Source: Acidobacteriota bacterium
GTDB taxonomy: Bacteria > Acidobacteriota > Terriglobia > Terriglobales > Acidobacteriaceae
Direction: 5' to 3'
Assembly (NCBI GenBank): GCA_021779935.1
Contig: JAJXZT010000003.1
Coordinates: 62,001-126,000, forward strand
Length of the DNA stretch: 64,000 nucleotides
Under the pieces are notes generated by a model. The model was given only the letters and a program-made list of their open reading frames with translations. It ran no database searches and had not been told where the DNA came from. Positions 1 to 64,000 of the stretch are shown piece by piece (position 1 is the first letter of the stretch; every line of letters starts with the position of its first letter). The position numbers and the translations under genes are program-made.

Positions 1-879
1 CAGGCCGAGGGCGAAGTCAAATTCGAAGTCACCGACAAAGCGCTCGACTTCCTCGGCTACCGCGCACTGCGCGATCTTCTCGGCTCGTTCGGCAAATCCA
101 ACTTTGGACGCCACGACACGCGCGACCAGGCCACCGGCATTGAAGCCAGCGGCAGCAGCCGCACGTACGAGTTCGGCGACACGCTCAATCTCGACATCAC
201 CGCCACGCTCTCCAGCGCCATCCAGCGCGAAGGGCTGAGCCTGCCGCTCAACATCGAGTACTCCGACCTTCAGGTGCACCAGTGCGAATACCAGTCATCG
301 TGCGCCACCGTGCTCATGCTCGACTGCTCGCACTCCATGATCCTCTACGGCGAAGATCGCTTCACCCCGGCGAAGAAAGTCGCCATGGCGCTCTCGCAAC
401 TCATCCGCACGCAGTACCCCGGCGACACGCTCAACCTCGTCCTCTTCCACGACTCCGCCGAAGAACTGCCGCTCTCGCAACTGGCACGCGTGCGCGTCGG
501 ACCGTATTACACCAATACCCGCGAAGGACTCCGCCTCGCGCAACGCATCCTCGCCCGCCAGCGCAAGGACATGAAACAGATCGTGATGATCACCGACGGC
601 AAACCCTCGGCGCTCACCCTCGAAGACGGACGCATCTACAAGAACGCCTTCGGCCTCGACCCGCTCGTCGTCAGCCAGACGCTCGAAGAGGTTTCGAAGT
701 GCAAGCGCGCCGGCATCATGATCAATACCTTCATGCTCGCCTCGGATTACGGCCTGGTGCAGTTTGTGCAGAAAGTCACGGAGATGTGCCGCGGCAAGGC
801 CTACTTCACCACGCCCTACACCCTCGGCGAATACCTGCTCATGGATTACATGTCGCGCAAGACAAAGACCGTGCACTAG
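1..879 (+). CDS. VWA domain protein (5' end outside window)
   Basis: The reading frame is open from base 1 to the TAG at 877-879, giving 292 visible residues, so the start lies before the window. A von Willebrand factor A domain fills the second half. The metal-ion-dependent adhesion motif DCSHS begins at visible residue 108, and the partner TDG is near residue 198 in the strand VMITDGKPS. Such domains bind a divalent cation and mediate protein-protein contact; in bacteria they often work with MoxR-type ATPases. The upstream 100 residues are not a domain I can name. The partner cannot be told because the upstream genes are outside the window. Confidence 0.85.
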
Positions 880-959
880 CGCGAATCATCGTTGTTATAT
901 GTGTCGGTGGAAGCGACGGACTTCAGGCCGTCGATTCGATGCAGGAACACAACACGCGA

Positions 960-1775
960 TTACTGCTTTTCTTTTCCGATCCTAGTCCGGATGAGCTCGA
1001 TCGCTTTCCTTGCGTGTTCCCGCTGAAGATATCGACCACTCGCACTATCGAAATTGCTATCCGTTTCTGCAATGTGCTCAAGTCGTGGGATATCGCTTGC
1101 GTCCCCGGCTTTCCCGAGTGCGCGCATGACCCAATCTCGCTTATAGGCATTCGGATCGGCCAAGGCATTTCGAATCGCGTTCAAAACCTCTGTGCGCGTC
1201 GCGTGGTCGAGAACTGTGTAGCTCCGGACTCCCTGTTGCCCAGCCTCCCGGTCACGTTCGATCATCGTCGCCAGCACATACGCTGCGTTCCCGCTTGTGA
1301 TGGGAGGATCGTGAGCAAGCATGCGAAGCAACCTTGGCGCCGCGCCTTTCTGATCCGCGAGCCAGGATGCTAACTCTGAATCCGGGTTGTAGAGCGATGC
1401 CGCGAGTGCCGACGTCGCCCGCGCGTCATGATACTGCTCGGCAATCGTCTCCAGCACCTGCGCGAGGTTGCCGATGTATCCGTCCGAATAACCTTCGCCC
1501 ATCGGCAGATCCACGAGTTTCGCGGGATCGGCCGTCCGAATATATATGTTCTCCTTCTCCTGTAGACCGATAAGAGCAGTTCGAACCTCACTTGACTGCA
1601 GCGCTCCCGGAATGTCCATGAGTTGAGAGAAGGCCGCTGCTCGGTCAGGCCAATGCGGGGACTTTAGTTTCTGAAGGAGTTGAGGGACTGCGCTCATGTC
1701 CTGTGAAAACGAGAGAGCGACGAAGCAGGAGACAAGCAGGACAAGGCTGATAGCCAATTTATATCTTAGCGTCAT
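960..1775 (-). CDS. Secreted helical (HEAT-like) repeat protein
   Basis: 271 residues. The ATG at 1775 is chosen because it directly opens a signal peptide (MTLRYKLAISLVLLVSC, then about eight residues to SQ) and has a purine-rich AGAGAA just upstream; an in-frame start 57 bases earlier would bury that signal. The rest is alpha-helical with motifs such as VPQLLQKLKSPHWPDRAAAF and VMRALGKAGDASDIPRLEHI, the spacing expected of HEAT or PBS-lyase-like repeats. It is likely exported and acts as a scaffold. It is convergent with the VWA gene. No catalytic motif is visible, so the function is unknown. Confidence 0.65.
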   Translation of the reverse strand: MTLRYKLAISLVLLVSCFVALSFSQDMSAVPQLLQKLKSPHWPDRAAAFSQLMDIPGALQSSEVRTALIGLQEKENIYIRTADPAKLVDLPMGEGYSDGYIGNLAQVLETIAEQYHDARATSALAASLYNPDSELASWLADQKGAAPRLLRMLAHDPPITSGNAAYVLATMIERDREAGQQGVRSYTVLDHATRTEVLNAIRNALADPNAYKRDWVMRALGKAGDASDIPRLEHIAETDSNFDSASGRYLQREHARKAIELIRTRIGKEKQ

Positions 1776-2536
1776 TTCTCTGGGCCGGTGACCCAACCTC
1801 TCGCAGGAAAATCTATCTTTCAATATAGGCACGAAGCGCTGAGCTTTTTGTGCCCTACCCTTCTCTCGCGCAGTTTGCGAGAGAGGGTGGGGTAGTTGCT
1901 TTTGTCCACCAGTTCGACAATTCGTGCCTTCGAAGATTCCGCCATTCTATCCAATCGTCAATCAGCAATCGTAAATCGACAATTTTCTGCTTGATCCGTG
2001 AAAATCCGTGCCTATCCGTGGCTCGTTTGCCTTTGGCTTCCATTCGTCCTTCGTACTTTCCTTCGTGCCCTTCGTGGTTTGCCTTCGTCCTCCGAAACTG
2101 CCTTCCTCACATGTCAAGAGGACGCGGGTCACACATTTCTCCCAGCTATCTGATTCCAAAGGAAATCGAGTTCGCAGATCGATGTCACCTTTTCCCTGTC
2201 GTTTATGCCACACTATATATAGATAGAGAGAATGCGGATCAGCCCGCCCCGTGCGGGCTTTCGCTTTTGCTGTTGCTTTTGCTGTTCAGCAGCTCAGCGG
2301 CTTAGTAGCTCAGTAGCTTGTTTTCACTTGCTAAGAGCCCAGGGCTAACCGCTAACTGCTTTCTTTTGAAATATTTGACCTCTAACCCCTTTGTTTTGAA
2401 ATTTCTACAGGGAAAAGCTTGTAAGTATTTAAAAACAAAGTATTTAAAAACGGGGGGGTGGGGGCAGTGATCGGGTGAAAAACAACAAAAGGGCGCACGT
2501 TGCGCCCTTTCGAATCAGTAAGTTAAAAGCTTTAGG
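1776..2536. other. Long non-coding stretch with short repeats
   Basis: About 760 bases with no convincing gene. It is rich in short phrase-like repeats: TCCGTG recurs at about 1997-2022, and TTCGT recurs about seven times between 2044 and 2090. GCTGTTGCTTTT-type and AGCTCAG-type runs follow at about 2268-2315. AGTATTTAAAAAC occurs twice (2424-2436 and 2439-2451), then a run of seven G. A hairpin (AGCCCGC/GCGGGCT, 2241-2259) is followed by TTCGCTTTTG and could stop plus-strand transcription. Weak open frames here are composed of these repeats and are not counted as genes. Confidence 0.5.
2488..2510 (-). terminator. Rho-independent terminator of the CDGSH gene
   Basis: Perfect 10-bp inverted repeat AAAGGGCGCA/TGCGCCCTTT with a 3-base loop. 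Read on the minus strand it is followed by TTGTTGTTTTT. It lies 27 bases past the stop of the CDGSH gene. Confidence 0.8.
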
Positions 2537-2770
2537 CTATTCTTTCTTCTCAGCGGCCACGGCTGCTTCGGCGGCCTGGAAACCGATCTTTGAATGAGTA
2601 CCGTCGCAGAACGGTTTGTTGGTGCTGGCGCCGCAGCGGCACAGAGAGAATGCCGGCTTGCCCGTCAGGTCGTACTTGTTGCCGTTGGGGTCCACGAGTT
2701 CAATCAGTCCCTCGGGATCTTCCACGCGATACGGCCCGTTTGGACGGATCGTGATCTTCACCTTACCCAT
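2537..2770 (-). CDS. CDGSH iron-sulfur domain protein
   Basis: 77 residues. The signature is complete: C44-R-C46, then C55-D-G-T-H59, the three-Cys one-His set that holds a redox-active [2Fe-2S] cluster. The N-terminal beta strands (KVKITIRPNGPYRVEDPEGL) are typical of the short bacterial members, and the alanine-rich tail is a family extra. The ATG at 2770 has a strong AGGAGG nine bases upstream, and a terminator follows the gene, so it is a single-gene unit. It is probably a small cytosolic electron-transfer or iron-sulfur protein; the partner is not evident from neighbours. Confidence 0.92.
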   Translation of the reverse strand: MGKVKITIRPNGPYRVEDPEGLIELVDPNGNKYDLTGKPAFSLCRCGASTNKPFCDGTHSKIGFQAAEAAVAAEKKE

Positions 2771-2965
2771 TGCGATTCCTCCTTACACTTCACCCTGACC
2801 CATACTACCCCGCCGAGGGGCAGCACTCAAACGGGCAAAGGTGGCGGAGCCTGCACTGTGGGCGGTGATTTTCATCACGCAGCGGAGTTTGCCCGGCACC
2901 GCATGAATCGACACTCGTAGTTATAATGGCCGCCCGGAATCGCAGCCGTTCTCCGGGGCCCATTT

Positions 2966-5233
2966 ATGCGAGTGATCGAACTATTCCGCCTGCTTTCCGC
3001 CATCGCGCTGCTCTGCCCGTTTGCCTTCGCCGGCTTCGGCGAGCGCGGACACGCGCAGCAGCCGGAATCCGTCGAACGGCCGAACCTGGACATTCGCAGG
3101 ATCGATCACGCCGGAGTGAAGATCGATGGACGCCTCGACGAGGCGGTCTGGAAGACGATCACGCCGGTCACGAACTTCGTCCAGCTCCAGCCGGACGAAG
3201 GCGCACCGGTGAGCGAGCGCACCGAGGCCATGGTCTTCTACGACGACGAGAATCTTTACATCGGCGTCCGCAACTACGACCGCGAGCCATCGAAGATTCC
3301 GCACCGGTTGGGCGCGCACGACGCCACCACGCGCTCCGACAGCATCGACATCGGTCTCGACACGTTCCACGACCGCCGCACCGGATACTTCTTTTCCATC
3401 AACTGCCGCGGCATTCAGTACGACGCCGTCGTCAGCGAGAACGGCAGCGACTTCGTCCACGACGATACCTGGGACGGAATCTGGTACAGTGCGGCGCGCG
3501 TCGAAGACTGGGGATGGGCGCTGGAAGTGGCGATCCCTTTCAAGTCGATACGCATCTCGCGCGCCCCCGAGCAAATCTGGGGACTGAACCTGATGCGCGA
3601 GATTGTGCGCAAGAACGAGCGCGCATTCTGGACGCCGGTTACGCGCTTCGACGGAGGTATGCGTCCTTCGAAGAACGGAACGATGACCGGGCTGAAAGAT
3701 GTCCGCGTCGGCCGCAACCTGGAGGTGATTCCCTTCTTCTCCACCAAGTCGCGCGTCGCCGACTGGGACTCAAACGCGCGTGCGGCGCGCGCCAACGCGG
3801 GACTCGACCTGCGATATGGACTCGCCTCGAACCTGACGGCGACGGCGACGATCAACCCCGATTTCGGCGACACGGAAGCGGATGAGTTCAACACCGAACT
3901 CTCGCGTTTCGAGATTTTCTATCCGGAGAAACGGAAGTTCTTCACCGAGGGAGCCAATTACTTCAGCAGCCCGCTGCAACTGTTCTTCTCGCGGCGCATT
4001 GGCGCACCGCTGCCGGATGGAGAACCGCAGCGCATTTACGAGGGAGGCAAGATTACCGGCAAGATCGGACGCTGGACGATCGGCGCGTTGCAGGCCGTAA
4101 CGCAGAGTACCGATTACACGGACGCCTTCGACGGAGCGCGCGGCGCCGCGCCCGGAGCGTTCTTTGGAGTGGTGCGCGTAAGCCGCGACATCTTCTCAAA
4201 GTCCAGCATCGGCTTCATGACGGTCAACCGGTTGCAAGGCTCCAACACGATCGGGCAGCAGGAGACTTCGCACGCGGTGGACCTGAACCTGTCGCACGGC
4301 GAGCACATCGGGTTCACGTCGCAGATCATGGTCAACACGAACGCCGCCAATCCTGGAGTGGATTACGATCACGTCGGCTGGACGTCGCGCTTCAGCTACA
4401 ACTCGGACCTGATGTACTTTGCCGCGGAAGGAAAGTACCTCGGGCCGAAGGTCGACATGAGCAACACCGGATACGAGCCGGAGACAGACCGCTATAGCGG
4501 CTCCGTCGACTGGATTGCATTCAAGCCGATGATCAAACGACGCGGCATCCGCCAAGTGTGGCTGGAACTTTATTACAGCGAAAAGAACGGCACACAAGGC
4601 GAGTTGCAGGATTCGGAAGCGGCGGGCGAGTTTCGCGTGCAGTTCATGAACTTCTGGGAGCTGCGTTCCACGATGATGTATAACCGCGTGCGCTTCTTTG
4701 AGTTCTCCGGCCAGATCGATCCGGCGACAAACAGGTTTGCCGCGCTTAATCCGATGCGCATATATATCGCGCCGCGAGCCAGCGTGGAACTCACTACGAA
4801 CGACGCAAGGGCCTTCACCGCCAGCGTGGAGTTCGAGCACGGGAAGTTCGTGGAGTACGGGGAAAACTTTTACGGCATCGAAAACCGGATCGACGTGAGC
4901 ACGAGTACGCGCATCGGTGACCATATGCGCTGGGAGCTTAGCGCGGTGCAATCACGAGAGTCGCTGATGAACGGCGCTCATTACCAGGACAGGCGCTTCC
5001 TGATCTCGCGATGGAATTATCAGTTCACGCCGAAGCTGCGCGCGCGCACGCTGGCGCAGTATTCGTCGGACAAGCACGGCCACAACCTGAGCATCAACTC
5101 GCTTGTGGCGTATGACTTCACGGCGCGCAGTGCGCTCTTCATCGGATACAACCATCAGCGGCAATCGCCGCTGAACCGCATGGACCTGGGCAACCAGTTT
5201 TTCTTCAAGCTGTCGTACCTGTTCTCTTATTAG
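2966..5233 (+). CDS. DUF5916 protein with CBM9-like N-terminal domain
   Basis: 755 residues. The N-terminus is a signal peptide (hydrophobic LLSAIALLCPFAFAG, cleavage near AQQ at about 30-32). Residues about 45-210 resemble the family 9 carbohydrate-binding/DOMON-like fold: KIDGRLDEAVW, then FYDDENLYIGVRNYD, then DTFHDRRTGYFFSIN. The remainder is the DUF5916 region, rich in alternating beta strands and ending in FKLSYLFSY, a terminal aromatic as in outer-membrane barrels. Members are common and often multicopy in Acidobacteriota and Bacteroidota, and are assigned to the cell envelope; the exact function is unknown. It stands alone, with 115 bases before the cytochrome gene. Confidence 0.85.
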   Translation: MRVIELFRLLSAIALLCPFAFAGFGERGHAQQPESVERPNLDIRRIDHAGVKIDGRLDEAVWKTITPVTNFVQLQPDEGAPVSERTEAMVFYDDENLYIGVRNYDREPSKIPHRLGAHDATTRSDSIDIGLDTFHDRRTGYFFSINCRGIQYDAVVSENGSDFVHDDTWDGIWYSAARVEDWGWALEVAIPFKSIRISRAPEQIWGLNLMREIVRKNERAFWTPVTRFDGGMRPSKNGTMTGLKDVRVGRNLEVIPFFSTKSRVADWDSNARAARANAGLDLRYGLASNLTATATINPDFGDTEADEFNTELSRFEIFYPEKRKFFTEGANYFSSPLQLFFSRRIGAPLPDGEPQRIYEGGKITGKIGRWTIGALQAVTQSTDYTDAFDGARGAAPGAFFGVVRVSRDIFSKSSIGFMTVNRLQGSNTIGQQETSHAVDLNLSHGEHIGFTSQIMVNTNAANPGVDYDHVGWTSRFSYNSDLMYFAAEGKYLGPKVDMSNTGYEPETDRYSGSVDWIAFKPMIKRRGIRQVWLELYYSEKNGTQGELQDSEAAGEFRVQFMNFWELRSTMMYNRVRFFEFSGQIDPATNRFAALNPMRIYIAPRASVELTTNDARAFTASVEFEHGKFVEYGENFYGIENRIDVSTSTRIGDHMRWELSAVQSRESLMNGAHYQDRRFLISRWNYQFTPKLRARTLAQYSSDKHGHNLSINSLVAYDFTARSALFIGYNHQRQSPLNRMDLGNQFFFKLSYLFSY

Positions 5234-5348
5234 TCTTGAGAGCGCTGACCGGCGACTAACGCTTTGGTGCCAATTTCCAACCTTTGCCCACGGCAATCGG
5301 AGGGTTCTGCTACACTTCCGAACACAAATTCCAACGTGGGGAAGAACG

Positions 5349-6494
5349 ATGAAAATGCAGTGGGCAAGCGGCGTTAGAGCCGCAGGAGTTGTTGCAGGAA
5401 TTCTTGCGGGAGCAATTTTCGGAATGCCCGCACGCGCCGGACAGTCGCCGGCCACAGGTGCGCCGGCTCCAAAGACGGCGGCGGAAGCTTATAAGAATAT
5501 CCAGGTGTTGAAGGACATCCCCGCGAATGAACTGATCCCGACGATGCAGTTCATCTCCAGCTCGCTCGGAGTGGGATGCGATTTCTGCCACGTCGAACAT
5601 CAGTTCCAGAAAGACGACAAGAAACCAAAGTTGATCGCGCGCAAGATGATGAAGATGCAGTTCGCCATCAATGCGGATGACTTCAAGGGACACCGCGAAG
5701 TCACGTGCAACACTTGCCACCGCGGATCGGCGCATCCGATGGGAATTCCGGAGATCGCCGAAGCAGGCGCGAAGCCGCAGATGCCGCCCAGACGGGAAGA
5801 AGAGGGCGAAGCGAAGGGACCGGTCGCAACTCCCGACCAGGTAGTTGAAGCTTACCTGCACGCCCTGGGTACACCTGAGGCGATCGCCAAAGTGAAGAGC
5901 CGCGTGGAAAAAGGAAACATCGCATTCGGCAACCGCGAGATTCCCGTGGAGGTTTACTCAGAGGCTCCGGACAAGCGGGTTTCGGTGATGCACATGGCGA
6001 ACGGCGACAGCGTCACGGGATTCAATGGAACCGAAGGCTGGTTGACGTTCCCGGGCCGTCCGCTGGAAGAGATGGACGCCTCCGACCGGAACGCCGCGAA
6101 GCTCGACGCGGAATTCATGTTTCCGACGGATGTGAAGCAGCTCTTCGCCCAGCTGCGCGTCGTTAGCCCCGAGGAAGTGAATGGGCACGAAGCAACGGTG
6201 ATGATCGGATTCAGCGAAGGACAACCTCCCGTGAAGATGTACTTCGACAAAGAGTCAGGTCTGCTGGTGCGTATGGTTCACTTCGCGGATACGGCGCTGG
6301 GACTGAATCCGACACAGGTTGATTTTGCGGACTATCGCGCCGTGGACGGAGTGCAGACTCCCTACCAGTGGACGATTGCACGGCCGGGCGGACGCTTCAC
6401 GATCAAGATCGACGACGTGCAGCAGAATGTTCCCATCGATGCATCACGATTCACGAAGCCTGCCGCTCCACCGCAAGCGCCCGATGCTCACTAG
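5349..6494 (+). CDS. Di-haem c-type cytochrome, reaction-centre cytochrome family
   Basis: 381 residues. A signal peptide spans residues 1-30 (cut near ARA-GQ). Two haem-attachment motifs are present: C77-D-F-C-H81 and C120-N-T-C-H124. They sit in a helical segment of the kind seen in the photosynthetic reaction centre cytochrome c subunit family, which in non-phototrophic Acidobacteriota is a periplasmic cytochrome of unknown partner. Residues about 170-381 form a second, beta-rich part (KMYFDKESGLLVRM) like the lipoprotein-carrier-type domains fused to such cytochromes. It would work outside the cytoplasmic membrane in electron transfer. No photosynthesis gene is near, so a phototrophic role is not implied. 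Confidence 0.85.
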   Translation: MKMQWASGVRAAGVVAGILAGAIFGMPARAGQSPATGAPAPKTAAEAYKNIQVLKDIPANELIPTMQFISSSLGVGCDFCHVEHQFQKDDKKPKLIARKMMKMQFAINADDFKGHREVTCNTCHRGSAHPMGIPEIAEAGAKPQMPPRREEEGEAKGPVATPDQVVEAYLHALGTPEAIAKVKSRVEKGNIAFGNREIPVEVYSEAPDKRVSVMHMANGDSVTGFNGTEGWLTFPGRPLEEMDASDRNAAKLDAEFMFPTDVKQLFAQLRVVSPEEVNGHEATVMIGFSEGQPPVKMYFDKESGLLVRMVHFADTALGLNPTQVDFADYRAVDGVQTPYQWTIARPGGRFTIKIDDVQQNVPIDASRFTKPAAPPQAPDAH

Positions 6495-6520
6495 CTTCGC
6501 GGCAAAACAGACAACTCTCA

Positions 6521-6560
6521 CCGGCGAGACCTGCCGTTTGTAAAAGTTTGGTCTCGCCGG
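6521..6560. terminator. Inverted repeat between convergent genes
   Basis: CCGGCGAGAC (6521-6530) and GTCTCGCCGG (6551-6560) form a perfect 10-bp stem with a 20-base loop between the ends of the cytochrome and DUF3667 genes. There is no clear T run, so it is only a candidate for two-way termination. Confidence 0.45.
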
Positions 6561-6621
6561 CAATCGCTGCTCCTCCCCGCCACCCATCCCCGCACATGAA
6601 ACGAATGCGTTGAAGATGGTG

Positions 6622-7488
6622 CTAGAGCGTCCAGATGGTGGCGTAGAAAAGAACCCAGCGATAGAACACAATGAGTGGGATCAGGGTGAACGCCAGAGCG
6701 CATGCCCGCCAGACAGACTGCGCCCACGAAAGTTCGTAGTAGCGCCGAAGAGCCGGCACGAGATAGATGGTGGAAACAGAAATGAGAATGGCCATTGAGC
6801 CGAGTTCAAAAATATAGTTAGGGGCAATATGCGCACGCGTCAAAAAGGGCAGAACGCAGAACATGGCTCCAACAGCGGCGAGAACAACAATCAGGAAAAA
6901 ACTGTAGAAGTGCAGTGAAAAGACAAGATGTTCGACGTACTTGCGCCCGGTTCCCAGAAACGTTAATCCGACAAGAGCGGCAAAGGCCGGAACTAGAACG
7001 ATGACGATCTCCTTGGAAAGATGTTCGGTGTGGTCGTCATACTTCTGGATCAGTTCGGAACGCTCTTGCGGCGTATGCGCGACGGCGAGAAAGCGCTGGC
7101 CGACAGGCTTAATATAGGAAGAGTAAGACTGCATGTTCATCTGGACCTCGAAGGGCGAGCTGAATGTCGAGAGTCCGATGGCCGACTGCGCGATAAAGAA
7201 GATGACGTTGCAGATGAGAAAAAGCTGCACGGGGCCGAGATAACGGCGACGGGGACCGAGAAAATACGCACGCGTGAGTAGTCCTGGTTCGCGCAGCAGC
7301 GTGAGCAAGGTGCGGAAGATGGTGCCGTCGGCATGGGTAAGCGTGTGGAAGAGATCGTGGACAAGGTCGAAAACGCTGAAGATATGGTGCTCGCGGCGCT
7401 CTCCGCAGTGCGAGCAGAAATTGCCCGTTACCGGTTCTCCGCAGCCAGCACACAGAGACTCGGCGGCCTGATTGATTGTCGATGACAT
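6622..7488 (-). CDS. DUF3667 membrane protein with zinc ribbon
   Basis: 288 residues from the ATG at 7488. The start is set by an N-terminal zinc ribbon, C13-x2-C16 and C25-x2-C28, which must lie just after it. It is followed by the FxxLxHDLFHTLTHADGTIFRT segment and EPGLLTRAYFLGPRRRYL, hallmarks of DUF3667. Five hydrophobic segments follow (for example YLGPVQLFLICNVIFFIAQ and IVIVLVPAFAALVGLTFLG), so it is an inner-membrane protein. No enzymatic motif is visible and the family function is unknown. It is divergent from the secreted protein at 7690. Confidence 0.85.
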   Translation of the reverse strand: MSSTINQAAESLCAGCGEPVTGNFCSHCGERREHHIFSVFDLVHDLFHTLTHADGTIFRTLLTLLREPGLLTRAYFLGPRRRYLGPVQLFLICNVIFFIAQSAIGLSTFSSPFEVQMNMQSYSSYIKPVGQRFLAVAHTPQERSELIQKYDDHTEHLSKEIVIVLVPAFAALVGLTFLGTGRKYVEHLVFSLHFYSFFLIVVLAAVGAMFCVLPFLTRAHIAPNYIFELGSMAILISVSTIYLVPALRRYYELSWAQSVWRACALAFTLIPLIVFYRWVLFYATIWTL

Positions 7489-7689
7489 TTGCAGACACGT
7501 CCCCCAGTGTGTCGCAAATCTAGCAGAAGCAGTACGCAAGAAGCGAGGCACGGTTGCAGGCAGAGTTATAGCCAGAAGATGCCATCCGGATCTGCATGGG
7601 GGCGCCTTCCGTGCCAATCTATTGTGCTCCGATATTGCCCGGATTTTGACCGTATGACGACAGAGCAGGTCCCAGCGACCGGAGGTCGA

Positions 7690-8280
7690 GTGAAGAATTG
7701 CAGAATTGCGCGTGGCGGATTGCGAAAGGTCGGGCTGGTAACGGCCATGCTGCTGGCCGCCATATCTGTCGCCGCACAGAACCGCAGTGCACCGATACCG
7801 GTGGCCGGAAGAATCATTCCCCTGGCGGCCACGACCAGCAGTTTTGTCGTAATGCCTAACACGCCCATTACATTTACGTTTGCAAGCCCGGGCACTACCT
7901 ACACGAGTACTACCCAACCGACGGTAAGCATCATGTCGTCCGGCGGCAGTAACTCGAAGACGTGGAAGCTTAAGATTCAGGCCACGAGCTCGACGCTGAC
8001 AGGGGCGGGATGTACGACGCCCATTCCAGTCTCCGCGATCTCGGTAACGTGTAGCAACGCGACTGCTCCCGCGACGGGGGGAGGAACGGCGACTTGCGCC
8101 AGCACGTTCAAGCTCGGCACAACGGCAAAAGTGTTTGTCTCCGGAACGGAAGCGACGGGAAGCAACCAGACTTACTCGGCGGTACTGACGTTTGGAGGCG
8201 GACCGGACAAATGGTCGTACGCGGGAACTGACTCGGCGGGATGCTCATTAACGATTAACTACCTCGCTGTATTTCCGTAA
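7690..8280 (+). CDS. Small secreted Ser/Thr-rich protein
   Basis: About 196 residues from GTG 7690. That start has GGAGG at 7681-7685 and directly opens a signal peptide (basic KNCRIARGGLRK, then VGLVTAMLLAAISVAAQ). An ATG at 7654 is in frame but has no ribosome site. The mature part is rich in Ser, Thr, Gly and Ala with four spaced cysteines (GAGCTT, VTCSNA, TATCAS, SAGCSL) that could form two disulfides, and is predicted beta-rich. It resembles pilin-like or adhesin-like secreted proteins only in composition. The function is unknown. Confidence 0.6.
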   Translation: MKNCRIARGGLRKVGLVTAMLLAAISVAAQNRSAPIPVAGRIIPLAATTSSFVVMPNTPITFTFASPGTTYTSTTQPTVSIMSSGGSNSKTWKLKIQATSSTLTGAGCTTPIPVSAISVTCSNATAPATGGGTATCASTFKLGTTAKVFVSGTEATGSNQTYSAVLTFGGGPDKWSYAGTDSAGCSLTINYLAVFP

Positions 8281-8307
8281 CAAAGACTCCGCGAAAGGGA
8301 CAAAAGG

Positions 8308-8332
8308 AAGGCCGCCTGCGAGAGGCGGCCTT
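8308..8332 (+). terminator. Hairpin after the small secreted protein gene
   Basis: AAGGCCGCCT/AGGCGGCCTT, a perfect 10-bp stem with a 5-base loop, 27 bases after the stop at 8280. A weak T tract (TTCGTGCGTG) follows, so it may end transcription from either side. Confidence 0.55.
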
Positions 8333-8423
8333 CGTGCGTGTGCTGCGGTGCGGGTCTAACGCCCGCTTATGTAACGATCTTCCGGCAGAGCCGCCAGTTG
8401 CGGCGGTCTCCACACGGCTGGCT

Positions 8424-9794
8424 TCAGTGGCCAGCGGACTTGTGGTGACGCGATGCGGCCACGTCCTTAATGGCCTGTTCCAGAACGTCGAGCGCAATGT
8501 CAGCCTGCTCCCTGGTGACGATGAGCGGGGGCGACATGCGGATGGTGTTTGGACCGGCTCCAAGGAAGAGTATTCCCTTCTCGAAGGCCTTCTCGACGAT
8601 GCGGTCACGCTCGTCCGCGCCGGGAGTTTTAGCCTTCTTGTCGGTGACGATCTCGACACCGATCATGAGACCGCGCCCGCGGACGTCGCCGACGAGAGGA
8701 AGCACGCGAGGCCATTCAGCGATACGCTCCATGATGTAACCGCCAACTGCCTCGGAGTTCTTCACGGCTTCGCGCTCCAGAACATCCATGGTGGCAAGAG
8801 CCGCAGCGATACAGACTGGATTGCCGCCGAAGGTGGAGGCGTGCGAACCGGGCTGCCAGTCCATGAGATGCGCCTTGGTTATGAGAACGCTGAGCGGCAT
8901 GCCGCTGGCAATTCCCTTGGCGACGGTGATCATGTCGGGTTCGACGCCGGTGTGTTCAACGGCCCACCATTTACCGGTGCGCCCCATGCCGGACTGCACT
9001 TCATCGCAGACTAGCAGGATGCCGTGCTTGTCGCAGATGGAGCGAAGTTCCTGCATGAACTCAGCGGGAGCAGGTAGATAGCCGCCCTCGCCCTGGAAGG
9101 CTTCGCAGAAGATGGCGGCGCACTCCTCCGGTGGAACTTCCGTACGGAAGACAACATCCTCAATATAACGGGCGCAACTGCGCGCGTATTCCGCAGCATC
9201 AACGCCTTCCGGGCGATGGTAGAGATTTGGATACGGCACGTGCACGACGCCGGGAACGAGCGGAGAGAAACGCCGGCGCTGCTGGGCCTTGGAACAAGTG
9301 AGCGAGAGCGCTCCCATGGTTCGTCCATGGAACGCGCCATAGAAGGCGATGACCCACTGGCGCTTGGTGTGATAGCGGGCGAGCTTGAGTGCAGCCTCGA
9401 TGGCCTCAGTACCTGAGTTGCCGTAATAGAACTTGTGCGGGCCCTTCATCGGCGCAACCCTGGTGAGGCGCTCGGCAAGGGTAATCATGTTCTCGTAATA
9501 GAAGTCGGTGCCGGACATGTGGATGAGTTCGGCGGCCTGCTTCTGAATGGCGGCAACGACTTCAGGGTGACAGTGTCCGGTGGACGTGACGGCGATGCCA
9601 GCGGAAAAGTCGAGGAACTCATTGCCGTCCACGTCTTCCACGATGGCGCCGCGTCCACGGCGCGCAACGAGCGGATAGGAACGGGTGTACGACGGCGAGA
9701 TGAAGCGTTCGTCGCCCTCCAGCACGCGCTTGGCGTTGGGGCCGGGCAGAGCAGTTCTGATTTTTGGGCCGTGAACGGTAGCTATGGTCGTCAT
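8424..9794 (-). CDS. Class III PLP-dependent aminotransferase (acetylornithine/GABA type)
   Basis: 456 residues. The ATG at 9794 has GGAGG upstream. Class III features appear in order: YGNSGTEAIEAALKLAR (about 124-140), AFHGRT (154-159), CDEVQSGMGRTG (263-274, where D264 contacts the pyridine nitrogen), VAKGI with the Schiff-base lysine K293, and STFGGNP. It transfers an amino group from an omega-amine such as GABA or acetylornithine to 2-oxoglutarate. Acidobacteriota annotate this subgroup as acetylornithine aminotransferase-family; sequence alone does not settle the substrate. No arginine or GABA pathway gene is adjacent. Confidence 0.9.
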   Translation of the reverse strand: MTTIATVHGPKIRTALPGPNAKRVLEGDERFISPSYTRSYPLVARRGRGAIVEDVDGNEFLDFSAGIAVTSTGHCHPEVVAAIQKQAAELIHMSGTDFYYENMITLAERLTRVAPMKGPHKFYYGNSGTEAIEAALKLARYHTKRQWVIAFYGAFHGRTMGALSLTCSKAQQRRRFSPLVPGVVHVPYPNLYHRPEGVDAAEYARSCARYIEDVVFRTEVPPEECAAIFCEAFQGEGGYLPAPAEFMQELRSICDKHGILLVCDEVQSGMGRTGKWWAVEHTGVEPDMITVAKGIASGMPLSVLITKAHLMDWQPGSHASTFGGNPVCIAAALATMDVLEREAVKNSEAVGGYIMERIAEWPRVLPLVGDVRGRGLMIGVEIVTDKKAKTPGADERDRIVEKAFEKGILFLGAGPNTIRMSPPLIVTREQADIALDVLEQAIKDVAASRHHKSAGH

Positions 9795-10323
9795 GGGAAT
9801 CCTCCATCGGGTCGGTTGGCACGCGAGATGAAACGCGCGTGCGGGCAACGGTGCGCAGGGCTGGACGAGCGAAACCGCTCGTAAATTTGCTCCAGAACCT
9901 GCAGGGTTGCTGCGTCGAGGAGATGAGGAGGACGTTAGTCGCCGGCGAAAAGATTGGGGCGGGAATTGGACGGAGAAAGATGAACTTCCACGCGAGGCGA
10001 CGCAAAGCGCGACCAGATGGCGCGAGCGCAAAGGCTCCGCACCACGTTGTAGCGCTGGGAGTGCAACTCGCGAATTTCGGCCCGGCTATGCATGAACCTT
10101 GCTCCGGTTTCGATTATATCTCCGTTTGCAGACGAACGTAACCCCCGGAAAATGAAGTCCCGGTGCGGTTTTACAACAGCGCAATGAGAGTGTCCATGAG
10201 GATTCAAAGAGGCTCGTGGTCCAGATCTAGCCGGCGTAGGACACGCGGTGCGCGGCGATCATTTGCGGGCGTTCGTCCCGGACAGTAGAATCAAAAATTA
10301 CGCATGGTGTGCAAGGACAGGTA
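9795..10323. promoter_or_regulatory. Divergent intergenic region between aminotransferase and cysS
   Basis: About 530 bases between two divergent genes, so it must carry both promoters. I could not fix -35/-10 boxes. An AT-richer patch (GATTATATCTCCG) lies near 10112-10124. An open minus-strand frame of about 50 codons ends near 9935, but it has no ribosome site or recognisable product. Confidence 0.35.
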
Positions 10324-11811
10324 ATGGCGCTGCGACTCTATAACACTCTCTCCGGCAAGATCGAGGAGTTCCAACCGGAACGCGACAACACGGTGCGTTT
10401 CTACGCCTGCGGACCGACCGTCTACGACTACGGACACATCGGCAACTTCCGCACTTTCGTGGCGGTCGATGTGTTACGGCGGTTCCTGCGGCAGAGCGGA
10501 TATGGCACGAACCACGTCATGAACATCACGGACGTGGACGACAAGATCATACGAAACGCGGTGCAGCGCGGGATGTCGATCTTCGACTACACGAAGAAAT
10601 ATGTGCAGGCATTCCTCGACGACATGCAGACGCTGGGCATCCAACAACCGGAGAGGATTGTGCGCGCGACGGACCATATCGGTGAGATGGCGCACTTTAT
10701 CCACGAACTGGAACGGAGCGGCGTGGCCTATAAGACCGAAGACGGCTCGTACTACTTCCGGATCGCGAAGTTCCCCGGCTATGGCAAGCTTTCAAAGAAA
10801 GACTTTGCGGGGATGACCGACGGCGCACGGGTGGACGTGGACGAGTACGACAAGGACAATGCGCGTGACTTCGCGTTGTGGAAGGCTCCGAAGGAAGGCG
10901 AAGCGAAGTGGGAGACGGAGATCGGTCCGGGACGGCCGGGATGGCATATCGAGTGCTCGACGATGAGCATGAAGTATCTCGGCGAGACGTTTGACCTGCA
11001 CGCGGGCGGCGAGGACCTGATGTTCCCCCACCACGAAAACGAAATCGCACAGAGCGAAGCGCTAACGCATAAAACGTTCGCGCGATTCTGGATGCACGCG
11101 CGGTTCCTGCTGGTGGAAGGCGAGAAGATGTCGAAGTCGCTGGGGAATTTCTATACCCTGCGCGACCTGGTACTGATGGGCCACAAGCCATCGTCGCTGC
11201 GATTCCTGCTGGCGTCAGTTCCCTATCGCAAGCAACTGAACTTCACCTTCGACGGCTTGAAACAGGCCGCAACTTCCGTAGAGCGCCTGCGCAATTTCAA
11301 ATTGCGGCTGGAAACTTCGCAGTGGGCCGAGGGTTCCAGCCCGGAGATCGTGAAGCTGGCAAACGACGCCGTCGCACAGATGAAGGCCGGAATGGACGAC
11401 GACCTGAACACGGCGCAAATGCTGGGCTCCATCTTTGACCTGGTGCGCGACGTGAACGCAGCAGCCGATCACGGCCAGGTGAAGAAAGACGACATACCGG
11501 CGCTGATGAGCGCGCTCAGCAGGTTCGACGAGATCTTCGACGTGCTGACGGACAACGATGCCGGGAAGGTCAAGCGCGTGGTCCAATGGGCCGAGACGGA
11601 AGGCTTGCGGGAGAAGGTGAGCGCGGAAGCAGAAGAAATGTCACAGTCAGCGGCGATGAGCGACGCGCAGGTGGAAGAACTGGTAGGAAGACACTCGGCC
11701 GCACGAAGGGCGAAAGACTTCAAGTCGTCAGACGCAATCCGCGACCAGTTGATGGCACAAGGAATTATCCTGGAAAACACGAAGGACGGAGTCCGGTGGC
11801 GGCGGAAGTGA
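10324..11811 (+). CDS. cysS: Cysteinyl-tRNA synthetase
   Basis: 495 residues. It charges tRNA-Cys with cysteine in the cytoplasm. The class I signatures are intact: HIGN at 38-41 (HIGH motif) within CGPTVYDYGHIGN, and KMSKS near residue 270. C29 of FYACGPTV and the later WHIECS and HHENE elements supply the zinc site that selects cysteine. The C-terminal part carries the DALR and anticodon-binding helices, ending in the expected IRDQLMAQGIILENTKDGVRW. The ATG at 10324 is preferred over an in-frame GTG at 10309 because AAGGACAG precedes it. Length is normal for the family. Confidence 0.97.
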   Translation: MALRLYNTLSGKIEEFQPERDNTVRFYACGPTVYDYGHIGNFRTFVAVDVLRRFLRQSGYGTNHVMNITDVDDKIIRNAVQRGMSIFDYTKKYVQAFLDDMQTLGIQQPERIVRATDHIGEMAHFIHELERSGVAYKTEDGSYYFRIAKFPGYGKLSKKDFAGMTDGARVDVDEYDKDNARDFALWKAPKEGEAKWETEIGPGRPGWHIECSTMSMKYLGETFDLHAGGEDLMFPHHENEIAQSEALTHKTFARFWMHARFLLVEGEKMSKSLGNFYTLRDLVLMGHKPSSLRFLLASVPYRKQLNFTFDGLKQAATSVERLRNFKLRLETSQWAEGSSPEIVKLANDAVAQMKAGMDDDLNTAQMLGSIFDLVRDVNAAADHGQVKKDDIPALMSALSRFDEIFDVLTDNDAGKVKRVVQWAETEGLREKVSAEAEEMSQSAAMSDAQVEELVGRHSAARRAKDFKSSDAIRDQLMAQGIILENTKDGVRWRRK

Positions 11812-11882
11812 AACAAACCCGAAGTCACGGCTATCAGTCACACGCACAAATTAAGATCCGCAATCCACAAGGGGTGAGATTT

Positions 11883-12398
11883 ATGAATCGAGTAAGCTTT
11901 CCGCGCGTCATCACACTGCTAACGATTTTTACATTCGCGCTCGCTGTGAGTGCATGGGCCCAGCCGGCAAAAGGCGGTGCGAGTGCATCACCGCGCGCCG
12001 AGAGTGGCTCCGCAGAGACGTTGAGCAGTGCGGCACTTATCAAGCCGGAAGAACTGGTGAAGATATTGAAATCCTCCAAGGGAGAAAAACCGTTGATTCT
12101 CCAGATTGGATTTCACATGCTTTACCAGCAGGCGCACATCCCCGGCGCGGAATACACCGGTCCGGCCTCGGATGCCGAAGGCAGAACATTGCTGACTAAC
12201 CGCGTGAAGTCGCTGCCTCGCAGCAAGGAGATCGTTCTCTACTGCGGATGCTGCCCGTGGAGCCATTGTCCGAACGTGGAACCGGCATACGCACTGTTGC
12301 GCTCCATGGGCTTCAAGAACGTGAAGGTGCTGTACCTCGCCGATAACTTTGGAACCGATTGGGTTTACAAAGGCTACCCGACGGTGAAGGGTAACTGA
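11883..12398 (+). CDS. Exported rhodanese-like protein
   Basis: 171 residues. A signal peptide (FPRVITLLTIFTFALAVSAWAQ) precedes a rhodanese-like fold: a first strand EKPLILQIGF, then HIPGAEYTGPA, then the active-site region VLYCGCCPWSHCPNVEPA. C121 is at the usual rhodanese cysteine position and is followed by C123, C124 and C129, an unusually cysteine-rich loop that could also bind metal. It would act outside the cytoplasmic membrane in sulfur transfer or thiol handling. The TlpA-like protein follows after 32 bases, so the two are probably co-transcribed. GGGGTGAG precedes the ATG. Confidence 0.8.
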   Translation: MNRVSFPRVITLLTIFTFALAVSAWAQPAKGGASASPRAESGSAETLSSAALIKPEELVKILKSSKGEKPLILQIGFHMLYQQAHIPGAEYTGPASDAEGRTLLTNRVKSLPRSKEIVLYCGCCPWSHCPNVEPAYALLRSMGFKNVKVLYLADNFGTDWVYKGYPTVKGN

Positions 12399-12430
12399 GG
12401 CAACCCCAGAAATTTCCCATCGATAAAACG

Positions 12431-12982
12431 ATGCAGACCAGATTTCTTCGAATCGGAATGATCGTAACGCTCGCCCTGGGCGGTTGCTGCCTTTCCTTTG
12501 GGCAGGCGCCGCCCAAGGTGAATCGCCATGCCGTGGTCAAAGGCGCAGTTGCGCCGGACTTCGAATTGACGGCCCTGGATGGCACAAAACTCGACCTTGC
12601 CCGCTACAAGGGACGCGTCGTGGTGCTTAACTTCTGGGCGACATGGTGCGTACCATGCAGAGCGGAGATTCCAGGCTTCATCACTCTGCAGAAGAAATAC
12701 AGCGGCCATGGAGTGCAATTCCTGGGTATATCGATGGATGACGATATTGCGCCGGTGCGCGCATTCTACCGGAAGTTTGCGGTGAACTACCCGGTCGCGG
12801 TGGGAAACGCAAAACTTGCGGAACTCTATGGGGGAATTCTGGGACTGCCGGTGACCCTGGTGATCGACCGTGAAGGCCGGATTTTCGCGAAACATGCGGG
12901 CGAAGTGTCGGAAACGACGATCGAGAAGGAAATTGAAACGTTATTATCCGCGGCACCGCGACAGCCTGCACAACCCCACTAA
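12431..12982 (+). CDS. TlpA/ResA-type thiol-disulfide protein
   Basis: 183 residues. The N-terminus is a signal or lipoprotein signal (FLRIGMIVTLALGGCC). A thioredoxin fold follows with NFWATWCVPCRAEIP; the redox pair is C73-V-P-C76. The cis-proline loop is seen in GILGLPVTLVIDREG. Members reduce or shuffle disulfides in the periplasm, often for cytochrome c maturation. It follows the rhodanese-like gene and shares its direction. Its stop overlaps the end of the convergent exporter gene by four bases. Confidence 0.88.
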   Translation: MQTRFLRIGMIVTLALGGCCLSFGQAPPKVNRHAVVKGAVAPDFELTALDGTKLDLARYKGRVVVLNFWATWCVPCRAEIPGFITLQKKYSGHGVQFLGISMDDDIAPVRAFYRKFAVNYPVAVGNAKLAELYGGILGLPVTLVIDREGRIFAKHAGEVSETTIEKEIETLLSAAPRQPAQPH

Positions 12983-13968
12983 TCCCCGGTAGTCTCCACA
13001 TCCGGCAGCCCCGGAGCCTCTTCCGTATCAGCGTGCTTGAGTTTCGCTCCCGTCACCAGGATGATGCTAAGTATGACAATCGCCGTTCCGGTAATGATGT
13101 AACCATCTATATTTTCTCCCAGAACCAGCCAGCCAAGGAACAACGCGACTAATGGATTTACATATGCGTATGTAGCTACTTTAGGAGTGGACACGTTGCG
13201 CAGGAGCCAGAGATAGGCGGTAAAACCAATCAGTGAACCGGCTACGACGAGGTACCCCACCGCCAGCAAGGACTCCCGGTTCCACACCGTGCGCGGAAGT
13301 TCTCCAACGCCCAGCGCGACGGCCAGGTTCACGAAACCGGCCATAAGCATCTCCCATCCGCTGGCGGTATAGGGATCGCTGCGAACGTGCCAGCGTTTCG
13401 AAAGCACCGAACCAATCGCCCAACTCACGCTGGAAATCAGGACGAGCCCTCCGCCAATCAGTTCAGCCCGGCCAATGCTCATGCCAGCGCTAAGCCCGGG
13501 CCACATGAGCACAATTACTCCGCCAAGCCCAAGAGCGATGCCCGCCAAGCCTCGCGGCGAGAGACGATCTCCCCGGTGGCTAAAGCGCTCGAGGATGAGA
13601 AACCAGAGTGGCGTGATGGCAATGAGCAAAGCAGCGAGGCTGGTGGCGATGTAAGTCTCAGCCCAGCCGAGGACGACGTTGCCGGTGGACAACAACAGGA
13701 CGCCGATAGTGGTGAGACGGAACAGGTCTCGACCGGATATGGCGACAGCGAATCCCCGGGCCAACCGCCAGCCAAGCATGATTGTGCCCGCGATAATGAA
13801 ACGCAGTGCGCCCATCATGAAAGGTGGAATGTGTTTTACGGCGATCCCGATCGCAAGATAGGTGGAACCCCACAATATATAGACAAGTGTAAATGCTATT
13901 GTCGCCTTAAAGCGGAATCCGCGGCCCGCGTCAGTCATTTGCCCACGCGGCCACGTGAAGGGATTCAC
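12979..13968 (-). CDS. EamA-family drug/metabolite exporter
   Basis: 329 residues with about ten membrane segments arranged as two EamA repeats, the DMT superfamily layout. The first begins FTLVYILWGSTYLAIGIAV, and the second half contains SSVSWAIGSVLSKRW and the end NPLVALFLGWLVLGE. The WGSTYLAIG and VSTPKVATYAYVNP motifs match the YedA-like subgroup. It probably exports amino acids or other metabolites across the inner membrane; the substrate cannot be told. The ATG at 13968 is used, and an internal ATG ten codons later (MTDAGRGF) is an equally possible start. Confidence 0.88.
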   Translation of the reverse strand: MNPFTWPRGQMTDAGRGFRFKATIAFTLVYILWGSTYLAIGIAVKHIPPFMMGALRFIIAGTIMLGWRLARGFAVAISGRDLFRLTTIGVLLLSTGNVVLGWAETYIATSLAALLIAITPLWFLILERFSHRGDRLSPRGLAGIALGLGGVIVLMWPGLSAGMSIGRAELIGGGLVLISSVSWAIGSVLSKRWHVRSDPYTASGWEMLMAGFVNLAVALGVGELPRTVWNRESLLAVGYLVVAGSLIGFTAYLWLLRNVSTPKVATYAYVNPLVALFLGWLVLGENIDGYIITGTAIVILSIILVTGAKLKHADTEEAPGLPDVETTGD

Positions 13969-13985
13969 GGCGGATCATGCGCCGG

Positions 13986-14570
13986 TTACACATGCGGCAC
14001 AACCGATTGAGATCGCGCCTGCGCGTTACGGAGACGCTGCCCCGTGCGAGCCACGTAATGCAGGCCGGAGATGAGAGTGAAGGCGAACGTCGCCAGCAGG
14101 AACGAATGGCGGCACACAGAAACCCAGTTGGCTGGGTAGACATGCGCGAGGAGAACAAAAAATACGGCACCAACCTGTACAAAGGTATTCACTTTGCCGA
14201 AGATGCTGGGACGGAAGTCGCGAATGTTCGTGGTGACGTAAAGCGTGGCGGCCACGGCGACGAGACAAAGATCGCGGCTGAAGACGAGCACGGTATAACG
14301 CCATGGAATCTGATGCACGAACGACAGGACAAGGAAAAGGGAGCTGAGAAGCAACTTGTCGGCGATGGGATCGAGATACTGGCCAAGCGTAGTCTGCTGA
14401 TGTAGAACGCGGGCAAGCAGTCCGTCGAGGCCATCACTGATGCCGGCAAGGACGAAGAGTGCGAGCGCCAAGGTGTAATCCGCTTCCATCACATTCATGA
14501 TGACGAACGGTACAAAAATGAGGCGCAGTAGCGTGAGCTGGTTAGGGGCCGACCAGAGTTGCGATTTCAC
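13986..14570 (-). CDS. CDP-alcohol phosphatidyltransferase (PgsA-like)
   Basis: 194 residues. The family motif D-G-x2-A-R-x8-G-x3-D-x3-D is complete: D46, D49-G50, A53-R54, G63, D67 and D71. Around it are about five or six membrane helices. The enzyme swaps CMP from a CDP-lipid for an alcohol; closest in size and motif are phosphatidylglycerophosphate synthases, so glycerol-3-phosphate is the likely acceptor. Its ATG overlaps the stop of the upstream gene (ATGA), showing translational coupling. The gene is 17 bases upstream of the exporter gene and in the same direction. Confidence 0.88.
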   Translation of the reverse strand: MKSQLWSAPNQLTLLRLIFVPFVIMNVMEADYTLALALFVLAGISDGLDGLLARVLHQQTTLGQYLDPIADKLLLSSLFLVLSFVHQIPWRYTVLVFSRDLCLVAVAATLYVTTNIRDFRPSIFGKVNTFVQVGAVFFVLLAHVYPANWVSVCRHSFLLATFAFTLISGLHYVARTGQRLRNAQARSQSVVPHV

Positions 14571-14983
14571 GAAGCCACCTCCCCGGCAAAGAACTGCACA
14601 GGGACGATCCCAGTCTTCTGCTCGAAGAGCTCCGACAAACTTGGGACACTTCCGCCTGAAAGATCCACCTCCATGCGTTCGACACGGTGCATGGGAAAAA
14701 ACACGGTGGATGGCGCCGCAGCTTCTTCGGCACGGAGTTGAGAGATGAAATCGTCAAAGCTCTCAAGGGGAATGCCGCGGATGAAGACTCCAGCCGAGTT
14801 GACGGCGAGCAGCGAGCCCCAGAATTTCTCGCGCGGCGAAAGCAGCGTGAGCAGGACGATCGCGCCCGGCCGAAAAATAGGGCCATCCGCATGGCGGGAT
14901 TCTCCGTCACCGGAATTTTGATTAAAGTGACTCACATAGTGATTGTGCCGTTGGCGTCGACCGTTTGCAACCTCCGGCACCAT
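14567..14983 (-). CDS. Conserved hypothetical protein coupled to the phosphatidyltransferase
   Basis: 138 residues from ATG 14983; a GTG at 14935 (VSHFNQNSGDG) is an alternative that gives about 122. No signal peptide or membrane segment is seen. The centre reads PGAIVLLTLLSPREKFWGSLLAVNSAGVFIRGI, a beta-barrel-like pattern, then SFDDFISQLRAEE and FFPMHRVERMEVD. The last four bases overlap the start of the phosphatidyltransferase, so the two are one translation unit. I do not recognise the family. Confidence 0.65.
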   Translation of the reverse strand: MVPEVANGRRQRHNHYVSHFNQNSGDGESRHADGPIFRPGAIVLLTLLSPREKFWGSLLAVNSAGVFIRGIPLESFDDFISQLRAEEAAAPSTVFFPMHRVERMEVDLSGGSVPSLSELFEQKTGIVPVQFFAGEVAS

Positions 14984-15140
14984 ATCAGTCTATGTTTGGC
15001 CGAGCGCGGAGTCGGAATGGGAGAGAAGATGGAAACAGGCGGAACAATCAAGACAGAACAGTGATCTTGGCGCGATTGCACAAAGTACCGGCAACAGGTA
15101 AAATTCTGCTAGTCCGCTGTTCATCAGGAACAGCATCCGT

Positions 15141-15217
15141 AGGCGCGTAGCTCAGTTGGTTAGAGCGCTACCTTGACACGGTAGAGGTCAGGAGTTCGAG
15201 TCTCCTCGTGCCTACCA
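15141..15217 (+). tRNA. tRNA-Val(GAC)
   Basis: 77 bases with all arms: acceptor AGGCGCG/CGTGCCT, D-arm GCTC...GAGC, anticodon stem CTACC/GGTAG with loop TTGACAC (anticodon GAC, valine), T-arm AGGAG-TTCGAGT-CTCCT, and an encoded CCA. An integrase gene ends 70 bases downstream and points towards it, so the 3' half is the probable attachment site of the element that follows. Confidence 0.95.
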
Positions 15218-15286
15218 TTTCTTTTCTTGGGCTTAGCACGTTCTCAGTCCCCTTCCGAGTCGTTTTCCATTCCGCTTTTCGTTCCG

Positions 15287-16531
15287 CTATTGAATCCGGT
15301 TTCCTGACAGCAACGTGTTCAGGAATTGTTCCTGAGCCGCCAGCCGATTGGAATCAACAGCATGGCTGTAAATCCCTAAGGTGGTTCTTACGTTGCTGTG
15401 CCGGAGCATCGAGGAAACCGTCTTTACGTCAACGCCATTGGAGACAAGCCAACTCGCCAGACTATGGCGCAGATTGTGCCATCCCCAGCGCCTGATCGGC
15501 TTTCCGCTCAAATCAAAGTAACGAACGCGGAGGAGTTTTCCCTTACGGTTCCGCTCTTCAACGGAACGGAACACGCCGGCCTTGGCTGCCGCTGGGTACA
15601 AATACCTCTGGCTGGCGATACTGCCACAGCGAGGCTTGGCTCCTTTTAGCTTGATTGACGCAAAGATCCAATCGGTCGGACTCGCGTACATCGTCTCTTT
15701 CTGCCAATGCTTGAGATAACCACCGAGAACAGGATGCATGGCAACCGGAGCTTTGCGATAAACATTCTTGCAACCCCCGATCTCCTCCACCCAGCTACGA
15801 CGAACCATGATCCGATTCCGATCATACTCAGCGTCAGCCCACTGCAATCCAAGAGTCTCGCTAATGCTCAGCCCGGTAGTCGCAATAAGCAGCGTCAAGA
15901 TGAACTCCGGCTCTGCCAGTTGGTTCAGGATGGTCAGCGTCTGTTCAGGGGTGCATGTAATGGCCTCGTAATCGCTGGAGGCTTCGCAGTCGATATCCTT
16001 GAACGGGTCAAAGACGGCAGGCAGCAGTCCTTCTTTTCTTCCGTACTTGAAGACCCCTTGCATCGCCTGCTTAACTTTACTGCTCACCGTCGTCCACCCC
16101 AGCCCCTTCTTCTCATGCAGGTACCGGAGCCACTCCTCCAACACCTTCGGCTTGATCTCGCAGACTGCCGTATTCCCCCAACGCGGCATGCAGTAGTCCA
16201 TGAGATTGTGCCGAAGTACATACACCGTACCGTTGGCCTTCTTTCTGGTTAACGACTTCTGCTCAATTGCGCCAGAAGAAATATATCGCTCAACCAACTC
16301 GCCGAACGTTAGTACGGAAATGGGTTTGTCAATGATCGTGGCAAGACCGAGTCGGCCCACCTCTGTCCACCGGCTCGCCTCGTCCGGAAACTGCGAAACG
16401 AGGCCAAGCTTGTGAAATCTCTCCTTCCGTTCCCCGGTTGCAGGATCTTGGGAGTAATAACAGAAGAGAACGAATTCGCCCTTGCTCTGCTTTCTGGTTC
16501 TGAACCAGCCTTTGCCCTGAGTTCTAGCCAC
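15287..16531 (-). CDS. Tyrosine recombinase (element integrase)
   Basis: 414 residues. It has an N-terminal SAM-like DNA-binding part (about 70-170) and a C-terminal catalytic domain. The HxxR motif (H352, R355 in HNLRHSLASW), H378 in LRHSN and the nucleophile Y388 in LGIYSH are present. The first catalytic arginine of the family, normally after TGL, is serine S222 (TTGLSISETLGLQW). The gene ends 70 bases from tRNA-Val, the usual layout for a tRNA-targeting element. Its start overlaps the excisionase gene by eight bases. Confidence 0.92.
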   Translation of the reverse strand: MARTQGKGWFRTRKQSKGEFVLFCYYSQDPATGERKERFHKLGLVSQFPDEASRWTEVGRLGLATIIDKPISVLTFGELVERYISSGAIEQKSLTRKKANGTVYVLRHNLMDYCMPRWGNTAVCEIKPKVLEEWLRYLHEKKGLGWTTVSSKVKQAMQGVFKYGRKEGLLPAVFDPFKDIDCEASSDYEAITCTPEQTLTILNQLAEPEFILTLLIATTGLSISETLGLQWADAEYDRNRIMVRRSWVEEIGGCKNVYRKAPVAMHPVLGGYLKHWQKETMYASPTDWIFASIKLKGAKPRCGSIASQRYLYPAAAKAGVFRSVEERNRKGKLLRVRYFDLSGKPIRRWGWHNLRHSLASWLVSNGVDVKTVSSMLRHSNVRTTLGIYSHAVDSNRLAAQEQFLNTLLSGNRIQ

Positions 16532-16766
16532 ATTTCTTCTCCAATCTGGCTATCTCAGAACTGCCGGAATCCATTGTGCCCTGAACCGGCTTTGCTTGGC
16601 TAGCGACTTCCGAGATCAAAAAACGCCAGAGCTTTCGGTGCCCTTGGCCCCACGCGTGGGCAGGGATGATCCCCCTCCTTGCCCAGTCCAGCACGGTCTT
16701 GCGCTTCACTTTCAAAAACTCAGCCACGGTGTCAGCATCCGTGTAAGGCTCGTAATTAGCGGTCAT
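16524..16766 (-). CDS. Excisionase-like winged-helix protein
   Basis: 80 residues. The ATG at 16766 follows a strong AGGAGGT. The core, DADTVAEFLKVKRKTVLDWARRGIIPAH, is a MerR/excisionase-type helix-turn-helix, followed by the wing GQGHRKLWRFL. It would bind the attachment sites and direct the integrase towards excision. It overlaps the integrase gene by eight bases, so both are made from one transcript. Confidence 0.85.
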   Translation of the reverse strand: MTANYEPYTDADTVAEFLKVKRKTVLDWARRGIIPAHAWGQGHRKLWRFLISEVASQAKPVQGTMDSGSSEIARLEKKCG

Positions 16767-17352
16767 GTTTACCTCCTGTTTCAGCCACATGCGCTTGGGA
16801 AGGAATACCCGCTCGAACAGCGGCTTCTTCATCGCCTTGGCTTCGAGAATTTCAAAATGAAGCCGCGGAAACAAACCAGGCTTCTCCCAACGGCGCCTCA
16901 AAGTCAGCCAACCGACGAAAGTCGTTCCAGATGCTCGGGACGCTCTTAACCTAGGTCAGAAACCCAGCCCAGATTTATCACTTTTTCAACTCATCCATCT
17001 CTATTGGAGATAAATTCCCCGCCACGCTCTGTTGCGCTACAACCACACTTCGTCAGTTGAGACCCACGCCCAGGAACAGCCAAAATCCACCCCTTGGCTG
17101 CGCTACGCGCCTCATTTCTCCACTACCGCCGGGCGAGTGCGGCCACTTCGCTGCGCTCCGGGACAGACCTTCGGGACAGCGCGTCCGCGCGCCAAACGAT
17201 AGAGCACATTTGGCACTTGCCGCGCCCGCCTCTCGGTCCTTCACCCTCGCCGTCGGTCGTTCCTCTTTGTCTCCCGTTGGTTCGTTTTTTCCTTCGCTTC
17301 GCTCCCAGGTGAAAGAAAAAAACGCCCCACCGGGCAGACAAAGGAAAAAACA
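16767..17352. promoter_or_regulatory. Intergenic region upstream of excisionase and ardC
   Basis: About 590 bases between two divergent units. It holds the excisionase ribosome site, a GAGATAAAT motif at 17007-17015 also seen before virB2, and a GC-rich low-complexity stretch at about 17100-17330 with partial hairpins. No gene is convincing here. Confidence 0.4.
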
Positions 17353-18279
17353 ATGGAATATCAAAACAACAACGGAAAAAGCGGCTCGGCAACTCTCGCC
17401 AATGACCGCAAGCCTGCCACCGCACAGCAACTCATCCGCGACAACGTCCGCTACCTCATCGAGCAACTTGAGGCCGGACACAGCGAAGCCCTTACCGCGT
17501 TCCTCGACGCGATGGCCCATTTTCACAACTACTCTTTCGGTAACGTTCTGCTAATAGCGCGGCAGAGGCCCACGGCAACACACGTCGCAGGGATGCGAAC
17601 GTGGAACGAGCTTGGACGCCGCGTGAAGCGTGGAGAAAAAGGCATTGCCATTCTCGCGCCCATGATCGCCAAAAATCGCAAGAAGCAGGAACCAGAGACG
17701 GAAGCGGCTGACCCGAATCAGCCCGCGCTGCTCGGATTCCGCCGCGTCTACGTCTGGGACGAAGCACAGACCGACGGCGCACCGCTTCCGGCACTTGGTG
17801 AGACTACCGGCGAAGTCGGCGAATATCACGACCGCCTACGGGAGTTTGTCTCTTCATGCGGCATCGCCCTGGAATACAACGAAGACATCGCACCCGCCCT
17901 TGGTGTTTCCTATGGCGGCAGAATCGCGCTGCTGCCCGGACAGACAAAGGCAGAGGAATTCACCGCCCTTGTCCACGAAACGGCGCACGAATTTCTCCAC
18001 AAGGCCGAACGGCGCACTGCAACCACCAAAACGGTGCGCGAAACGGAGGCAGAAGCGGTAGCCTTTGTCGTCGCGAAGGCCGTCGGCCTGAACGCAAACG
18101 CCAGCGCCTCTTACATTCAGCTTTACCACGGCAACGCCGAGTTGCTGACGGAAAGCCTTGAAGTCGTCCAGCAGATGGCTTCCGTGATCCTGTCGGCAAT
18201 CCAGAAAGAAGACCCCGCCTCACAGGAAGTTCCCGAGTCGCAGATTCCAGCCGAAGAAGCGACCCACACCGCAGCCTGA
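17353..18279 (+). CDS. ArdC-like antirestriction protein
   Basis: 308 residues. Residues about 22-110 are the ArdC N-terminal ssDNA-binding domain, with the typical FHNYSFGNVLLIARQRP and GMRTWNELGRRVKRGEKGIAILAP. The C-terminal half is a zinc metallopeptidase-like domain with H208-E-T-A-H212 and a downstream glutamate in ETEAEAVAFVV. ArdC proteins on conjugative elements protect incoming single-stranded DNA from restriction. The gene opens the plus-strand half of the element, where early-expressed transfer genes often lie. GGAAAAAACA precedes the ATG. Confidence 0.88.
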   Translation: MEYQNNNGKSGSATLANDRKPATAQQLIRDNVRYLIEQLEAGHSEALTAFLDAMAHFHNYSFGNVLLIARQRPTATHVAGMRTWNELGRRVKRGEKGIAILAPMIAKNRKKQEPETEAADPNQPALLGFRRVYVWDEAQTDGAPLPALGETTGEVGEYHDRLREFVSSCGIALEYNEDIAPALGVSYGGRIALLPGQTKAEEFTALVHETAHEFLHKAERRTATTKTVRETEAEAVAFVVAKAVGLNANASASYIQLYHGNAELLTESLEVVQQMASVILSAIQKEDPASQEVPESQIPAEEATHTAA

Positions 18280-18360
18280 ATCGCACAACACCGTTACGCG
18301 GGCAGGTGCAGTGTGCCTGTCCGCACGGCTTCCACCTTCACTCGAAAGGAGAAAATTCTC

Positions 18361-19968
18361 ATGTCTACCGCAGTACGCATCAACAATGAGTATCGCAACC
18401 TGCCCATCGCGCAGTTGCAGGAATCACCCACCAATCCACGCCGCCGATTTGATGAGCACAGCCTCACGGAATTAGCGGACAGCTTCAAGACGCAAGGAAT
18501 ACTGGAACCCTTGCTTGTCCGCACCATCGAGGATGACAAGTTCGAGGTCGTCGCCGGGGCACGCAGATTGCGTGCCGCCAAACTCGCCGCGCTAGAAACT
18601 GTTCCAGTCCGGGTTGTGGAACTCTCGGACGCCGCCTGCGTGGAAACGCAGTTGGTCGAGAATATTCAGAGAGAGGGTGTACATCCTCTGGAGGAAGCCT
18701 TTGCCTTTCACGCTCTCTTGCATACGGATGGACTCCAGTACGACATCCAGACTCTGGCGGCGAAGGCTGGCAAGAGTCCGGCATTCGTGGCAACTCGGCT
18801 GCGTTTGACCGAATTGATTCCACCCATCACAGAGGCATTCCTTGCCGACCAACTCGGTGTTGGACACGCGCTGGAAATCGCCAAGTTGCCCGAAGGCGAA
18901 CAGCAGCGCGCATTCGATGCCGCATTCCGTCCCACGTGGAACGGCGGAAAAGAGAGCCGTGTGTTGCTGCCAGTACGGGAATTGGCGGCATGGATTGAGC
19001 AGAACATTCTGCTTTCGCTCGATTCCGTTCCGTTCGACAAAAGCGACGAAACACTTGCGCCAGACGCCGGAAGTTGCGCGAACTGTCCCAAACGCACTGG
19101 CCACAACACGCTCCTTTTCGATGCGGCCTTGAAAGACAGTTGCACCGACAGTGGTTGCTACAAGAACAAGCTGGACAAACACATCGAGCGGCAGATTGCT
19201 GAAAGGCCAAAGCTCGTGCAGATCACGAGTGCATGGGGAGCACGTGGCGTCAGTGGCGTACTCGGACGCAATCGTTATGTTGCCTTGAATCTTTCGGCGA
19301 AGAACGGACAATCCAAAACGCCGCTCTCGCCTCATCAGAAGCCGTGCAAGCAGATGAGCGAGGCAATTGTGGTGGAGGGCGCGGAACGTGGCCATATTGT
19401 GAAGGTGTGCGCCGATCCGACTTGCCCCGTTCACTTCGCCAACCGTCCCGCGCCCGATCCAGAACAAATGGCAGAGGAGCGTGAACAGCGGCGCAAGGAA
19501 CTGGAGCGGCAGAAGCTCGAAACCACGGTGCGGCACCGAATTTTGGCCGGAGTGCTCAAGCGCATCGGCTTCCCGCTCGACCGTGCCGGTCTCGTTCTGG
19601 TAGCGAGTGCGCTACTGAACAAGCTGGAACCGATACGAAAAGAAGTGCTGGCGCGGCGGCACAAGCTGATTGAAGGGACAACCCGCGAGGTGACATATCC
19701 GCAAGTGCAGCAGGCTATCGTAAAACTGTTACGACAAGTGGACGAAGCTGCGCTGTCAAAGCTGCTAATCGAGGTCGCCTTGCTGGAGGTCGCCGATCAA
19801 ACATCCCCGGGCGATGCGGATGTCCTAACCGCAACGGCCAAACGGCATCGAGTGGATGTGGTGAAGGTTCGCAAGGCGGTTGAGCAAGAGTTTGCCGCCA
19901 AGCGTGCCAAACAAGCGACAAAGCAGAAAAACATTGCGAAAAAGACCACGGCGAAACCCGCTGCGTAA
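18361..19968 (+). CDS. ParB/RepB-like protein with cysteine-rich insert
   Basis: 535 residues. The ATG at 18361 follows AAGGAG. The ParB N-terminal domain is clear: SPTNPRRRFDEHSLTELADSF, then GARRLRAAKLA (66-76), then ENIQREGVHPLEEA (100-113), the boxes that bind CTP and phosphate in ParB clamps. A central helix-turn-helix follows. It also has a CxxC pair (C239, C242) with C261 and C266, a likely zinc knuckle not found in chromosomal ParB, and a lysine-rich tail. No ParA gene is next to it. It may serve element maintenance or regulation instead of classic partition. Confidence 0.85.
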   Translation: MSTAVRINNEYRNLPIAQLQESPTNPRRRFDEHSLTELADSFKTQGILEPLLVRTIEDDKFEVVAGARRLRAAKLAALETVPVRVVELSDAACVETQLVENIQREGVHPLEEAFAFHALLHTDGLQYDIQTLAAKAGKSPAFVATRLRLTELIPPITEAFLADQLGVGHALEIAKLPEGEQQRAFDAAFRPTWNGGKESRVLLPVRELAAWIEQNILLSLDSVPFDKSDETLAPDAGSCANCPKRTGHNTLLFDAALKDSCTDSGCYKNKLDKHIERQIAERPKLVQITSAWGARGVSGVLGRNRYVALNLSAKNGQSKTPLSPHQKPCKQMSEAIVVEGAERGHIVKVCADPTCPVHFANRPAPDPEQMAEEREQRRKELERQKLETTVRHRILAGVLKRIGFPLDRAGLVLVASALLNKLEPIRKEVLARRHKLIEGTTREVTYPQVQQAIVKLLRQVDEAALSKLLIEVALLEVADQTSPGDADVLTATAKRHRVDVVKVRKAVEQEFAAKRAKQATKQKNIAKKTTAKPAA

Positions 19969-19988
19969 ACAGTACGATCTGGCAATTC

Positions 19989-20015
19989 AGGCACTCGGGG
20001 AATATCCGGGTGCCT
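19989..20015 (+). terminator. Terminator-like hairpin after parB
   Basis: AGGCACTCGG/CCGGGTGCCT, a 10-bp stem with one G-T pair and a 7-base loop, followed by TCTCTTT, 20 bases after the parB stop. Confidence 0.6.
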
Positions 20016-20267
20016 TCTCTTTCGGCTCGCCAAGCCCGTGATCCCACCCAGCCAAGGGTTCCTGCTACCGCAGGAGGCTTCTTTACCCACCCCACGGGCC
20101 TGGCGCAGACTGGGTACGCCGACTCGTGAGCTCCTATAGCGACCGGACTCCTCAACTTCCATGTTGCCGACAATCCAGGAGTGATTTGTGGACACTTGCG
20201 CGTTTGTCGGTCGCGATCTGAATAAGCAGCCCTAGTCAGTACGGGAGATGTCCCACAGCTTCAATTT
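20016..20267. other. Non-coding stretch between convergent parB and herA
   Basis: About 250 bases with no gene that I can support. It contains GCGACCGG/TCGGTCGC-like partial inverted repeats but no clear terminator for herA. Confidence 0.4.
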
Positions 20268-21830
20268 TCAATTTCTGCTTTGACGCCGCAGGCTCTCCAC
20301 ACCTGCTCGGATTGCCTCCGCGTCGGAAGCCCTTTCCGCCCATTCTCGCCAGAAGTTTTTCGTCAGGCTCAAGGGAGTTGCCTTGGGCTTATCGAGCTTG
20401 ATTCGTGACGGAAGAAGGATGGAATCGCCCAGAATGATTGCCTCGCCGATGTCGAGAAGAGGAAGTACTTCGGCGATACCGGCCATGCTGTCGGGCATTA
20501 CTGATTTAACCGCTGATTGGTCCTGTTCGTTAGTTAACCGTAGCGCAATAAAATTATTGCATTGGCTTAGAATGGTCTTGCTTACGTCCGACGGCCGCTG
20601 GCTAACAACAAGAAGTGAGAATCCATATTTTCTCCCCTCCTTCGCAATTGTTTCGAACGTGTCAAGGGCGCGTTTAGATGCAGCATCCGCGTCTTGGCGG
20701 ACGGGCAGGTAAAGATGGGCTTCATCGCAGACCATGCAAACCGGAGTGCGGGACGCGGCAAGCATCCAGAATTGAACATCGTACAGTATTCGCGCAAAGA
20801 CACTTACCACAGTCGGGAGAACATCTGACGGGACTTCGGAAAAATCCACTACTTTTATTCCTGATTTATCCTTCCCATGCGTTGAGAGAAATGTCACAGC
20901 GATCTGCTGTAACCACTCATAATTGGTACTCTCCTTCGGCGGCTCGAAAAGGAACCCGTAGCGCCGATCCGCAATCTTGGCTTCCAGCCTGCTAATGAAC
21001 CTCGTGAGCTTTCCGTGCCATGGGCCCTGCTTATCCCGTCCTGAGCTGCCTGTCCCCACTGCAATATCGTCCTGTTGAAGCGCACTGACAAGCGGCTTGA
21101 GCTCATAAGGAACCGGCGAGTCGACCGTAAAGGACGCGAGTACGTCTTTTCGTCCCGCTTTCTCCAAGAACTCGCGTTTCCCCTCAAGTACCAGGCTCGT
21201 AAAGCGCGTTGCCTGATTGGGGGCATTGTTGTCGCTTCTGTCGAGAAGCATCGAAAGCATTTCCTCTCGATTTAAGAGCCAATATGGGAGAAAGAGAATT
21301 TCATTACCCGGGGCCTTAAGGTCTCCGGGGCCAGCAATCTTAAAGTATTCGGCGAATCCGTCTTTCTTATTTCTAGCAAGGGAGGCATATTCTCCATGCA
21401 AATCAAGCAGCAGGATATTCGGATGTTTAAGGGAGTTCGCTCTCTCGAGAATCGATGCCACTGTCCAGCTCTTTCCGCTGCCGGTACTGCCTAATATCGC
21501 GGCATGGCGCTGGAAAAAGCGGTCGCCGTCGGCAACTGCCAGCGCCGTTTGGTCAATGGCGAAGCATCCGAGTCGAAGCGCCGTATCTGGCGTTACTCCC
21601 TGAGACAATACGCCCATGAATGCCGTCAGGTTTACACTTTGAATCAAAAAGCAGGGCTGGTCGATTTGTGGGCATGAATCTGCGCCTCGTTTGAAGGACG
21701 GGCCGGCATCGCCATCCTTAGAGCGATAAGTACCTACCAAAACGGCGCGAATCGTGTCCTGTAGATTCTCCGGCTGCGGGGCCGAATCGTCGTCAGGCTC
21801 TTCGCTAAGCCCTACCGAGTCTACCGGCAA
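20268..21830 (-). CDS. herA: HerA-type ATPase of SIR2-HerA defence (main part, frame-split)
   Basis: 520 residues with no good start: the frame begins with a TTG inside sequence homologous to the middle of a HerA N-terminus. The Walker A loop is GSTGSGKS at 114-121, followed by LLLDLHGEYASL. Walker B is CMVCDEAHLYLP, and SLLVVSQRPSDVS is the sensor/arginine-finger region of the HerA/FtsK class. HerA forms a hexameric DNA-translocating ring; with a SIR2 partner it gives an antiphage complex that depletes NAD. The missing N-terminal domain is read in another frame at 21821-22021. A single indel near the G5 run at 21869-21873 would join them into about 584 residues. Confidence 0.85.
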   Translation of the reverse strand: MPVDSVGLSEEPDDDSAPQPENLQDTIRAVLVGTYRSKDGDAGPSFKRGADSCPQIDQPCFLIQSVNLTAFMGVLSQGVTPDTALRLGCFAIDQTALAVADGDRFFQRHAAILGSTGSGKSWTVASILERANSLKHPNILLLDLHGEYASLARNKKDGFAEYFKIAGPGDLKAPGNEILFLPYWLLNREEMLSMLLDRSDNNAPNQATRFTSLVLEGKREFLEKAGRKDVLASFTVDSPVPYELKPLVSALQQDDIAVGTGSSGRDKQGPWHGKLTRFISRLEAKIADRRYGFLFEPPKESTNYEWLQQIAVTFLSTHGKDKSGIKVVDFSEVPSDVLPTVVSVFARILYDVQFWMLAASRTPVCMVCDEAHLYLPVRQDADAASKRALDTFETIAKEGRKYGFSLLVVSQRPSDVSKTILSQCNNFIALRLTNEQDQSAVKSVMPDSMAGIAEVLPLLDIGEAIILGDSILLPSRIKLDKPKATPLSLTKNFWREWAERASDAEAIRAGVESLRRQSRN

Positions 21831-22021
21831 CCGGGTGATACGCTCGACGATAGAGATAAGTAGTTGGAGGGGGTAGCGCCCTGCACGGCAACCAAATTGC
21901 CAACCATTACCTCCTTCAGCATTTCATGGTCGTCAACGTGTATGAACACACGCATCGTGTCAACTGACATGACCCTGCCAATTGGCTTAATTGAATCGAA
22001 AGACATGACAGAAACTGGCAT
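21821..22021 (-). pseudogene. herA: N-terminal HAS-barrel fragment of HerA, cut by frameshift
   Basis: 66 residues. IGRVMSVDTMRVFIHVDDHE and VGNLVAVQG fit the HAS-barrel that begins HerA ATPases. After GATP the frame runs into unrelated residues and a stop. In the -1 frame the same bases read LQLLISIVERITRLPVD and continue directly into the main ATPase. The ATG at 22021 overlaps the SIR2 stop (TGATG), so the pair was built as one translation unit. The break could be a real mutation, an assembly error in a homopolymer, or recoding. Confidence 0.75.
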
Positions 22022-23058
22022 CAGAGCACTCCTTTGTTGAAACCCTCAAGGTTCCAGAGCTGTTCGGAAACAACAAGCTCTTCGCCGTCTTGATTGACAA
22101 TTCGCGTCCAACCCAAGCCGGGGTACGCGCAGAGAGCGATCACTTCTGTCTCATTGCTGTTCTTTATTACCTTCAATGCATTATCTGAGAGAGTCTGTGT
22201 GACGATAACCGTTGGCTTCGTCAGCTTTAGGTTCGGGCAAAGATACGGCTCCAAATGATCATCATTGAAGCCATATCCAATGAACATAAGCCGGTTAGCT
22301 TTAGAAGCTGCACGGTTTCCCGCATTGCGCTGACCGTCAAAAGCCGAGCGAAAGCTTTCCCGATACTTTGTCGCTCCAGGCGTAATGATCATAGGGACTG
22401 CTCCGGTGTCAATCGGACACCGGACAATCTTGTCCCCAACTTCATACCAATCGAGACTGCCGTGCGGTTTATGCACACACAAGCGAGGGAGAGTTCGAAA
22501 CTGAGGATTCCTGCCCGAAAAGTAGGAGTCGCGATGAGCATCAGTCGATCTTTTTGGGTCCGACTTCCCGTGAAGATAACCAAAAAAGCGGGAATCCACG
22601 CCAATTTCCGCCGCCTCCGTCGCAAACTCAATGAGCCTGTCATAGTTGGTCGTGATAATGTGGAACTCCTTACCCGCCTTGAACAGATGCTTCACAAACG
22701 GAGTAAACGGAAGCTCCCGCTCCCCAGCCAATACCTTCGCGAAGACGTTTCGTTCCTTGGCCGAGATCAACTGTGCCGTCTCCGCGACAATCATTTCAAC
22801 TGTCGCGGGAAGTAGGTCGGCCTTGCCCATAGCGACTTCAAGGTTGTCGCCCGCATCAAGGGCAGCAGCCACGACACCCCAAGCAGAGTCCGGTGCCGCG
22901 GCCAACCTGGGCGGAATCTCACGCCTCAAGTGCTCCGCCAGAGGCCCCATTCCTGGAATGCCTTCTGCGGCCGAGAGGCCAGAGCCCACAACAATGAGAA
23001 GACCCTCCTGGAGATGGTCCTGAAGTCGCCTTTTCACTGCGGACAGTTCCAGAGGCAT
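22021..23058 (-). CDS. SIR2-family NADase of SIR2-HerA defence
   Basis: 345 residues. The Rossmann NAD-binding motif GSGLS is at 25-29, ITTNYDR gives the conserved N138 and D140, and KPHGSLDW supplies the catalytic histidine H199. FIGYGFNDDHL is the late strand of the fold. SIR2 domains of this type in defence systems break down NAD when a phage is sensed, so the host stops growing. HerA is directly downstream and overlapping, which fits the known SIR2-HerA system. It is cargo on the opposite strand from the transfer genes. Confidence 0.9.
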   Translation of the reverse strand: MPLELSAVKRRLQDHLQEGLLIVVGSGLSAAEGIPGMGPLAEHLRREIPPRLAAAPDSAWGVVAAALDAGDNLEVAMGKADLLPATVEMIVAETAQLISAKERNVFAKVLAGERELPFTPFVKHLFKAGKEFHIITTNYDRLIEFATEAAEIGVDSRFFGYLHGKSDPKRSTDAHRDSYFSGRNPQFRTLPRLCVHKPHGSLDWYEVGDKIVRCPIDTGAVPMIITPGATKYRESFRSAFDGQRNAGNRAASKANRLMFIGYGFNDDHLEPYLCPNLKLTKPTVIVTQTLSDNALKVIKNSNETEVIALCAYPGLGWTRIVNQDGEELVVSEQLWNLEGFNKGVL

Positions 23059-23588
23059 ATCTAGCCCATGTAGCTCTTCTTCCGACGGCTTCGATTATAG
23101 GCCGGCCCACGTTTATTCTTCACCGTGTTCTTTTAGGGATCTGCAGTGTAGGGGCTCTTTCCGGGTATCGATCCTGAAAAGTCAGCTTGTGGCGAGGTTT
23201 TTTCCAAAGCTCTGCGGTTCGGGACGGATGACGAGCCACTCGGAAGCAACTCACTCCGGCCTCCTTGTAACGGTGTGGCGTCTTCTTAAGTCACCTCCGT
23301 TACTTTGCACTCGGTAATTGCCCACGAGCGTTCTGTCGAATCTCCGCCAAAGTCTGCGACCCCACCCTGTCACGTAGTTCTGCAACCTCAAAAGGCTTCT
23401 CCATCCCACCCAACGACCTGGCGCGTGCCTTGCTCGTGCTGTATGCCATGTCCAGATGGAATTCTGCAATTTATATCCCAATGGGATAAATCGACTCAAT
23501 AAGAGATAAATCGCCTCCGCAATTCTGGCTTAGGGTTTTCCGAGTACGCGGCGCCAGGCGCTGCGAAAAACGTGGAGGAACTCGATAC
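23059..23588. promoter_or_regulatory. Divergent promoter region between SIR2 and virB2
   Basis: About 530 bases with no gene. It must carry the promoters of the defence pair (leftward) and of the transfer operon (rightward). Its last 120 bases hold the palindrome and direct repeats listed separately. Confidence 0.5.
23474..23513 (+). promoter_or_regulatory. Candidate operator of the transfer operon
   Basis: A perfect palindrome TATCCCA-a-TGGGATA (23474-23488) overlaps the first of two direct repeats GATAAATCG (23485-23493 and 23505-23513). The repeats start 20 bp apart, about two helical turns, so a dimeric regulator could bind one face. It lies about 75-115 bases before virB2. Confidence 0.5.
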
Positions 23589-23915
23589 ATGCAGCCAACT
23601 AACTCTGCACCAATTAAGCGCCGACGATTCGGCCGTCGGCTACGCACCGTCTTACACGTCGCTTCCCTAGCCCTGTTGGCAGCGCCGGCCTACGCCCAGA
23701 GCACGGGTAGCTCGCCTTGGGAGAACGCAGTCAATGTGCTGAAAACCGCTTTTACCGGTCCCATTGCTACCGGACTTTCACTGGTCGCCATCGTCGTTGG
23801 CGGTCTGATGTTCGCCTACGGCGAGGGCCAGTCGAAGCGGATGCTCGCTGGAATCGTCTTCGGCGTGGGAATGGCGATTGGAGCGGTGAACTTCATGGCC
23901 TGGCTTTTCCCATAA
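23589..23915 (+). CDS. VirB2/TrbC-like pilin
   Basis: 108 residues. A long, basic signal peptide (RRRFGRRLRTVLHVASLALLAAPAYAQS) is followed by two hydrophobic segments, IATGLSLVAIVVGGLMFAYG and MLAGIVFGVGMAIGAVNFMAWLF, separated by a short polar loop (EGQSKR). This is the VirB2/TrbC layout for the major subunit of the conjugation pilus. It is the first gene of the mating-pore operon and is followed by virB3 after 27 bases. Confidence 0.85.
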   Translation: MQPTNSAPIKRRRFGRRLRTVLHVASLALLAAPAYAQSTGSSPWENAVNVLKTAFTGPIATGLSLVAIVVGGLMFAYGEGQSKRMLAGIVFGVGMAIGAVNFMAWLFP

Positions 23916-23942
23916 CTCAACGGAAGAAGGAGATAACGCGTC

Positions 23943-24266
23943 ATGGCACTGGGCGGTTCGCGACAGGAATACCGGCACAACAAAGTGTTCAAAGCAATGA
24001 ACCGCCCGCTGACCATCCTGGGGGCCGAGCGCCGTTTGTTCTTTGTTGCCCTGATTTCGGGAGGTGCAATTTTCTCCCTTATGCACTCGCTGTTAGGAGG
24101 GTTCCTGCTCTTCGCGGTGGGAACGATTGCTGCGCAGCAAGCGACCAGGTACGACGTAGAGATTCTGCGGATACTGCTGAACTCCTCTAAGTTCCGTAGG
24201 CGCTATGACCCGATGAAGTGGCAACCGGCGGAGATCCGGATTGTGAGGCGCAATGTTCAAGGTTAA
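23943..24266 (+). CDS. VirB3/TrbD-like membrane protein
   Basis: 107 residues. NKVFKAMNRPLTILGAERRLFF precedes a hydrophobic pair (VALISGGAIFSLMHSLLGGFLLFAVGTIAA), then YDVEILRILLNSSKFRRRYDP. Size, position between VirB2 and VirB4, and the RPLxxxGxxR start match VirB3/TrbD, an inner-membrane part of the type IV secretion channel. AAGGAG precedes the ATG. It overlaps the VirB4 gene by 14 bases. Confidence 0.85.
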   Translation: MALGGSRQEYRHNKVFKAMNRPLTILGAERRLFFVALISGGAIFSLMHSLLGGFLLFAVGTIAAQQATRYDVEILRILLNSSKFRRRYDPMKWQPAEIRIVRRNVQG

Positions 24267-26721
24267 GCAGATCACGAAAGACTGGAGCGAAGCCGGATCG
24301 TTACAGGAGCACATCAACCTGTACGGTTTCTGGGATGAGCACGCGTTCCTGACAAAATCCGGCGACCTCGGCACGGCGCTCAGGATTGGTGGGATCGATT
24401 ACGAGAGTCTCGATCACGCCGGGCGGGACTACACGGTGAAGCGTCTGGAGGCGGCATTCCACACGCTCGACGACAAAACACGGCTGTATCAGATTCTGTT
24501 CAGGCACAATCGGCCTGAAATCCCTTTTCAGCAATATGACAACCCTCTCGTCCGCGCAGCCTTGGAACAGCGAGCGGAATTTCTGCGGTCAAAGGCCGAC
24601 CGGCTCTACTCGGTCGAGATCTTCTGGGTGGTGATGATCGACGGCAGCTACGCGAAGAGCGGCTTGCTGCACGCAATTTCCCAGTTACCCAAACAGCCGC
24701 GATCGGCTTTCGCGCAGTGCAAGGCATTGCTGGCCGGCAATCGGCAACGCACTCTTTTGTACGAGCGCATCGAACGCGACCGTCTGCGTTTGCAACAAAA
24801 GATTCAGAGCTTGAGTGGGCAGCTCAGCGACCTCACCGAGGTCGAGCTGCTAGGGGCGGAGAAGACCTTCCGGCTTGTCCGGCGTCTCGTGAACTTCCGC
24901 CCCTTCAAGATTCAGGAGGCGCGCCTGCACGGCCCGCGCTTCCTCGACTGGCAGTTGTGCGATTCCGAACTGGAGGCGCATCGCGGCTACTTGCGCCTGG
25001 ACGACGACTTTGTCCGTGTCCTGACCCTGAAGGAAATGCCGAGTGAGACTCATCCCCTATTGCTGAATGGGCTCCTCGACATACCGGCAAATTTCCACGT
25101 GGTCTCGGAGTGGCGCCCAGTGGATAACTCGGCAGCGCGCAAGCAGATCAACAAACGCCGCCGCCATTACCACAACTCCAAAACCAGCTTTCTATCGAAC
25201 CTCCAGGACCGGCAAAATACAGGGCCGCGTGACGAATTGGTCGATGACTCGAAGGAAGCCGCAGTGGCTGAGCTGGGGGATGCGCTAACGGCGCTCGGCA
25301 CGGAGGGCAAATCGTTTGGCGAGTTCACACTGTCTGTCGTCATCTACGACGAAGACCGCCGGAAAGTGGATCGCGCCATCACCGAGTTTCAGAAATTGTT
25401 CACCACGCACGACGGAGCGCTGTATGAAGAACGTTACAACCTTCTGAACGCCTTCTTTGCCACGGTCCCCGGTAACAGGCAGTTCAATCTGAGGAAGCAG
25501 TGGTCGCTGAACTCGAATTACGCCGACTTGTCCTTCCTGTTCACGGTGGATTCCGGCAAACGATGGAATGCACACGTGGAGAAGGAATATCTCGCCATTC
25601 TGGAATCGGTGCACGGCATACCCTATTACTTGAATCTTCATAGTGGAGATGTGGCCCACACGCTTGTGCTGGGCGCAACCGGCTCGGGCAAGAGCTTCAC
25701 TCTCAACTTCCTGATCCAGTCCATGCAGAAGTACGAGGCGCTGACATTCATCTTTGATCTTGGTGGCAGCTACGAAACACTGACGCGCGGATTTGGCGGT
25801 ACGTACCTGAACGTCGGACTGAAGAATCCCGGCTTCACTATCAACCCGTTCTCACTGGAGCCGACACACGAGAACCTGAACTTCCTGTATCTATTCACCA
25901 AAGTCTTGATCGAGGCGAACGGGCGTTATGAGCCGACGCCGGAGGATGACAAGGCTTTGTTCGCCGCCATCGAACGTGCCTATAAATTGCCGCTGGAAGT
26001 CCGGACCCTGTCGAACTTCGCATCCATTCTTGGACCGCTCGGAGAGCGGCTCCATCGCTGGACGCAGGCTGGACAGTTTGGCTATCTATTTGACAATACC
26101 CAGGACACGCTGACCTTCTCGCGTTTCCAAAGCTTCAATTTCGATGGCTGGTCAGACTACCCGGACATCTTGGAGCCGCTGCTTTTCTACATATTGCAAC
26201 GGGCGTCCGCTGAGATCGAGAAGCCAGAGAACGCCGCGACCTTTAAAACCTTTGTCATCGATGAGGCATGGATTTTCCTGAAGAACTGCACGATCCGCGA
26301 CTGGATCACGCGGGCCGAAAAGACCTGGCGGAAGAAAAACGCCGCGATGATCCTGGCCACGCAGTCGGTGGTGGAGTTGCAGTCCTCCGAGATGCTGCAC
26401 GTCGTCAACGAATCCTGTCCCTCCAAGATTCTTCTCGCGAACCCGAACATCGATCGCAAACTTTACGCCGACATTTTCCAGCTCAACGACTCGCAGCTTG
26501 CATTGCTGGAGAGCCTCATTCCTAAGCGCGACCTGCTACTGATCCAGCCCGGCAGCACCAAGAAACTGGTGCTGGAAGTCGATGCCCTCAGCTACTGGGT
26601 CGCGACTAACAATGCGCGCGACAACCTGCGCAAGCAGGAATATTTCGCCCGCTACGGAGCAGAAGAAGGATTGCTTCGCCTTGCCCGGGACTATCCCGAC
26701 CCGACGAAAGGAACCCAATGA
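24253..26721 (+). CDS. VirB4/TrbE-like conjugation ATPase
   Basis: 822 residues, the usual VirB4 size. The N-terminal half is the VirB4/CagE domain; the C-terminal half is the ATPase with Walker A GATGSGKS near residue 474-481 and Walker B FVIDEAWIFL near residue 670. ATQSVVELQSSE is the conserved motif after Walker B. It powers substrate transfer and pilus assembly at the inner membrane. It overlaps both neighbours (virB3 by 14 bases, virB9 by 4), so translation is coupled. Confidence 0.93.
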   Translation: MFKVKQITKDWSEAGSLQEHINLYGFWDEHAFLTKSGDLGTALRIGGIDYESLDHAGRDYTVKRLEAAFHTLDDKTRLYQILFRHNRPEIPFQQYDNPLVRAALEQRAEFLRSKADRLYSVEIFWVVMIDGSYAKSGLLHAISQLPKQPRSAFAQCKALLAGNRQRTLLYERIERDRLRLQQKIQSLSGQLSDLTEVELLGAEKTFRLVRRLVNFRPFKIQEARLHGPRFLDWQLCDSELEAHRGYLRLDDDFVRVLTLKEMPSETHPLLLNGLLDIPANFHVVSEWRPVDNSAARKQINKRRRHYHNSKTSFLSNLQDRQNTGPRDELVDDSKEAAVAELGDALTALGTEGKSFGEFTLSVVIYDEDRRKVDRAITEFQKLFTTHDGALYEERYNLLNAFFATVPGNRQFNLRKQWSLNSNYADLSFLFTVDSGKRWNAHVEKEYLAILESVHGIPYYLNLHSGDVAHTLVLGATGSGKSFTLNFLIQSMQKYEALTFIFDLGGSYETLTRGFGGTYLNVGLKNPGFTINPFSLEPTHENLNFLYLFTKVLIEANGRYEPTPEDDKALFAAIERAYKLPLEVRTLSNFASILGPLGERLHRWTQAGQFGYLFDNTQDTLTFSRFQSFNFDGWSDYPDILEPLLFYILQRASAEIEKPENAATFKTFVIDEAWIFLKNCTIRDWITRAEKTWRKKNAAMILATQSVVELQSSEMLHVVNESCPSKILLANPNIDRKLYADIFQLNDSQLALLESLIPKRDLLLIQPGSTKKLVLEVDALSYWVATNNARDNLRKQEYFARYGAEEGLLRLARDYPDPTKGTQ

Positions 26722-27467
26722 AAACATGCCTTCTCACCGCCCTACTGTTGTTGGCCACCTCCAGCGGCGTCGCCCAATCGGCGGCCCGCGTGGTGAAATA
26801 CCACGCCAACGACATCATTAACGTGCACGCCAAAATGCACTACACCACGCTCATTCAACTTCCCGCCACAGAGAAGATTCTGGAAGTCGCCGCCGGCGAC
26901 AAGGACTTCTGGATCATCAATGCCACGGGTAATTACTGCTTTGTGCATCCGGCCAAAGAAGGCATTCACTCCAACCTCGATCTGATTACCGACAAGGGCA
27001 ACGTATACTCTTTCACGCTCGACGAGGTGGAGACCTCCGATCCTGACCTTAAGATTGTGATCGAACCTTCCGACGCCTCGGCCATTGCCGCTGCCAACAA
27101 TCCACCGAAGTTCGTCCCTGCCACTGAACTTGCGGCTGCGCAGGCCCAGATACAGGCTGCCCAAACGCGTGCCGCGCAGGCTGTCGAACAGTTCAAGGCG
27201 GAATATCCCACAAAGGCTCTGAAGTTCGATTACCGGTACCACAACGAAAAGCCGTTCGACATAACCGCGATATACCAAGACGGTCAGTTCACCTACATCA
27301 AGTCATCCGCCACGGAGAAGTTCGCCGTTTACGAAATCAAAGACGGCAAGCCCGAGCTCATCAACTTCCAGTTGACAGATGGGACCTACGTGATTCCCAA
27401 GGTGGTCGATCATGGGTATCTCGAAATCGGCAAGCGCCGGCTCAGCTTCAAAAGGGCGGCGCAGTAG
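26718..27467 (+). CDS. VirB9/TrbG-like channel protein
   Basis: 249 residues. A signal peptide (MKTCLLTALLLLATSSGVAQS) is followed by an N-terminal beta domain with GDKDFWIINATGNYCFVHPAKEG and a C-terminal CagX-type domain with FDYRYHNEKPFDITAIYQDGQFTYI and VPKV-like strands. It forms part of the periplasmic and outer-membrane core complex with VirB10. The start overlaps the VirB4 stop by four bases. Confidence 0.87.
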   Translation: MKTCLLTALLLLATSSGVAQSAARVVKYHANDIINVHAKMHYTTLIQLPATEKILEVAAGDKDFWIINATGNYCFVHPAKEGIHSNLDLITDKGNVYSFTLDEVETSDPDLKIVIEPSDASAIAAANNPPKFVPATELAAAQAQIQAAQTRAAQAVEQFKAEYPTKALKFDYRYHNEKPFDITAIYQDGQFTYIKSSATEKFAVYEIKDGKPELINFQLTDGTYVIPKVVDHGYLEIGKRRLSFKRAAQ

Positions 27468-27476
27468 GAGGCGACG

Positions 27477-28724
27477 ATGCAAGAAGAAAACCAGACCCTT
27501 TCCCCAGATGCCATTCCGCCGCTCTCCGGTGAGAGCCCGAAGTTGCACGATCTCCGTCCGAGACCGGAGGGCGTTGTGCCAAAGCAAAGCCAAGCCTACG
27601 TCATAGCAGGGCTGGCCGTATTGATTCTGCTGGCGGTCATGTTCTCGAAAAGCCACCCCAGGCCCGCCCAGAAGCCGAGTGCCGCGGTTCCGGCTATCTT
27701 CGCCGACGACGCAAATCAGCGCAACATCGAGGATCTGAAACGCGACCTGACGGAAGACCAGCGAAAAAGCGAGCAACAGGAACAGGCGCAAAAATCTGCT
27801 GGGGCCGAACCATCGTCAGTAGCGGGTGGCGCGACTCAGCCGAGTGCGGCCCCAAACGACGTTCAGCCGCAAACCGAGCCGATGCGCGACCCGGTGAAGG
27901 ACGCGGAACGAGCCTTAAATTTCAAAGCGCGCTTCGCGTCGAATCTTGTCCCGCTCGGCAATAGCGCCTTACACTCACCGGCTGTTCAAACAGACCACAT
28001 CGGCCAGACGGCAGGCCCCTTCGAGCAGATGAAGATTACGTTGAATCCCGCAACGCCAGTACAGAGTTCTGGAACGCTACAAGGAGCAATATCAACCACA
28101 AAGCGCGTTCCCGAGGTGAACGTCAACTCAGCGTACGGTCAGCCATACGTCCTGTTCGAGGGTACGACTATCGACACCACGCTGTTGAACCGTCTGGACA
28201 GTGCGTTCTCCGGCCCCGTCAAGGTCATGGTGACAGACCCGGTATATAGCCAGGACCGGCAGCACGTACTCATCCCTGAAGGAACATTCATTCTGGGCGA
28301 TGTGCAGAAAGTATCCGCCTTCAGTCAAAAACGGCTGGCCGTAGTCTTCCACCGAATGCTGATGCCCGATGGTTACTCCGTTGACCTCGACCAGTTCCAC
28401 GGTCTCGATCAGGCGGGCGAAACCGGCCTGAAGGACAAGGTCAACAATCACTACATCGAAATCTTCGGAGCCTCGATTGCATTGGGAATCATCTCCGGCG
28501 GGGCGGAGGCGACCACCACAGGCGGTTACAACCCAAGCGGCTCGGACATGTATCGCCAAGGCGTGGCATCGAGTCTGTCACAGGAAGGTGCTCATGTCCT
28601 CGACCGGTTCATCAACGTTCTGCCCACCCTCACGATTCGCGAGGGTCACCGGATCAAAGTCTATCTAACGCAGGACTTACTACTGCCGGCCTACGAGAAC
28701 CACACGGTTCCGCCCAATATTTGA
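27477..28724 (+). CDS. VirB10/TrbI-like channel protein
   Basis: 415 residues. A cytoplasmic tail precedes one membrane helix (AYVIAGLAVLILLAVMFS, about 41-58). Next comes a Pro/Gln/Lys-rich linker (to about 150), then the TrbI beta-barrel domain with VLFEGTTIDTTLLNRLDSAFSGPV, VLIPEGTFILGDV and the late INVLPTLTIREGHRIKVYLTQDL. It spans both membranes and opens the channel. AGGAGG lies just before the ATG. Confidence 0.9.
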   Translation: MQEENQTLSPDAIPPLSGESPKLHDLRPRPEGVVPKQSQAYVIAGLAVLILLAVMFSKSHPRPAQKPSAAVPAIFADDANQRNIEDLKRDLTEDQRKSEQQEQAQKSAGAEPSSVAGGATQPSAAPNDVQPQTEPMRDPVKDAERALNFKARFASNLVPLGNSALHSPAVQTDHIGQTAGPFEQMKITLNPATPVQSSGTLQGAISTTKRVPEVNVNSAYGQPYVLFEGTTIDTTLLNRLDSAFSGPVKVMVTDPVYSQDRQHVLIPEGTFILGDVQKVSAFSQKRLAVVFHRMLMPDGYSVDLDQFHGLDQAGETGLKDKVNNHYIEIFGASIALGIISGGAEATTTGGYNPSGSDMYRQGVASSLSQEGAHVLDRFINVLPTLTIREGHRIKVYLTQDLLLPAYENHTVPPNI

Positions 28725-28787
28725 GCCCTGAACCGTAACCATCAACGAGAAGGACGTCAGCGATCCGCTGGCGAAATGGAGGATCGG

Positions 28788-29615
28788 ATGAAATCAGGAA
28801 GGATTTACTGTCTGGTTTTGTTTTCGGCGCTGCTCGTACCATCGGCGCACGCGCAGTGGGCAGTCTTCGATGCCACCAACTATGGCAACGCCGTCAAGGA
28901 GTTCAAACAGTTGCAACAGATGTACACGACGGCGAACCAAACGCGCGACCAGATCATCGAGGCGTACAACCTCGCGTACCAGATGTCGCGGATGCCGCAG
29001 GATCTGTATCAGCGCTACAAATCCGACTTTTCGCAGTGGACGAATCTCTCGGCACCGGATACCTACGGCAATACTGCGGCATGGGTGAACGCGTTGAACC
29101 TTGGCAGTCCGAATCGCGCCTTGGACGCTTACGACAGCGCAGTGATCCAACCGCAGAGGTACCCAGGAAGCGGTCTTTCCGCGCAAGACTCCCAGACGCA
29201 GACGACGATCAAGAACCAATACGCCACCTCAGAACTCGCCCGGGGCGCGATCACCAGTACACTCTCCACGCTGGGGACTGTGCGGTCCGATTCCGAAGCC
29301 TTTGCCCGGAAACTCGCCAACCTTGAGTCAGATACGTACTCGGCCAACCCCAATCAGCAGACCGAGATGGCCGTGCTGGGCAAGATCAACTCGGCCACAT
29401 TGCTCCAGATACATTCCCAGCAGGACGCCAACCAGATTCTCTCCGCAGCGCTTGCCGAAAGGGCAATCACGGACAAACAACGCATGGACGAACAGAACCG
29501 GCTCATCAATCAGGCCGTCTACTTCCAGCAGAACTTTCCGAATGCCATGCGACATGTCAGCGGCGGCGTGAGCGTTGCGCTCCGGTCAATTTCCTTAAGT
29601 ACGAGTGGAAGGTAA
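28788..29615 (+). CDS. VirB5/TrbJ-like protein
   Basis: 275 residues. The ATG at 28788 is chosen because GGAGG lies ten bases before it and it opens the signal peptide (MKSGRIYCLVLFSALLVPSAHAQ). The mature part is alpha-helical and coiled-coil-like (YGNAVKEFKQLQQMYTTANQ, MDEQNRLINQAVYFQQNF), as in VirB5/TrbJ minor pilins at the pilus tip. Position between virB10 and virB6 supports this. Confidence 0.8.
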   Translation: MKSGRIYCLVLFSALLVPSAHAQWAVFDATNYGNAVKEFKQLQQMYTTANQTRDQIIEAYNLAYQMSRMPQDLYQRYKSDFSQWTNLSAPDTYGNTAAWVNALNLGSPNRALDAYDSAVIQPQRYPGSGLSAQDSQTQTTIKNQYATSELARGAITSTLSTLGTVRSDSEAFARKLANLESDTYSANPNQQTEMAVLGKINSATLLQIHSQQDANQILSAALAERAITDKQRMDEQNRLINQAVYFQQNFPNAMRHVSGGVSVALRSISLSTSGR

Positions 29616-29618
29616 TCT

Positions 29619-30440
29619 ATGAATCAGAATCCATTCACGTTTCTCGGCCAGGCGATCAGCCAGTTGTTGTCCACCAAAAGTGCGGCATTGCAGGCGATGG
29701 GATTGAACCTGTTTCGCGGCTTTGCTGTCATCCTGATCGTCTGGTTTGGGCTGAAGGCAGCATTATCAACAGTCCATGGATACGGCGGCGGGTTCGACTT
29801 CGCGCGCTTCGCCGACCTGATCCTGATGATCTCGTTCGGCCTTGGCATGCTGACCTACTACTCGTCACCGATCCCAGGCACCGGGTACAGCTTCAGCGAT
29901 TTGATTACCCAGGAGACATTGCACCTTTCAGGACAAATCGAGTCTGACCAGACACAACAGATCGCTGATTCCGTGGTCCAAGCTGAAGAACAGCTCGGCA
30001 GCCCACCCGGCATCTTCAGCTTTCAAGAATCGCTGACCTTCACCGTGATTGCCATCGTACTGGCGGCAATGCAAGCAGTAGCCTTTGCGGTCATCGCCTA
30101 CGGCTACGTAGCTTCTGCCGTCTGTGTATTGCTAGGGCCAATTTTTATTCCGTTTTTCATCGTGCCGAAAATGGACTGGCTCTTCTGGGGATGGTTCAAG
30201 GCGTTCCTCGGCTTCAGCTTCTACCAGGTGGTGGCCGCCGCCTTCACCTTTGTCTTTGCGAAAGTCTTGCTCGGCATGCTGGCCGTCATCGGCCCGCTCT
30301 CGCTTTCAAACGCCTTCACCATCCTCCCCGCTCTACTAGTGACGCTGTTTGTTTGCATCTACGGACTGATCAAAATCCCGGAACTGACCGCCTCGATTCT
30401 TGGAGGCCGTTCGGGTTCGTGGGTAAATCCATTGGGGTAA
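29619..30440 (+). CDS. VirB6/TrbL-like polytopic membrane protein
   Basis: 273 residues with about six membrane segments, including FRGFAVILIVWFGLKAALS, FADLILMISFGLGMLTYY and MQAVAFAVIAYGYVASAVCVLLGPIFIPFFIV, and the conserved WGWFKAFLGFSFYQVVAAA. This layout is that of VirB6/TrbL, the inner-membrane platform of the channel. It starts three bases after the VirB5 stop. Confidence 0.87.
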   Translation: MNQNPFTFLGQAISQLLSTKSAALQAMGLNLFRGFAVILIVWFGLKAALSTVHGYGGGFDFARFADLILMISFGLGMLTYYSSPIPGTGYSFSDLITQETLHLSGQIESDQTQQIADSVVQAEEQLGSPPGIFSFQESLTFTVIAIVLAAMQAVAFAVIAYGYVASAVCVLLGPIFIPFFIVPKMDWLFWGWFKAFLGFSFYQVVAAAFTFVFAKVLLGMLAVIGPLSLSNAFTILPALLVTLFVCIYGLIKIPELTASILGGRSGSWVNPLG

Positions 30441-30445
30441 TTGGC

Positions 30446-31129
30446 ATGGCAAAGATACCAGACACTTTCCCAGTCACCGAGGCCGGACAAAAATTTCTTG
30501 AAGCGTACGCGGAACCCATCGTAACGAGCACATACCTCAAGATTGCGGTTCTCGTACTGGCCATCGTTTCTTCCGTTTTGCTTCTGCTGCTTTATCGGGC
30601 GCAGACGGCGGCGTTGCGTTTGAAGCCGCTTATTATCTCCGTCACGGACTCCGGACGCGGTCAGGTGATGCACTACAGCGATTTTGATTCCATTCCCATT
30701 GAGCGTGTCAGTAAGTACTACCTGGCGCGATGGGCCGAGCTGTATTACGGGCGCAATCACCTGACCTTGCAACGCGACTTTGCCGAATCGTTGACCTTTC
30801 TCTCGGATGACCTGCAAGATGCCGCGCTCGCCAGGGCGCACAAATCCGGCAGGCTCGATTCCTTTCTTCTGGACCCCAGCCAATCCAACGTGGACATCGA
30901 AATCAGGGCAGTCGTATTGGAGGACACCCGCAAGCCACCCTACCGCGCACGTATCGACTTCGACAAGGTGTTTCGCTCTGTGGGTGATCAGCAGGAGCAA
31001 CGCCGTGAACGCTGGACGGCGAGCGTCATCTATGACTTCCGCCAGGAGGTTCCCAATCGGATGTTGTTGTCGAATCCGCTTGGACTGGTCATCAGCTACT
31101 ACCGCCAGGACCAGGCGTTCCAGAACTAA
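30446..31129 (+). CDS. VirB8/TrbF-like protein
   Basis: 227 residues. The start at 30446 is set by the short cytoplasmic tail before the single membrane helix (TYLKIAVLVLAIVSSVLLLLLY, about 28-49). The periplasmic domain has SKYYLARWAELYYGRNHLTLQRDF and YRARIDFDKVFRSVG, as in VirB8, the assembly scaffold of the inner-membrane complex. It is the last of the contiguous pore genes. Confidence 0.82.
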   Translation: MAKIPDTFPVTEAGQKFLEAYAEPIVTSTYLKIAVLVLAIVSSVLLLLLYRAQTAALRLKPLIISVTDSGRGQVMHYSDFDSIPIERVSKYYLARWAELYYGRNHLTLQRDFAESLTFLSDDLQDAALARAHKSGRLDSFLLDPSQSNVDIEIRAVVLEDTRKPPYRARIDFDKVFRSVGDQQEQRRERWTASVIYDFRQEVPNRMLLSNPLGLVISYYRQDQAFQN

Positions 31130-31611
31130 CAATGGCAGCAGTACTCCATTCCGAAACTGTCCCTTCTGCCATGTCCCCGGCATTTCGTAGCGGACTGGAT
31201 CACCTCGGCAATCCCCTCTTGCGGCTTTCACGGCGGGCCGAAGACGCGCGACTCGGCGACATCTTCGCTCGCAGTGTGCAACGTTCCCCTTGGGACGAGC
31301 GGACGAGAACGCGCTTGCCATCAGCGCCCGGCCTCAATCGCGTCCCTCCTCAAGCATTTGGCCGAGACGTCCTTTCCATGGAGTGCCACCCCTCCAGGTG
31401 TTGCCCAGTCACTCCCTCGGTCACCCGCTCGGTGCTTCTCCCGCGCCCGGCGGACTGCGGTTCTTACATTTTCCGGACTCCTCCCCCGAGACGAGCTCGG
31501 GTCCCCACTCCCGAAAATGCGCCCCTTGCCTTGGGAGCGGGGCACCTCACTGAGCTTCGCATAGGGTGTCCCGAGTGAGATTCGGGCCAAACCAATACGG
31601 AGGAAACGACA
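31130..31611 (+). promoter_or_regulatory. Non-coding GC-rich region before ssb
   Basis: About 480 bases. Open frames exist but are low-complexity and overlap one another without support. It contains a hairpin CCCGAG-acgag-CTCGGG (31485-31501) and ends with ACGGAGG before ssb. It resembles in composition the region before ardC. Confidence 0.4.
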
Positions 31612-32004
31612 ATGGCACTCTACAAAAACGAACTTCAACTCAAGGGCTTCGTCGGCCAGGACGCCGAAACCAAGTCGACCGCAACCGACAACATGTTCAC
31701 CGTCTTCTCGCTCGCCACAAAGTCCAGCTACAAAGACAAACAGAGCGGCGAGTGGGTATCGCACACTGACTGGCATCGTATCGTCTGCTTCGGCAAATCC
31801 GCCGAGTTCGCCAAGCCGCTCAAGAAGGGTGACTACGCCGAGATCAAGGGCGAGTTGCGCAGCTCCGAATACGACGCCGAGTCCGGCGATGGCAGCAAGA
31901 ACGCCAAGCGCCGTACGTGGGAAGTCCGCGCCAGCCATGTTCGCAAGCTGGAACGCCCTACCGGTGATCGTGTTGACTCTGCTCCCAAGGGGGATGCCGC
32001 GTAA
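31612..32004 (+). CDS. ssb: Single-stranded DNA-binding protein
   Basis: 130 residues. An OB fold: ELQLKGFVGQDAETKSTATDN, then FSLATKSSYKDKQSGEW, then DWHRIVCFGKSAEFAKPLKKGDYAEIKGELRSSEY. The family's acidic DDIPF tail is lacking; it ends instead in APKGDAA. It would coat transferred single strands. GGAGGAAACGACA precedes the ATG. Together with ardC it fits the set of genes needed early after DNA entry. Confidence 0.92.
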   Translation: MALYKNELQLKGFVGQDAETKSTATDNMFTVFSLATKSSYKDKQSGEWVSHTDWHRIVCFGKSAEFAKPLKKGDYAEIKGELRSSEYDAESGDGSKNAKRRTWEVRASHVRKLERPTGDRVDSAPKGDAA

Positions 32005-32084
32005 ACGGCCTCGCCACACTCCTGGCGAGGAGTCTCGGACTCCTCGCCTTTCTTTCCGCTGTTGCTGCACGGGAAGGAGGCCCA

Positions 32085-32381
32085 GTGTTTGCCAACGCCG
32101 TCTTTGTCGCCACGCTAATCTTCCTTGCGCTCGGCATCTGGCTAAGCGGTGAACTGCGTTTTCTTACACCCTGGCGAAGCCTCATCGTTCACAGCTATGC
32201 GCGCGCTGTCATCGCCTATTGCCTCTTGCTATTTGTCAATATCTTGGGACTCACGATTTGGATGGAACGCAAATTCTTCCTTCGCGACGCCGGTCGCAAA
32301 CTTAAACACCTCGAACAGGAGATTCACAGTGGTCACAACGAACTCTCAGAAGAAATCACCGCGCAATTCGACGAAGAATGA
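32085..32381 (+). CDS. Small two-helix membrane protein
   Basis: 98 residues from GTG 32085, with AAGGAGG upstream. Two membrane segments (FVATLIFLALGIWLSGEL and VIAYCLLLFVNILGLTIWM) precede a charged helical tail (KLKHLEQEIHSGHNELSEEI). Unknown function; possibly an accessory of the transfer apparatus. It overlaps the next gene by 53 bases. Confidence 0.6.
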   Translation: MFANAVFVATLIFLALGIWLSGELRFLTPWRSLIVHSYARAVIAYCLLLFVNILGLTIWMERKFFLRDAGRKLKHLEQEIHSGHNELSEEITAQFDEE

Positions 32382-32757
32382 AAGGACTTCCCATGCCCCG
32401 ACGGCACCGGAAACACCCCGCCCCAAACCTTCTGTGGGACCGGATGATGAACGGTATCTGGATCATTCCTCAGATCTCGTAGCGCGCGTACGTGCCGCTC
32501 GCGAAGCCGCACAACGGGAGATGGAAGCCTTCGGCGATGTCTCCGAATACGACACTTGCAAAATTTACGGACAAAGAACCGACATTACCTACGAGGACGC
32601 AGACGACCCAGCAGAACAGCCCGCATCGGGCTCGCAGGGACACAATTCACCTCCCAAAGAAAAACCCAACCATCAGCCGGCTGGAAATGAGCGCCCTCAA
32701 GCTGCCTTTGATTTCACCTCAGCGGAAGCAGATCCGTCCCGGCATGAGGAGGAGTGA
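32329..32757 (+). CDS. Hydrophilic hypothetical protein
   Basis: About 142 residues from GTG 32329, which follows AGGAGATTCACA. The chain is polar and probably disordered (KKSPRNSTKNERTSHAPTAPE) with one helical patch (DLVARVRAAREAAQREMEAFG). No known domain. Its stop overlaps the next ATG (TGATG), which supports that it is translated. Confidence 0.5.
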   Translation: MVTTNSQKKSPRNSTKNERTSHAPTAPETPRPKPSVGPDDERYLDHSSDLVARVRAAREAAQREMEAFGDVSEYDTCKIYGQRTDITYEDADDPAEQPASGSQGHNSPPKEKPNHQPAGNERPQAAFDFTSAEADPSRHEEE

Positions 32758-33758
32758 TGCGACTGGATATTCCGCATGATGTTCCTCGCAAGAGGCAGCC
32801 CGATCCGGCGGAAACTCTCCCACTCGAACCTTCACCCGTGGAGCGTCGCCAGGAGCGTCTACGCGAACAGGCTGATCATCCGCGCGATGTCAGCATTCCC
32901 GGAGCCCAGCGCCACCCGCAGGCCGATCTTACAATCCTTCACGAACGCCCCCGTTCGATTCCCCACGATCAGCGGCCTCCACGGAACCATATTCCGGCCC
33001 AAGCCATTGGTATCTCGCTGCGCTCCGAAGAGCTCAAGGTGCTTGCAGAGGTAGGCCGGTTCCGTGTGATCTCCACCCACGACCTGGCGGAAACGGTGTA
33101 CAACAACCGGCCGTTGAGGTTGAAACGTGATCTTGCTTTCCTCAAGGAGCAAGGACTCATCCAAATTGATGCCGTTCAGGCGCGGCGTGACGGCCGTCGT
33201 GGACACAGCAAACGTATCGAGGTCGTTACCCTGACGCGCGCCGGCAAGGAAGTAGCGCGCCAGACTTCCTGCCTCCCAGAAGGCCAAAAGCTCTACTCCG
33301 GACTGGTGAAGCCACGCGAAGTCGAACACGACTCACAGATCTATCGTGCATACCGGAAGGAAGCCGAGCACATCGAAGGTGCCGGAGGGACGAACCTCCG
33401 CGTCGCACTCGACTTCGAACTGAAAGCAAAGATTCAGAAAGCAATTTACGCCGAGCGCAAAGCCGACCCCGACCGGGACTTGCAGGAGATCAAACAACAA
33501 GTTGCCACACAGTTCGACTTCCCATTCGTCAATGGGGGGATTCAGATTCCCGACGCTCGCATCCAATACGACCTTGATCAGGGGGCACGCACCGGATTCC
33601 AGGACGTTGAGGTTCTAACCGCGGCTTACCGCCCAGGCCATCTTCGCAACAAAGCGCAAGCGGGCTTTCACGTATACGCATCCGCCGCCGACCGTGCCAC
33701 GCTGACCGCAAAAATCGAAGACGATCATCACCTGATCGAGAACATTCTGGAGCTATAG
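32757..33758 (+). CDS. Winged-helix protein, replication-relaxation-like
   Basis: 333 residues. After a polar N-terminus (about 1-85) comes a winged helix: SEELKVLAEVGRFRVISTHDLAETVY, then RDLAFLKEQGLIQI and VVTLTRAGKEVARQ. This pattern matches the Replic_Relax family of plasmids and conjugative elements, required for plasmid replication or DNA relaxation. The C-terminal part has PDARIQYD, QDVEVLTA and RNKAQAGF, which could be a PD-(D/E)xK-like nuclease fold (inference). GAGGAG precedes the start. With the next gene it is the best candidate for the element's DNA-processing protein. Confidence 0.6.
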   Translation: MRLDIPHDVPRKRQPDPAETLPLEPSPVERRQERLREQADHPRDVSIPGAQRHPQADLTILHERPRSIPHDQRPPRNHIPAQAIGISLRSEELKVLAEVGRFRVISTHDLAETVYNNRPLRLKRDLAFLKEQGLIQIDAVQARRDGRRGHSKRIEVVTLTRAGKEVARQTSCLPEGQKLYSGLVKPREVEHDSQIYRAYRKEAEHIEGAGGTNLRVALDFELKAKIQKAIYAERKADPDRDLQEIKQQVATQFDFPFVNGGIQIPDARIQYDLDQGARTGFQDVEVLTAAYRPGHLRNKAQAGFHVYASAADRATLTAKIEDDHHLIENILEL

Positions 33759-33761
33759 CTC

Positions 33762-34622
33762 ATGACCGTCGATCCCATCGTCGCCCTTGAATCGCTCGGT
33801 TACACCGAGCGCGAGGCTTCGTTTTTGTATCTCGTGGCTGTTCACTCCGGCTACTTTCTTCGACGCCAGTTTGACTACTTCATCGACCGGAATAAGGGCT
33901 CGATTGTCATGCGGCTCCTGGAGAAGGCGCGCGTTGCGGGACACATTGAGCTCCTCGACACTACGCATCGGCGGCAGGTCTATCACCTCTTCTATAAGCC
34001 TATCTACCGGCTCATCGGCGCCCCGAATTCCCAGAACCGCCGCGTCAAGGGCGATGCTGATGTCCGGGCCAGGCTGATGAAGCTGGACTACGTGCTCGAA
34101 AATGACCACGAGCATTATCTCGAAAACGATGCGGAGAAACTTGAATACCTGGCACAAACACGCGGAGTTGCCTCCGAAATCCTCGTAACGTCCAACGGAA
34201 CGCTCCGCCCGGAAATTCGATCCCTATTGGTTTCGGTGGCCGACAGGACCCGGCCGGCCACCTCGCTTGTGCGCTTTATGTTTATCGACGAAGGGTTGCT
34301 CACCACGAACAAGTTCGGGCGTGTACTGGCGGCTTTGAGCGCTGTGATGCGGGCCGTGGCGCACTTCGAGCTAATTTACGTTGCGACATCCGACCACAAC
34401 TTTCGCGAGGCGGCCGCCCTATTTCATAAGACGTTTGCTGCCGCGCCTCCGCAAAGACAGCAGCCGCTCGATCCTGAATGGACAAGAACTGACCAGAAAC
34501 TCTCCCAACTCACGCCGCCGTTTCATCCACAGTTCACAACTGTGCTGCTCCGGTTCAGCTACCCGTCCTTCCAAAGGAATGAACCGCATGGTTCCCGGCA
34601 CGGTTCGGAGGTTGTCCAATGA
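33762..34622 (+). CDS. Hypothetical protein with winged-helix-like N-terminus
   Basis: 286 residues. The start GYTEREASFLYLVAVHSGYFLRRQFDYFI and IVMRLLEKARVAGHIELL look like a winged helix that reads much like its upstream neighbour's. The middle is charged and helical (ENDHEHYLENDAEKLEYLAQ), the end has FRFSYPSFQRNEPHG-like polar sequence. It starts three bases after the previous stop. Not recognised beyond this; likely works with the previous protein in DNA processing. Confidence 0.55.
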   Translation: MTVDPIVALESLGYTEREASFLYLVAVHSGYFLRRQFDYFIDRNKGSIVMRLLEKARVAGHIELLDTTHRRQVYHLFYKPIYRLIGAPNSQNRRVKGDADVRARLMKLDYVLENDHEHYLENDAEKLEYLAQTRGVASEILVTSNGTLRPEIRSLLVSVADRTRPATSLVRFMFIDEGLLTTNKFGRVLAALSAVMRAVAHFELIYVATSDHNFREAAALFHKTFAAAPPQRQQPLDPEWTRTDQKLSQLTPPFHPQFTTVLLRFSYPSFQRNEPHGSRHGSEVVQ

Positions 34623-34663
34623 ACCGATTGCTGCTCAGACAGTTACCAAATAGCTGGGGTCGG

Positions 34664-34726
34664 CCGGGGGCGGGAGCGACCCGTCCCGCAGGGACTGCCG
34701 TTGACGCTGGTCGCTCCCGCCCCCGG
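34664..34726. repeat. Perfect 18-bp inverted repeat, possible oriT
   Basis: Left arm 34664-34681, CCGGGGGCGGGAGCGACC. Right arm 34709-34726, its exact complement read backwards. The loop is 27 bases. It lies in the only sizable gap between the winged-helix genes and the coupling-protein unit. Such repeats beside mobilisation genes often mark a transfer origin. A weak frame (34619-34837) overlaps it and has a possible ribosome site, but its sequence is made of the repeat. Confidence 0.6.
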
Positions 34727-34833
34727 GCTCCGGGTTGGTACCGAACTCATACCGACGTTGGGATCTGGCAAGGACCGTTACAGGTCCCAGCTAAGTCCTC
34801 CACAACGGTTGCCGCAACAGCAGGGAGAACAAC

Positions 34834-35151
34834 ATGAGCAAGCTAAAGATTGAACATGGGGCAAGCAAACTTCACTGGGTATTGCTCAAGACCAATATTG
34901 AAGTATCGATCTCGACTGACATTGACCTGATGTGCAAGTGGTCGGATAACGACCGCAGATACGTGGTCAACGAACTCCTCCGTTTCGCCCTCACGCAGTC
35001 CGAAGATTTTCAAAAATACAAGGCGGAGTTGCAGCCAGGGCCTCCCAAGGTCGCAAGTCCAGTCAGACCCGTCCCCGTTACGGCCAACGCTGCACATGAC
35101 CGTCCACCAAAACCAGGCGGGCTTCCGGCTCCAACAACGAGCAGCCGATGA
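34834..35151 (+). CDS. Small hypothetical protein before the coupling protein
   Basis: 105 residues, with AGGGAG before the ATG. The N-terminal half, LHWVLLKTNIEVSISTDIDLMCKWSDNDRRYVVNELLRFALTQ, has a short strand followed by two helices, as in ribbon-helix-helix-like DNA binders. The tail is proline-rich and probably disordered. Ends 17 bases before the coupling protein. Possibly a relaxosome accessory; this is inferred from position. Confidence 0.5.
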   Translation: MSKLKIEHGASKLHWVLLKTNIEVSISTDIDLMCKWSDNDRRYVVNELLRFALTQSEDFQKYKAELQPGPPKVASPVRPVPVTANAAHDRPPKPGGLPAPTTSSR

Positions 35152-35168
35152 CTTAAAGAAGGCAACAC

Positions 35169-37205
35169 ATGCGGATTCCGACGATACTTCAAGAACTCAC
35201 ACGGGGGCTGATTGAACACCGCCGCCTGATATCGATTGGCTTGAGCCCGGCTTGCGGATTAGTGCTTCAGAGCATCTATCCCATCCGCGAGTCCAATTCC
35301 CTGTTGCAACTGATTGCACTCAAGCGGCCCTTCGTCTATCAGGGACTCGTCTGGAGCTACACTCTGTTTCTTTACACCACCCCATTTCTTATCAGCTCTA
35401 TCTTGTTCTCACTGGCCTATGTTCACCTCTACACTCCAGACGCCGCAAGCACTGCGGGACGCCTGCCGAAGTACCCTGATCCACGCTTCCGGCGGAACCT
35501 GTTCCTGGTTGTCGGTGAGGTCCATCTACAGATTCGGCCCGGGCCCTCGCCAGACCCGCATTGGCTTCTGATCCCTGAACATGGCCTGTACACGGGAATC
35601 GCCGTGCTCGGTGCGACCGGCTCCGGTAAAACCCAGGCCTTGATACTGCCGGCCATGCGACAGCTTTTTGCCTATCGGGCAGATGATCCCGAAAGAAGAC
35701 CGTCCGGGATCGTTCTCGAAGTGAAAGGCGATCTCTGCCGGCAACTGCAAGGAGTTCTCCAAGGCTGCGACCGCCTGGACGATTACATCGACGTCTCGCT
35801 TGACGGAAACGTCCGCTATAACCCGCTCAACAATGACCTCGATCCGTACGCCCAGGCGTTCAACATTGCCTCAATCATCACTGCGATTTGGGGACGGGGC
35901 AAGGAGCCATTCTGGCAACAGTCGTACACCGACCTTGTCCGGTACATCATCCTCTTGCATCGGGTCAGGGATGACTACGTCACCTTGCTCGATGTCTTCC
36001 GCACCGTCATCAGTGCCAGCGCCTTGGAACGAATGCTGATCGAAGTCGGACGCACTTTCACCGATAGCCGGTATCTCGGAATCAGTGAGGCGGTGTACCG
36101 GAAGCACATGACGTCTTTGGAACTATTTGGCTTCCGCAAAAACAGACAAACCGGTGAGTACATCACGCGTTGGAGTGACGAACTGGAAACGGTCCTGATC
36201 CACGAAACGGGCGCAGTCGCAAATCTATACATGCGACGGCTTGGTGAGTCGTCGTTATGTGACCGATTCCGAAGCATCGAGTACTGGTACTGGGAACACT
36301 GGAAGTTCTTTCGTTCCGAGGTCAAAACTTCCATCATTCAGGGCATTGCCGTCTTCCTTTCCTTGTTCGAGACCGATCCGGATGTGCGGCGCGTCTTCTG
36401 CCCGCCGAAGGCCCTGTACGAGGGCAAGAAATGCGACGCAGATCCGCAGGGCTGGGTGCTGCCGCCATTTGACGAACTGATCGAATCCGGAAAGATCGTG
36501 GGACTGAACTTCCCTGTGGCCCTCAATCCGGCTCTGGCCAAGGTCGTCGGTACCCTGATGAAGATCGACTACCAGCGCGCCGTGCAATTGCGTATACCGA
36601 AGATGGACGCCGAGCCGGATCGACATTTTCGACCGACCGTGTTCATCTGCGACGAATATCAGAACTATGCAACGGTGGGAGGAGACAACCCGACGGGCGA
36701 TGAGCGATTCCTCTCGATCTCCCGGCAGCCGAAATGCATCCCAATTGTGGCCACACAGAGCGTCTCCTCACTAAAAGAGGCTTTACCGAACGAAGGCGTC
36801 AAGACCTTGCTCCAGGCGTTCCGCACAAAGATTTTCCTGTCCACTTCCGACCCGGACACAGCACGCTTCGCATCGGAGATTTGCGGTAAAACCGACCGTA
36901 CTCGGATCAGTTACACCGTATCGGAATCCAGTACGAATCCCAACGTCGGTTGGCTCAGTGGCCGAACGTCATCCAACAAGGGCTCCGTCTCGGCCTCGAA
37001 GCAGTACCAGAAACACAAAGAGCCGCTGTTCGACGAGCGCGTGTTCTTCGAGTTGAAGAATGCACAGGCGGTCGCCGCTGTCTTTGACGGTGTCACCCCG
37101 CACGCTGCAACTTACTGTTATCTGAAGCCCGACTTTCTGCCCATGGATATGACGTGGTTTGAGCAGGAGAGTATCGGCTTCAATCCCCAGAGGGCACGGA
37201 AATGA
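35169..37205 (+). CDS. VirD4/TraG-type coupling protein
   Basis: 678 residues. Two N-terminal membrane segments (LISIGLSPACGLVLQSIY; LFLYTTPFLISSILFSLAYV) precede the ATPase. Walker A is GATGSGKT near 148-155; Walker B is VFICDEYQNY near residue 490. It is followed by FLSISRQPKCIPIVATQSVSS and IFLSTSDPDTARFASEICGK, motifs of TraG/VirD4. It brings the DNA-protein substrate to the secretion channel. Overlaps virB11 by four bases. Confidence 0.92.
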   Translation: MRIPTILQELTRGLIEHRRLISIGLSPACGLVLQSIYPIRESNSLLQLIALKRPFVYQGLVWSYTLFLYTTPFLISSILFSLAYVHLYTPDAASTAGRLPKYPDPRFRRNLFLVVGEVHLQIRPGPSPDPHWLLIPEHGLYTGIAVLGATGSGKTQALILPAMRQLFAYRADDPERRPSGIVLEVKGDLCRQLQGVLQGCDRLDDYIDVSLDGNVRYNPLNNDLDPYAQAFNIASIITAIWGRGKEPFWQQSYTDLVRYIILLHRVRDDYVTLLDVFRTVISASALERMLIEVGRTFTDSRYLGISEAVYRKHMTSLELFGFRKNRQTGEYITRWSDELETVLIHETGAVANLYMRRLGESSLCDRFRSIEYWYWEHWKFFRSEVKTSIIQGIAVFLSLFETDPDVRRVFCPPKALYEGKKCDADPQGWVLPPFDELIESGKIVGLNFPVALNPALAKVVGTLMKIDYQRAVQLRIPKMDAEPDRHFRPTVFICDEYQNYATVGGDNPTGDERFLSISRQPKCIPIVATQSVSSLKEALPNEGVKTLLQAFRTKIFLSTSDPDTARFASEICGKTDRTRISYTVSESSTNPNVGWLSGRTSSNKGSVSASKQYQKHKEPLFDERVFFELKNAQAVAAVFDGVTPHAATYCYLKPDFLPMDMTWFEQESIGFNPQRARK

Positions 37206-38116
37206 GCCTCGAAATCATCCTGCCCTTCCTCAAGCCGATCAAGCATTTGCTCGAAGCCGAGACTGTTTCCGAGATCATGATCAACCCCGATGCGTCCGTT
37301 TGGATCGAGGAAGACGGTCAGATACAGCCGTTGCCAGGAATCCGATTTGATGACGGCGCCCTCCTGACGGGACTTGAAGTGATTGCCAATCGTTACGGCA
37401 AGAAGCTCAACGCCGATTCCCCGATTATGAACCTGCGTCTGCCTGATGGCAGTCGTCTGGCCGCACTAATCCCTCCTGTAGTTCATCCCCAGCCCCTGAT
37501 GACAATTCGCAAATTCACGTCGCGAGAATTTACCGTGGTGGATTTGATCCAACGGAAGATGCTGACCGAAGGGCAAGCACAGACACTGAAAATCGCCGTG
37601 CAACACGGCGATACTGTGCTGATCTCAGGCGGCACGGGTTCGGGCAAGACAACCTTGCTGAACGTATTGGCCGGATTCATCCCGACCCAAGAGCGCATCC
37701 TGATTCTCGAAGACACGGCAGAGTTGTACATCAGAAAGCCGCATGTCGTCTCCGCCGAAGCGCAGCTCGATACCCACAAGAGCCCGATCGGCTTCGCGGA
37801 CCTGCTCAAGGCCGCTCTCCGTCACCGCCCTGACCGGATCATTGTTGGAGAAATTAGAGGGACCGAGGCACGGGTCTTTCTTGATGCACTCAATACGGGC
37901 CATCGTGGATCCCTCAGTACAATCCACGCCAACAGCGCTGAGGATGCTGTCCGGCGCCTTGCCCATCTTGTCATGCGTGGCTCCGGGGGCGCTAGCCTTC
38001 GCGATGTTGAGGACGAATGTCGCCGCTCCATCCAAGTTGTCGTACATCTTGAGAGAGTGTCCGGTATCAGGACTATCCGAGAGATCATACTTGATCGGCA
38101 TTTTTGTACCAGGTGA
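37202..38116 (+). CDS. VirB11/CpaF-type ATPase
   Basis: 304 residues. The N-terminal part (EIMINPDASVWIEEDGQ) is followed by the RecA-like ATPase: Walker A SGGTGSGKTT near 142-151, RILILEDTAEL, RPDRIIVGEIRG (Walker B) and TGHRGSLSTIHANSA (His box). It forms a hexamer under the channel, driving pilus work and DNA transfer. The end is odd: after HLERVSGIRTIREIILDRHFCTR it stops, which is shorter than usual and abuts the transposase fragment. Confidence 0.9.
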   Translation: MSLEIILPFLKPIKHLLEAETVSEIMINPDASVWIEEDGQIQPLPGIRFDDGALLTGLEVIANRYGKKLNADSPIMNLRLPDGSRLAALIPPVVHPQPLMTIRKFTSREFTVVDLIQRKMLTEGQAQTLKIAVQHGDTVLISGGTGSGKTTLLNVLAGFIPTQERILILEDTAELYIRKPHVVSAEAQLDTHKSPIGFADLLKAALRHRPDRIIVGEIRGTEARVFLDALNTGHRGSLSTIHANSAEDAVRRLAHLVMRGSGGASLRDVEDECRRSIQVVVHLERVSGIRTIREIILDRHFCTR

Positions 38117-38151
38117 TATGAGAGAGAATCTGGTGCAAAGGAGCTGGAGAG

Positions 38152-38235
38152 ATGGCAGGACGGAAGCACACGGCGGAGCAGATTGTTTCTCTGCTGCGGC
38201 AGATTGAAGTTTCGATTGGCAACGGAAAGGGATAG
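38152..38235 (+). pseudogene. IS3-type transposase OrfA fragment
   Basis: 27 codons, MAGRKHTAEQIVSLLRQIEV then SIGNGKG, ending in TAG. The pattern KHTAEQIVxLLRxxEV is the start of many IS3-family OrfA proteins. The next bases in the +1 frame read IAVF, so a one-base loss may have ended it. The rest of the transposase is gone. It marks an old insertion at the element's right side. Confidence 0.65.
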
Positions 38236-38289
38236 CAGTTTTCAACGTGTTAGGAGCGGGTTCACCAGGGCGAAGTGTGCATCGCAATG

Positions 38290-39225
38290 TCACCTTATGG
38301 TTAAAACCGGACACACCGCACTGCAAACCACCTTATACGTAGTCAACCAAGGCAGATGTGAAATCGCATCGACGTGGGCCGTGTGTTTTAGGCCCATGAC
38401 GATTCCTTCGGCGTGCAACTTTTTTGCTGTCTCCAGAATCCATTCAGCCGGTTCTCCAAATTCAGCGACACAGATTGGTTCGACTCTAAGACAAGACTCT
38501 GGAATCAGAGTCCTCAGGCGGTATAGTGCGGTCGCGTGGGCGTCACTTCGGATTTCTATTACGTCGTGCGCGGTGTACCAGCGATTATCTTTTGTTTGGG
38601 GAACAGACGAAAGCACATGGAGTAACGCGATCCTGGTACCACGCAGATTGGCGAACGAAAGTGCATATGGCAATGCTCTGAGCGATCTCTCGCCGAAATC
38701 CGTGGGGAACAAAAGCGGACGCGTGATTCCGGAGGGTACTGCTTGTGCCTCCGCGGGCGAATGGGGCCCCACGGTCAGAACCGGGCAGGAGGCATGCCGG
38801 AAGATCTGTTCAGCGACAGAACCCAGCACAAGCTTTGCGAGACCTCCACGACTATGGGTTCCGATCACCACCATGTCGATTTGTTCTTGCTGAATTACCT
38901 TCTCTAACTCCCGCCAGACATCATCACCGTCGCGTACTACGACATGATGCCGCAGGCCTGCCAGGGATCCACTCGCCATGAGTTTGCGTTCCATGGCCCG
39001 GGCATCATCCCATGCCAGATCCATTGCCCCAGCAACGGCTTCCGGCCCCACCATGTTGAATCCCAGCGCGGAGACAACGTGCATGAGATACAGTTTCGAA
39101 CCGTAGTAGCGCGCTAGCGCAACGGCGTGCCGAACTGCCTTTTCAGATGCTGGGGAGAAATCCGTGGCGACAAGGATCGACTTCAATTGGACATCTGCCA
39201 CCGGAACCAAACCAGAAACTGACAT
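38290..39225 (-). CDS. Tandem universal stress protein
   Basis: 311 residues with two Usp domains. The first begins LKSILVATDFSPASEKAVRHAV and keeps the ATP-binding loop G122-T-H-S-R-G-G...G-S136. The second begins RPLLFPTDFGERSLRALPYAL but lacks this loop. Only the first is expected to bind nucleotide. Such proteins help survival under stress, often in the cytosol. It is convergent with virB11. Upstream of the ATG is AAGATG-rich sequence and a 305-base gap. Confidence 0.9.
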   Translation of the reverse strand: MSVSGLVPVADVQLKSILVATDFSPASEKAVRHAVALARYYGSKLYLMHVVSALGFNMVGPEAVAGAMDLAWDDARAMERKLMASGSLAGLRHHVVVRDGDDVWRELEKVIQQEQIDMVVIGTHSRGGLAKLVLGSVAEQIFRHASCPVLTVGPHSPAEAQAVPSGITRPLLFPTDFGERSLRALPYALSFANLRGTRIALLHVLSSVPQTKDNRWYTAHDVIEIRSDAHATALYRLRTLIPESCLRVEPICVAEFGEPAEWILETAKKLHAEGIVMGLKHTAHVDAISHLPWLTTYKVVCSAVCPVLTIR

Positions 39226-39460
39226 CTTGTACCTCCCGCCGCACGGATGCTTTTAACAGTCGAGTTGTCCAGTTCCAAACTTGTGTCGCGGAGCCCGCGA
39301 TTACTGCCAAGCACTTTCAACCGGCTTCTAGAGACGAACCCGTGAGAGCATCGCGCAGGACACATCACGGAATACGTTCCGAAAAGTTTTCCGGCAGAAA
39401 AGGGACGCCTGACGCTGTTGCGACTCCGTCAATCGCACAGTGCTGCGCAGGCGCCCCCCT

Positions 39461-39498
39461 TGGAATGCGGGCTGAAAGAGCAAGGCCCCCGCATTCCA
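39461..39498 (-). terminator. Hairpin after the efflux operon
   Basis: Perfect 11-bp inverted repeat TGGAATGCGGG/CCCGCATTCCA with a 16-base loop, 33 bases past the outer-membrane gene's stop. It has no clear T run. The remaining gap up to the stress protein start (39226-39530) shows no gene. Confidence 0.5.
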
Positions 39499-39530
39499 GA
39501 GTTCCACCAGGGCAGTATTAGATTTGCCCA

Positions 39531-40925
39531 CTACGCACCTCCGCCGAGCACTTTGTACAAGGTAACGAGATTGGCGATGCGCGCCATACGGAGGCTGACC
39601 AATGCCTGCTGGGCGCTATATAGCGACCGCTGGGCTACAAGGACGCTCAGGTAGCTGTCGATTCCGGCCTTATAACGAGCATCCGAAAGCCGATAGGTTT
39701 CATCGAGGGCATTCACCAATGCCTGCTGGGCGTCTTGCTGTTCCAGTAGCCTGGTCCGCAGCGTCAGGGAATCGCTGACTTCCCGGAAGGCCGACTGGAT
39801 TGCCTTTTCGTATTCGGCGACGGCAAGGTCTCGATCTACTTTTGCGACCTTGAGATCGGCCCTCCGAGCGCCGGCGTCAAAAATGGGCATTACGATCTGC
39901 GGAGCAAAGTTCCATGTACCGGCATTGCCCTCGAACAAGTCAGACAACCTGCCGCTCATAACACCACCGCCACCGGTGAGGGCGATACGCGGGAAGAATG
40001 CTGCGCGTGCTGCTCCGATGTTCGCGTACGTGGCCTTCAATTGGTGCTCCGCCATCAGAATGTCAGGACGGCGGAGTAGCACTTCGGAGGGTAGTCCAGG
40101 GGCAACATCCTTCAGCGCATAATCGGAACCTAATCCGTCGGGCAGCAGACTAGCCGCGACAGGCATGCCCACCAGAAGATCAAGTGCATTTTCGTCCAAA
40201 GTCACTTGGCCGGTATAACGAGCAATCTCCGCCCGTGCGGCTTCCACCTGGCTCTGCACCTGACGCAGATCAAGGTCGGAAGCGATGCCCGCATCCCGTG
40301 TATGCCGGATCAGTTCGTAGGAAGCCTGCTGGGCTTCGAGTGTCGCCTGCGCCAAACGCAAGTGGTCTCGATCAGCGGCCAGGGCAAGGTAGCTGTCAGC
40401 GACGGCGGCCACCAGCGAAATCTGTGAAGCGGTGCGGGCCTGCTCCGTCGCCAAGTACTGCTCCAACGCTTGTTTTTTCAAGCTGCGGACACGTCCGAAC
40501 AAATCGAGTTCCCAGGCGGTTACACCCAGTCCCACGTTGTATTGTTCCGACGTGTATGCCCGGCCGGTGGGCGACATCTTTTCCGGAAGCCGGTAGAGTT
40601 GCCCGGTGGCAGAGGCGTCCAGTTGCGGATATTGCTGGGCACGCTGAATACGATAGAGGGCTTGCACCTTCTCGACATTAAGCGTGGCCATCCGAAGGTC
40701 GCGGTTGTTGGCCAGAGCCAGATCGATTACGGATTGAAGCCCTTTATCGGTGAAGAATTCGCGCCACTTTACATTGACGGCCTCCGGCGCGGCAGCGGTA
40801 CTGGTCAAATTGCCGGCGCTTTGCGGCCAGGATGGAGAAACCGGCAATGCAGGACGATCATACTTCGGGTGAATACAGCCGCAAAGGCATGCTGTCATTC
40901 CCAACAGAAGAAGCTTTCGGTACAT
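39531..40925 (-). CDS. RND efflux outer-membrane lipoprotein (NodT/OprM family)
   Basis: 464 residues. A lipoprotein signal (LLLLGMTACLCGC, acylated cysteine C17) is followed by HPKYDRPALPVSPSW, typical of OprM-like proteins. Two repeated halves give the trimeric barrel and tunnel: the first has LALANNRDLRMATLNVEKVQALYRI, the second LLRRPDILMAEHQLKATYANIGAARAAFFPRI. It is the exit duct of the pump, one base after the pump gene. Confidence 0.92.
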   Translation of the reverse strand: MYRKLLLLGMTACLCGCIHPKYDRPALPVSPSWPQSAGNLTSTAAAPEAVNVKWREFFTDKGLQSVIDLALANNRDLRMATLNVEKVQALYRIQRAQQYPQLDASATGQLYRLPEKMSPTGRAYTSEQYNVGLGVTAWELDLFGRVRSLKKQALEQYLATEQARTASQISLVAAVADSYLALAADRDHLRLAQATLEAQQASYELIRHTRDAGIASDLDLRQVQSQVEAARAEIARYTGQVTLDENALDLLVGMPVAASLLPDGLGSDYALKDVAPGLPSEVLLRRPDILMAEHQLKATYANIGAARAAFFPRIALTGGGGVMSGRLSDLFEGNAGTWNFAPQIVMPIFDAGARRADLKVAKVDRDLAVAEYEKAIQSAFREVSDSLTLRTRLLEQQDAQQALVNALDETYRLSDARYKAGIDSYLSVLVAQRSLYSAQQALVSLRMARIANLVTLYKVLGGGA

Positions 40926-40926
40926 G

Positions 40927-43900
40927 TTATTGTCCCTCCGCCGGGCTCACCGCATCTGAATCGGACTGTTCGGCACGATGGCTTTTCTTTTTTCCGAACA
41001 GTTGCACAACCATCACGAAAAACAGGGGGATGAAGAAAATTGCCAGGAAAGTAGCGGTTATCATTCCTCCCAGTACGCTCGTGCCGATGGCCTGTTCGGC
41101 TCCCGCCCCCGCCCCAGTGGCAATCGCCAAGGGCAGGACACCGAAACCGAATGCCATTGAAGTCATTACAATGGGGCGAAGCCGAAGCTTGGCCGCCTCC
41201 AAGGTTGCCTCGATCAGCCCCTCTCCCTGTTCCAGACGGATCTTTGCGAATTGGACAATAAGGATGGCGTTCTTCGTCGTTAGTCCCAGGACGGTAAGCA
41301 GACCGATCTGAAAGTAAACGTCATTGGGCAAGCCGCGGAACGAAGAGGCCAGCACTCCGCCAATGACTCCTAGGGGCAGCGCGAGCATGATGGAAATCGG
41401 TATCGTCCAACTTTCGTAGAGCGCCGCTAGCACGAGGAAGATCACAAGGATGGAGAAGGAATATAGAAGTCCCGTCTGAGCCTGGGCCATTCGCTCCTGA
41501 TAGGAGAGTCCGGTCCACTCATATCCGATGCCATGAGGGAGTTTCTTAACGATATCTTCCATCGCCCGCATCGCCTCACCCGAGCTTCTGCCTGGCGCTG
41601 GCTCCCCCAGAAATTCCAGCGACGGGAAACTGTTGTACCTCTCAAGACGCGGCGAAGAGTATATCCACCGCCCGGAAGTCAAGGCTGAGACGGGCAACAT
41701 GCCGCCCCGGCTGTTCCGAACATAGATTCGATTCATATCGCTCGGAAGCATCCGATAGGGGGCATCCGCCTGAACGTACACGCGCTTGACCCGTCCGCTT
41801 TGAATGAAATCGTTGACATAAGCGCTGCCGAACGCGGCTGAGATTGTGTTGTGGACCGTAGAAATGGGAACGCCTAATGTGCCAGCCTTTTCCCAATCCA
41901 CATCCGCCCGGAATTCGGGCACATCATCTAAGCCGTTGGGGCGAACCCGGATTAACCTCGGGTCCTTTGCCGCCATTTGGAGGAGCTGGCCGCGAGCCTG
42001 CATCAGTTTTTCGTGACCAAGTCCGCCCCGGTCCTGGAGCATGAAATCGAATCCCGTCGATGTACCGAGCTCAACGACAGCCGGCGGCGCGAAGGCAAAC
42101 ACCATGGCGTTCCGTATACCCGAGAATGCTTTCATCGCCTTTTGCGCAACCGCCTTCACTCGGAGGTCTGACCGGTTTCGCAACTTCCAGTCCTTCAACA
42201 TGACAAAAGCTAATCCCTGATTCTGGCCTCTGCCGGCAAAGCTCATTCCGGCGACAGTCATGCAGGACTGCACGGCGTCTTTCTGGTCCACAAGAAAGTG
42301 GTGCCGCACCTTGTCCAGAACCTGTTCGGTCTGTTCCCGGGTAGAACCTGGGGGCAACTGCACCATTGCCAGGAGAATCCCCTGGTCCTCGTCGGGTAGA
42401 TAGGCGGTTGGCATCCTGAGGAAGAGGAATCCCATCGCTATGACGATCAGCACAAAAACGACGAGATAGGGTGCTTTTCTACCGAGGATATGTCCCACGA
42501 AAGACCGATACGTGTCCCGCAGGAAATAGAACCAGCGGTCGAACCACAGAAAGAACGGCCGGAGGAAACGGACTCCGCTCTCGGCAGCCTCATGTCCTTT
42601 CGCTACTGGCTTGAGAAGGGAGGCACAGAGTACAGGCGTAAGGATCAAGGCCACCAGGACCGAAAGGAGCATGGACGTAATGACGGTTGCGGAAAATTGG
42701 CGGTAGATGATGCCGGTGGAGCCGGGGAAGAAAACCATGGGAGCAAAGACGGCTGACAGGACAAATCCAATACCCACCAGCGCTCCGGTGATCTCGCCCA
42801 TGGACTTCCGGGTGGCCTCCCATGGCGAAAGCCCTTCCTCACTCATCACTCGTTCCACGTTCTCCACTACCACGATGGCATCGTCGACCAGGAGACCGAT
42901 GGCCAATACCATGGCAAACATGGTCAACATGTTGATGGAGAATCCCAGCAAGCCCAGAACACCGAACGTGCCCAGAATCACAACCGGCACGGCGATGGTT
43001 GGTACCAGCGTGGCTCGCATGTTGCCAAGGAAGAGATACATGATCAGAAAGACCAGGACGATGGCCTCAAACAGAGTCTTCACGACTTCCCCGATGGCGA
43101 CTTTTACAAATGGCGTAGTGTCATAGGGGTAGACAACCCTCATGCCTGCGGGAAAGTACCGAGACAACTCCTGCATCTTGGCCTTCACACCGGCAGCAGT
43201 GTCCAGCGCGTTGGCGCCGGCCTCCTGGCGAATGGCCAGCACGGACGCAGGCTTACCGTTATACGATCCCTTCGTATCGTAGAACTCGGTCCCCAGTTCG
43301 GTGCGCGCCACATCCCGAACGCGTACGATTGATCCGTCCGGATTATTGCGCAGAGGAATAGCGCCGAACTCCTCCGGAGTCTTCAAGAGCGACTGCACGA
43401 CAATCGATGCGTTTAGCCGCTGGCCGCGAACCGCAGGCAATCCGCCGAACTGACCGGCGGAGATCTCCACGTTATAGGCGCGGATTGCGGCGATGACATC
43501 GTCGATCGTCATGTTGAACCCGGTGAGTTTGTCCGGATTCAGCCAGACCCGCATGGAGTATTGAGAACCGAAGGCTTCCACTTCGCCAACACCGGGTACT
43601 CGCGCCAGAGATGGCTGGACTTGCGAAATGGCATAGTCACTCAGGTCATTCTCATCTACACCCGGATTGTCGGAGACAAGACCGACGAGCATCAGATAGT
43701 TACGGGTCGACTTGCTAACCGTAACGCCTTGCTGTTGCACAACCTCGGGCAACATCGGCATGGCAAGCTGGAGTTTGTTTTGCACCTTGGACCAGGCGAC
43801 GTCCGGGTCAGTGCCCGGGGAGAAGGTGAGAGTGATCGCTCCCTGTCCAGACGAATCGCTGGTGGCAGACATATACAACATCCGGTCCAGACCCGTCATT

Positions 43901-44106
43901 TTCTGTTCAATAATCTGGACCACGCTGTCTTCCACGGTTTTTGCTGAGGCTCCAGGGTAAACCGCAGTGATGGCGATGGACGGGGGAGCGATGGGAGGGT
44001 ACTGGGAGATGGGTAGGTTATAGATTGCCAATCCGCCCCCGAGCATCATCGCGATCGCGATGACCCAGGCAAAAACCGGCCGATCGAGGAAGAATTTAGA
44101 TAACAT
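40927..44106 (-). CDS. RND multidrug efflux pump (AcrB/MexB type)
   Basis: 1059 residues with twelve membrane segments and two large periplasmic loops, as in the HAE-1 family. It starts [24 protein letters not shown]. The proton-relay pair lies in [17 protein letters not shown] of TM4. Near the end is [16 protein letters not shown]. It is driven by proton flow and moves hydrophobic drugs from periplasm outwards. It is the middle gene of the operon; the start overlaps the adaptor stop (TAATG). The substrate cannot be told. Confidence 0.95.
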
Positions 44107-45347
44107 TATCTTCCTCCTTCTACCTTGCTCTGCCCTGAGCCCGCAGCGAGATTGCCGGTGTCAGCCGTGAATGCGACTGCCCGAACGTGATCCCCAACCC
44201 GCACCTTCTGGAGCCCTTCCACGATCAGCCTGTCACCAGGAACCAGGCCCTTGGTAACGATCCACTTATCTCCAATTGCTCTATCTAACTCGAGAGTCCG
44301 CTGCTCAACCTTGTCGTCCTTGTCCACTACCAACGCAATAGGAATGCCCTTATTGTTGCGGGTGACACCCTGCTGAGGAGCAAGCAGGGCCTGCTCGTTG
44401 ACGCCTTCTTCCACGATCGCGCGCACGAACATTCCCGGTAGCAGAACCTGATCAGGATTGGGGAAAACTATTCTCAACGTAACCGATCCCGTGGTTGGAT
44501 CCACGGTGACGTCCCGGAATTTCAGAGTCCCCTCCAGCGGATATGGCGTGCCTTCTTCGAGTACCAGCTTCACTTTTCTCTGGATCGATCCATTCTGCGT
44601 CAGGTGTCCGCTCTCCATGCGGCTTCGCAAGCGCAGCAACTCCGAGCTGGCTTGCACCACATCTACGTAAATCGGATTCAACTGCTGGACAACCGCCAGA
44701 GGCGTAGGCTGATAGGCGGCTGCCAGCGAACCGACCGTAATATTGGATTTGCCGATGCGGCCAGAAATTGGCGACTTGATGGGAGTGTAGGCAAGATTGA
44801 TGCGAGCGCTGTCCAGAGCCGCGCGAGTTGCCTCGACCGATGCACTTCGTGCCTGCACACTGGCCTCGGCCTGCCGAAGCGCAGCGCTGGCATCGTCGTA
44901 GTCCTGTTGTCCAACTGCGTGGATGGCTGCGAGACCCTTTAAGCGCTCTGCGCGAGACCGGATGGCGGGAAGGTTTGCCTGCGCCATGGCAAGATCTGCC
45001 TCTACCGTGGCAAGTGAAGCCTTGGCCTGAGCATAGGCAGCCTGGTAAGGCGCCGGATCGATTTGATAAAGCACATCCCCCGCCTTGACATTCGAACCTT
45101 CGCGGAACAAACGGTTCCGGATGATGCCGTTTACCTGCGGGCGGATCTCGGCAACCAGATAAGCGGAAGTACGGCCGGGCAATTCGGTATTCAACACAAC
45201 CCGTTCAGGATGGATCGTAACGACCGAGACTTCGACGAGGTTTGCCGATGGGCCACGCGACTTTGAGGATTTACACCCAGCGACAAATAATTCCCCAAGA
45301 ATGAGCCCGGCGATGACCAGGTATTTGTGCCATGTGGAGGACGTCAT
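44106..45347 (-). CDS. RND efflux periplasmic adaptor (AcrA/MexA type)
   Basis: 413 residues from the ATG at 45347, which opens a lipoprotein signal ([18 protein letters not shown]25). Biotinyl-lipoyl, hairpin and barrel parts appear in order: [21 protein letters not shown], then [26 protein letters not shown] with an alpha-hairpin to about 180, then [19 protein letters not shown] and [13 protein letters not shown]. It links pump and duct. An AGGAGG lies 17 bases before the ATG, further than usual, so the start is not certain. No TetR-type regulator is adjacent. Confidence 0.92.
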
Positions 45348-45465
45348 GACGTGACATGCTTTTGCCTCCTTGGTGTGTTTGTTGTGCTCTTCCAGTATTT
45401 GTTGCGTAACGGCGAATTTAGGCCGAAACATTCGACGGATCCTTTCGACGGATTAAAACTCCTAC

Positions 45466-46107
45466 TCATCTCGCGTCTTCGTTGGAAACAAGTGCCTTGG
45501 CAACGAACGTCTTATCGCTGCCATCTTTCAGTTGCGTGTGCTCACGGAGCCAGTTGAATCCATGACAATAGGCCCCAGTCACGGAACGGCGCGAAACATC
45601 GAGTAGCAGCGAGCAATCGGAGATGGAGGCGTGTTGTACGCCTCGTAGTACAAGCACCGATCGAGCCAGGGGATCGAGACCGGCGATAATTTTCCGTGGA
45701 TCAAGTTGTTGGAGAGTTGCAACCTGATCGCCTGACAGCGGTGCATGATCCGAGTGCTCGCACGTCCACCCGGAGTACGTTTCTGCCGAGGCACGGATCA
45801 ACGCCCGTACTGTTCCTGTGGCCGTACGGGCAGTTGCCGAATAGGCCCACTGCGTAAGCCAGTCGCAAAATACGCCATTGCTGCTCCTGTTCAATTCCCT
45901 TGCATCCACGATTGATTTCTCAGCCAGCAGCGGGTCTCCCGTAATGACCAATGCGATCCAGTACAGATTTCGGTGTTCCTGATCGAACACTGCCCGTACT
46001 TGAGAGGCACTGGCAGTGCGATCCCTGTGGGATGTCCTTGATGTTTGCGTATTGCAATGAAACCAGTTCACGCTCTTCGACCTTTGCATTGCCGGCGCCC
46101 GGGTCAC
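45466..46107 (-). CDS. Sigma-70-like region 4 protein
   Basis: 213 residues from GTG 46107, three bases after the STAS stop; an internal ATG (46089) is possible. VRAVFDQEHRNLYWIALVITGDPLLAEKSI looks like an ECF sigma region 2 start, and LDPLARSVLVLRGVQHASISDCSLLLDVSRRSVTGAY looks like region 4 with a helix-turn-helix. The link is weak because the core-binding motifs are poor. It is 118 bases upstream of the efflux adaptor and could regulate that operon (inference). Confidence 0.5.
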   Translation of the reverse strand: MTRAPAMQRSKSVNWFHCNTQTSRTSHRDRTASASQVRAVFDQEHRNLYWIALVITGDPLLAEKSIVDARELNRSSNGVFCDWLTQWAYSATARTATGTVRALIRASAETYSGWTCEHSDHAPLSGDQVATLQQLDPRKIIAGLDPLARSVLVLRGVQHASISDCSLLLDVSRRSVTGAYCHGFNWLREHTQLKDGSDKTFVAKALVSNEDAR

Positions 46108-46126
46108 TATTTACCCCGGGCGCCGG
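46092..46126. repeat. Strong hairpin across the STAS/sigma-like junction
   Basis: Perfect 12-bp GC-rich inverted repeat, CCGGCGCCCGGG (46092-46103) and CCCGGGCGCCGG (46115-46126), with an 11-base loop. On the minus-strand transcript the stop of the STAS gene is at the edge of the loop and the GTG of the sigma-like gene sits inside it. It may hide the ribosome site or end transcription; there is no T run. Confidence 0.6.
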
Positions 46127-46452
46127 GTGGGGAGAATCTGCGAGCGCCTTTGCGTAGTGCTGGGGGAACATCTGGCAGGGTTCCGAGCCAGCGACAAGTG
46201 CAGGCGCTCGCAGACATTGAGGGAGTACGCGTTTTCAGCAACGAACTTCACTCCGATTCGGCTCATCCACGTCAACACGTCTTCGCCGACAACATCGACG
46301 AAGCTCACTTCCGATAGATCCACAACAACTTTCGACGGGTACGTGCAACGTGCGACTAATTCGCGTGCATCTTCCGCAAACCTGGCGACGAACCGGCCTT
46401 CCATCCGGATCGTCATCGCATTCCCTGCTTCCTTGAACTCAATTCGAAGCAT
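46111..46452 (-). CDS. STAS domain protein
   Basis: 113 residues from ATG 46452, with GGGTGG upstream. VDLSEVSFVDVVGEDVLTWMSRIGVKFVAEN matches the STAS (anti-sigma-factor antagonist) core. The usual phosphorylated serine after FVD is V here (DVVG instead of DSSG/DSAG), so it may not be switched by a kinase. The last 20 residues are arginine-rich and outside the domain. It is coupled to the sigma-like gene. Confidence 0.65.
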   Translation of the reverse strand: MLRIEFKEAGNAMTIRMEGRFVARFAEDARELVARCTYPSKVVVDLSEVSFVDVVGEDVLTWMSRIGVKFVAENAYSLNVCERLHLSLARNPARCSPSTTQRRSQILPTRRPG

Positions 46453-46644
46453 TAGCAACCACCCTTCATGAGATCCCTCCTATCTCATCGCATGTATGTA
46501 GAGCAGGTGTTGTGCCAAAAGAACGCCACCGTAAGTTATTGAAAGCTAAAGCGCACGAAAGAATCTGGAGGAGGGTGCCGCGACCGAATAAGGGCACTGC
46601 CGGAATGCAGTCAGCTGCAGCACTCTGTATAGTTGCGGCGCTTA

Positions 46645-46896
46645 TCACCATAGTTGGACAGCACCAACCTCGATTTGCTGCCGGTTGTCCTTCGGGCGAG
46701 GAGACAAACGTTGTGAAAGTAAGTCTTCCGCTACGGCGCGGATGTCGCTGTTGGTATCGTCTAATGTGGCAACAAGGTCCATGTATGCCTGTACGCTTTT
46801 GCTATCTCGCCACTCGATGTGGCACAGAAACAAATACAAAGGGTCGCGTTTCTTCCGCATGTCTCTCACTTCTACCCACCCTGATAGTTCAGTCAT
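46645..46896 (-). CDS. Small hypothetical protein
   Basis: 83 residues. The sequence is charged (EVRDMRKKRDPLYLFLCHIEW) with a helical part SVQAYMDLVATLDDTNSDIRAVAEDLLSQRL that recalls a single HEAT-like repeat. No signal or membrane segment. The ribosome site is weak. It may be real but has no assignable role. Confidence 0.4.
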   Translation of the reverse strand: MTELSGWVEVRDMRKKRDPLYLFLCHIEWRDSKSVQAYMDLVATLDDTNSDIRAVAEDLLSQRLSPRPKDNRQQIEVGAVQLW

Positions 46897-46980
46897 CCGT
46901 TTAGCGTCTTCCAGGGTTGTGCCTGAGCACCTGTTGGCAGTTGGTGGTTGCAGCGTCCCGCCGTTGGTTGTAGGAAAAGA

Positions 46981-47001
46981 GCGGCCCGCTTTGCGGGCCG
47001 C
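46981..47001 (-). terminator. Terminator of the beta-barrel protein gene
   Basis: GCGGCCCGC/GCGGGCCGC, a perfect 9-bp stem with a 3-base loop. On the minus strand TCTTTTCC follows. It lies 12 bases past the stop at 47014. Confidence 0.75.
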
Positions 47002-47013
47002 GTTGGCTGATTG

Positions 47014-47598
47014 TTAGAACGTAAACACCAACCCAGCTGATGGGACCGCGGAGTGTGTGATTTTGTCTGTGCGGAGATTAGGAAAGTCGAAATCTGGGGC
47101 CTTGTAAACAAATCCTCGGTACTGGCCTCGGATGGCGATGTGCTGTGTGAGCGGTACGTCAACGCCGCCCCCGTACACAAATGTTCCGCGTGCTTGTGTG
47201 TCCACCAGATTTGTGTCTCGCGGATTGAACATGATTGCGCCGCCGCCCGCAAGCACGTATGGCTTCAGAATCATAGAAGCGGGAAGCTTGATCACGGCTG
47301 TCCCGGTCACCGCGTTTACATTCGTCTTGAGAAGAGAAGAGCCCGTCGAGGCAGAGTATTTCTGCGAATTACTAAAGTAATCGTAATCGCCCTCGAATCC
47401 GAACCACCGATTGAGGTTGAATCGGTATCCTGCGAGGATCCCGCCAGAGTACGTTGGCTTACTGGTGACTCCGAGGTCTGTTGTCTCTTTTGTGAAGAAG
47501 CCACTTCCTTGCACCGTGATTTCATGCCGCTTCTCCTGAGCGAAAGTGGATCCACATAGCGCCAAAAGAAGAGCAATAGCTATCATCATTCGCTTCAT
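47014..47598 (-). CDS. Outer-membrane beta-barrel protein (OmpA-like barrel)
   Basis: 194 residues. A signal peptide (MKRMMIAIALLLALCGSTFAQ) precedes alternating strands such as YSGGILAGYRFNLNRWFGFEGDYDYFS, KPYVLAGGGAIMF, TFVYGGGVDVPLTQHIAIRGQYRGFVY and the end PSAGLVFTF. The terminal phenylalanine is the outer-membrane insertion signal. It is an eight-strand-type barrel of unknown role. AGGAG lies before the ATG, and a terminator follows, so it is its own transcription unit. Confidence 0.85.
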   Translation of the reverse strand: MKRMMIAIALLLALCGSTFAQEKRHEITVQGSGFFTKETTDLGVTSKPTYSGGILAGYRFNLNRWFGFEGDYDYFSNSQKYSASTGSSLLKTNVNAVTGTAVIKLPASMILKPYVLAGGGAIMFNPRDTNLVDTQARGTFVYGGGVDVPLTQHIAIRGQYRGFVYKAPDFDFPNLRTDKITHSAVPSAGLVFTF

Positions 47599-47789
47599 AT
47601 GTGTTTACTCCTTGCGTTCTTCAGTTGTTTCGCACGGCGCAGGATGCACGTGGCTTGCCTAATCTCAGTGGCTCAGTAACCTATTGAATTGCCGTGGTTT
47701 TACTTTCGAGAAGGATGCAATAGAACAATTTGGCGATGCCCTTGGGATGGCATCCTGACCAAATGCGGTCACAGTAAGAAATCGTAGAG

Positions 47790-49853
47790 TCAGTAATCTG
47801 AGCGCATAATTCCAAGCCGACGCATTTTGTTTTGCAACGTTGTCCGTTTCAGTCCGAGGCGTTCTGCCGCCCCGTCCTTCCCAGCTATCCTGCCGGACGC
47901 AGCTTTCAGCGCGTCGATGATCGTCCGCCGCTCCGCCTGATGGAATGTCGATGCCGGGGCAGCACTCTGCGCCAGGAACCTCTTCAGCTCAGTGATGGGA
48001 ACATTCAACTCTTCCCCTTGAGTGAGAATGACAGCGCGCTCGATGAAGTTTTCCAACTCCCTGACATTGCCTGGCCATGACGCGTTTGTCAGCGCCTCCA
48101 TTGCCGGCTTGGGAATTGACTTAATGCGCTTTCGCATGCGCTGAGAGAGGCGAGACACAAAGTAGTGAACGAGGAGCGGAATGTCTTCGCGGCGTTCGCG
48201 AAGGGGAGGAACCTCGACTGGGAACACATTCAATCTGTAGAAGAGGTCCTCGCGAAACTGATTGTTCCGGATCATCCCAGCCAGGTCCCGGTGCGTGGCC
48301 GCGATCAAGCGAACGTCGACATGAGTGGTCTTCGTACTGCCGAGCCGTTCAAATTCCTGCTCTTGCAGGGCACGCAGTAACTTCGGCTGCAGATCAAGAC
48401 TGATGTCCCCGATTTCGTCGAGAAAAAGCGTGCCATGATCGGCAAGTTCAAACCGGCCGCGCTTCTGCATCAACGCACCCGTGAATGCGCCTTTCTCATG
48501 TCCAAACAGTTCGCTCTCCACCAGGCCCGACGGAATCGCGGCGCAGTTGAGCCTGACGAATGTTCGATCCTTTCTTGGACTGAGGCTATGGATGGCGCGT
48601 GCAATCAACTCCTTGCCGGTACCTGTCTCACCAAGGAGGAGTACCGTCGAATCCGTTGGCGCGACGATCGCAACTTGGTCCAACACCTTGCGTAGCGCGG
48701 GACTCTTTCCGACGATGTCCTCGAAGTTGTATTCCGAGCGGATCTCCGATTCGAGGTAGAGACGCTCTTCTTCCAAACGATTCTTGGAGGCCGTCAGCCT
48801 TCCGTATGCAAGTGCATTATCGAGAGCAAGAGATATCTGAATACTAATTTGTGCCAGCAGATCAAGATCGGCCTGACCGAAGTTGTTCGGACGCCTGCTG
48901 CCCATCGTGATCACTCCGAGCGGACCATTCGCAGTTCCCAGTGGTGCAATCGCGATTGCCGTAATCGATTCCGCTTTCAAGGGATCACTGAACATGGCTG
49001 GAAGTTTTTCGATGTCCCGCAACGACCAAAGTTCTGGCTGCCGAGCGCGTAATTTGTCAAAATCGTCATCAGTAAGGTCCTTGACTGGAATATCGGCAAG
49101 GAATCCTCGGCTTCCAGGAAAATCGAGAACCGCACAATCCATCTGTTTTGAATCTTTGTCTAGCAGCCAAAAGCCAGTGAAATCGTTCCCGAAATATTTT
49201 CGGATTGACGTCGATGCGGAACGAAACAGTTCATTCGTGTCCAGCTTCGATACGACGAAGTTGTTGATATCGAGCAGGAGTCGGAACCTGTCGCGTTCTT
49301 CCGCCAGTTGATGTTGATAAGACTCGGCTGCGTCGGTCGCGATAGCACTCTCCAGGGCTACAGCAACGTGTGATGATACGGAAGTCATCAATTCCACTGC
49401 GTCGGCCGAGAACTCGCCTAGCGTGGTGCTTGCAAATACCAGCGCACCGAGCTTTTTCCTGGGTGTAGAGACTGGAAAGATATATGCACTCTGCACAGAA
49501 CCAGTCGATGCTCGCGACGCCAATTCCGGAACTCGCGACAACTCACCCTTTGCATCAGCAACATAAATAGTCCTCTGTTCGCGTATTGAGCGCCCAACGG
49601 AGGTTGCTCCAAGCGCTACCTCGGTCCCGATGGCGACATCGGGAGAATCAGGCCCCCAATCGAAGGCGATGAGACGCACCGATGTTTCACTGGCATCCAG
49701 CAACAACAGGCTGACCGAGTCGAAAAGTACAACTGCCGACAAGAGTCGTCGCAGACTGCGGAGAACAGCTTCAACATTCGGCTGTGCTGCGATGGCACTC
49801 GACACATCGAGCAACGTTCGATACCGATTCTCGGCTGCATTCTTGGTCGTCAT
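47790..49853 (-). CDS. Sigma-54-dependent activator with two GAF domains
   Basis: 687 residues. Two GAF sensor domains (about 10-165 and 185-345) are followed by the AAA+ domain: Walker A GETGTGKE near 407, GAFTGA near 455-460 (the loop that contacts sigma-54), FLDEIGD and the arginine-finger region. A C-terminal Fis-type helix-turn-helix ends it: IIDALKAASGRIAGKDGAAERLGLKRTTLQNKMRRLG. The layout is FhlA-like. It senses a small molecule or redox state and opens promoters with sigma-54. I found no clear -24/-12 promoter in the gap beside it. GATGCC/GGCATC (47735-47754) lies after its stop. Confidence 0.93.
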   Translation of the reverse strand: MTTKNAAENRYRTLLDVSSAIAAQPNVEAVLRSLRRLLSAVVLFDSVSLLLLDASETSVRLIAFDWGPDSPDVAIGTEVALGATSVGRSIREQRTIYVADAKGELSRVPELASRASTGSVQSAYIFPVSTPRKKLGALVFASTTLGEFSADAVELMTSVSSHVAVALESAIATDAAESYQHQLAEERDRFRLLLDINNFVVSKLDTNELFRSASTSIRKYFGNDFTGFWLLDKDSKQMDCAVLDFPGSRGFLADIPVKDLTDDDFDKLRARQPELWSLRDIEKLPAMFSDPLKAESITAIAIAPLGTANGPLGVITMGSRRPNNFGQADLDLLAQISIQISLALDNALAYGRLTASKNRLEEERLYLESEIRSEYNFEDIVGKSPALRKVLDQVAIVAPTDSTVLLLGETGTGKELIARAIHSLSPRKDRTFVRLNCAAIPSGLVESELFGHEKGAFTGALMQKRGRFELADHGTLFLDEIGDISLDLQPKLLRALQEQEFERLGSTKTTHVDVRLIAATHRDLAGMIRNNQFREDLFYRLNVFPVEVPPLRERREDIPLLVHYFVSRLSQRMRKRIKSIPKPAMEALTNASWPGNVRELENFIERAVILTQGEELNVPITELKRFLAQSAAPASTFHQAERRTIIDALKAASGRIAGKDGAAERLGLKRTTLQNKMRRLGIMRSDY

Positions 49854-50271
49854 AATTATCTCGAGCTAACGCTACGATACCACTGCAAACGGCAAGGTCC
49901 AGAGATATACAGTCGAGTGTTCAGATTGATCCGGTTGAAGTTGAGCAAGTGTTCGTCTTCAGAACCTATGAGACTGCTTGCCGCTGACGGCAAGCTACGG
50001 TTTCGAGGCTTCAGTCATCCTCGGATCATTGGTTTCCGCTCTTCTCAAATAGATACAGCCCTTGTGAAATTCCCGAAAAACTTCTGTAGTTGAAATCGTA
50101 GCGGCGAAGACCTCACAAATCCATAGACAAAGACTCCCTCTGTACATCTCTCCGCAAATCCGAGAGTAAACTCCCGAGGTTCGACCCCGCTCGTATTTGA
50201 ATCTGTATCGACCTGCATCAGCGAGTGCTGCTGACAACGCGAATTTCGCGATCTTGGTACTCGCCGTTACT
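49854..50271. other. Non-coding stretch at the far end of the CRISPR array
   Basis: About 420 bases with no supported gene. It is the trailer side of the array plus the promoter of the sigma-54 activator. No further repeat copies were found here. Confidence 0.45.
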
Positions 50272-53200
50272 GCTTCAATTGACGCCCGCGCACAGCGGGC
50301 GACGACGCAATCGACAACGTCCACTTGGCCGACGATGTTTCAATCCACGCCCGCGCACAGCGGGCGACGTGATCGGCGACCCGGTCTACCAGGCCCTGAT
50401 CGTTTCAATCCACGCCCGCGCACAGCGGGCGACGATGTGAATAGGAGACTGCTTGATTGCCTCAATGTTTCAATCCACGCCCGCGCACAGCGGGCGACTC
50501 GCGCTGGATTTCTGATGAGGCATCCGGTCTGCGTTTCAATCCACGCCCGCGCACAGCGGGCGACTCGTTCTCGGCGAGCCACTGTTCGGCCAGGGCAATG
50601 TTTCAATCCACGCCCGCGCACAGCGGGCGACATTAGCCGGATTGGAGAGTTCACGGCTCCAAGCGGTTTCAATCCACGCCCGCGCACAGCGGGCGACGTC
50701 AATGAGCGTGGAACAGCGCAGCAATCGCTAGCGTTTCAATCCACGCCCGCGCACAGCGGGCGACTAGACGTTTTCCAGTGAGTACTTGCGGAACATCTTG
50801 TTTCAATCCACGCCCGCGCACAGCGGGCGACATCGAGGATCCGCGTGCGGTGTTTCAGTTCCCGGAGTTTCAATCCACGCCCGCGCACAGCGGGCGACGG
50901 CTGACATAAGCAATTCTTTCGTGAGGTACTTCGTTTCAATCCACGACCGCGCACAGCGGGCGACTTTCACGCGGCGGTTAAGCAAGTTTGCCCTCGAGGT
51001 TTCAATCCACGCCCGCGCACAGCGGGCGACGTCCATCCTGGTACGCACGTTGGACGTTCGACTGTTTCAATCCACGCCCGCGCACAGCGGGCGACTTCCG
51101 CGCCGTGTTTCGCACTCCCGGCCCGTTTTGTTTCAATCCACGCCCGCGCACAGCGGGCGACGCTCTCGCAATACCTCATCCTCCGCCGGGCTCCAGTTTC
51201 AATCCACGCCCGCGCACAGCGGGCGACACTCACTGCGGGTGACTCCTCGGCAGACATGCTGTTTCAATCCACGCCCGCGCACAGCGGGCGACCTTGAGGC
51301 AACCAGCATCTCCTACTGGTGCTACTCGTTTCAATCCACGCCCGCGCACAGCGGGCGACTTCTTTGCGTCAGTAGCTTTCTTGTAGGCTTCCTTGTTTCA
51401 ATCCACGCCCGCGCACAGCGGGCGACGCCGTTCGCCGCAATTACAAGGCAGAAATCCTCGTTGTTTCAATCCACGCCCGCGCACAGCGGGCGACGACTAT
51501 GTCAATCCACATTACATTCCTCCTTTGGTGTTTCAATCCACGCCCGCGCACAGCGGGCGACTTGTTCGTTGGTTCTGAAATGCAGGTCGTCGCGTGTTTC
51601 AATCCACGCCCGCGCACAGCGGGCGACCCGGAAAGCTCTATGCAAAGAACCGTGGCCTCCTGTTTCAATCCACGCCCGCGCACAGCGGGCGACTGCCTGT
51701 TCCAAATTGGGAATAGTGGTCGAGAACCGTTTCAATCCACGCCCGCGCACAGCGGGCGACGCCGGGGGCGGGTTCCCTCCTAACCCCGCAGAACGCGTTT
51801 CAATCCACGCCCGCGCACAGCGGGCGACCCAATATGGCCTCGACACCTCCGAGGGGGACGTTGTTTCAATCCACGCCCGCGCACAGCGGGCGACGCCGAG
51901 GTTGTTGACCCAATGCCCGTTCCCCGCTGTTTCAATCCACGCCCGCGCACAGCGGGCGACCAGCCTCGGCTCGGAACATTTCCAAAAACATTAGGGTTTC
52001 AATCCACGCCCGCGCACAGCGGGCGACCAGCCTCGGCTCGGAACATTTCCAAAAACATTAGGGTTTCAATCCACGCCCGCGCACAGCGGGCGACCACCAC
52101 ACATAAGGGCCTCCAAACACTTTGCGACGTTTCAATCCACGCCCGCGCACAGCGGGCGACGTCAAGTACAAAATATGGGGCTAGCGAGATACGGTTTCAA
52201 TCCACGCCCGCGCACAGCGGGCGACCAACCTTCCGGTAGTCTTTGCCGTTATCTTGGTAGTTTCAATCCACGCCCGCGCACAGCGGGCGACGACGTACGC
52301 GAGTGGAAACCGATGCATCTCTTTCGTTTCAATCCACGCCCGCGCACAGCGGGCGACAAATTGCACGGCGGACCCGGTGACGGCCGATGGGTTTCAATCC
52401 ACGCCCGCGCACAGCGGGCGACTGGAGGAGTTCCGCTTGACCGACCGCGGCTGGCGTTTCAATCCACGCCCGCGCACAGCGGGCGACAACGCTGCCGACG
52501 GGCGAGCCGATCCGCACGCGCGTTTCAATCCACGCCCGCGCACAGCGGGCGACGCCGGCGGAGACGCTGCTGACACCGTGCCAACAGGTTTCAATCCACG
52601 CCCGCGCACAGCGGGCGACGAGATGGAACCGTTTGCAAGAGTGGCCTACGAGATGTTTCAATCCACGCCCGCGCACAGCGGGCGACGTTCACGCCTGCGG
52701 GCTATAACCAGGTGAACGTGTTTCAATCCACGCCCGCGCACAGCGGGCGACTTCACTTCCTCCACCTTAGTGATTCGGTCAGCGTGTTTCAATCCACGCC
52801 CGCGCACAGCGGGCGACACCACGCATAAGGGTCTGCAAACACTTTGCGATGTTTCAATCCACGCCCGCGCACAGCGGGCGACGAACAATCCAGAAGCCTT
52901 TGATGGACTTACGGGGTTTCAATCCACGCCCGCGCACAGCGGGCGACAATGGACGCGTGGCGGAACTGCTGGGGCAACTGGTTTCAATCCACGCCCGCGC
53001 ACAGCGGGCGACCAACACTCAGGTGCCCCCACGAGGTTACCAAAGAGTTTCAATCCACGCCCGCGCACAGCGGGCGACGGATGGACGCGTAGAAAGGTCG
53101 AAATACAATGACCGTTTCAATCCACGCCCGCGCACAGCGGGCGACGCCACACCAATGACGCGATTATTGCGTTGTGCGAGTTTCAATCCACGCCCGCGCA

Positions 53201-56200
53201 CAGCGGGCGACCTGCTCATCTCCGACGATGACGGCGTGACGTGGAAGTTTCAATCCACGCCCGCGCACAGCGGGCGACAGAGAAACAGTCAGCGCGATGC
53301 ACGACACCATGGTTTCAATCCACGCCCGCGCACAGCGGGTGACCTGCTCATCTCCGACGATGACGGCGTGACGTGGAAGTTTCAATCCACGCCCGCGCAC
53401 AGCGGGCGACAGAGAAACAGTCAGCGCGATGCACGACACCATGGTTTCAATCCACGCCCGCGCACAGCGGGCGACTACCCCGCGCGCGTCAAGGCAGCAG
53501 TCGACGCCATGTTTCAATCCACGCCCGCGCACAGCGGGCGACGCGGAGAGGCGCAGGCATCAAGCCGTGGCTCGCTGTTTCAATCCACGCCCGCGCACAG
53601 CGGGCGACACGCAGACATTTGTGGCAGAGGACCTGTACCAGGTTTCAATCCACGCCCGCGCACAGCGGGCGACCCAGCCTTCACCCACCAACACCTGGTC
53701 AAGCTCGTTTCAATCCACGCCCGCGCACAGCGGGCGACGTCCCTGATAGCCAGCGGTGCCGCGTCAACGGGAGTTTCAATCCACGCCCGCGCACAGCGGG
53801 CGACGATGTTTTTGTGTAAGTTGGTGAGCACGTACCCGTTTCAATCCACGCCCGCGCACAGCGGGCGACGTAACGTGTCGCCCGTGATAGCCCAGGGTGT
53901 GTTGTTTCAATCCACGCCCGCGCACAGCGGGCGACGCCGTGGTTGCGATATATAAAAACAGCATGATCCAGTTTCAATCCACGCCCGCGCACAGCGGGCG
54001 ACAGGATATACGAGTGCTGAAGGCCGGGCAGATTGTGTTTCAATCCACGCCCGCGCACAGCGGGCGACTCTCCGAGGAGGAATTCTGGGAGCGCACGCCG
54101 CTCGTTTCAATCCACGCCCGCGCACAGCGGGCGACATCGAGTATTTTGGGCCAAACGGCAATCTGAAAGCGTTTCAATCCACGCCCGCGCACAGCGGGCG
54201 ACGGCTCGCGCGCGCCATCGGCGCCAGCCGCGCCAGTTTCAATCCACGCCCGCGCACAGCGGGCGACGTCGATCCTGTGGATGGTGCCGACGTTAGACCT
54301 GGCGTTTCAATCCACGCCCGCGCACAGCGGGCGACATATGCGCAATCGCAAATTCAGGCCGATTGGGAGTTTCAATCCACGCCCGCGCACAGCGGGCGAC
54401 ATTCCATTGCCGTCGCTCGACGGCGCCGCGCAGGGTTTCAATCCACGCCCGCGCACAGCGGGCGACGTCCTACACGGGCGTCCGTGATGAAATATTTTGG
54501 TTTCAATCCACGCCCGCGCACAGCGGGCGACGAACGGCGTGCAGAACGAAGTGCGCATGGGTGTCGTTTCAATCCACGCCCGCGCACAGCGGGCGACGCC
54601 AGGAACGGAGCGACGTTGCGCGGCGTCCGGCGTTTCAATCCACGCCCGCGCACAGCGGGCGACTGCGAGCGGCTATGCATCGCTCGATGCGACGACGTTT
54701 CAATCCACGCCCGCGCACAGCGGGCGACACAACGAGGTTGCCGGGTATCCCGGCTTCAGCTCGTTTCAATCCACGCCCGCGCACAGCGGGCGACAGCCTT
54801 CGGCTTCGGAGGCGCGGGCACGGCGTTATTGTTTCAATCCACGCCCGCGCACAGCGGGCGACGTGGCGCGCGGGCGCGGCGTGAACATCGCGTCTGTGTT
54901 TCAATCCACGCCCGCGCACAGCGGGCGACGACTGGCGTGGGGATTCTCGCGAAAAACCTGGCGTTTCAATCCACGCCCGCGCACAGCGGGCGACGCCGGA
55001 CAACGGTCCGGCGTTCAAGTGTCATCTCGTTTCAATCCACGCCCGCGCACAGCGGGCGACCCGAGATACTCGGCAAATGCGTCATCTACCGTGTTTCAAT
55101 CCACGCCCGCGCACAGCGGGCGACGACAGTGTCCGTTAAACTGATGCAGCGCGCGTGGGTTTCAATCCACGCCCGCGCACAGCGGGCGACGCATTGCTGG
55201 CAGCATTCCTGATGAGGATATTGGTTTCAATCCACGCCCGCGCACAGCGGGCGACGCCCAGCCTCCTGGCGAGCTTCGCGGCCGGTTGGGGTTTCAATCC
55301 ACGCCCGCGCACAGCGGGCGACGTTGTGTAAGTGCGCCGGTACGGACCTTGACAACGTTTCAATCCACGCCCGCGCACAGCGGGCGACGGCAACATCCGA
55401 ACGGCAACTTCGGCGAGTTTGTGTTTCAATCCACGCCCGCGCACAGCGGGCGACCATTTGCCTGCATCGGACCAAACAAGGCCACGAGTGTTTCAATCCA
55501 CGCCCGCGCACAGCGGGCGACGTCGCGCGGATGGGGACAGTGGATGCGCGGTCCCGTGTTTCAATCCACGCCCGCGCACAGCGGGCGACTTCGAGGGAGG
55601 CGCGGCATGGCTGATCCCAAAGTGTTTCAATCCACGCCCGCGCACAGCGGGCGACGTCCACACCAGCGTCGCGGCGCCGGTCTGTTTGGGTTTCAATCCA
55701 CGCCCGCGCACAGCGGGCGACGCCATACGTTTTCCTCCCTGCGAATTTTACAGCGTTTCAATCCACGCCCGCGCACAGCGGGCGACCAAAACGCCGTTTG
55801 ACCAGGTCATCGCCGAACTGTTTCAATCCACGCCCGCGCACAGCGGGCGACCAAGAGCTTCGGTTGCAGGTGGCGCGCGAGCAGGTTTCAATCCACGCCC
55901 GCGCACAGCGGGCGACGCGCTGCAAGCGCCTGCACCGGACGGCGTGGAAAGTTTCAATCCACGCCCGCGCACAGCGGGCGACCTCGAAGCCACGGAGGCG
56001 ATGGGAAAACTCGCGCAGTTTCAATCCACGCCCGCGCACAGCGGGCGACGCCGGCATGGCTTCGCTCGCGCACGCGTGTGCGCAGTTTCAATCCACGCCC
56101 GCGCACAGCGGGCGACGGAAGCGCGTGTTGATTTGCTGCAACGCGGCGTCGTTTCAATCCACGCCCGCGCACAGCGGGCGACTTGCATGACGGCCTCCTT

Positions 56201-56975
56201 TCGCTATTTGCAGTACGGTTTCAATCCACGCCCGCGCACAGCGGGCGACGGTGCCGCTTGCCATCGGCGTCGTACCAGTCGGCGTTTCAATCCACGCCCG
56301 CGCACAGCGGGCGACGGAGCGGACTTTGGGCCTGAAAATTTGTTGTGGAGGTTTCAATCCACGCCCGCGCACAGCGGGCGACGAAAAAGCGCTTCTTCGT
56401 GGTCCGGCATGGATAGTTTCAATCCACGCCCGCGCACAGCGGGCGACGCGAGATCACGCGCAAAAAACGAGAGTGACTCGGTTTCAATCCACGCCCGCGC
56501 ACAGCGGGCGACCGCCAGTTCGTTCACCGTGTAAACGGAGTCGCCCTGTTTCAATCCACGCCCGCGCACAGCGGGCGACGCGCAACAGAGTAGAACTCGC
56601 GCGTGTGACCGCAGTTTCAATCCACGCCCGCGCACAGCGGGCGACGCATGCTTCGTTCGATGACGCCGGCGCAGTTGCTTGTTTCAATCCACGCCCGCGC
56701 ACAGCGGGCGACCTCGCTGCCGAGTCCACGCAGGCGCTCGACAAGGCGTTTCAATCCACGCCCGCGCACAGCGGGCGACGTTGCAGGCACAACAGCGATC
56801 CCATCGCGAATAGGTTTCAATCCACGCCCGCGCACAGCGGGCGACTCGCGCGGCGTCGCACATGATGCTCCCAGTTATGTTTCAATCCACGCCCGCGCAC
56901 AGCGGGCGACCAGGCATAGATGCCGCGATCCCCGCGGATCTTCGTTTCAATCCACGCCCGCGCACAGCGGGCGAC
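50272..56975 (-). CRISPR. Type I-C CRISPR array, 102 repeats
   Basis: Hand count: 102 copies of a 32-base repeat, 101 spacers of 32-36 bases. On the plus strand it starts GTTTCAATCCACGCCC and ends AGCGGGCGAC; on the minus strand it ends GTGGATTGAAAC, the type I-C form. The copy at 50272 differs at three of its first ten bases and is the oldest end. Copies at 50933 (CACGACC) and 53312 (GGGTGAC) have one change each. The spacer at 51961 is repeated at 52028. A two-spacer unit (53212-53311) is repeated at 53344-53443. Transcription from the leader at 56976-57153 would run leftward. Confidence 0.98.
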
Positions 56976-57153
56976 TGCGGAGCGTTAACTCCACAGCACA
57001 CAACTACTTATCATCCGCTTTGCGCGGACCCCCGGCAAGTACACTATCGAAGATTCCATTCGTTAAGGTAAATACACGCTAAGTCTTACATTCTGAATGC
57101 TGAATGTTGCTTCGCGGATCTACGAGTAGTTGACTGTTCGCTTGGGGTTCGCG
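56976..57153 (-). promoter_or_regulatory. CRISPR leader
   Basis: 178 bases between the stop of cas2 and the last repeat, on the side where the repeats are intact. It is richer in A and T than its surroundings and contains GAATGCTGAATG. It should carry the array promoter and the site where new spacers are added. No gene is here. Confidence 0.75.
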
Positions 57154-57444
57154 CTAGAGGATAAGAGGTCCCTGAGGATCGTAACCAGGACGGGCCCCTA
57201 CATGTTCCACATGGCTTCGCCAGTTGGCCCCGAGAAAGTAGAAACGCAGACTGTCTTCCCCTGGATCGATCTCACGTTCCAGTTGAGCGCGAAATGCTGT
57301 CCATTGTGCAGGATCAACAATGCATTCGAAAACCGACCACTGTACGCGCTGCCCGTAGTTCTGACAGAGTCGCGCTACTCGGCGCAGCCTTCGCTTGCCC
57401 GTTTCTGATTCTGTGTGGACATCGTATGTGACCAGCACCATCAT
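57154..57444 (-). CDS. cas2: Cas2
   Basis: 96 residues. It begins MMVLVTYDV, with the conserved aspartate of the Cas2 ferredoxin fold, followed by RRLRRVARLCQNYGQRVQWSVFECIVDPAQW and ends with the short C-terminal strand. Cas2 dimers bridge two Cas1 dimers in the complex that inserts new spacers. It lies three bases after the cas1 stop and next to the leader. GGAGGTAGCGC precedes the start. Confidence 0.96.
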   Translation of the reverse strand: MMVLVTYDVHTESETGKRRLRRVARLCQNYGQRVQWSVFECIVDPAQWTAFRAQLEREIDPGEDSLRFYFLGANWRSHVEHVGARPGYDPQGPLIL

Positions 57445-57447
57445 GCG

Positions 57448-58479
57448 CTACCTCCAGAAGAATGCCGGATACGCATCCAAGTCGCCGCGAATGTGGCGAG
57501 CCAATAACAGCGACTGCACATATGGCAGGAGTCCGAAGGCGACGCGCTCACCCAAGTATGGATGCTGAATTTCCTCTTGCTTGCGTTTTTGCCATGCAAC
57601 GAGGATCTCTTTGCGTGTCGCGTCGTTCATCTGGACTGCGCCTGATTCTGATTTCTGAAATCCTTCGGCTGTCGCCTGGCGGCGATTGATGAGGGAGAGT
57701 ACGAGCCGGTCCACGAGCACCGGGCGCAGCTCTTCCATTAGGTCGAGCGCAAGGCTGGGCCGTCCAGGACGGTCAACGTGCAAATAGCCTACGCAGGGAT
57801 CGAGGCCGACGGACTCCAATGCTGCGGCAACGTCGTGCGTCAGCAGAGTATAGAGAAAAGAGAGTAGAGCGTTGACATTATCGAGCGGTGGACGGCGGCT
57901 ACGCTCGCAAAAGAAGAATTGGTCCTTGGAGACAAGGATCAGCGAATCAAAGGCGGAGAAGTATATCCTTGCGGCATCGCCCTCCAATCCTCGCATGGTG
58001 TCCAAATCTTCAGACCGTTCAATGACGGGAAGCAGACGGAGTAGTTCGCCTGACGCACGCGAGAGCACGTCGACCTCTTCGGGACCGGCGTGCTCGCGGG
58101 CTCCACGTTGCAATACCGTACGGCAATTCGCTACCTTGCCGAGTACGATGGCACGGGCGATGCGAGCTGCTGACTGCGAGCTATCAGCCATGCGATATTG
58201 CTGGCGTCGAAGCAGTACGTTTCCACGCACCGCTCCGGTTACGCGGGCAAGATATCTGCCGTGTTCGGAGAGGAATGAGACTGACACATCGTGTTCCGCA
58301 CACAGGCCAAGAAGGGGAGGCGAACACGAGACTACGCCAAAGCATACAATGCCCGAAAGCGTGTGGATTGGCACACGCAATCGGTTCTCTTGCTCCACGC
58401 GAACCAACACGCACTCGCCGTCACGCGCAAGATAGCTGCCTTGCGTGGTAACGAAAAGAGTATTCAGCAAGGCACGCAC
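57448..58479 (-). CDS. cas1: Cas1 integrase
   Basis: 343 residues from GTG 58479. The start is set by homology to the usual N-terminus (here VRALLNTLFVTTQGSYLARDGE) and by AAGGAG upstream; the open frame runs further 5' inside cas4. Active-site landmarks are E in GLEGDAARIYF, H in VGYLHVDRPGR and D in LALDLMEELRPV. It catalyses spacer insertion at the leader end with Cas2. Confidence 0.96.
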   Translation of the reverse strand: MRALLNTLFVTTQGSYLARDGECVLVRVEQENRLRVPIHTLSGIVCFGVVSCSPPLLGLCAEHDVSVSFLSEHGRYLARVTGAVRGNVLLRRQQYRMADSSQSAARIARAIVLGKVANCRTVLQRGAREHAGPEEVDVLSRASGELLRLLPVIERSEDLDTMRGLEGDAARIYFSAFDSLILVSKDQFFFCERSRRPPLDNVNALLSFLYTLLTHDVAAALESVGLDPCVGYLHVDRPGRPSLALDLMEELRPVLVDRLVLSLINRRQATAEGFQKSESGAVQMNDATRKEILVAWQKRKQEEIQHPYLGERVAFGLLPYVQSLLLARHIRGDLDAYPAFFWR

Positions 58480-58480
58480 C

Positions 58481-59122
58481 CTATTTCTCCTTGAGGATCG
58501 CGGCGACCATCCTCGCCGTGTAGTTGGACACTTGCCTACTGGTGGTCTGCTCTGGCAGGCATACATCTTTCAGAGAACATTTTTCACAATGGGGACCCAA
58601 AATCGCCGCGGGCGTCACGCCAGCGTTCTGCAACTCGTGGAGGCGTGCGGCAAGCCGTTCGGTCTCGCCGCGCAATGAGGAATCAAAAATAAGCCCCATA
58701 CGCCGTCGCGGCTCGCCATAGAAGATCGCACCTTCCGGCACTGGAACCTTCAGCATTTCTTCAAGGCAAAGCGCCTGACCACATATCTGCACTTCGTCCC
58801 AGCGTCCAGGCTTCGGCCGTCCGTGCTTGTACTCAACCGGAAACGGACGCCCTGGACCGCTACGCTGAGGATGGAATTCCACCACGTCGGCCACGCCCAC
58901 CAGTCCCAAGCGCAGAGACCGAAGACGCAAGCCTCGGCAGATGCGCACGCCATCCCGCCACTCATCCGAGCCCTCATGGGCGCGCTCATGCATCTGACGG
59001 CCCTCAGCGGTGAGGCGGTTCTCTGTCCACTGCTGCTCGAGATGAATCAATGCCCACTGCCGTTCGCAGAACGCCAAGTGCTGAAGCGCCGAGAGCGGCA
59101 GCAGGTCATCCTCGGTATACAC
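58481..59122 (-). CDS. cas4: Cas4 exonuclease
   Basis: 213 residues from GTG 59122, whose product begins MYTEDDLLPLSALQHLAFCERQWALIHLEQ, the usual form for type I-C Cas4. A more upstream TTG (59146) overlaps cas7 and is less likely. The four cysteines for the [4Fe-4S] cluster are present: C19 and the C-terminal trio in HCEKCSLKDVCLP. The RecB-like nuclease core includes FPVEYKHGRP. It trims spacers and selects the PAM side. Confidence 0.94.
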   Translation of the reverse strand: MYTEDDLLPLSALQHLAFCERQWALIHLEQQWTENRLTAEGRQMHERAHEGSDEWRDGVRICRGLRLRSLRLGLVGVADVVEFHPQRSGPGRPFPVEYKHGRPKPGRWDEVQICGQALCLEEMLKVPVPEGAIFYGEPRRRMGLIFDSSLRGETERLAARLHELQNAGVTPAAILGPHCEKCSLKDVCLPEQTTSRQVSNYTARMVAAILKEK

Positions 59123-59130
59123 TGCGGCCT

Positions 59131-60099
59131 CTACACGTAGCGCCAAACGGAGACGCCAGGCACGATCTCAGTGCCGTCTTCCGGCGGCGTAAATGTGTAA
59201 TCAGAAAAGACGCGAGGTGTCTTGACTGGCGGAATCACAACCTTCTCAAACAAGCGGTGCGCCGGAGCATCACCAAGCTTCTTTGAGTGTTCGAAGAGGT
59301 AAAGCCCTCGCACTTCCATCTCGCCGCGAGAGGCAGAGCGGTCAAGGTCGAAGAGATGTTCGAGCGCTTCAAGTAGTATGCCGAGGTCTCGTTTTTTGAA
59401 ACCTGTCTCTTCGCCGAGGAATGGCGAAATGAATCCATGCGTCCGATAGAGTGCATACGGAACGGCATATTTGCGGCCCATCTGTCCGCTCGCCGCTTTC
59501 TCGTCGCCGCCTTCACTTAGAACTGCCGTCTGTCCGGAATCGGTGGCGTTCGTTAGCGCCACGCGTGTAATGGTGTGTCCGATGGCAAGAATAGGATCGA
59601 TCGAACGCCCGAAACTTAGTTGCACGGGGCCGCGCACTTGTCCGCAATTCCACAGTTTAGTTTCGCCGCGCCCGCGACGGCCCTTGCGCGCTTCGTCATC
59701 GGACTCAGCTTCGGCCTTGCCGGTGGTCATTACGGCCCCAAACGTACGAATGTCAAAGTAGTTTTCGCACATCCATCTCCGGGCCGTCTCATTCGGCCGG
59801 TTCTCGGGCTCGATATTGTTAGCCTTATAGGCTTCTCGCTGTTCGTTGGCGAGAATGCCGCGCTCCTTCACATATATGTTGTCCGGCGGCTTCAACCCAC
59901 GCGTAAGGGTGACGTAGTTGCGAATCTTGCGCTTGATGCAAACATCCGTGACAATGCCGTGACCGGTTTCCGGATCGACGCGGGGCGCGTTGTCAGCGTC
60001 GGGGTCACCATTCGGGTTGCCGTTTGTTATGTCATACAACAGGACAAACTCGTAACGCCTATCCAGCGGATCATTGCTGTCGAATACCGGTCGGCTCAT
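59131..60099 (-). CDS. cas7c: Cas7c (Csd2) backbone protein
   Basis: 322 residues. The RAMP-type core RRYEFVLLYDITNGNPNGDPDADNAPR and the glycine-rich RTFGAVMTTG match Cas7 of type I-C. Multiple copies coat the crRNA spacer in the Cascade complex. Start overlaps the cas8c stop by four bases (ATGA). The inserted charged stretch ESDDEARKGRRGRGE is also common in this family. Confidence 0.96.
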   Translation of the reverse strand: MSRPVFDSNDPLDRRYEFVLLYDITNGNPNGDPDADNAPRVDPETGHGIVTDVCIKRKIRNYVTLTRGLKPPDNIYVKERGILANEQREAYKANNIEPENRPNETARRWMCENYFDIRTFGAVMTTGKAEAESDDEARKGRRGRGETKLWNCGQVRGPVQLSFGRSIDPILAIGHTITRVALTNATDSGQTAVLSEGGDEKAASGQMGRKYAVPYALYRTHGFISPFLGEETGFKKRDLGILLEALEHLFDLDRSASRGEMEVRGLYLFEHSKKLGDAPAHRLFEKVVIPPVKTPRVFSDYTFTPPEDGTEIVPGVSVWRYV

Positions 60100-61868
60100 T
60101 GGGTATCTCCTTCATTCAAGACTTGTGTCGGGTCGGCTTGCGCAGACTGCGGCGTTGGGGCCTTTCGAAAGAAGGCCTGTCGCTGGTGATAGTAACCGAG
60201 GGCGAATCGCCCTTGTTGTGCGATATCCAAGGTGGGCTCGAACTGCGCGGGGAACCCATCCATGATCTCTCCGGTGAGTTTCCTGTACCAATCGGGATTT
60301 CGGTTGGCCGGGACCTTGGCTAGATGCGCCTGGCTCAGCCGGAGAAGTTGCGGAAATACGGTGCCGGGGCGAGTGGAAGCGGCACCGTAGAAACGGTCAA
60401 CGATTGTCGAGTTCACCCCGGGGTTGGCTAGCGACTGGATACGCTCCAGCACTGCGAACAACCGTCCGAGAAGATACCCAGCGTCGTGAAACTCCGTGTT
60501 GAGGCTCATACGAGGGACCTCCGGATTAATCTGCGAAAAGTAAAGTTGTAGTAAGGCGGCTCGTGCAGGTGTGACCGCCTGCTCCGCACGGTTACGGGTT
60601 ACCGCTGCGCTCAAGATTAGCCGTGGAATGGGCAGACCTAGCACAGCAGCCAGAAAAACTTCACCCGGAAGCTTCGGCGGCAAGCGGTCAAGCTTCTCGA
60701 GTGGGGCCAGCGATTTCAGCAGCCAGAACAAGGGCATTGGCCTGTCACTATCTACACCGTCGAGTTCGAGGGCGTTGAAGTACTTGGCGAGCGAGTCCTC
60801 GACCTCGGCGACAGTTCCCGTGTGAACGCTGCGCAGCATAGCCCGGCCCTGCGCGCCGCTCAGAATCATGCAGTAGAAGTTTCCTTCAAGCTTCTCGGCG
60901 CTCTTCCCTGTTTTCGGCGAGAGCAGCGCAGCTTTGAGGTCGGCAGGTTGGTTGAGAATCCATGTAAGCTGGCTAGCCAAGCTCCAAGGCTCGTCCGTCC
61001 AGAAGACCGCTGTTGTATCTGGAGAAAGCCGCACTGCCTGCTGGCCCATCATCTCTGAAGCGTCGTGCGGATTCGCATATCGCTCATTCAGGCAGCGGCG
61101 CAGGCCTTCTACGTATGCCGTCATGCAGGGACGGCACACCGGGGCGTTTTCGTTGCCAGAAAAACCATATTTTTCAAACGCTGCGGCATTAAAACTTACG
61201 AGTGGGACGCCGCTCGTAACTCCTCCTGGAATCCTCAAAGAATCATGGTTCTCAACTGGAACACATTGCGCACCACACACAACACACTGACGCAGAGTCG
61301 CTTCGGGATTTGGAGATTCATTTGCCTGTACGGTCCACCATTGTCGAATTTCTGGGTCGTGATGTAGAAGTTCCAAGTTGCAAGCAATTGCAAACAAATC
61401 GTTGCTGGCCCATTTGTTCCTGTTAAGTTCAGCCGCGCACGCCACTCGCTGCTCCTCGCTTCGCAGAAACGCAACCGCTGAACGCAACAACTTTGAACCA
61501 GTTTCTTCGGCGGCTTTCGTTATAAGTTTCAGGAAAAGAAGGCGGCACTTCTCCGATTTATCAGCTCTCTTCGACGGGATTTTTCCTTCGGGAACGATGC
61601 CGAGCACATACTCGGACTTGTCCACGAGAAAGTCCGCCTCAAGATTTGAGCTTCTTCCGCATCTCCTGGGAATCGACATCAACTGCGGCTGAGGTCTTTG
61701 CTTGCGCCCCTTCCCGTCTGACACCGGGTCAGCAAGAGTTGATACGAGATTGAGAAACCGGCCTCCATCGTCGATGTTGATGATCCATGCCACTCCTTTC
61801 CCCTCAAAGGCTGGTTCTGAGACCAGTTCCTCACGCAGGGCCAGGTCGCGCAACGAAGCGAGAATCAT
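60096..61868 (-). CDS. cas8c: Cas8c (Csd1) large subunit
   Basis: 590 residues from ATG 61868, which follows GGAGGAAGTC and overlaps the cas5 stop (ATGA). It begins MILASLRDLALREELVSEPAFEGKGVAWII, typical for Csd1. A CxxC pair (CVVCGAQC) and a second (CRPC) form the zinc-like insert. It recognises the PAM and starts target unwinding. An in-frame upstream ATG four codons earlier lacks a ribosome site. Confidence 0.95.
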   Translation of the reverse strand: MILASLRDLALREELVSEPAFEGKGVAWIINIDDGGRFLNLVSTLADPVSDGKGRKQRPQPQLMSIPRRCGRSSNLEADFLVDKSEYVLGIVPEGKIPSKRADKSEKCRLLFLKLITKAAEETGSKLLRSAVAFLRSEEQRVACAAELNRNKWASNDLFAIACNLELLHHDPEIRQWWTVQANESPNPEATLRQCVVCGAQCVPVENHDSLRIPGGVTSGVPLVSFNAAAFEKYGFSGNENAPVCRPCMTAYVEGLRRCLNERYANPHDASEMMGQQAVRLSPDTTAVFWTDEPWSLASQLTWILNQPADLKAALLSPKTGKSAEKLEGNFYCMILSGAQGRAMLRSVHTGTVAEVEDSLAKYFNALELDGVDSDRPMPLFWLLKSLAPLEKLDRLPPKLPGEVFLAAVLGLPIPRLILSAAVTRNRAEQAVTPARAALLQLYFSQINPEVPRMSLNTEFHDAGYLLGRLFAVLERIQSLANPGVNSTIVDRFYGAASTRPGTVFPQLLRLSQAHLAKVPANRNPDWYRKLTGEIMDGFPAQFEPTLDIAQQGRFALGYYHQRQAFFRKAPTPQSAQADPTQVLNEGDTQ

Positions 61869-62509
61869 GACTTCCTCCATTCCGGGACCTGCAGAACGCC
61901 GTGCTCTAGGTTTGCCTGGAAAAAGCGCGCCTCGTTATGAATACCGAATTCTATGTCGTGGAGCATCAGCCCCAGCGACCGTGTCTCATCAAGAGCGGCT
62001 GGCGCATCATTGGGCGGCTCAACCCAAGCGGGAAATTCCCGGCAGCCAAGATACGGTTGGTAGTGCTGCTGCCCTCGCTCCAACCGTCGCGTGAACATTT
62101 CACGAAACTTCGATGGATTATCTTCAGCACCACCACGCTCTGTCATGTGAATACGGGCTTCAATTAGATAGTCCACGTCGCGGAGAGCCAATGTGTTTCT
62201 TTGCGCGCGGTCCTCGTCTGCAAAGAACGCTCGTAACGTCGCACCATGCAGAGCGGCGGAGGCCGCATCCCGTGTAGAGATGCGGCTGTTCACTTCATTA
62301 CGGCGGAAGGCAATCCACCGCACAGGCTTGAGCAGAAAAATGCTAAGAATCTCCCAGCGAATAGCTGGCTTCCAAAGAATCGCCTCCAACACGCCACGGG
62401 CCGCAGAGGGAGTGATGATTTCGTAGGAAACTCGCTCGGTGGAGAACTCTGGCCGCGTAAAGCAGGCCATCTCGCCGCGCACGCGCACGCGAAAAGTCGA
62501 ATCAGCCAT
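61865..62509 (-). CDS. cas5c: Cas5c (Cas5d) processing nuclease
   Basis: 214 residues. In type I-C, Cas5 both cuts the repeat RNA and caps the crRNA 5' handle, as there is no Cas6; none is seen here. It begins FRVRVRGEMACFTRPEFSTERVSYEIITPSAARGVLEAILWKP, the family's hallmark, and ends with a RAMP-like FGIHNEARFFQANLEHGVLQVP. GGAGAG lies just before the ATG. Confidence 0.96.
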   Translation of the reverse strand: MADSTFRVRVRGEMACFTRPEFSTERVSYEIITPSAARGVLEAILWKPAIRWEILSIFLLKPVRWIAFRRNEVNSRISTRDAASAALHGATLRAFFADEDRAQRNTLALRDVDYLIEARIHMTERGGAEDNPSKFREMFTRRLERGQQHYQPYLGCREFPAWVEPPNDAPAALDETRSLGLMLHDIEFGIHNEARFFQANLEHGVLQVPEWRKS

Positions 62510-62832
62510 CGATACTCTCCAGTTGTTTGGAGCTGAATCGTCAATCGAAAGGGGGAGGGCCGGATGGCTTCACAAACAAGAAATACCAGGTCATTCGATT
62601 GCCCAAATCGGCTGCGACAAAAAACTAGCTCATGAAAATCCGCTGGGCAACAAAATACGAACGCCCATGGAATCTGAGTCGCCAACGGGAAGGAACCTAA
62701 ACGGAAAGATCATCAGTGAGAAGGAGACTCCTTCATGCAGCGATATTCCTCCGCGCAATTGGGCTGTGAGAGGAAGTATTCGCTCCGGAATCCTGCCCCC
62801 AACAGCCGAGCTCAGTAATACCGCAAGTGCTC
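62510..62832. other. Gap between cas3 and cas5
   Basis: About 320 bases without a convincing gene. It is a long gap for this operon and could carry a separate promoter for cas5 onward. Confidence 0.4.
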
Positions 62833-64000
62833 TCAGGCGATCAAATGTTCCGGCTCAGGATTTTTCCGTCCCTGCCAACCGAAGCCGTATTGCTCACTGT
62901 AAATGTACTCAGCGCCCTCGCAAACTGCCCAGGCCCGCGCGGCCCCCTTATAGAGCGGCTCAATGACACCGAGGGTATGTAGCTCTTCGATTTCCTTGTC
63001 GTAAAGCTGCACGAAATATCTTTGGAGGGCTCGCAGACTCTGCCGGCTGGGTCCCTCGTGGCGAAGCCGTGCAAGCAATTCCTTCCACCTGCCGAAAGGT
63101 GCAAGTACCGAGTGCCCGTTTTCCTCAATCATGCGGAATTTTTCATCTACCGAGGGAAAATCGAATTCTCTTTCGCAAGTCGCGATTCCGGCGGCGTCGG
63201 TATTCACAATGCGCTCGTCAAGGACGCAGCGAAAGTACTCCGAAAACAGCGCCGGATCGTTCAGATCAAGCTCAAAGCCCGGACGCTTTAGAAATGCAAC
63301 CGACACCTCCAGTTCTCGCCGCAAACTGTTCGAAGGAGGACGTGAGGTTGCGCGGAAGATGTGGAATTCTCCTGGCTGTTCGCCGTCAAGCTCGCGATTG
63401 CAGCGTCCAGCGGCCTGTGCCAATGTTTCCAATCCGGCTAGTGCACGGAACACCACCGGGAAACTGATATCGACGCCTGCCTCGATCAATTGTGTCGCTA
63501 TTAAGCGGCAAGGTTGTTTTGCCCATAGAGTCTCACGAACTCTGCCGAGTACCTGTCTGCGATGAGCGGCACACATCCGTGCGGAAAGATGCCAGCAACC
63601 CTCAACCATTTTCGCTAACTGTTCCGCATCCTTGCGGCTATGAACAATGGCCATCACGCGAGAGTGCTGCTGAAGCTTTTCGGCAAGCTCCTGCAAAGGC
63701 AGAGACTGATCGATTCCGCCTTCCATGACAACACAAAATCGATTCTTCACGACCGCGAAGAATGGTCGGGGATCTGTGATAATCGGACGTGGTTCTGGGT
63801 CCATGCGAGGACCTATTTCCACTCCCGGCTCTGGCGTGGGCTGCGTTGCCGTGCAGTGCACAACAGTTGTGCCGAAATACCGGCTCAGTAGACCAAGAAT
63901 GCGCCGGATGGGAGCCAAGAGGCCTACCGGAAACGTCTGCACCTCATCAAGTACAACAACACTATCTGCGATACTGTGCAGCTTACGGCAGGAGGTTTTT
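62833..64000 (-). CDS. cas3: Cas3 helicase-nuclease (5' part outside window)
   Basis: The frame is open to the end of the window, so 388 C-terminal residues are visible. The Walker B box VVLDEVQTFPV lies at 63930-63960, followed by VHCTATQP (motif III), VMAIVHSRKDAEQLA (motif IV), LIATQLIEAGVDISFPVVFRAL (motif V) and QAAGRCNRE (motif VI). The HD nuclease domain and Walker A are beyond the window. Cas3 is recruited by Cascade to unwind and cut the target. It is the first cas gene in the direction of transcription. Confidence 0.96.
   Translation of the reverse strand, partial: KTSCRKLHSIADSVVVLDEVQTFPVGLLAPIRRILGLLSRYFGTTVVHCTATQPTPEPGVEIGPRMDPEPRPIITDPRPFFAVVKNRFCVVMEGGIDQSLPLQELAEKLQQHSRVMAIVHSRKDAEQLAKMVEGCWHLSARMCAAHRRQVLGRVRETLWAKQPCRLIATQLIEAGVDISFPVVFRALAGLETLAQAAGRCNRELDGEQPGEFHIFRATSRPPSNSLRRELEVSVAFLKRPGFELDLNDPALFSEYFRCVLDERIVNTDAAGIATCEREFDFPSVDEKFRMIEENGHSVLAPFGRWKELLARLRHEGPSRQSLRALQRYFVQLYDKEIEELHTLGVIEPLYKGAARAWAVCEGAEYIYSEQYGFGWQGRKNPEPEHLIA

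What the first reader, a model, noticed from the sequence alone, without database searches (positions are those of the whole stretch)
52095..52850. Two spacers differ only at synonymous third positions
Spacers 52095-52128 and 52818-52850 share 33 aligned bases except at aligned positions 6, 15, 18 and 33, all multiples of three. In that frame both read TTHKGLQTLCD. The four changes are ACA/ACG, GGC/GGT, CTC/CTG and GAC/GAT, all silent. The simplest reading is that two diverged viruses or elements with the same conserved protein were sampled at the same spot and PAM side, at different times. It hints at a lasting arms race with one virus lineage.
Basis: partly seen in the sequence, partly recalled or inferred. 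Interest (0 to 1): 0.75.

Follow-up and report, generated by a model that had tools for sequence, protein, structure and literature searches.

The report
Twin CRISPR spacers with silent differences
A bacterium's CRISPR memory bank holds two nearly identical entries whose four differences would not change the encoded protein, so it probably recorded the same spot in two related invaders; this is a neat but ordinary trace of CRISPR immunity.

Summary
The window holds a 101-spacer type I-C CRISPR array (50272-56975) beside a complete I-C cas operon. Spacer 28 (52095-52128) and spacer 39 (52818-52850) agree at 29 of 33 aligned bases. The four differences are silent in one stop-free frame, TTHKGLQTLCD. 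The similarity itself is far beyond chance (score 26, against a best of 12-15 in five shuffled arrays). The all-silent pattern is moderately unlikely by chance (0.018 over any stop-free frame). Under purifying selection that frame takes 80-98% of the weight among the open frames.

Both spacers end at the same edge on the PAM side. Mutation inside the array is unlikely, because the repeats around them are intact and true duplicate spacers in the array are identical. The best reading is two acquisitions at the same PAM, from two diverged copies of one gene in mobile elements. Array order makes spacer 28 the older.

No target was found in the phage, plasmid, viral-contig or genome searches made. 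The protein, the PAM and the virus are therefore unproven, and a 'lasting arms race' is not shown. Pairs of overlapping old and new I-C spacers against one element are already described (Legionella, PMC5071653). Ordinary, with modest interest.

The parts
50272..56975 (-). Type I-C CRISPR array, 102 repeats of 32 nt and 101 spacers, read leftward
   Evidence: Repeat parse; orientation inferred from the flanking cas genes and the degenerate end repeat
52095..52128 (-). Spacer 28, 34 nt, the older of the pair
   Evidence: age inferred from array order
52818..52850 (-). Spacer 39, 33 nt, the newer of the pair
   Evidence: age inferred from array order
50272..50303 (-). Degenerate repeat (3 substitutions), marks the trailer (old) end
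56976..57153 (-). Presumed leader between array and cas2
   Evidence: Position only; inferred
57154..57444 (-). cas2
   Evidence: TIGR01573, E 2.3e-18
57448..58566 (-). cas1 (type I-C)
   Evidence: TIGR03640 above cut-off, E 9.8e-154
58481..59146 (-). cas4
   Evidence: TIGR00372 above cut-off
59131..60099 (-). cas7/csd2 (type I-C)
   Evidence: TIGR02589 above cut-off
60096..61880 (-). cas8c/csd1
   Evidence: TIGR01863 above cut-off
61865..62509 (-). cas5c/cas5d
   Evidence: TIGR01876 above cut-off
62833..64000 (-). cas3, 3' part; the frame continues beyond the window (729 aa in all)
   Evidence: Pfam PF22590 above cut-off; frame open at the window edge; whole frame L081:833-3022. NCBIfam cas3 models matched only below cut-off

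Best explanation
The host's I-C system acquired a spacer twice at the same PAM-defined position of one conserved gene, from two mobile elements (phage or plasmid) whose copies of that gene had diverged at silent sites. Spacer 28 came first and spacer 39 later, with ten spacers between them. Shown: homology, the shared PAM-side edge, and the silent pattern in one open frame. Inferred: that the sequence is coding, that it came from foreign elements, and that the PAM is GAA on the right (TTC in crRNA orientation). In crRNA orientation the mismatches are at positions 1, 16, 19 and 28, so the older crRNA has one seed mismatch plus three others against the newer target. It would probably interfere poorly with that target, which may have favoured a fresh acquisition, primed or not.
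For: 29 of 33 bases shared, same right edge, and a one-base length difference only on the PAM-distal side. The pair stands far outside the shuffled null. All four differences are silent in one frame: P 0.018 for any stop-free frame, and a likelihood ratio of 17-138 over non-coding for omega 0.05-0.3, with that frame taking 0.80-0.98 of the weight among the five open frames. Complete I-C cas set with an open cas3. In-array mutation is unlikely: 2 substitutions in the 101 repeats other than the end repeat, and three identical duplicate-spacer pairs; P about 3e-4 that four flanking repeats stay unchanged at that divergence. Precedent in a Legionella I-C array (PMC5071653, section 12 read).
Against: No protospacer for either spacer: viral contigs 8 scans, phages, plasmids, spacer 39 in 298 genomes of the order including its own, spacer 28 in 21 including its own, and one pattern scan of genome contigs. 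The exact peptide HKGLQTLCD was found nowhere. The one faint plasmid match to spacer 39 (E = 3) lies in a gene read in the spacer's minus frame 3, not in the proposed frame; I take it as chance. At omega 1 no frame is preferred. Eleven codons is a small sample.
Confidence: 0.7

Rival explanations
1. Both spacers came from one element that carries two diverged copies of the gene (paralogues or repeats), or from one mixed infection, so the pair says nothing about time.
For: Nothing in the array separates the two sources; the ten intervening spacers show order, not elapsed time.
Against: Two paralogues with 11 identical codons and highly diverged silent sites are less usual than two lineages (general expectation, not tested).
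Confidence: 0.13
2. The region is coding in another frame, or not coding, and the silent pattern is chance.
For: P 0.018 is not negligible after a reader has scanned a whole window; four other frames are stop-free. The faint plasmid match (E = 3) is to a gene read in the spacer's minus frame 3, HADPYEW against FADPYAW, and its nearest relative fetched keeps HADPY.
Against: The likelihood favours frame +1; the nearest rival (-2, one amino-acid change) takes 0.02-0.19 for omega 0.05-0.3, and minus frame 3 at most 0.006. The plasmid match has 9-11 of 33 bases different and GTA at the PAM place.
Confidence: 0.12
3. One spacer is a duplicated copy of the other that mutated inside the array.
For: Duplication does occur here: spacers 26/27 and the block 45-46/47-48.
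Against: Those duplicates are identical and adjacent, and the repeats are nearly invariant. This pair also differs in length and lies 11 positions apart.
Confidence: 0.03

Closest known systems
Legionella pneumophila Toronto-2005 type I-C array against LME-1 (PMC5071653; passages and section 12 read)
   Same: Type I-C; two pairs of older and newer spacers target overlapping regions of one element; the older spacer of each pair is compromised by PAM or seed changes; the authors offer naturally primed re-acquisition as one interpretation.
   Different: There the element is known, and escape of LME-1 variants was tested with plasmids (in strain Lens, type I-F). Here no target is known, the pair shares the exact PAM edge, and the differences are four silent changes.
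Primed adaptation in type I CRISPR-Cas (PMC5904413, PMC5059440: search listing only)
   Same: A mismatched old spacer can stimulate new acquisition from the same element.
   Different: Priming is not shown here; one pair cannot separate it from chance re-sampling.

Membership tests
Type I-C CRISPR-Cas | cas3, cas5c, cas8c, cas7, cas4, cas1, cas2 gene set | tested here: met
   NCBIfam I-C models for cas1c, cas7/csd2, cas8c and cas5c above cut-off, and cas4 and cas2 above cut-off; cas3 by Pfam on its 3' part, whole 729-aa frame open. The cas3 part matched NCBIfam cas3 models only below their cut-offs; the rest of cas3 was not scanned.
Type I-C CRISPR-Cas | 32-nt repeat of the GTTTCAATCCACGCCC...GGGCGAC kind with spacers of about 34 nt | tested here: met
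   102 repeats; spacers 32-36 nt. The Legionella I-C repeat in PMC5071653 is similar on the other strand.
Type I-C CRISPR-Cas | TTC PAM next to the protospacer | not testable with these tools
   No convincing protospacer found for these or the other spacers in the searches made
Old/new spacer pair at one protospacer (re-acquisition) | Two homologous spacers with the same PAM-side edge in one array | tested here: met
Old/new spacer pair at one protospacer (re-acquisition) | Target element known; newer spacer matches better than the older | tested here: inconclusive
   Targets sought and not found

The most novel reading that the evidence does not exclude
The older spacer, mismatched at seed position 1, primed re-acquisition of exactly the same protospacer from a silently diverged relative: in-place updating of a memory entry, where synonymous change in the element weakens targeting while the protein is kept.
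Probability: 0.1. Interest if true: 0.45.

Novelty: new member of a known kind. Interest (0 to 1): 0.2.

Why it matters
It is a sequence-only record that one host lineage probably met two diverged copies of the same gene. Such pairs give a reading frame and a likely conserved peptide for an unknown element, and so a handle for finding it. If re-acquisition at the same PAM proved commoner than chance over many arrays, it would test whether priming updates old memory.

Tried and rejected
Peptide-based DNA patterns. The viral-contig scans for THKG[LF]QT[LF]CDE and HKG[LF]QT[LF]CD gave nothing. Looser scans gave 11 different loci (L032-L034; L032, L033 and L064-L067; L068-L070; 10 distinct if L032 and L033, the same stretch, count once). 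All differ from the spacers at 11-19 of 36-37 bases and were judged chance. L032/L033 reads QKGLQTLCDE, but out of frame within a 681-aa frame. L069 has VTHKGLQTLVDS in a 285-aa frame that looks to me like a glycosyltransferase (my recognition; the family search failed); it is a weak lead only. L066 has KGLQTLCDI in an 888-aa frame, but 18 of 36 bases differ. The genome contigs pattern found three HKG[LF]QTFCD stretches in short frames, one of them cut by the locus edge. A seed-sequence scan gave 11 loci with 14-20 mismatches of 37. Frames -3 and -1 as peptide patterns gave nothing; frames +2 and -2 were not scanned so.

Plasmid hit H61 (Desulfosarcina ovata, E = 3). The gene is annotated hypothetical; relatives are named replication proteins. 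It is read in the spacer's minus frame 3, with HADPYEW against FADPYAW. Rejected because 9-11 of 33 bases differ, GTA stands at the PAM place, and in 8 homologues fetched out of 1300 records the best DNA matches have 14-17 mismatches. None of the 21 genomes searched holds this gene.

Other spacers. Spacer 60 has weak hits in four relatives with 3-7 mismatches and no GAA beside them, and in a Halobacterium plasmid (E 4e-3; not examined further); it is G+C-rich. In the phage collection at E up to 0.01 only one record matched the array, in a way that looks like repeats; the others were at E 0.6 or above (40 of 63 records listed). For plasmids 60 of 88 records were listed; the top ones look like other CRISPR arrays, which I did not check one by one.

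Limits: it scored only 2 of some 18-73 first-look candidates per genome, and only the best matches came with loci; the rest were not examined.

An expected-coincidence estimate (assumed 40-kb genome, about 1250 PAMs) shows that a same-PAM pair is not remarkable if some 20-40 spacers come from one lineage: 0.15-0.62 pairs.

Full report
What is there. The stretch 50272-56975 is a CRISPR array of 102 repeats (32 nt) and 101 spacers of 32-36 nt. To its right, all on the minus strand, stand cas2, cas1c, cas4, cas7, cas8c, cas5c and cas3. The cas3 frame continues past the window end and is 729 aa long. The set is that of type I-C. The only strongly degenerate repeat is the leftmost, at 50272. Leader and growth therefore most likely lie at the right, crRNAs are read leftward, and low spacer numbers are old.

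The pair. Spacer 28 (52095-52128) and spacer 39 (52818-52850) agree at 29 of 33 aligned bases and share the right edge; spacer 28 has one more base on the left. Differences at 6, 15, 18 and 33 are A/G, C/T, C/G and C/T. In the plus frame both read TTHKGLQTLCD. Among 5050 spacer pairs on both strands it is the top pair that is not identical, with score 26; the next is 13, and five shuffles gave maxima of 12-15. No other overlapping pair stands out from the shuffles.

How strong is 'synonymous'? Four random substitutions are all silent in some stop-free frame in 1.8% of 100,000 simulations, and in this frame in 0.67%. A likelihood comparison with omega 0.05-0.3 favours the frame over non-coding by 17 to 138 and gives it 80-98% of the weight among five open frames; at omega 1 there is no preference, as there should be. 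The nearest rival is minus frame 2, with one change (Trp/Cys). The coding reading is thus likely but not proven.

Silent divergence is high: 4 of about 8 synonymous sites, 95% interval 0.16-0.84. This points to long-separated lineages more than to a recent escape mutant.

Origin. Mutation within the array is unlikely: outside the end repeat only 2 base changes occur in 101 repeats, the true duplicates (26/27, 45/47, 46/48) are identical, and this pair differs in length. Two acquisitions at one PAM explain the common right edge and the variable left edge. From PMC5071653, where 20 of 22 new I-C spacers had a GAA PAM immediately downstream (passage read), the PAM here should be GAA after the right edge; that it maps to this side is my inference from the repeat orientation. 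It was not tested, for lack of a target.

Search for targets. None was found. Viral contigs: 8 scans, only matches judged chance. Phages. Plasmids: with one E = 3 hit to spacer 39 rejected after comparison with eight homologues. That hit counts mildly against the proposed frame, since its gene is read in the spacer's minus frame 3. Genomes: spacer 39 with up to 3 mismatches in 298 genomes of the order, found only in its own array; spacer 28 in 21 genomes, likewise. The array against its own genome gave, besides itself, only matches at E 0.089 or more. The whole array against 298 genomes matched 31 of them including its own; most matches look like other arrays with similar repeats, not checked one by one, and few candidates per genome were scored. 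A scan of the loci held at that point gave six matches within 8 mismatches outside the window's own genome array, none with GAA directly after it.

Mechanism and meaning. In crRNA orientation the mismatches are at positions 1, 16, 19 and 28. Position 1 is in the seed (positions 1-5, 7, 8, as given in PMC5071653), so the old crRNA is probably weak against the newer target. This fits the Legionella case, where older spacers with PAM or seed changes are followed by newer perfect ones. A chance estimate with an assumed 40-kb element shows that such coincidences need no special process if 20-40 spacers come from one lineage (0.15-0.62 expected pairs). Priming remains possible but is not needed.

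Literature. Searches turned up one closely fitting paper, PMC5071653 (passages and section 12 read); other papers were seen as listings only. I make no claim that silent-only spacer pairs are absent from print.

Verdict. A true and well-spotted observation whose reading is likely in its main part, but of an ordinary kind, with the target unknown and the arms-race claim untested.

Noticed in passing
51961-52062: Spacers 26 and 27 are identical: tandem duplication of one repeat-spacer unit.
   Followed up: partly
53212-53443: Spacers 45-46 are repeated exactly as 47-48 (two-unit duplication); the repeat between the blocks at 53312 carries one substitution (GGGTGAC).
   Followed up: partly
50933-50964: One internal repeat with a single substitution (CACGACC for CACGCCC).
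   Followed up: no
G000:C13:109768-110622 (outside the window): A second Cas1 homologue in the same genome (33% identity), in a 702-aa open frame; possibly a different CRISPR type or a fusion.
   Followed up: no
24253-37205: Type IV secretion or conjugation genes (VirB4/TrbE-like at 24253-26721, coupling-protein-like at 35169-37205) to the left of the array.
   Followed up: no
L035 (G081:C20:20869-24809): A genome of the same family has a 3.9-kb match to the array at 64% identity, which suggests a long array of similar repeats.
   Followed up: no
54203-54235: Spacer 60 is G+C-rich and gives weak matches in four relatives and a Halobacterium plasmid (E 4e-3).
   Followed up: partly
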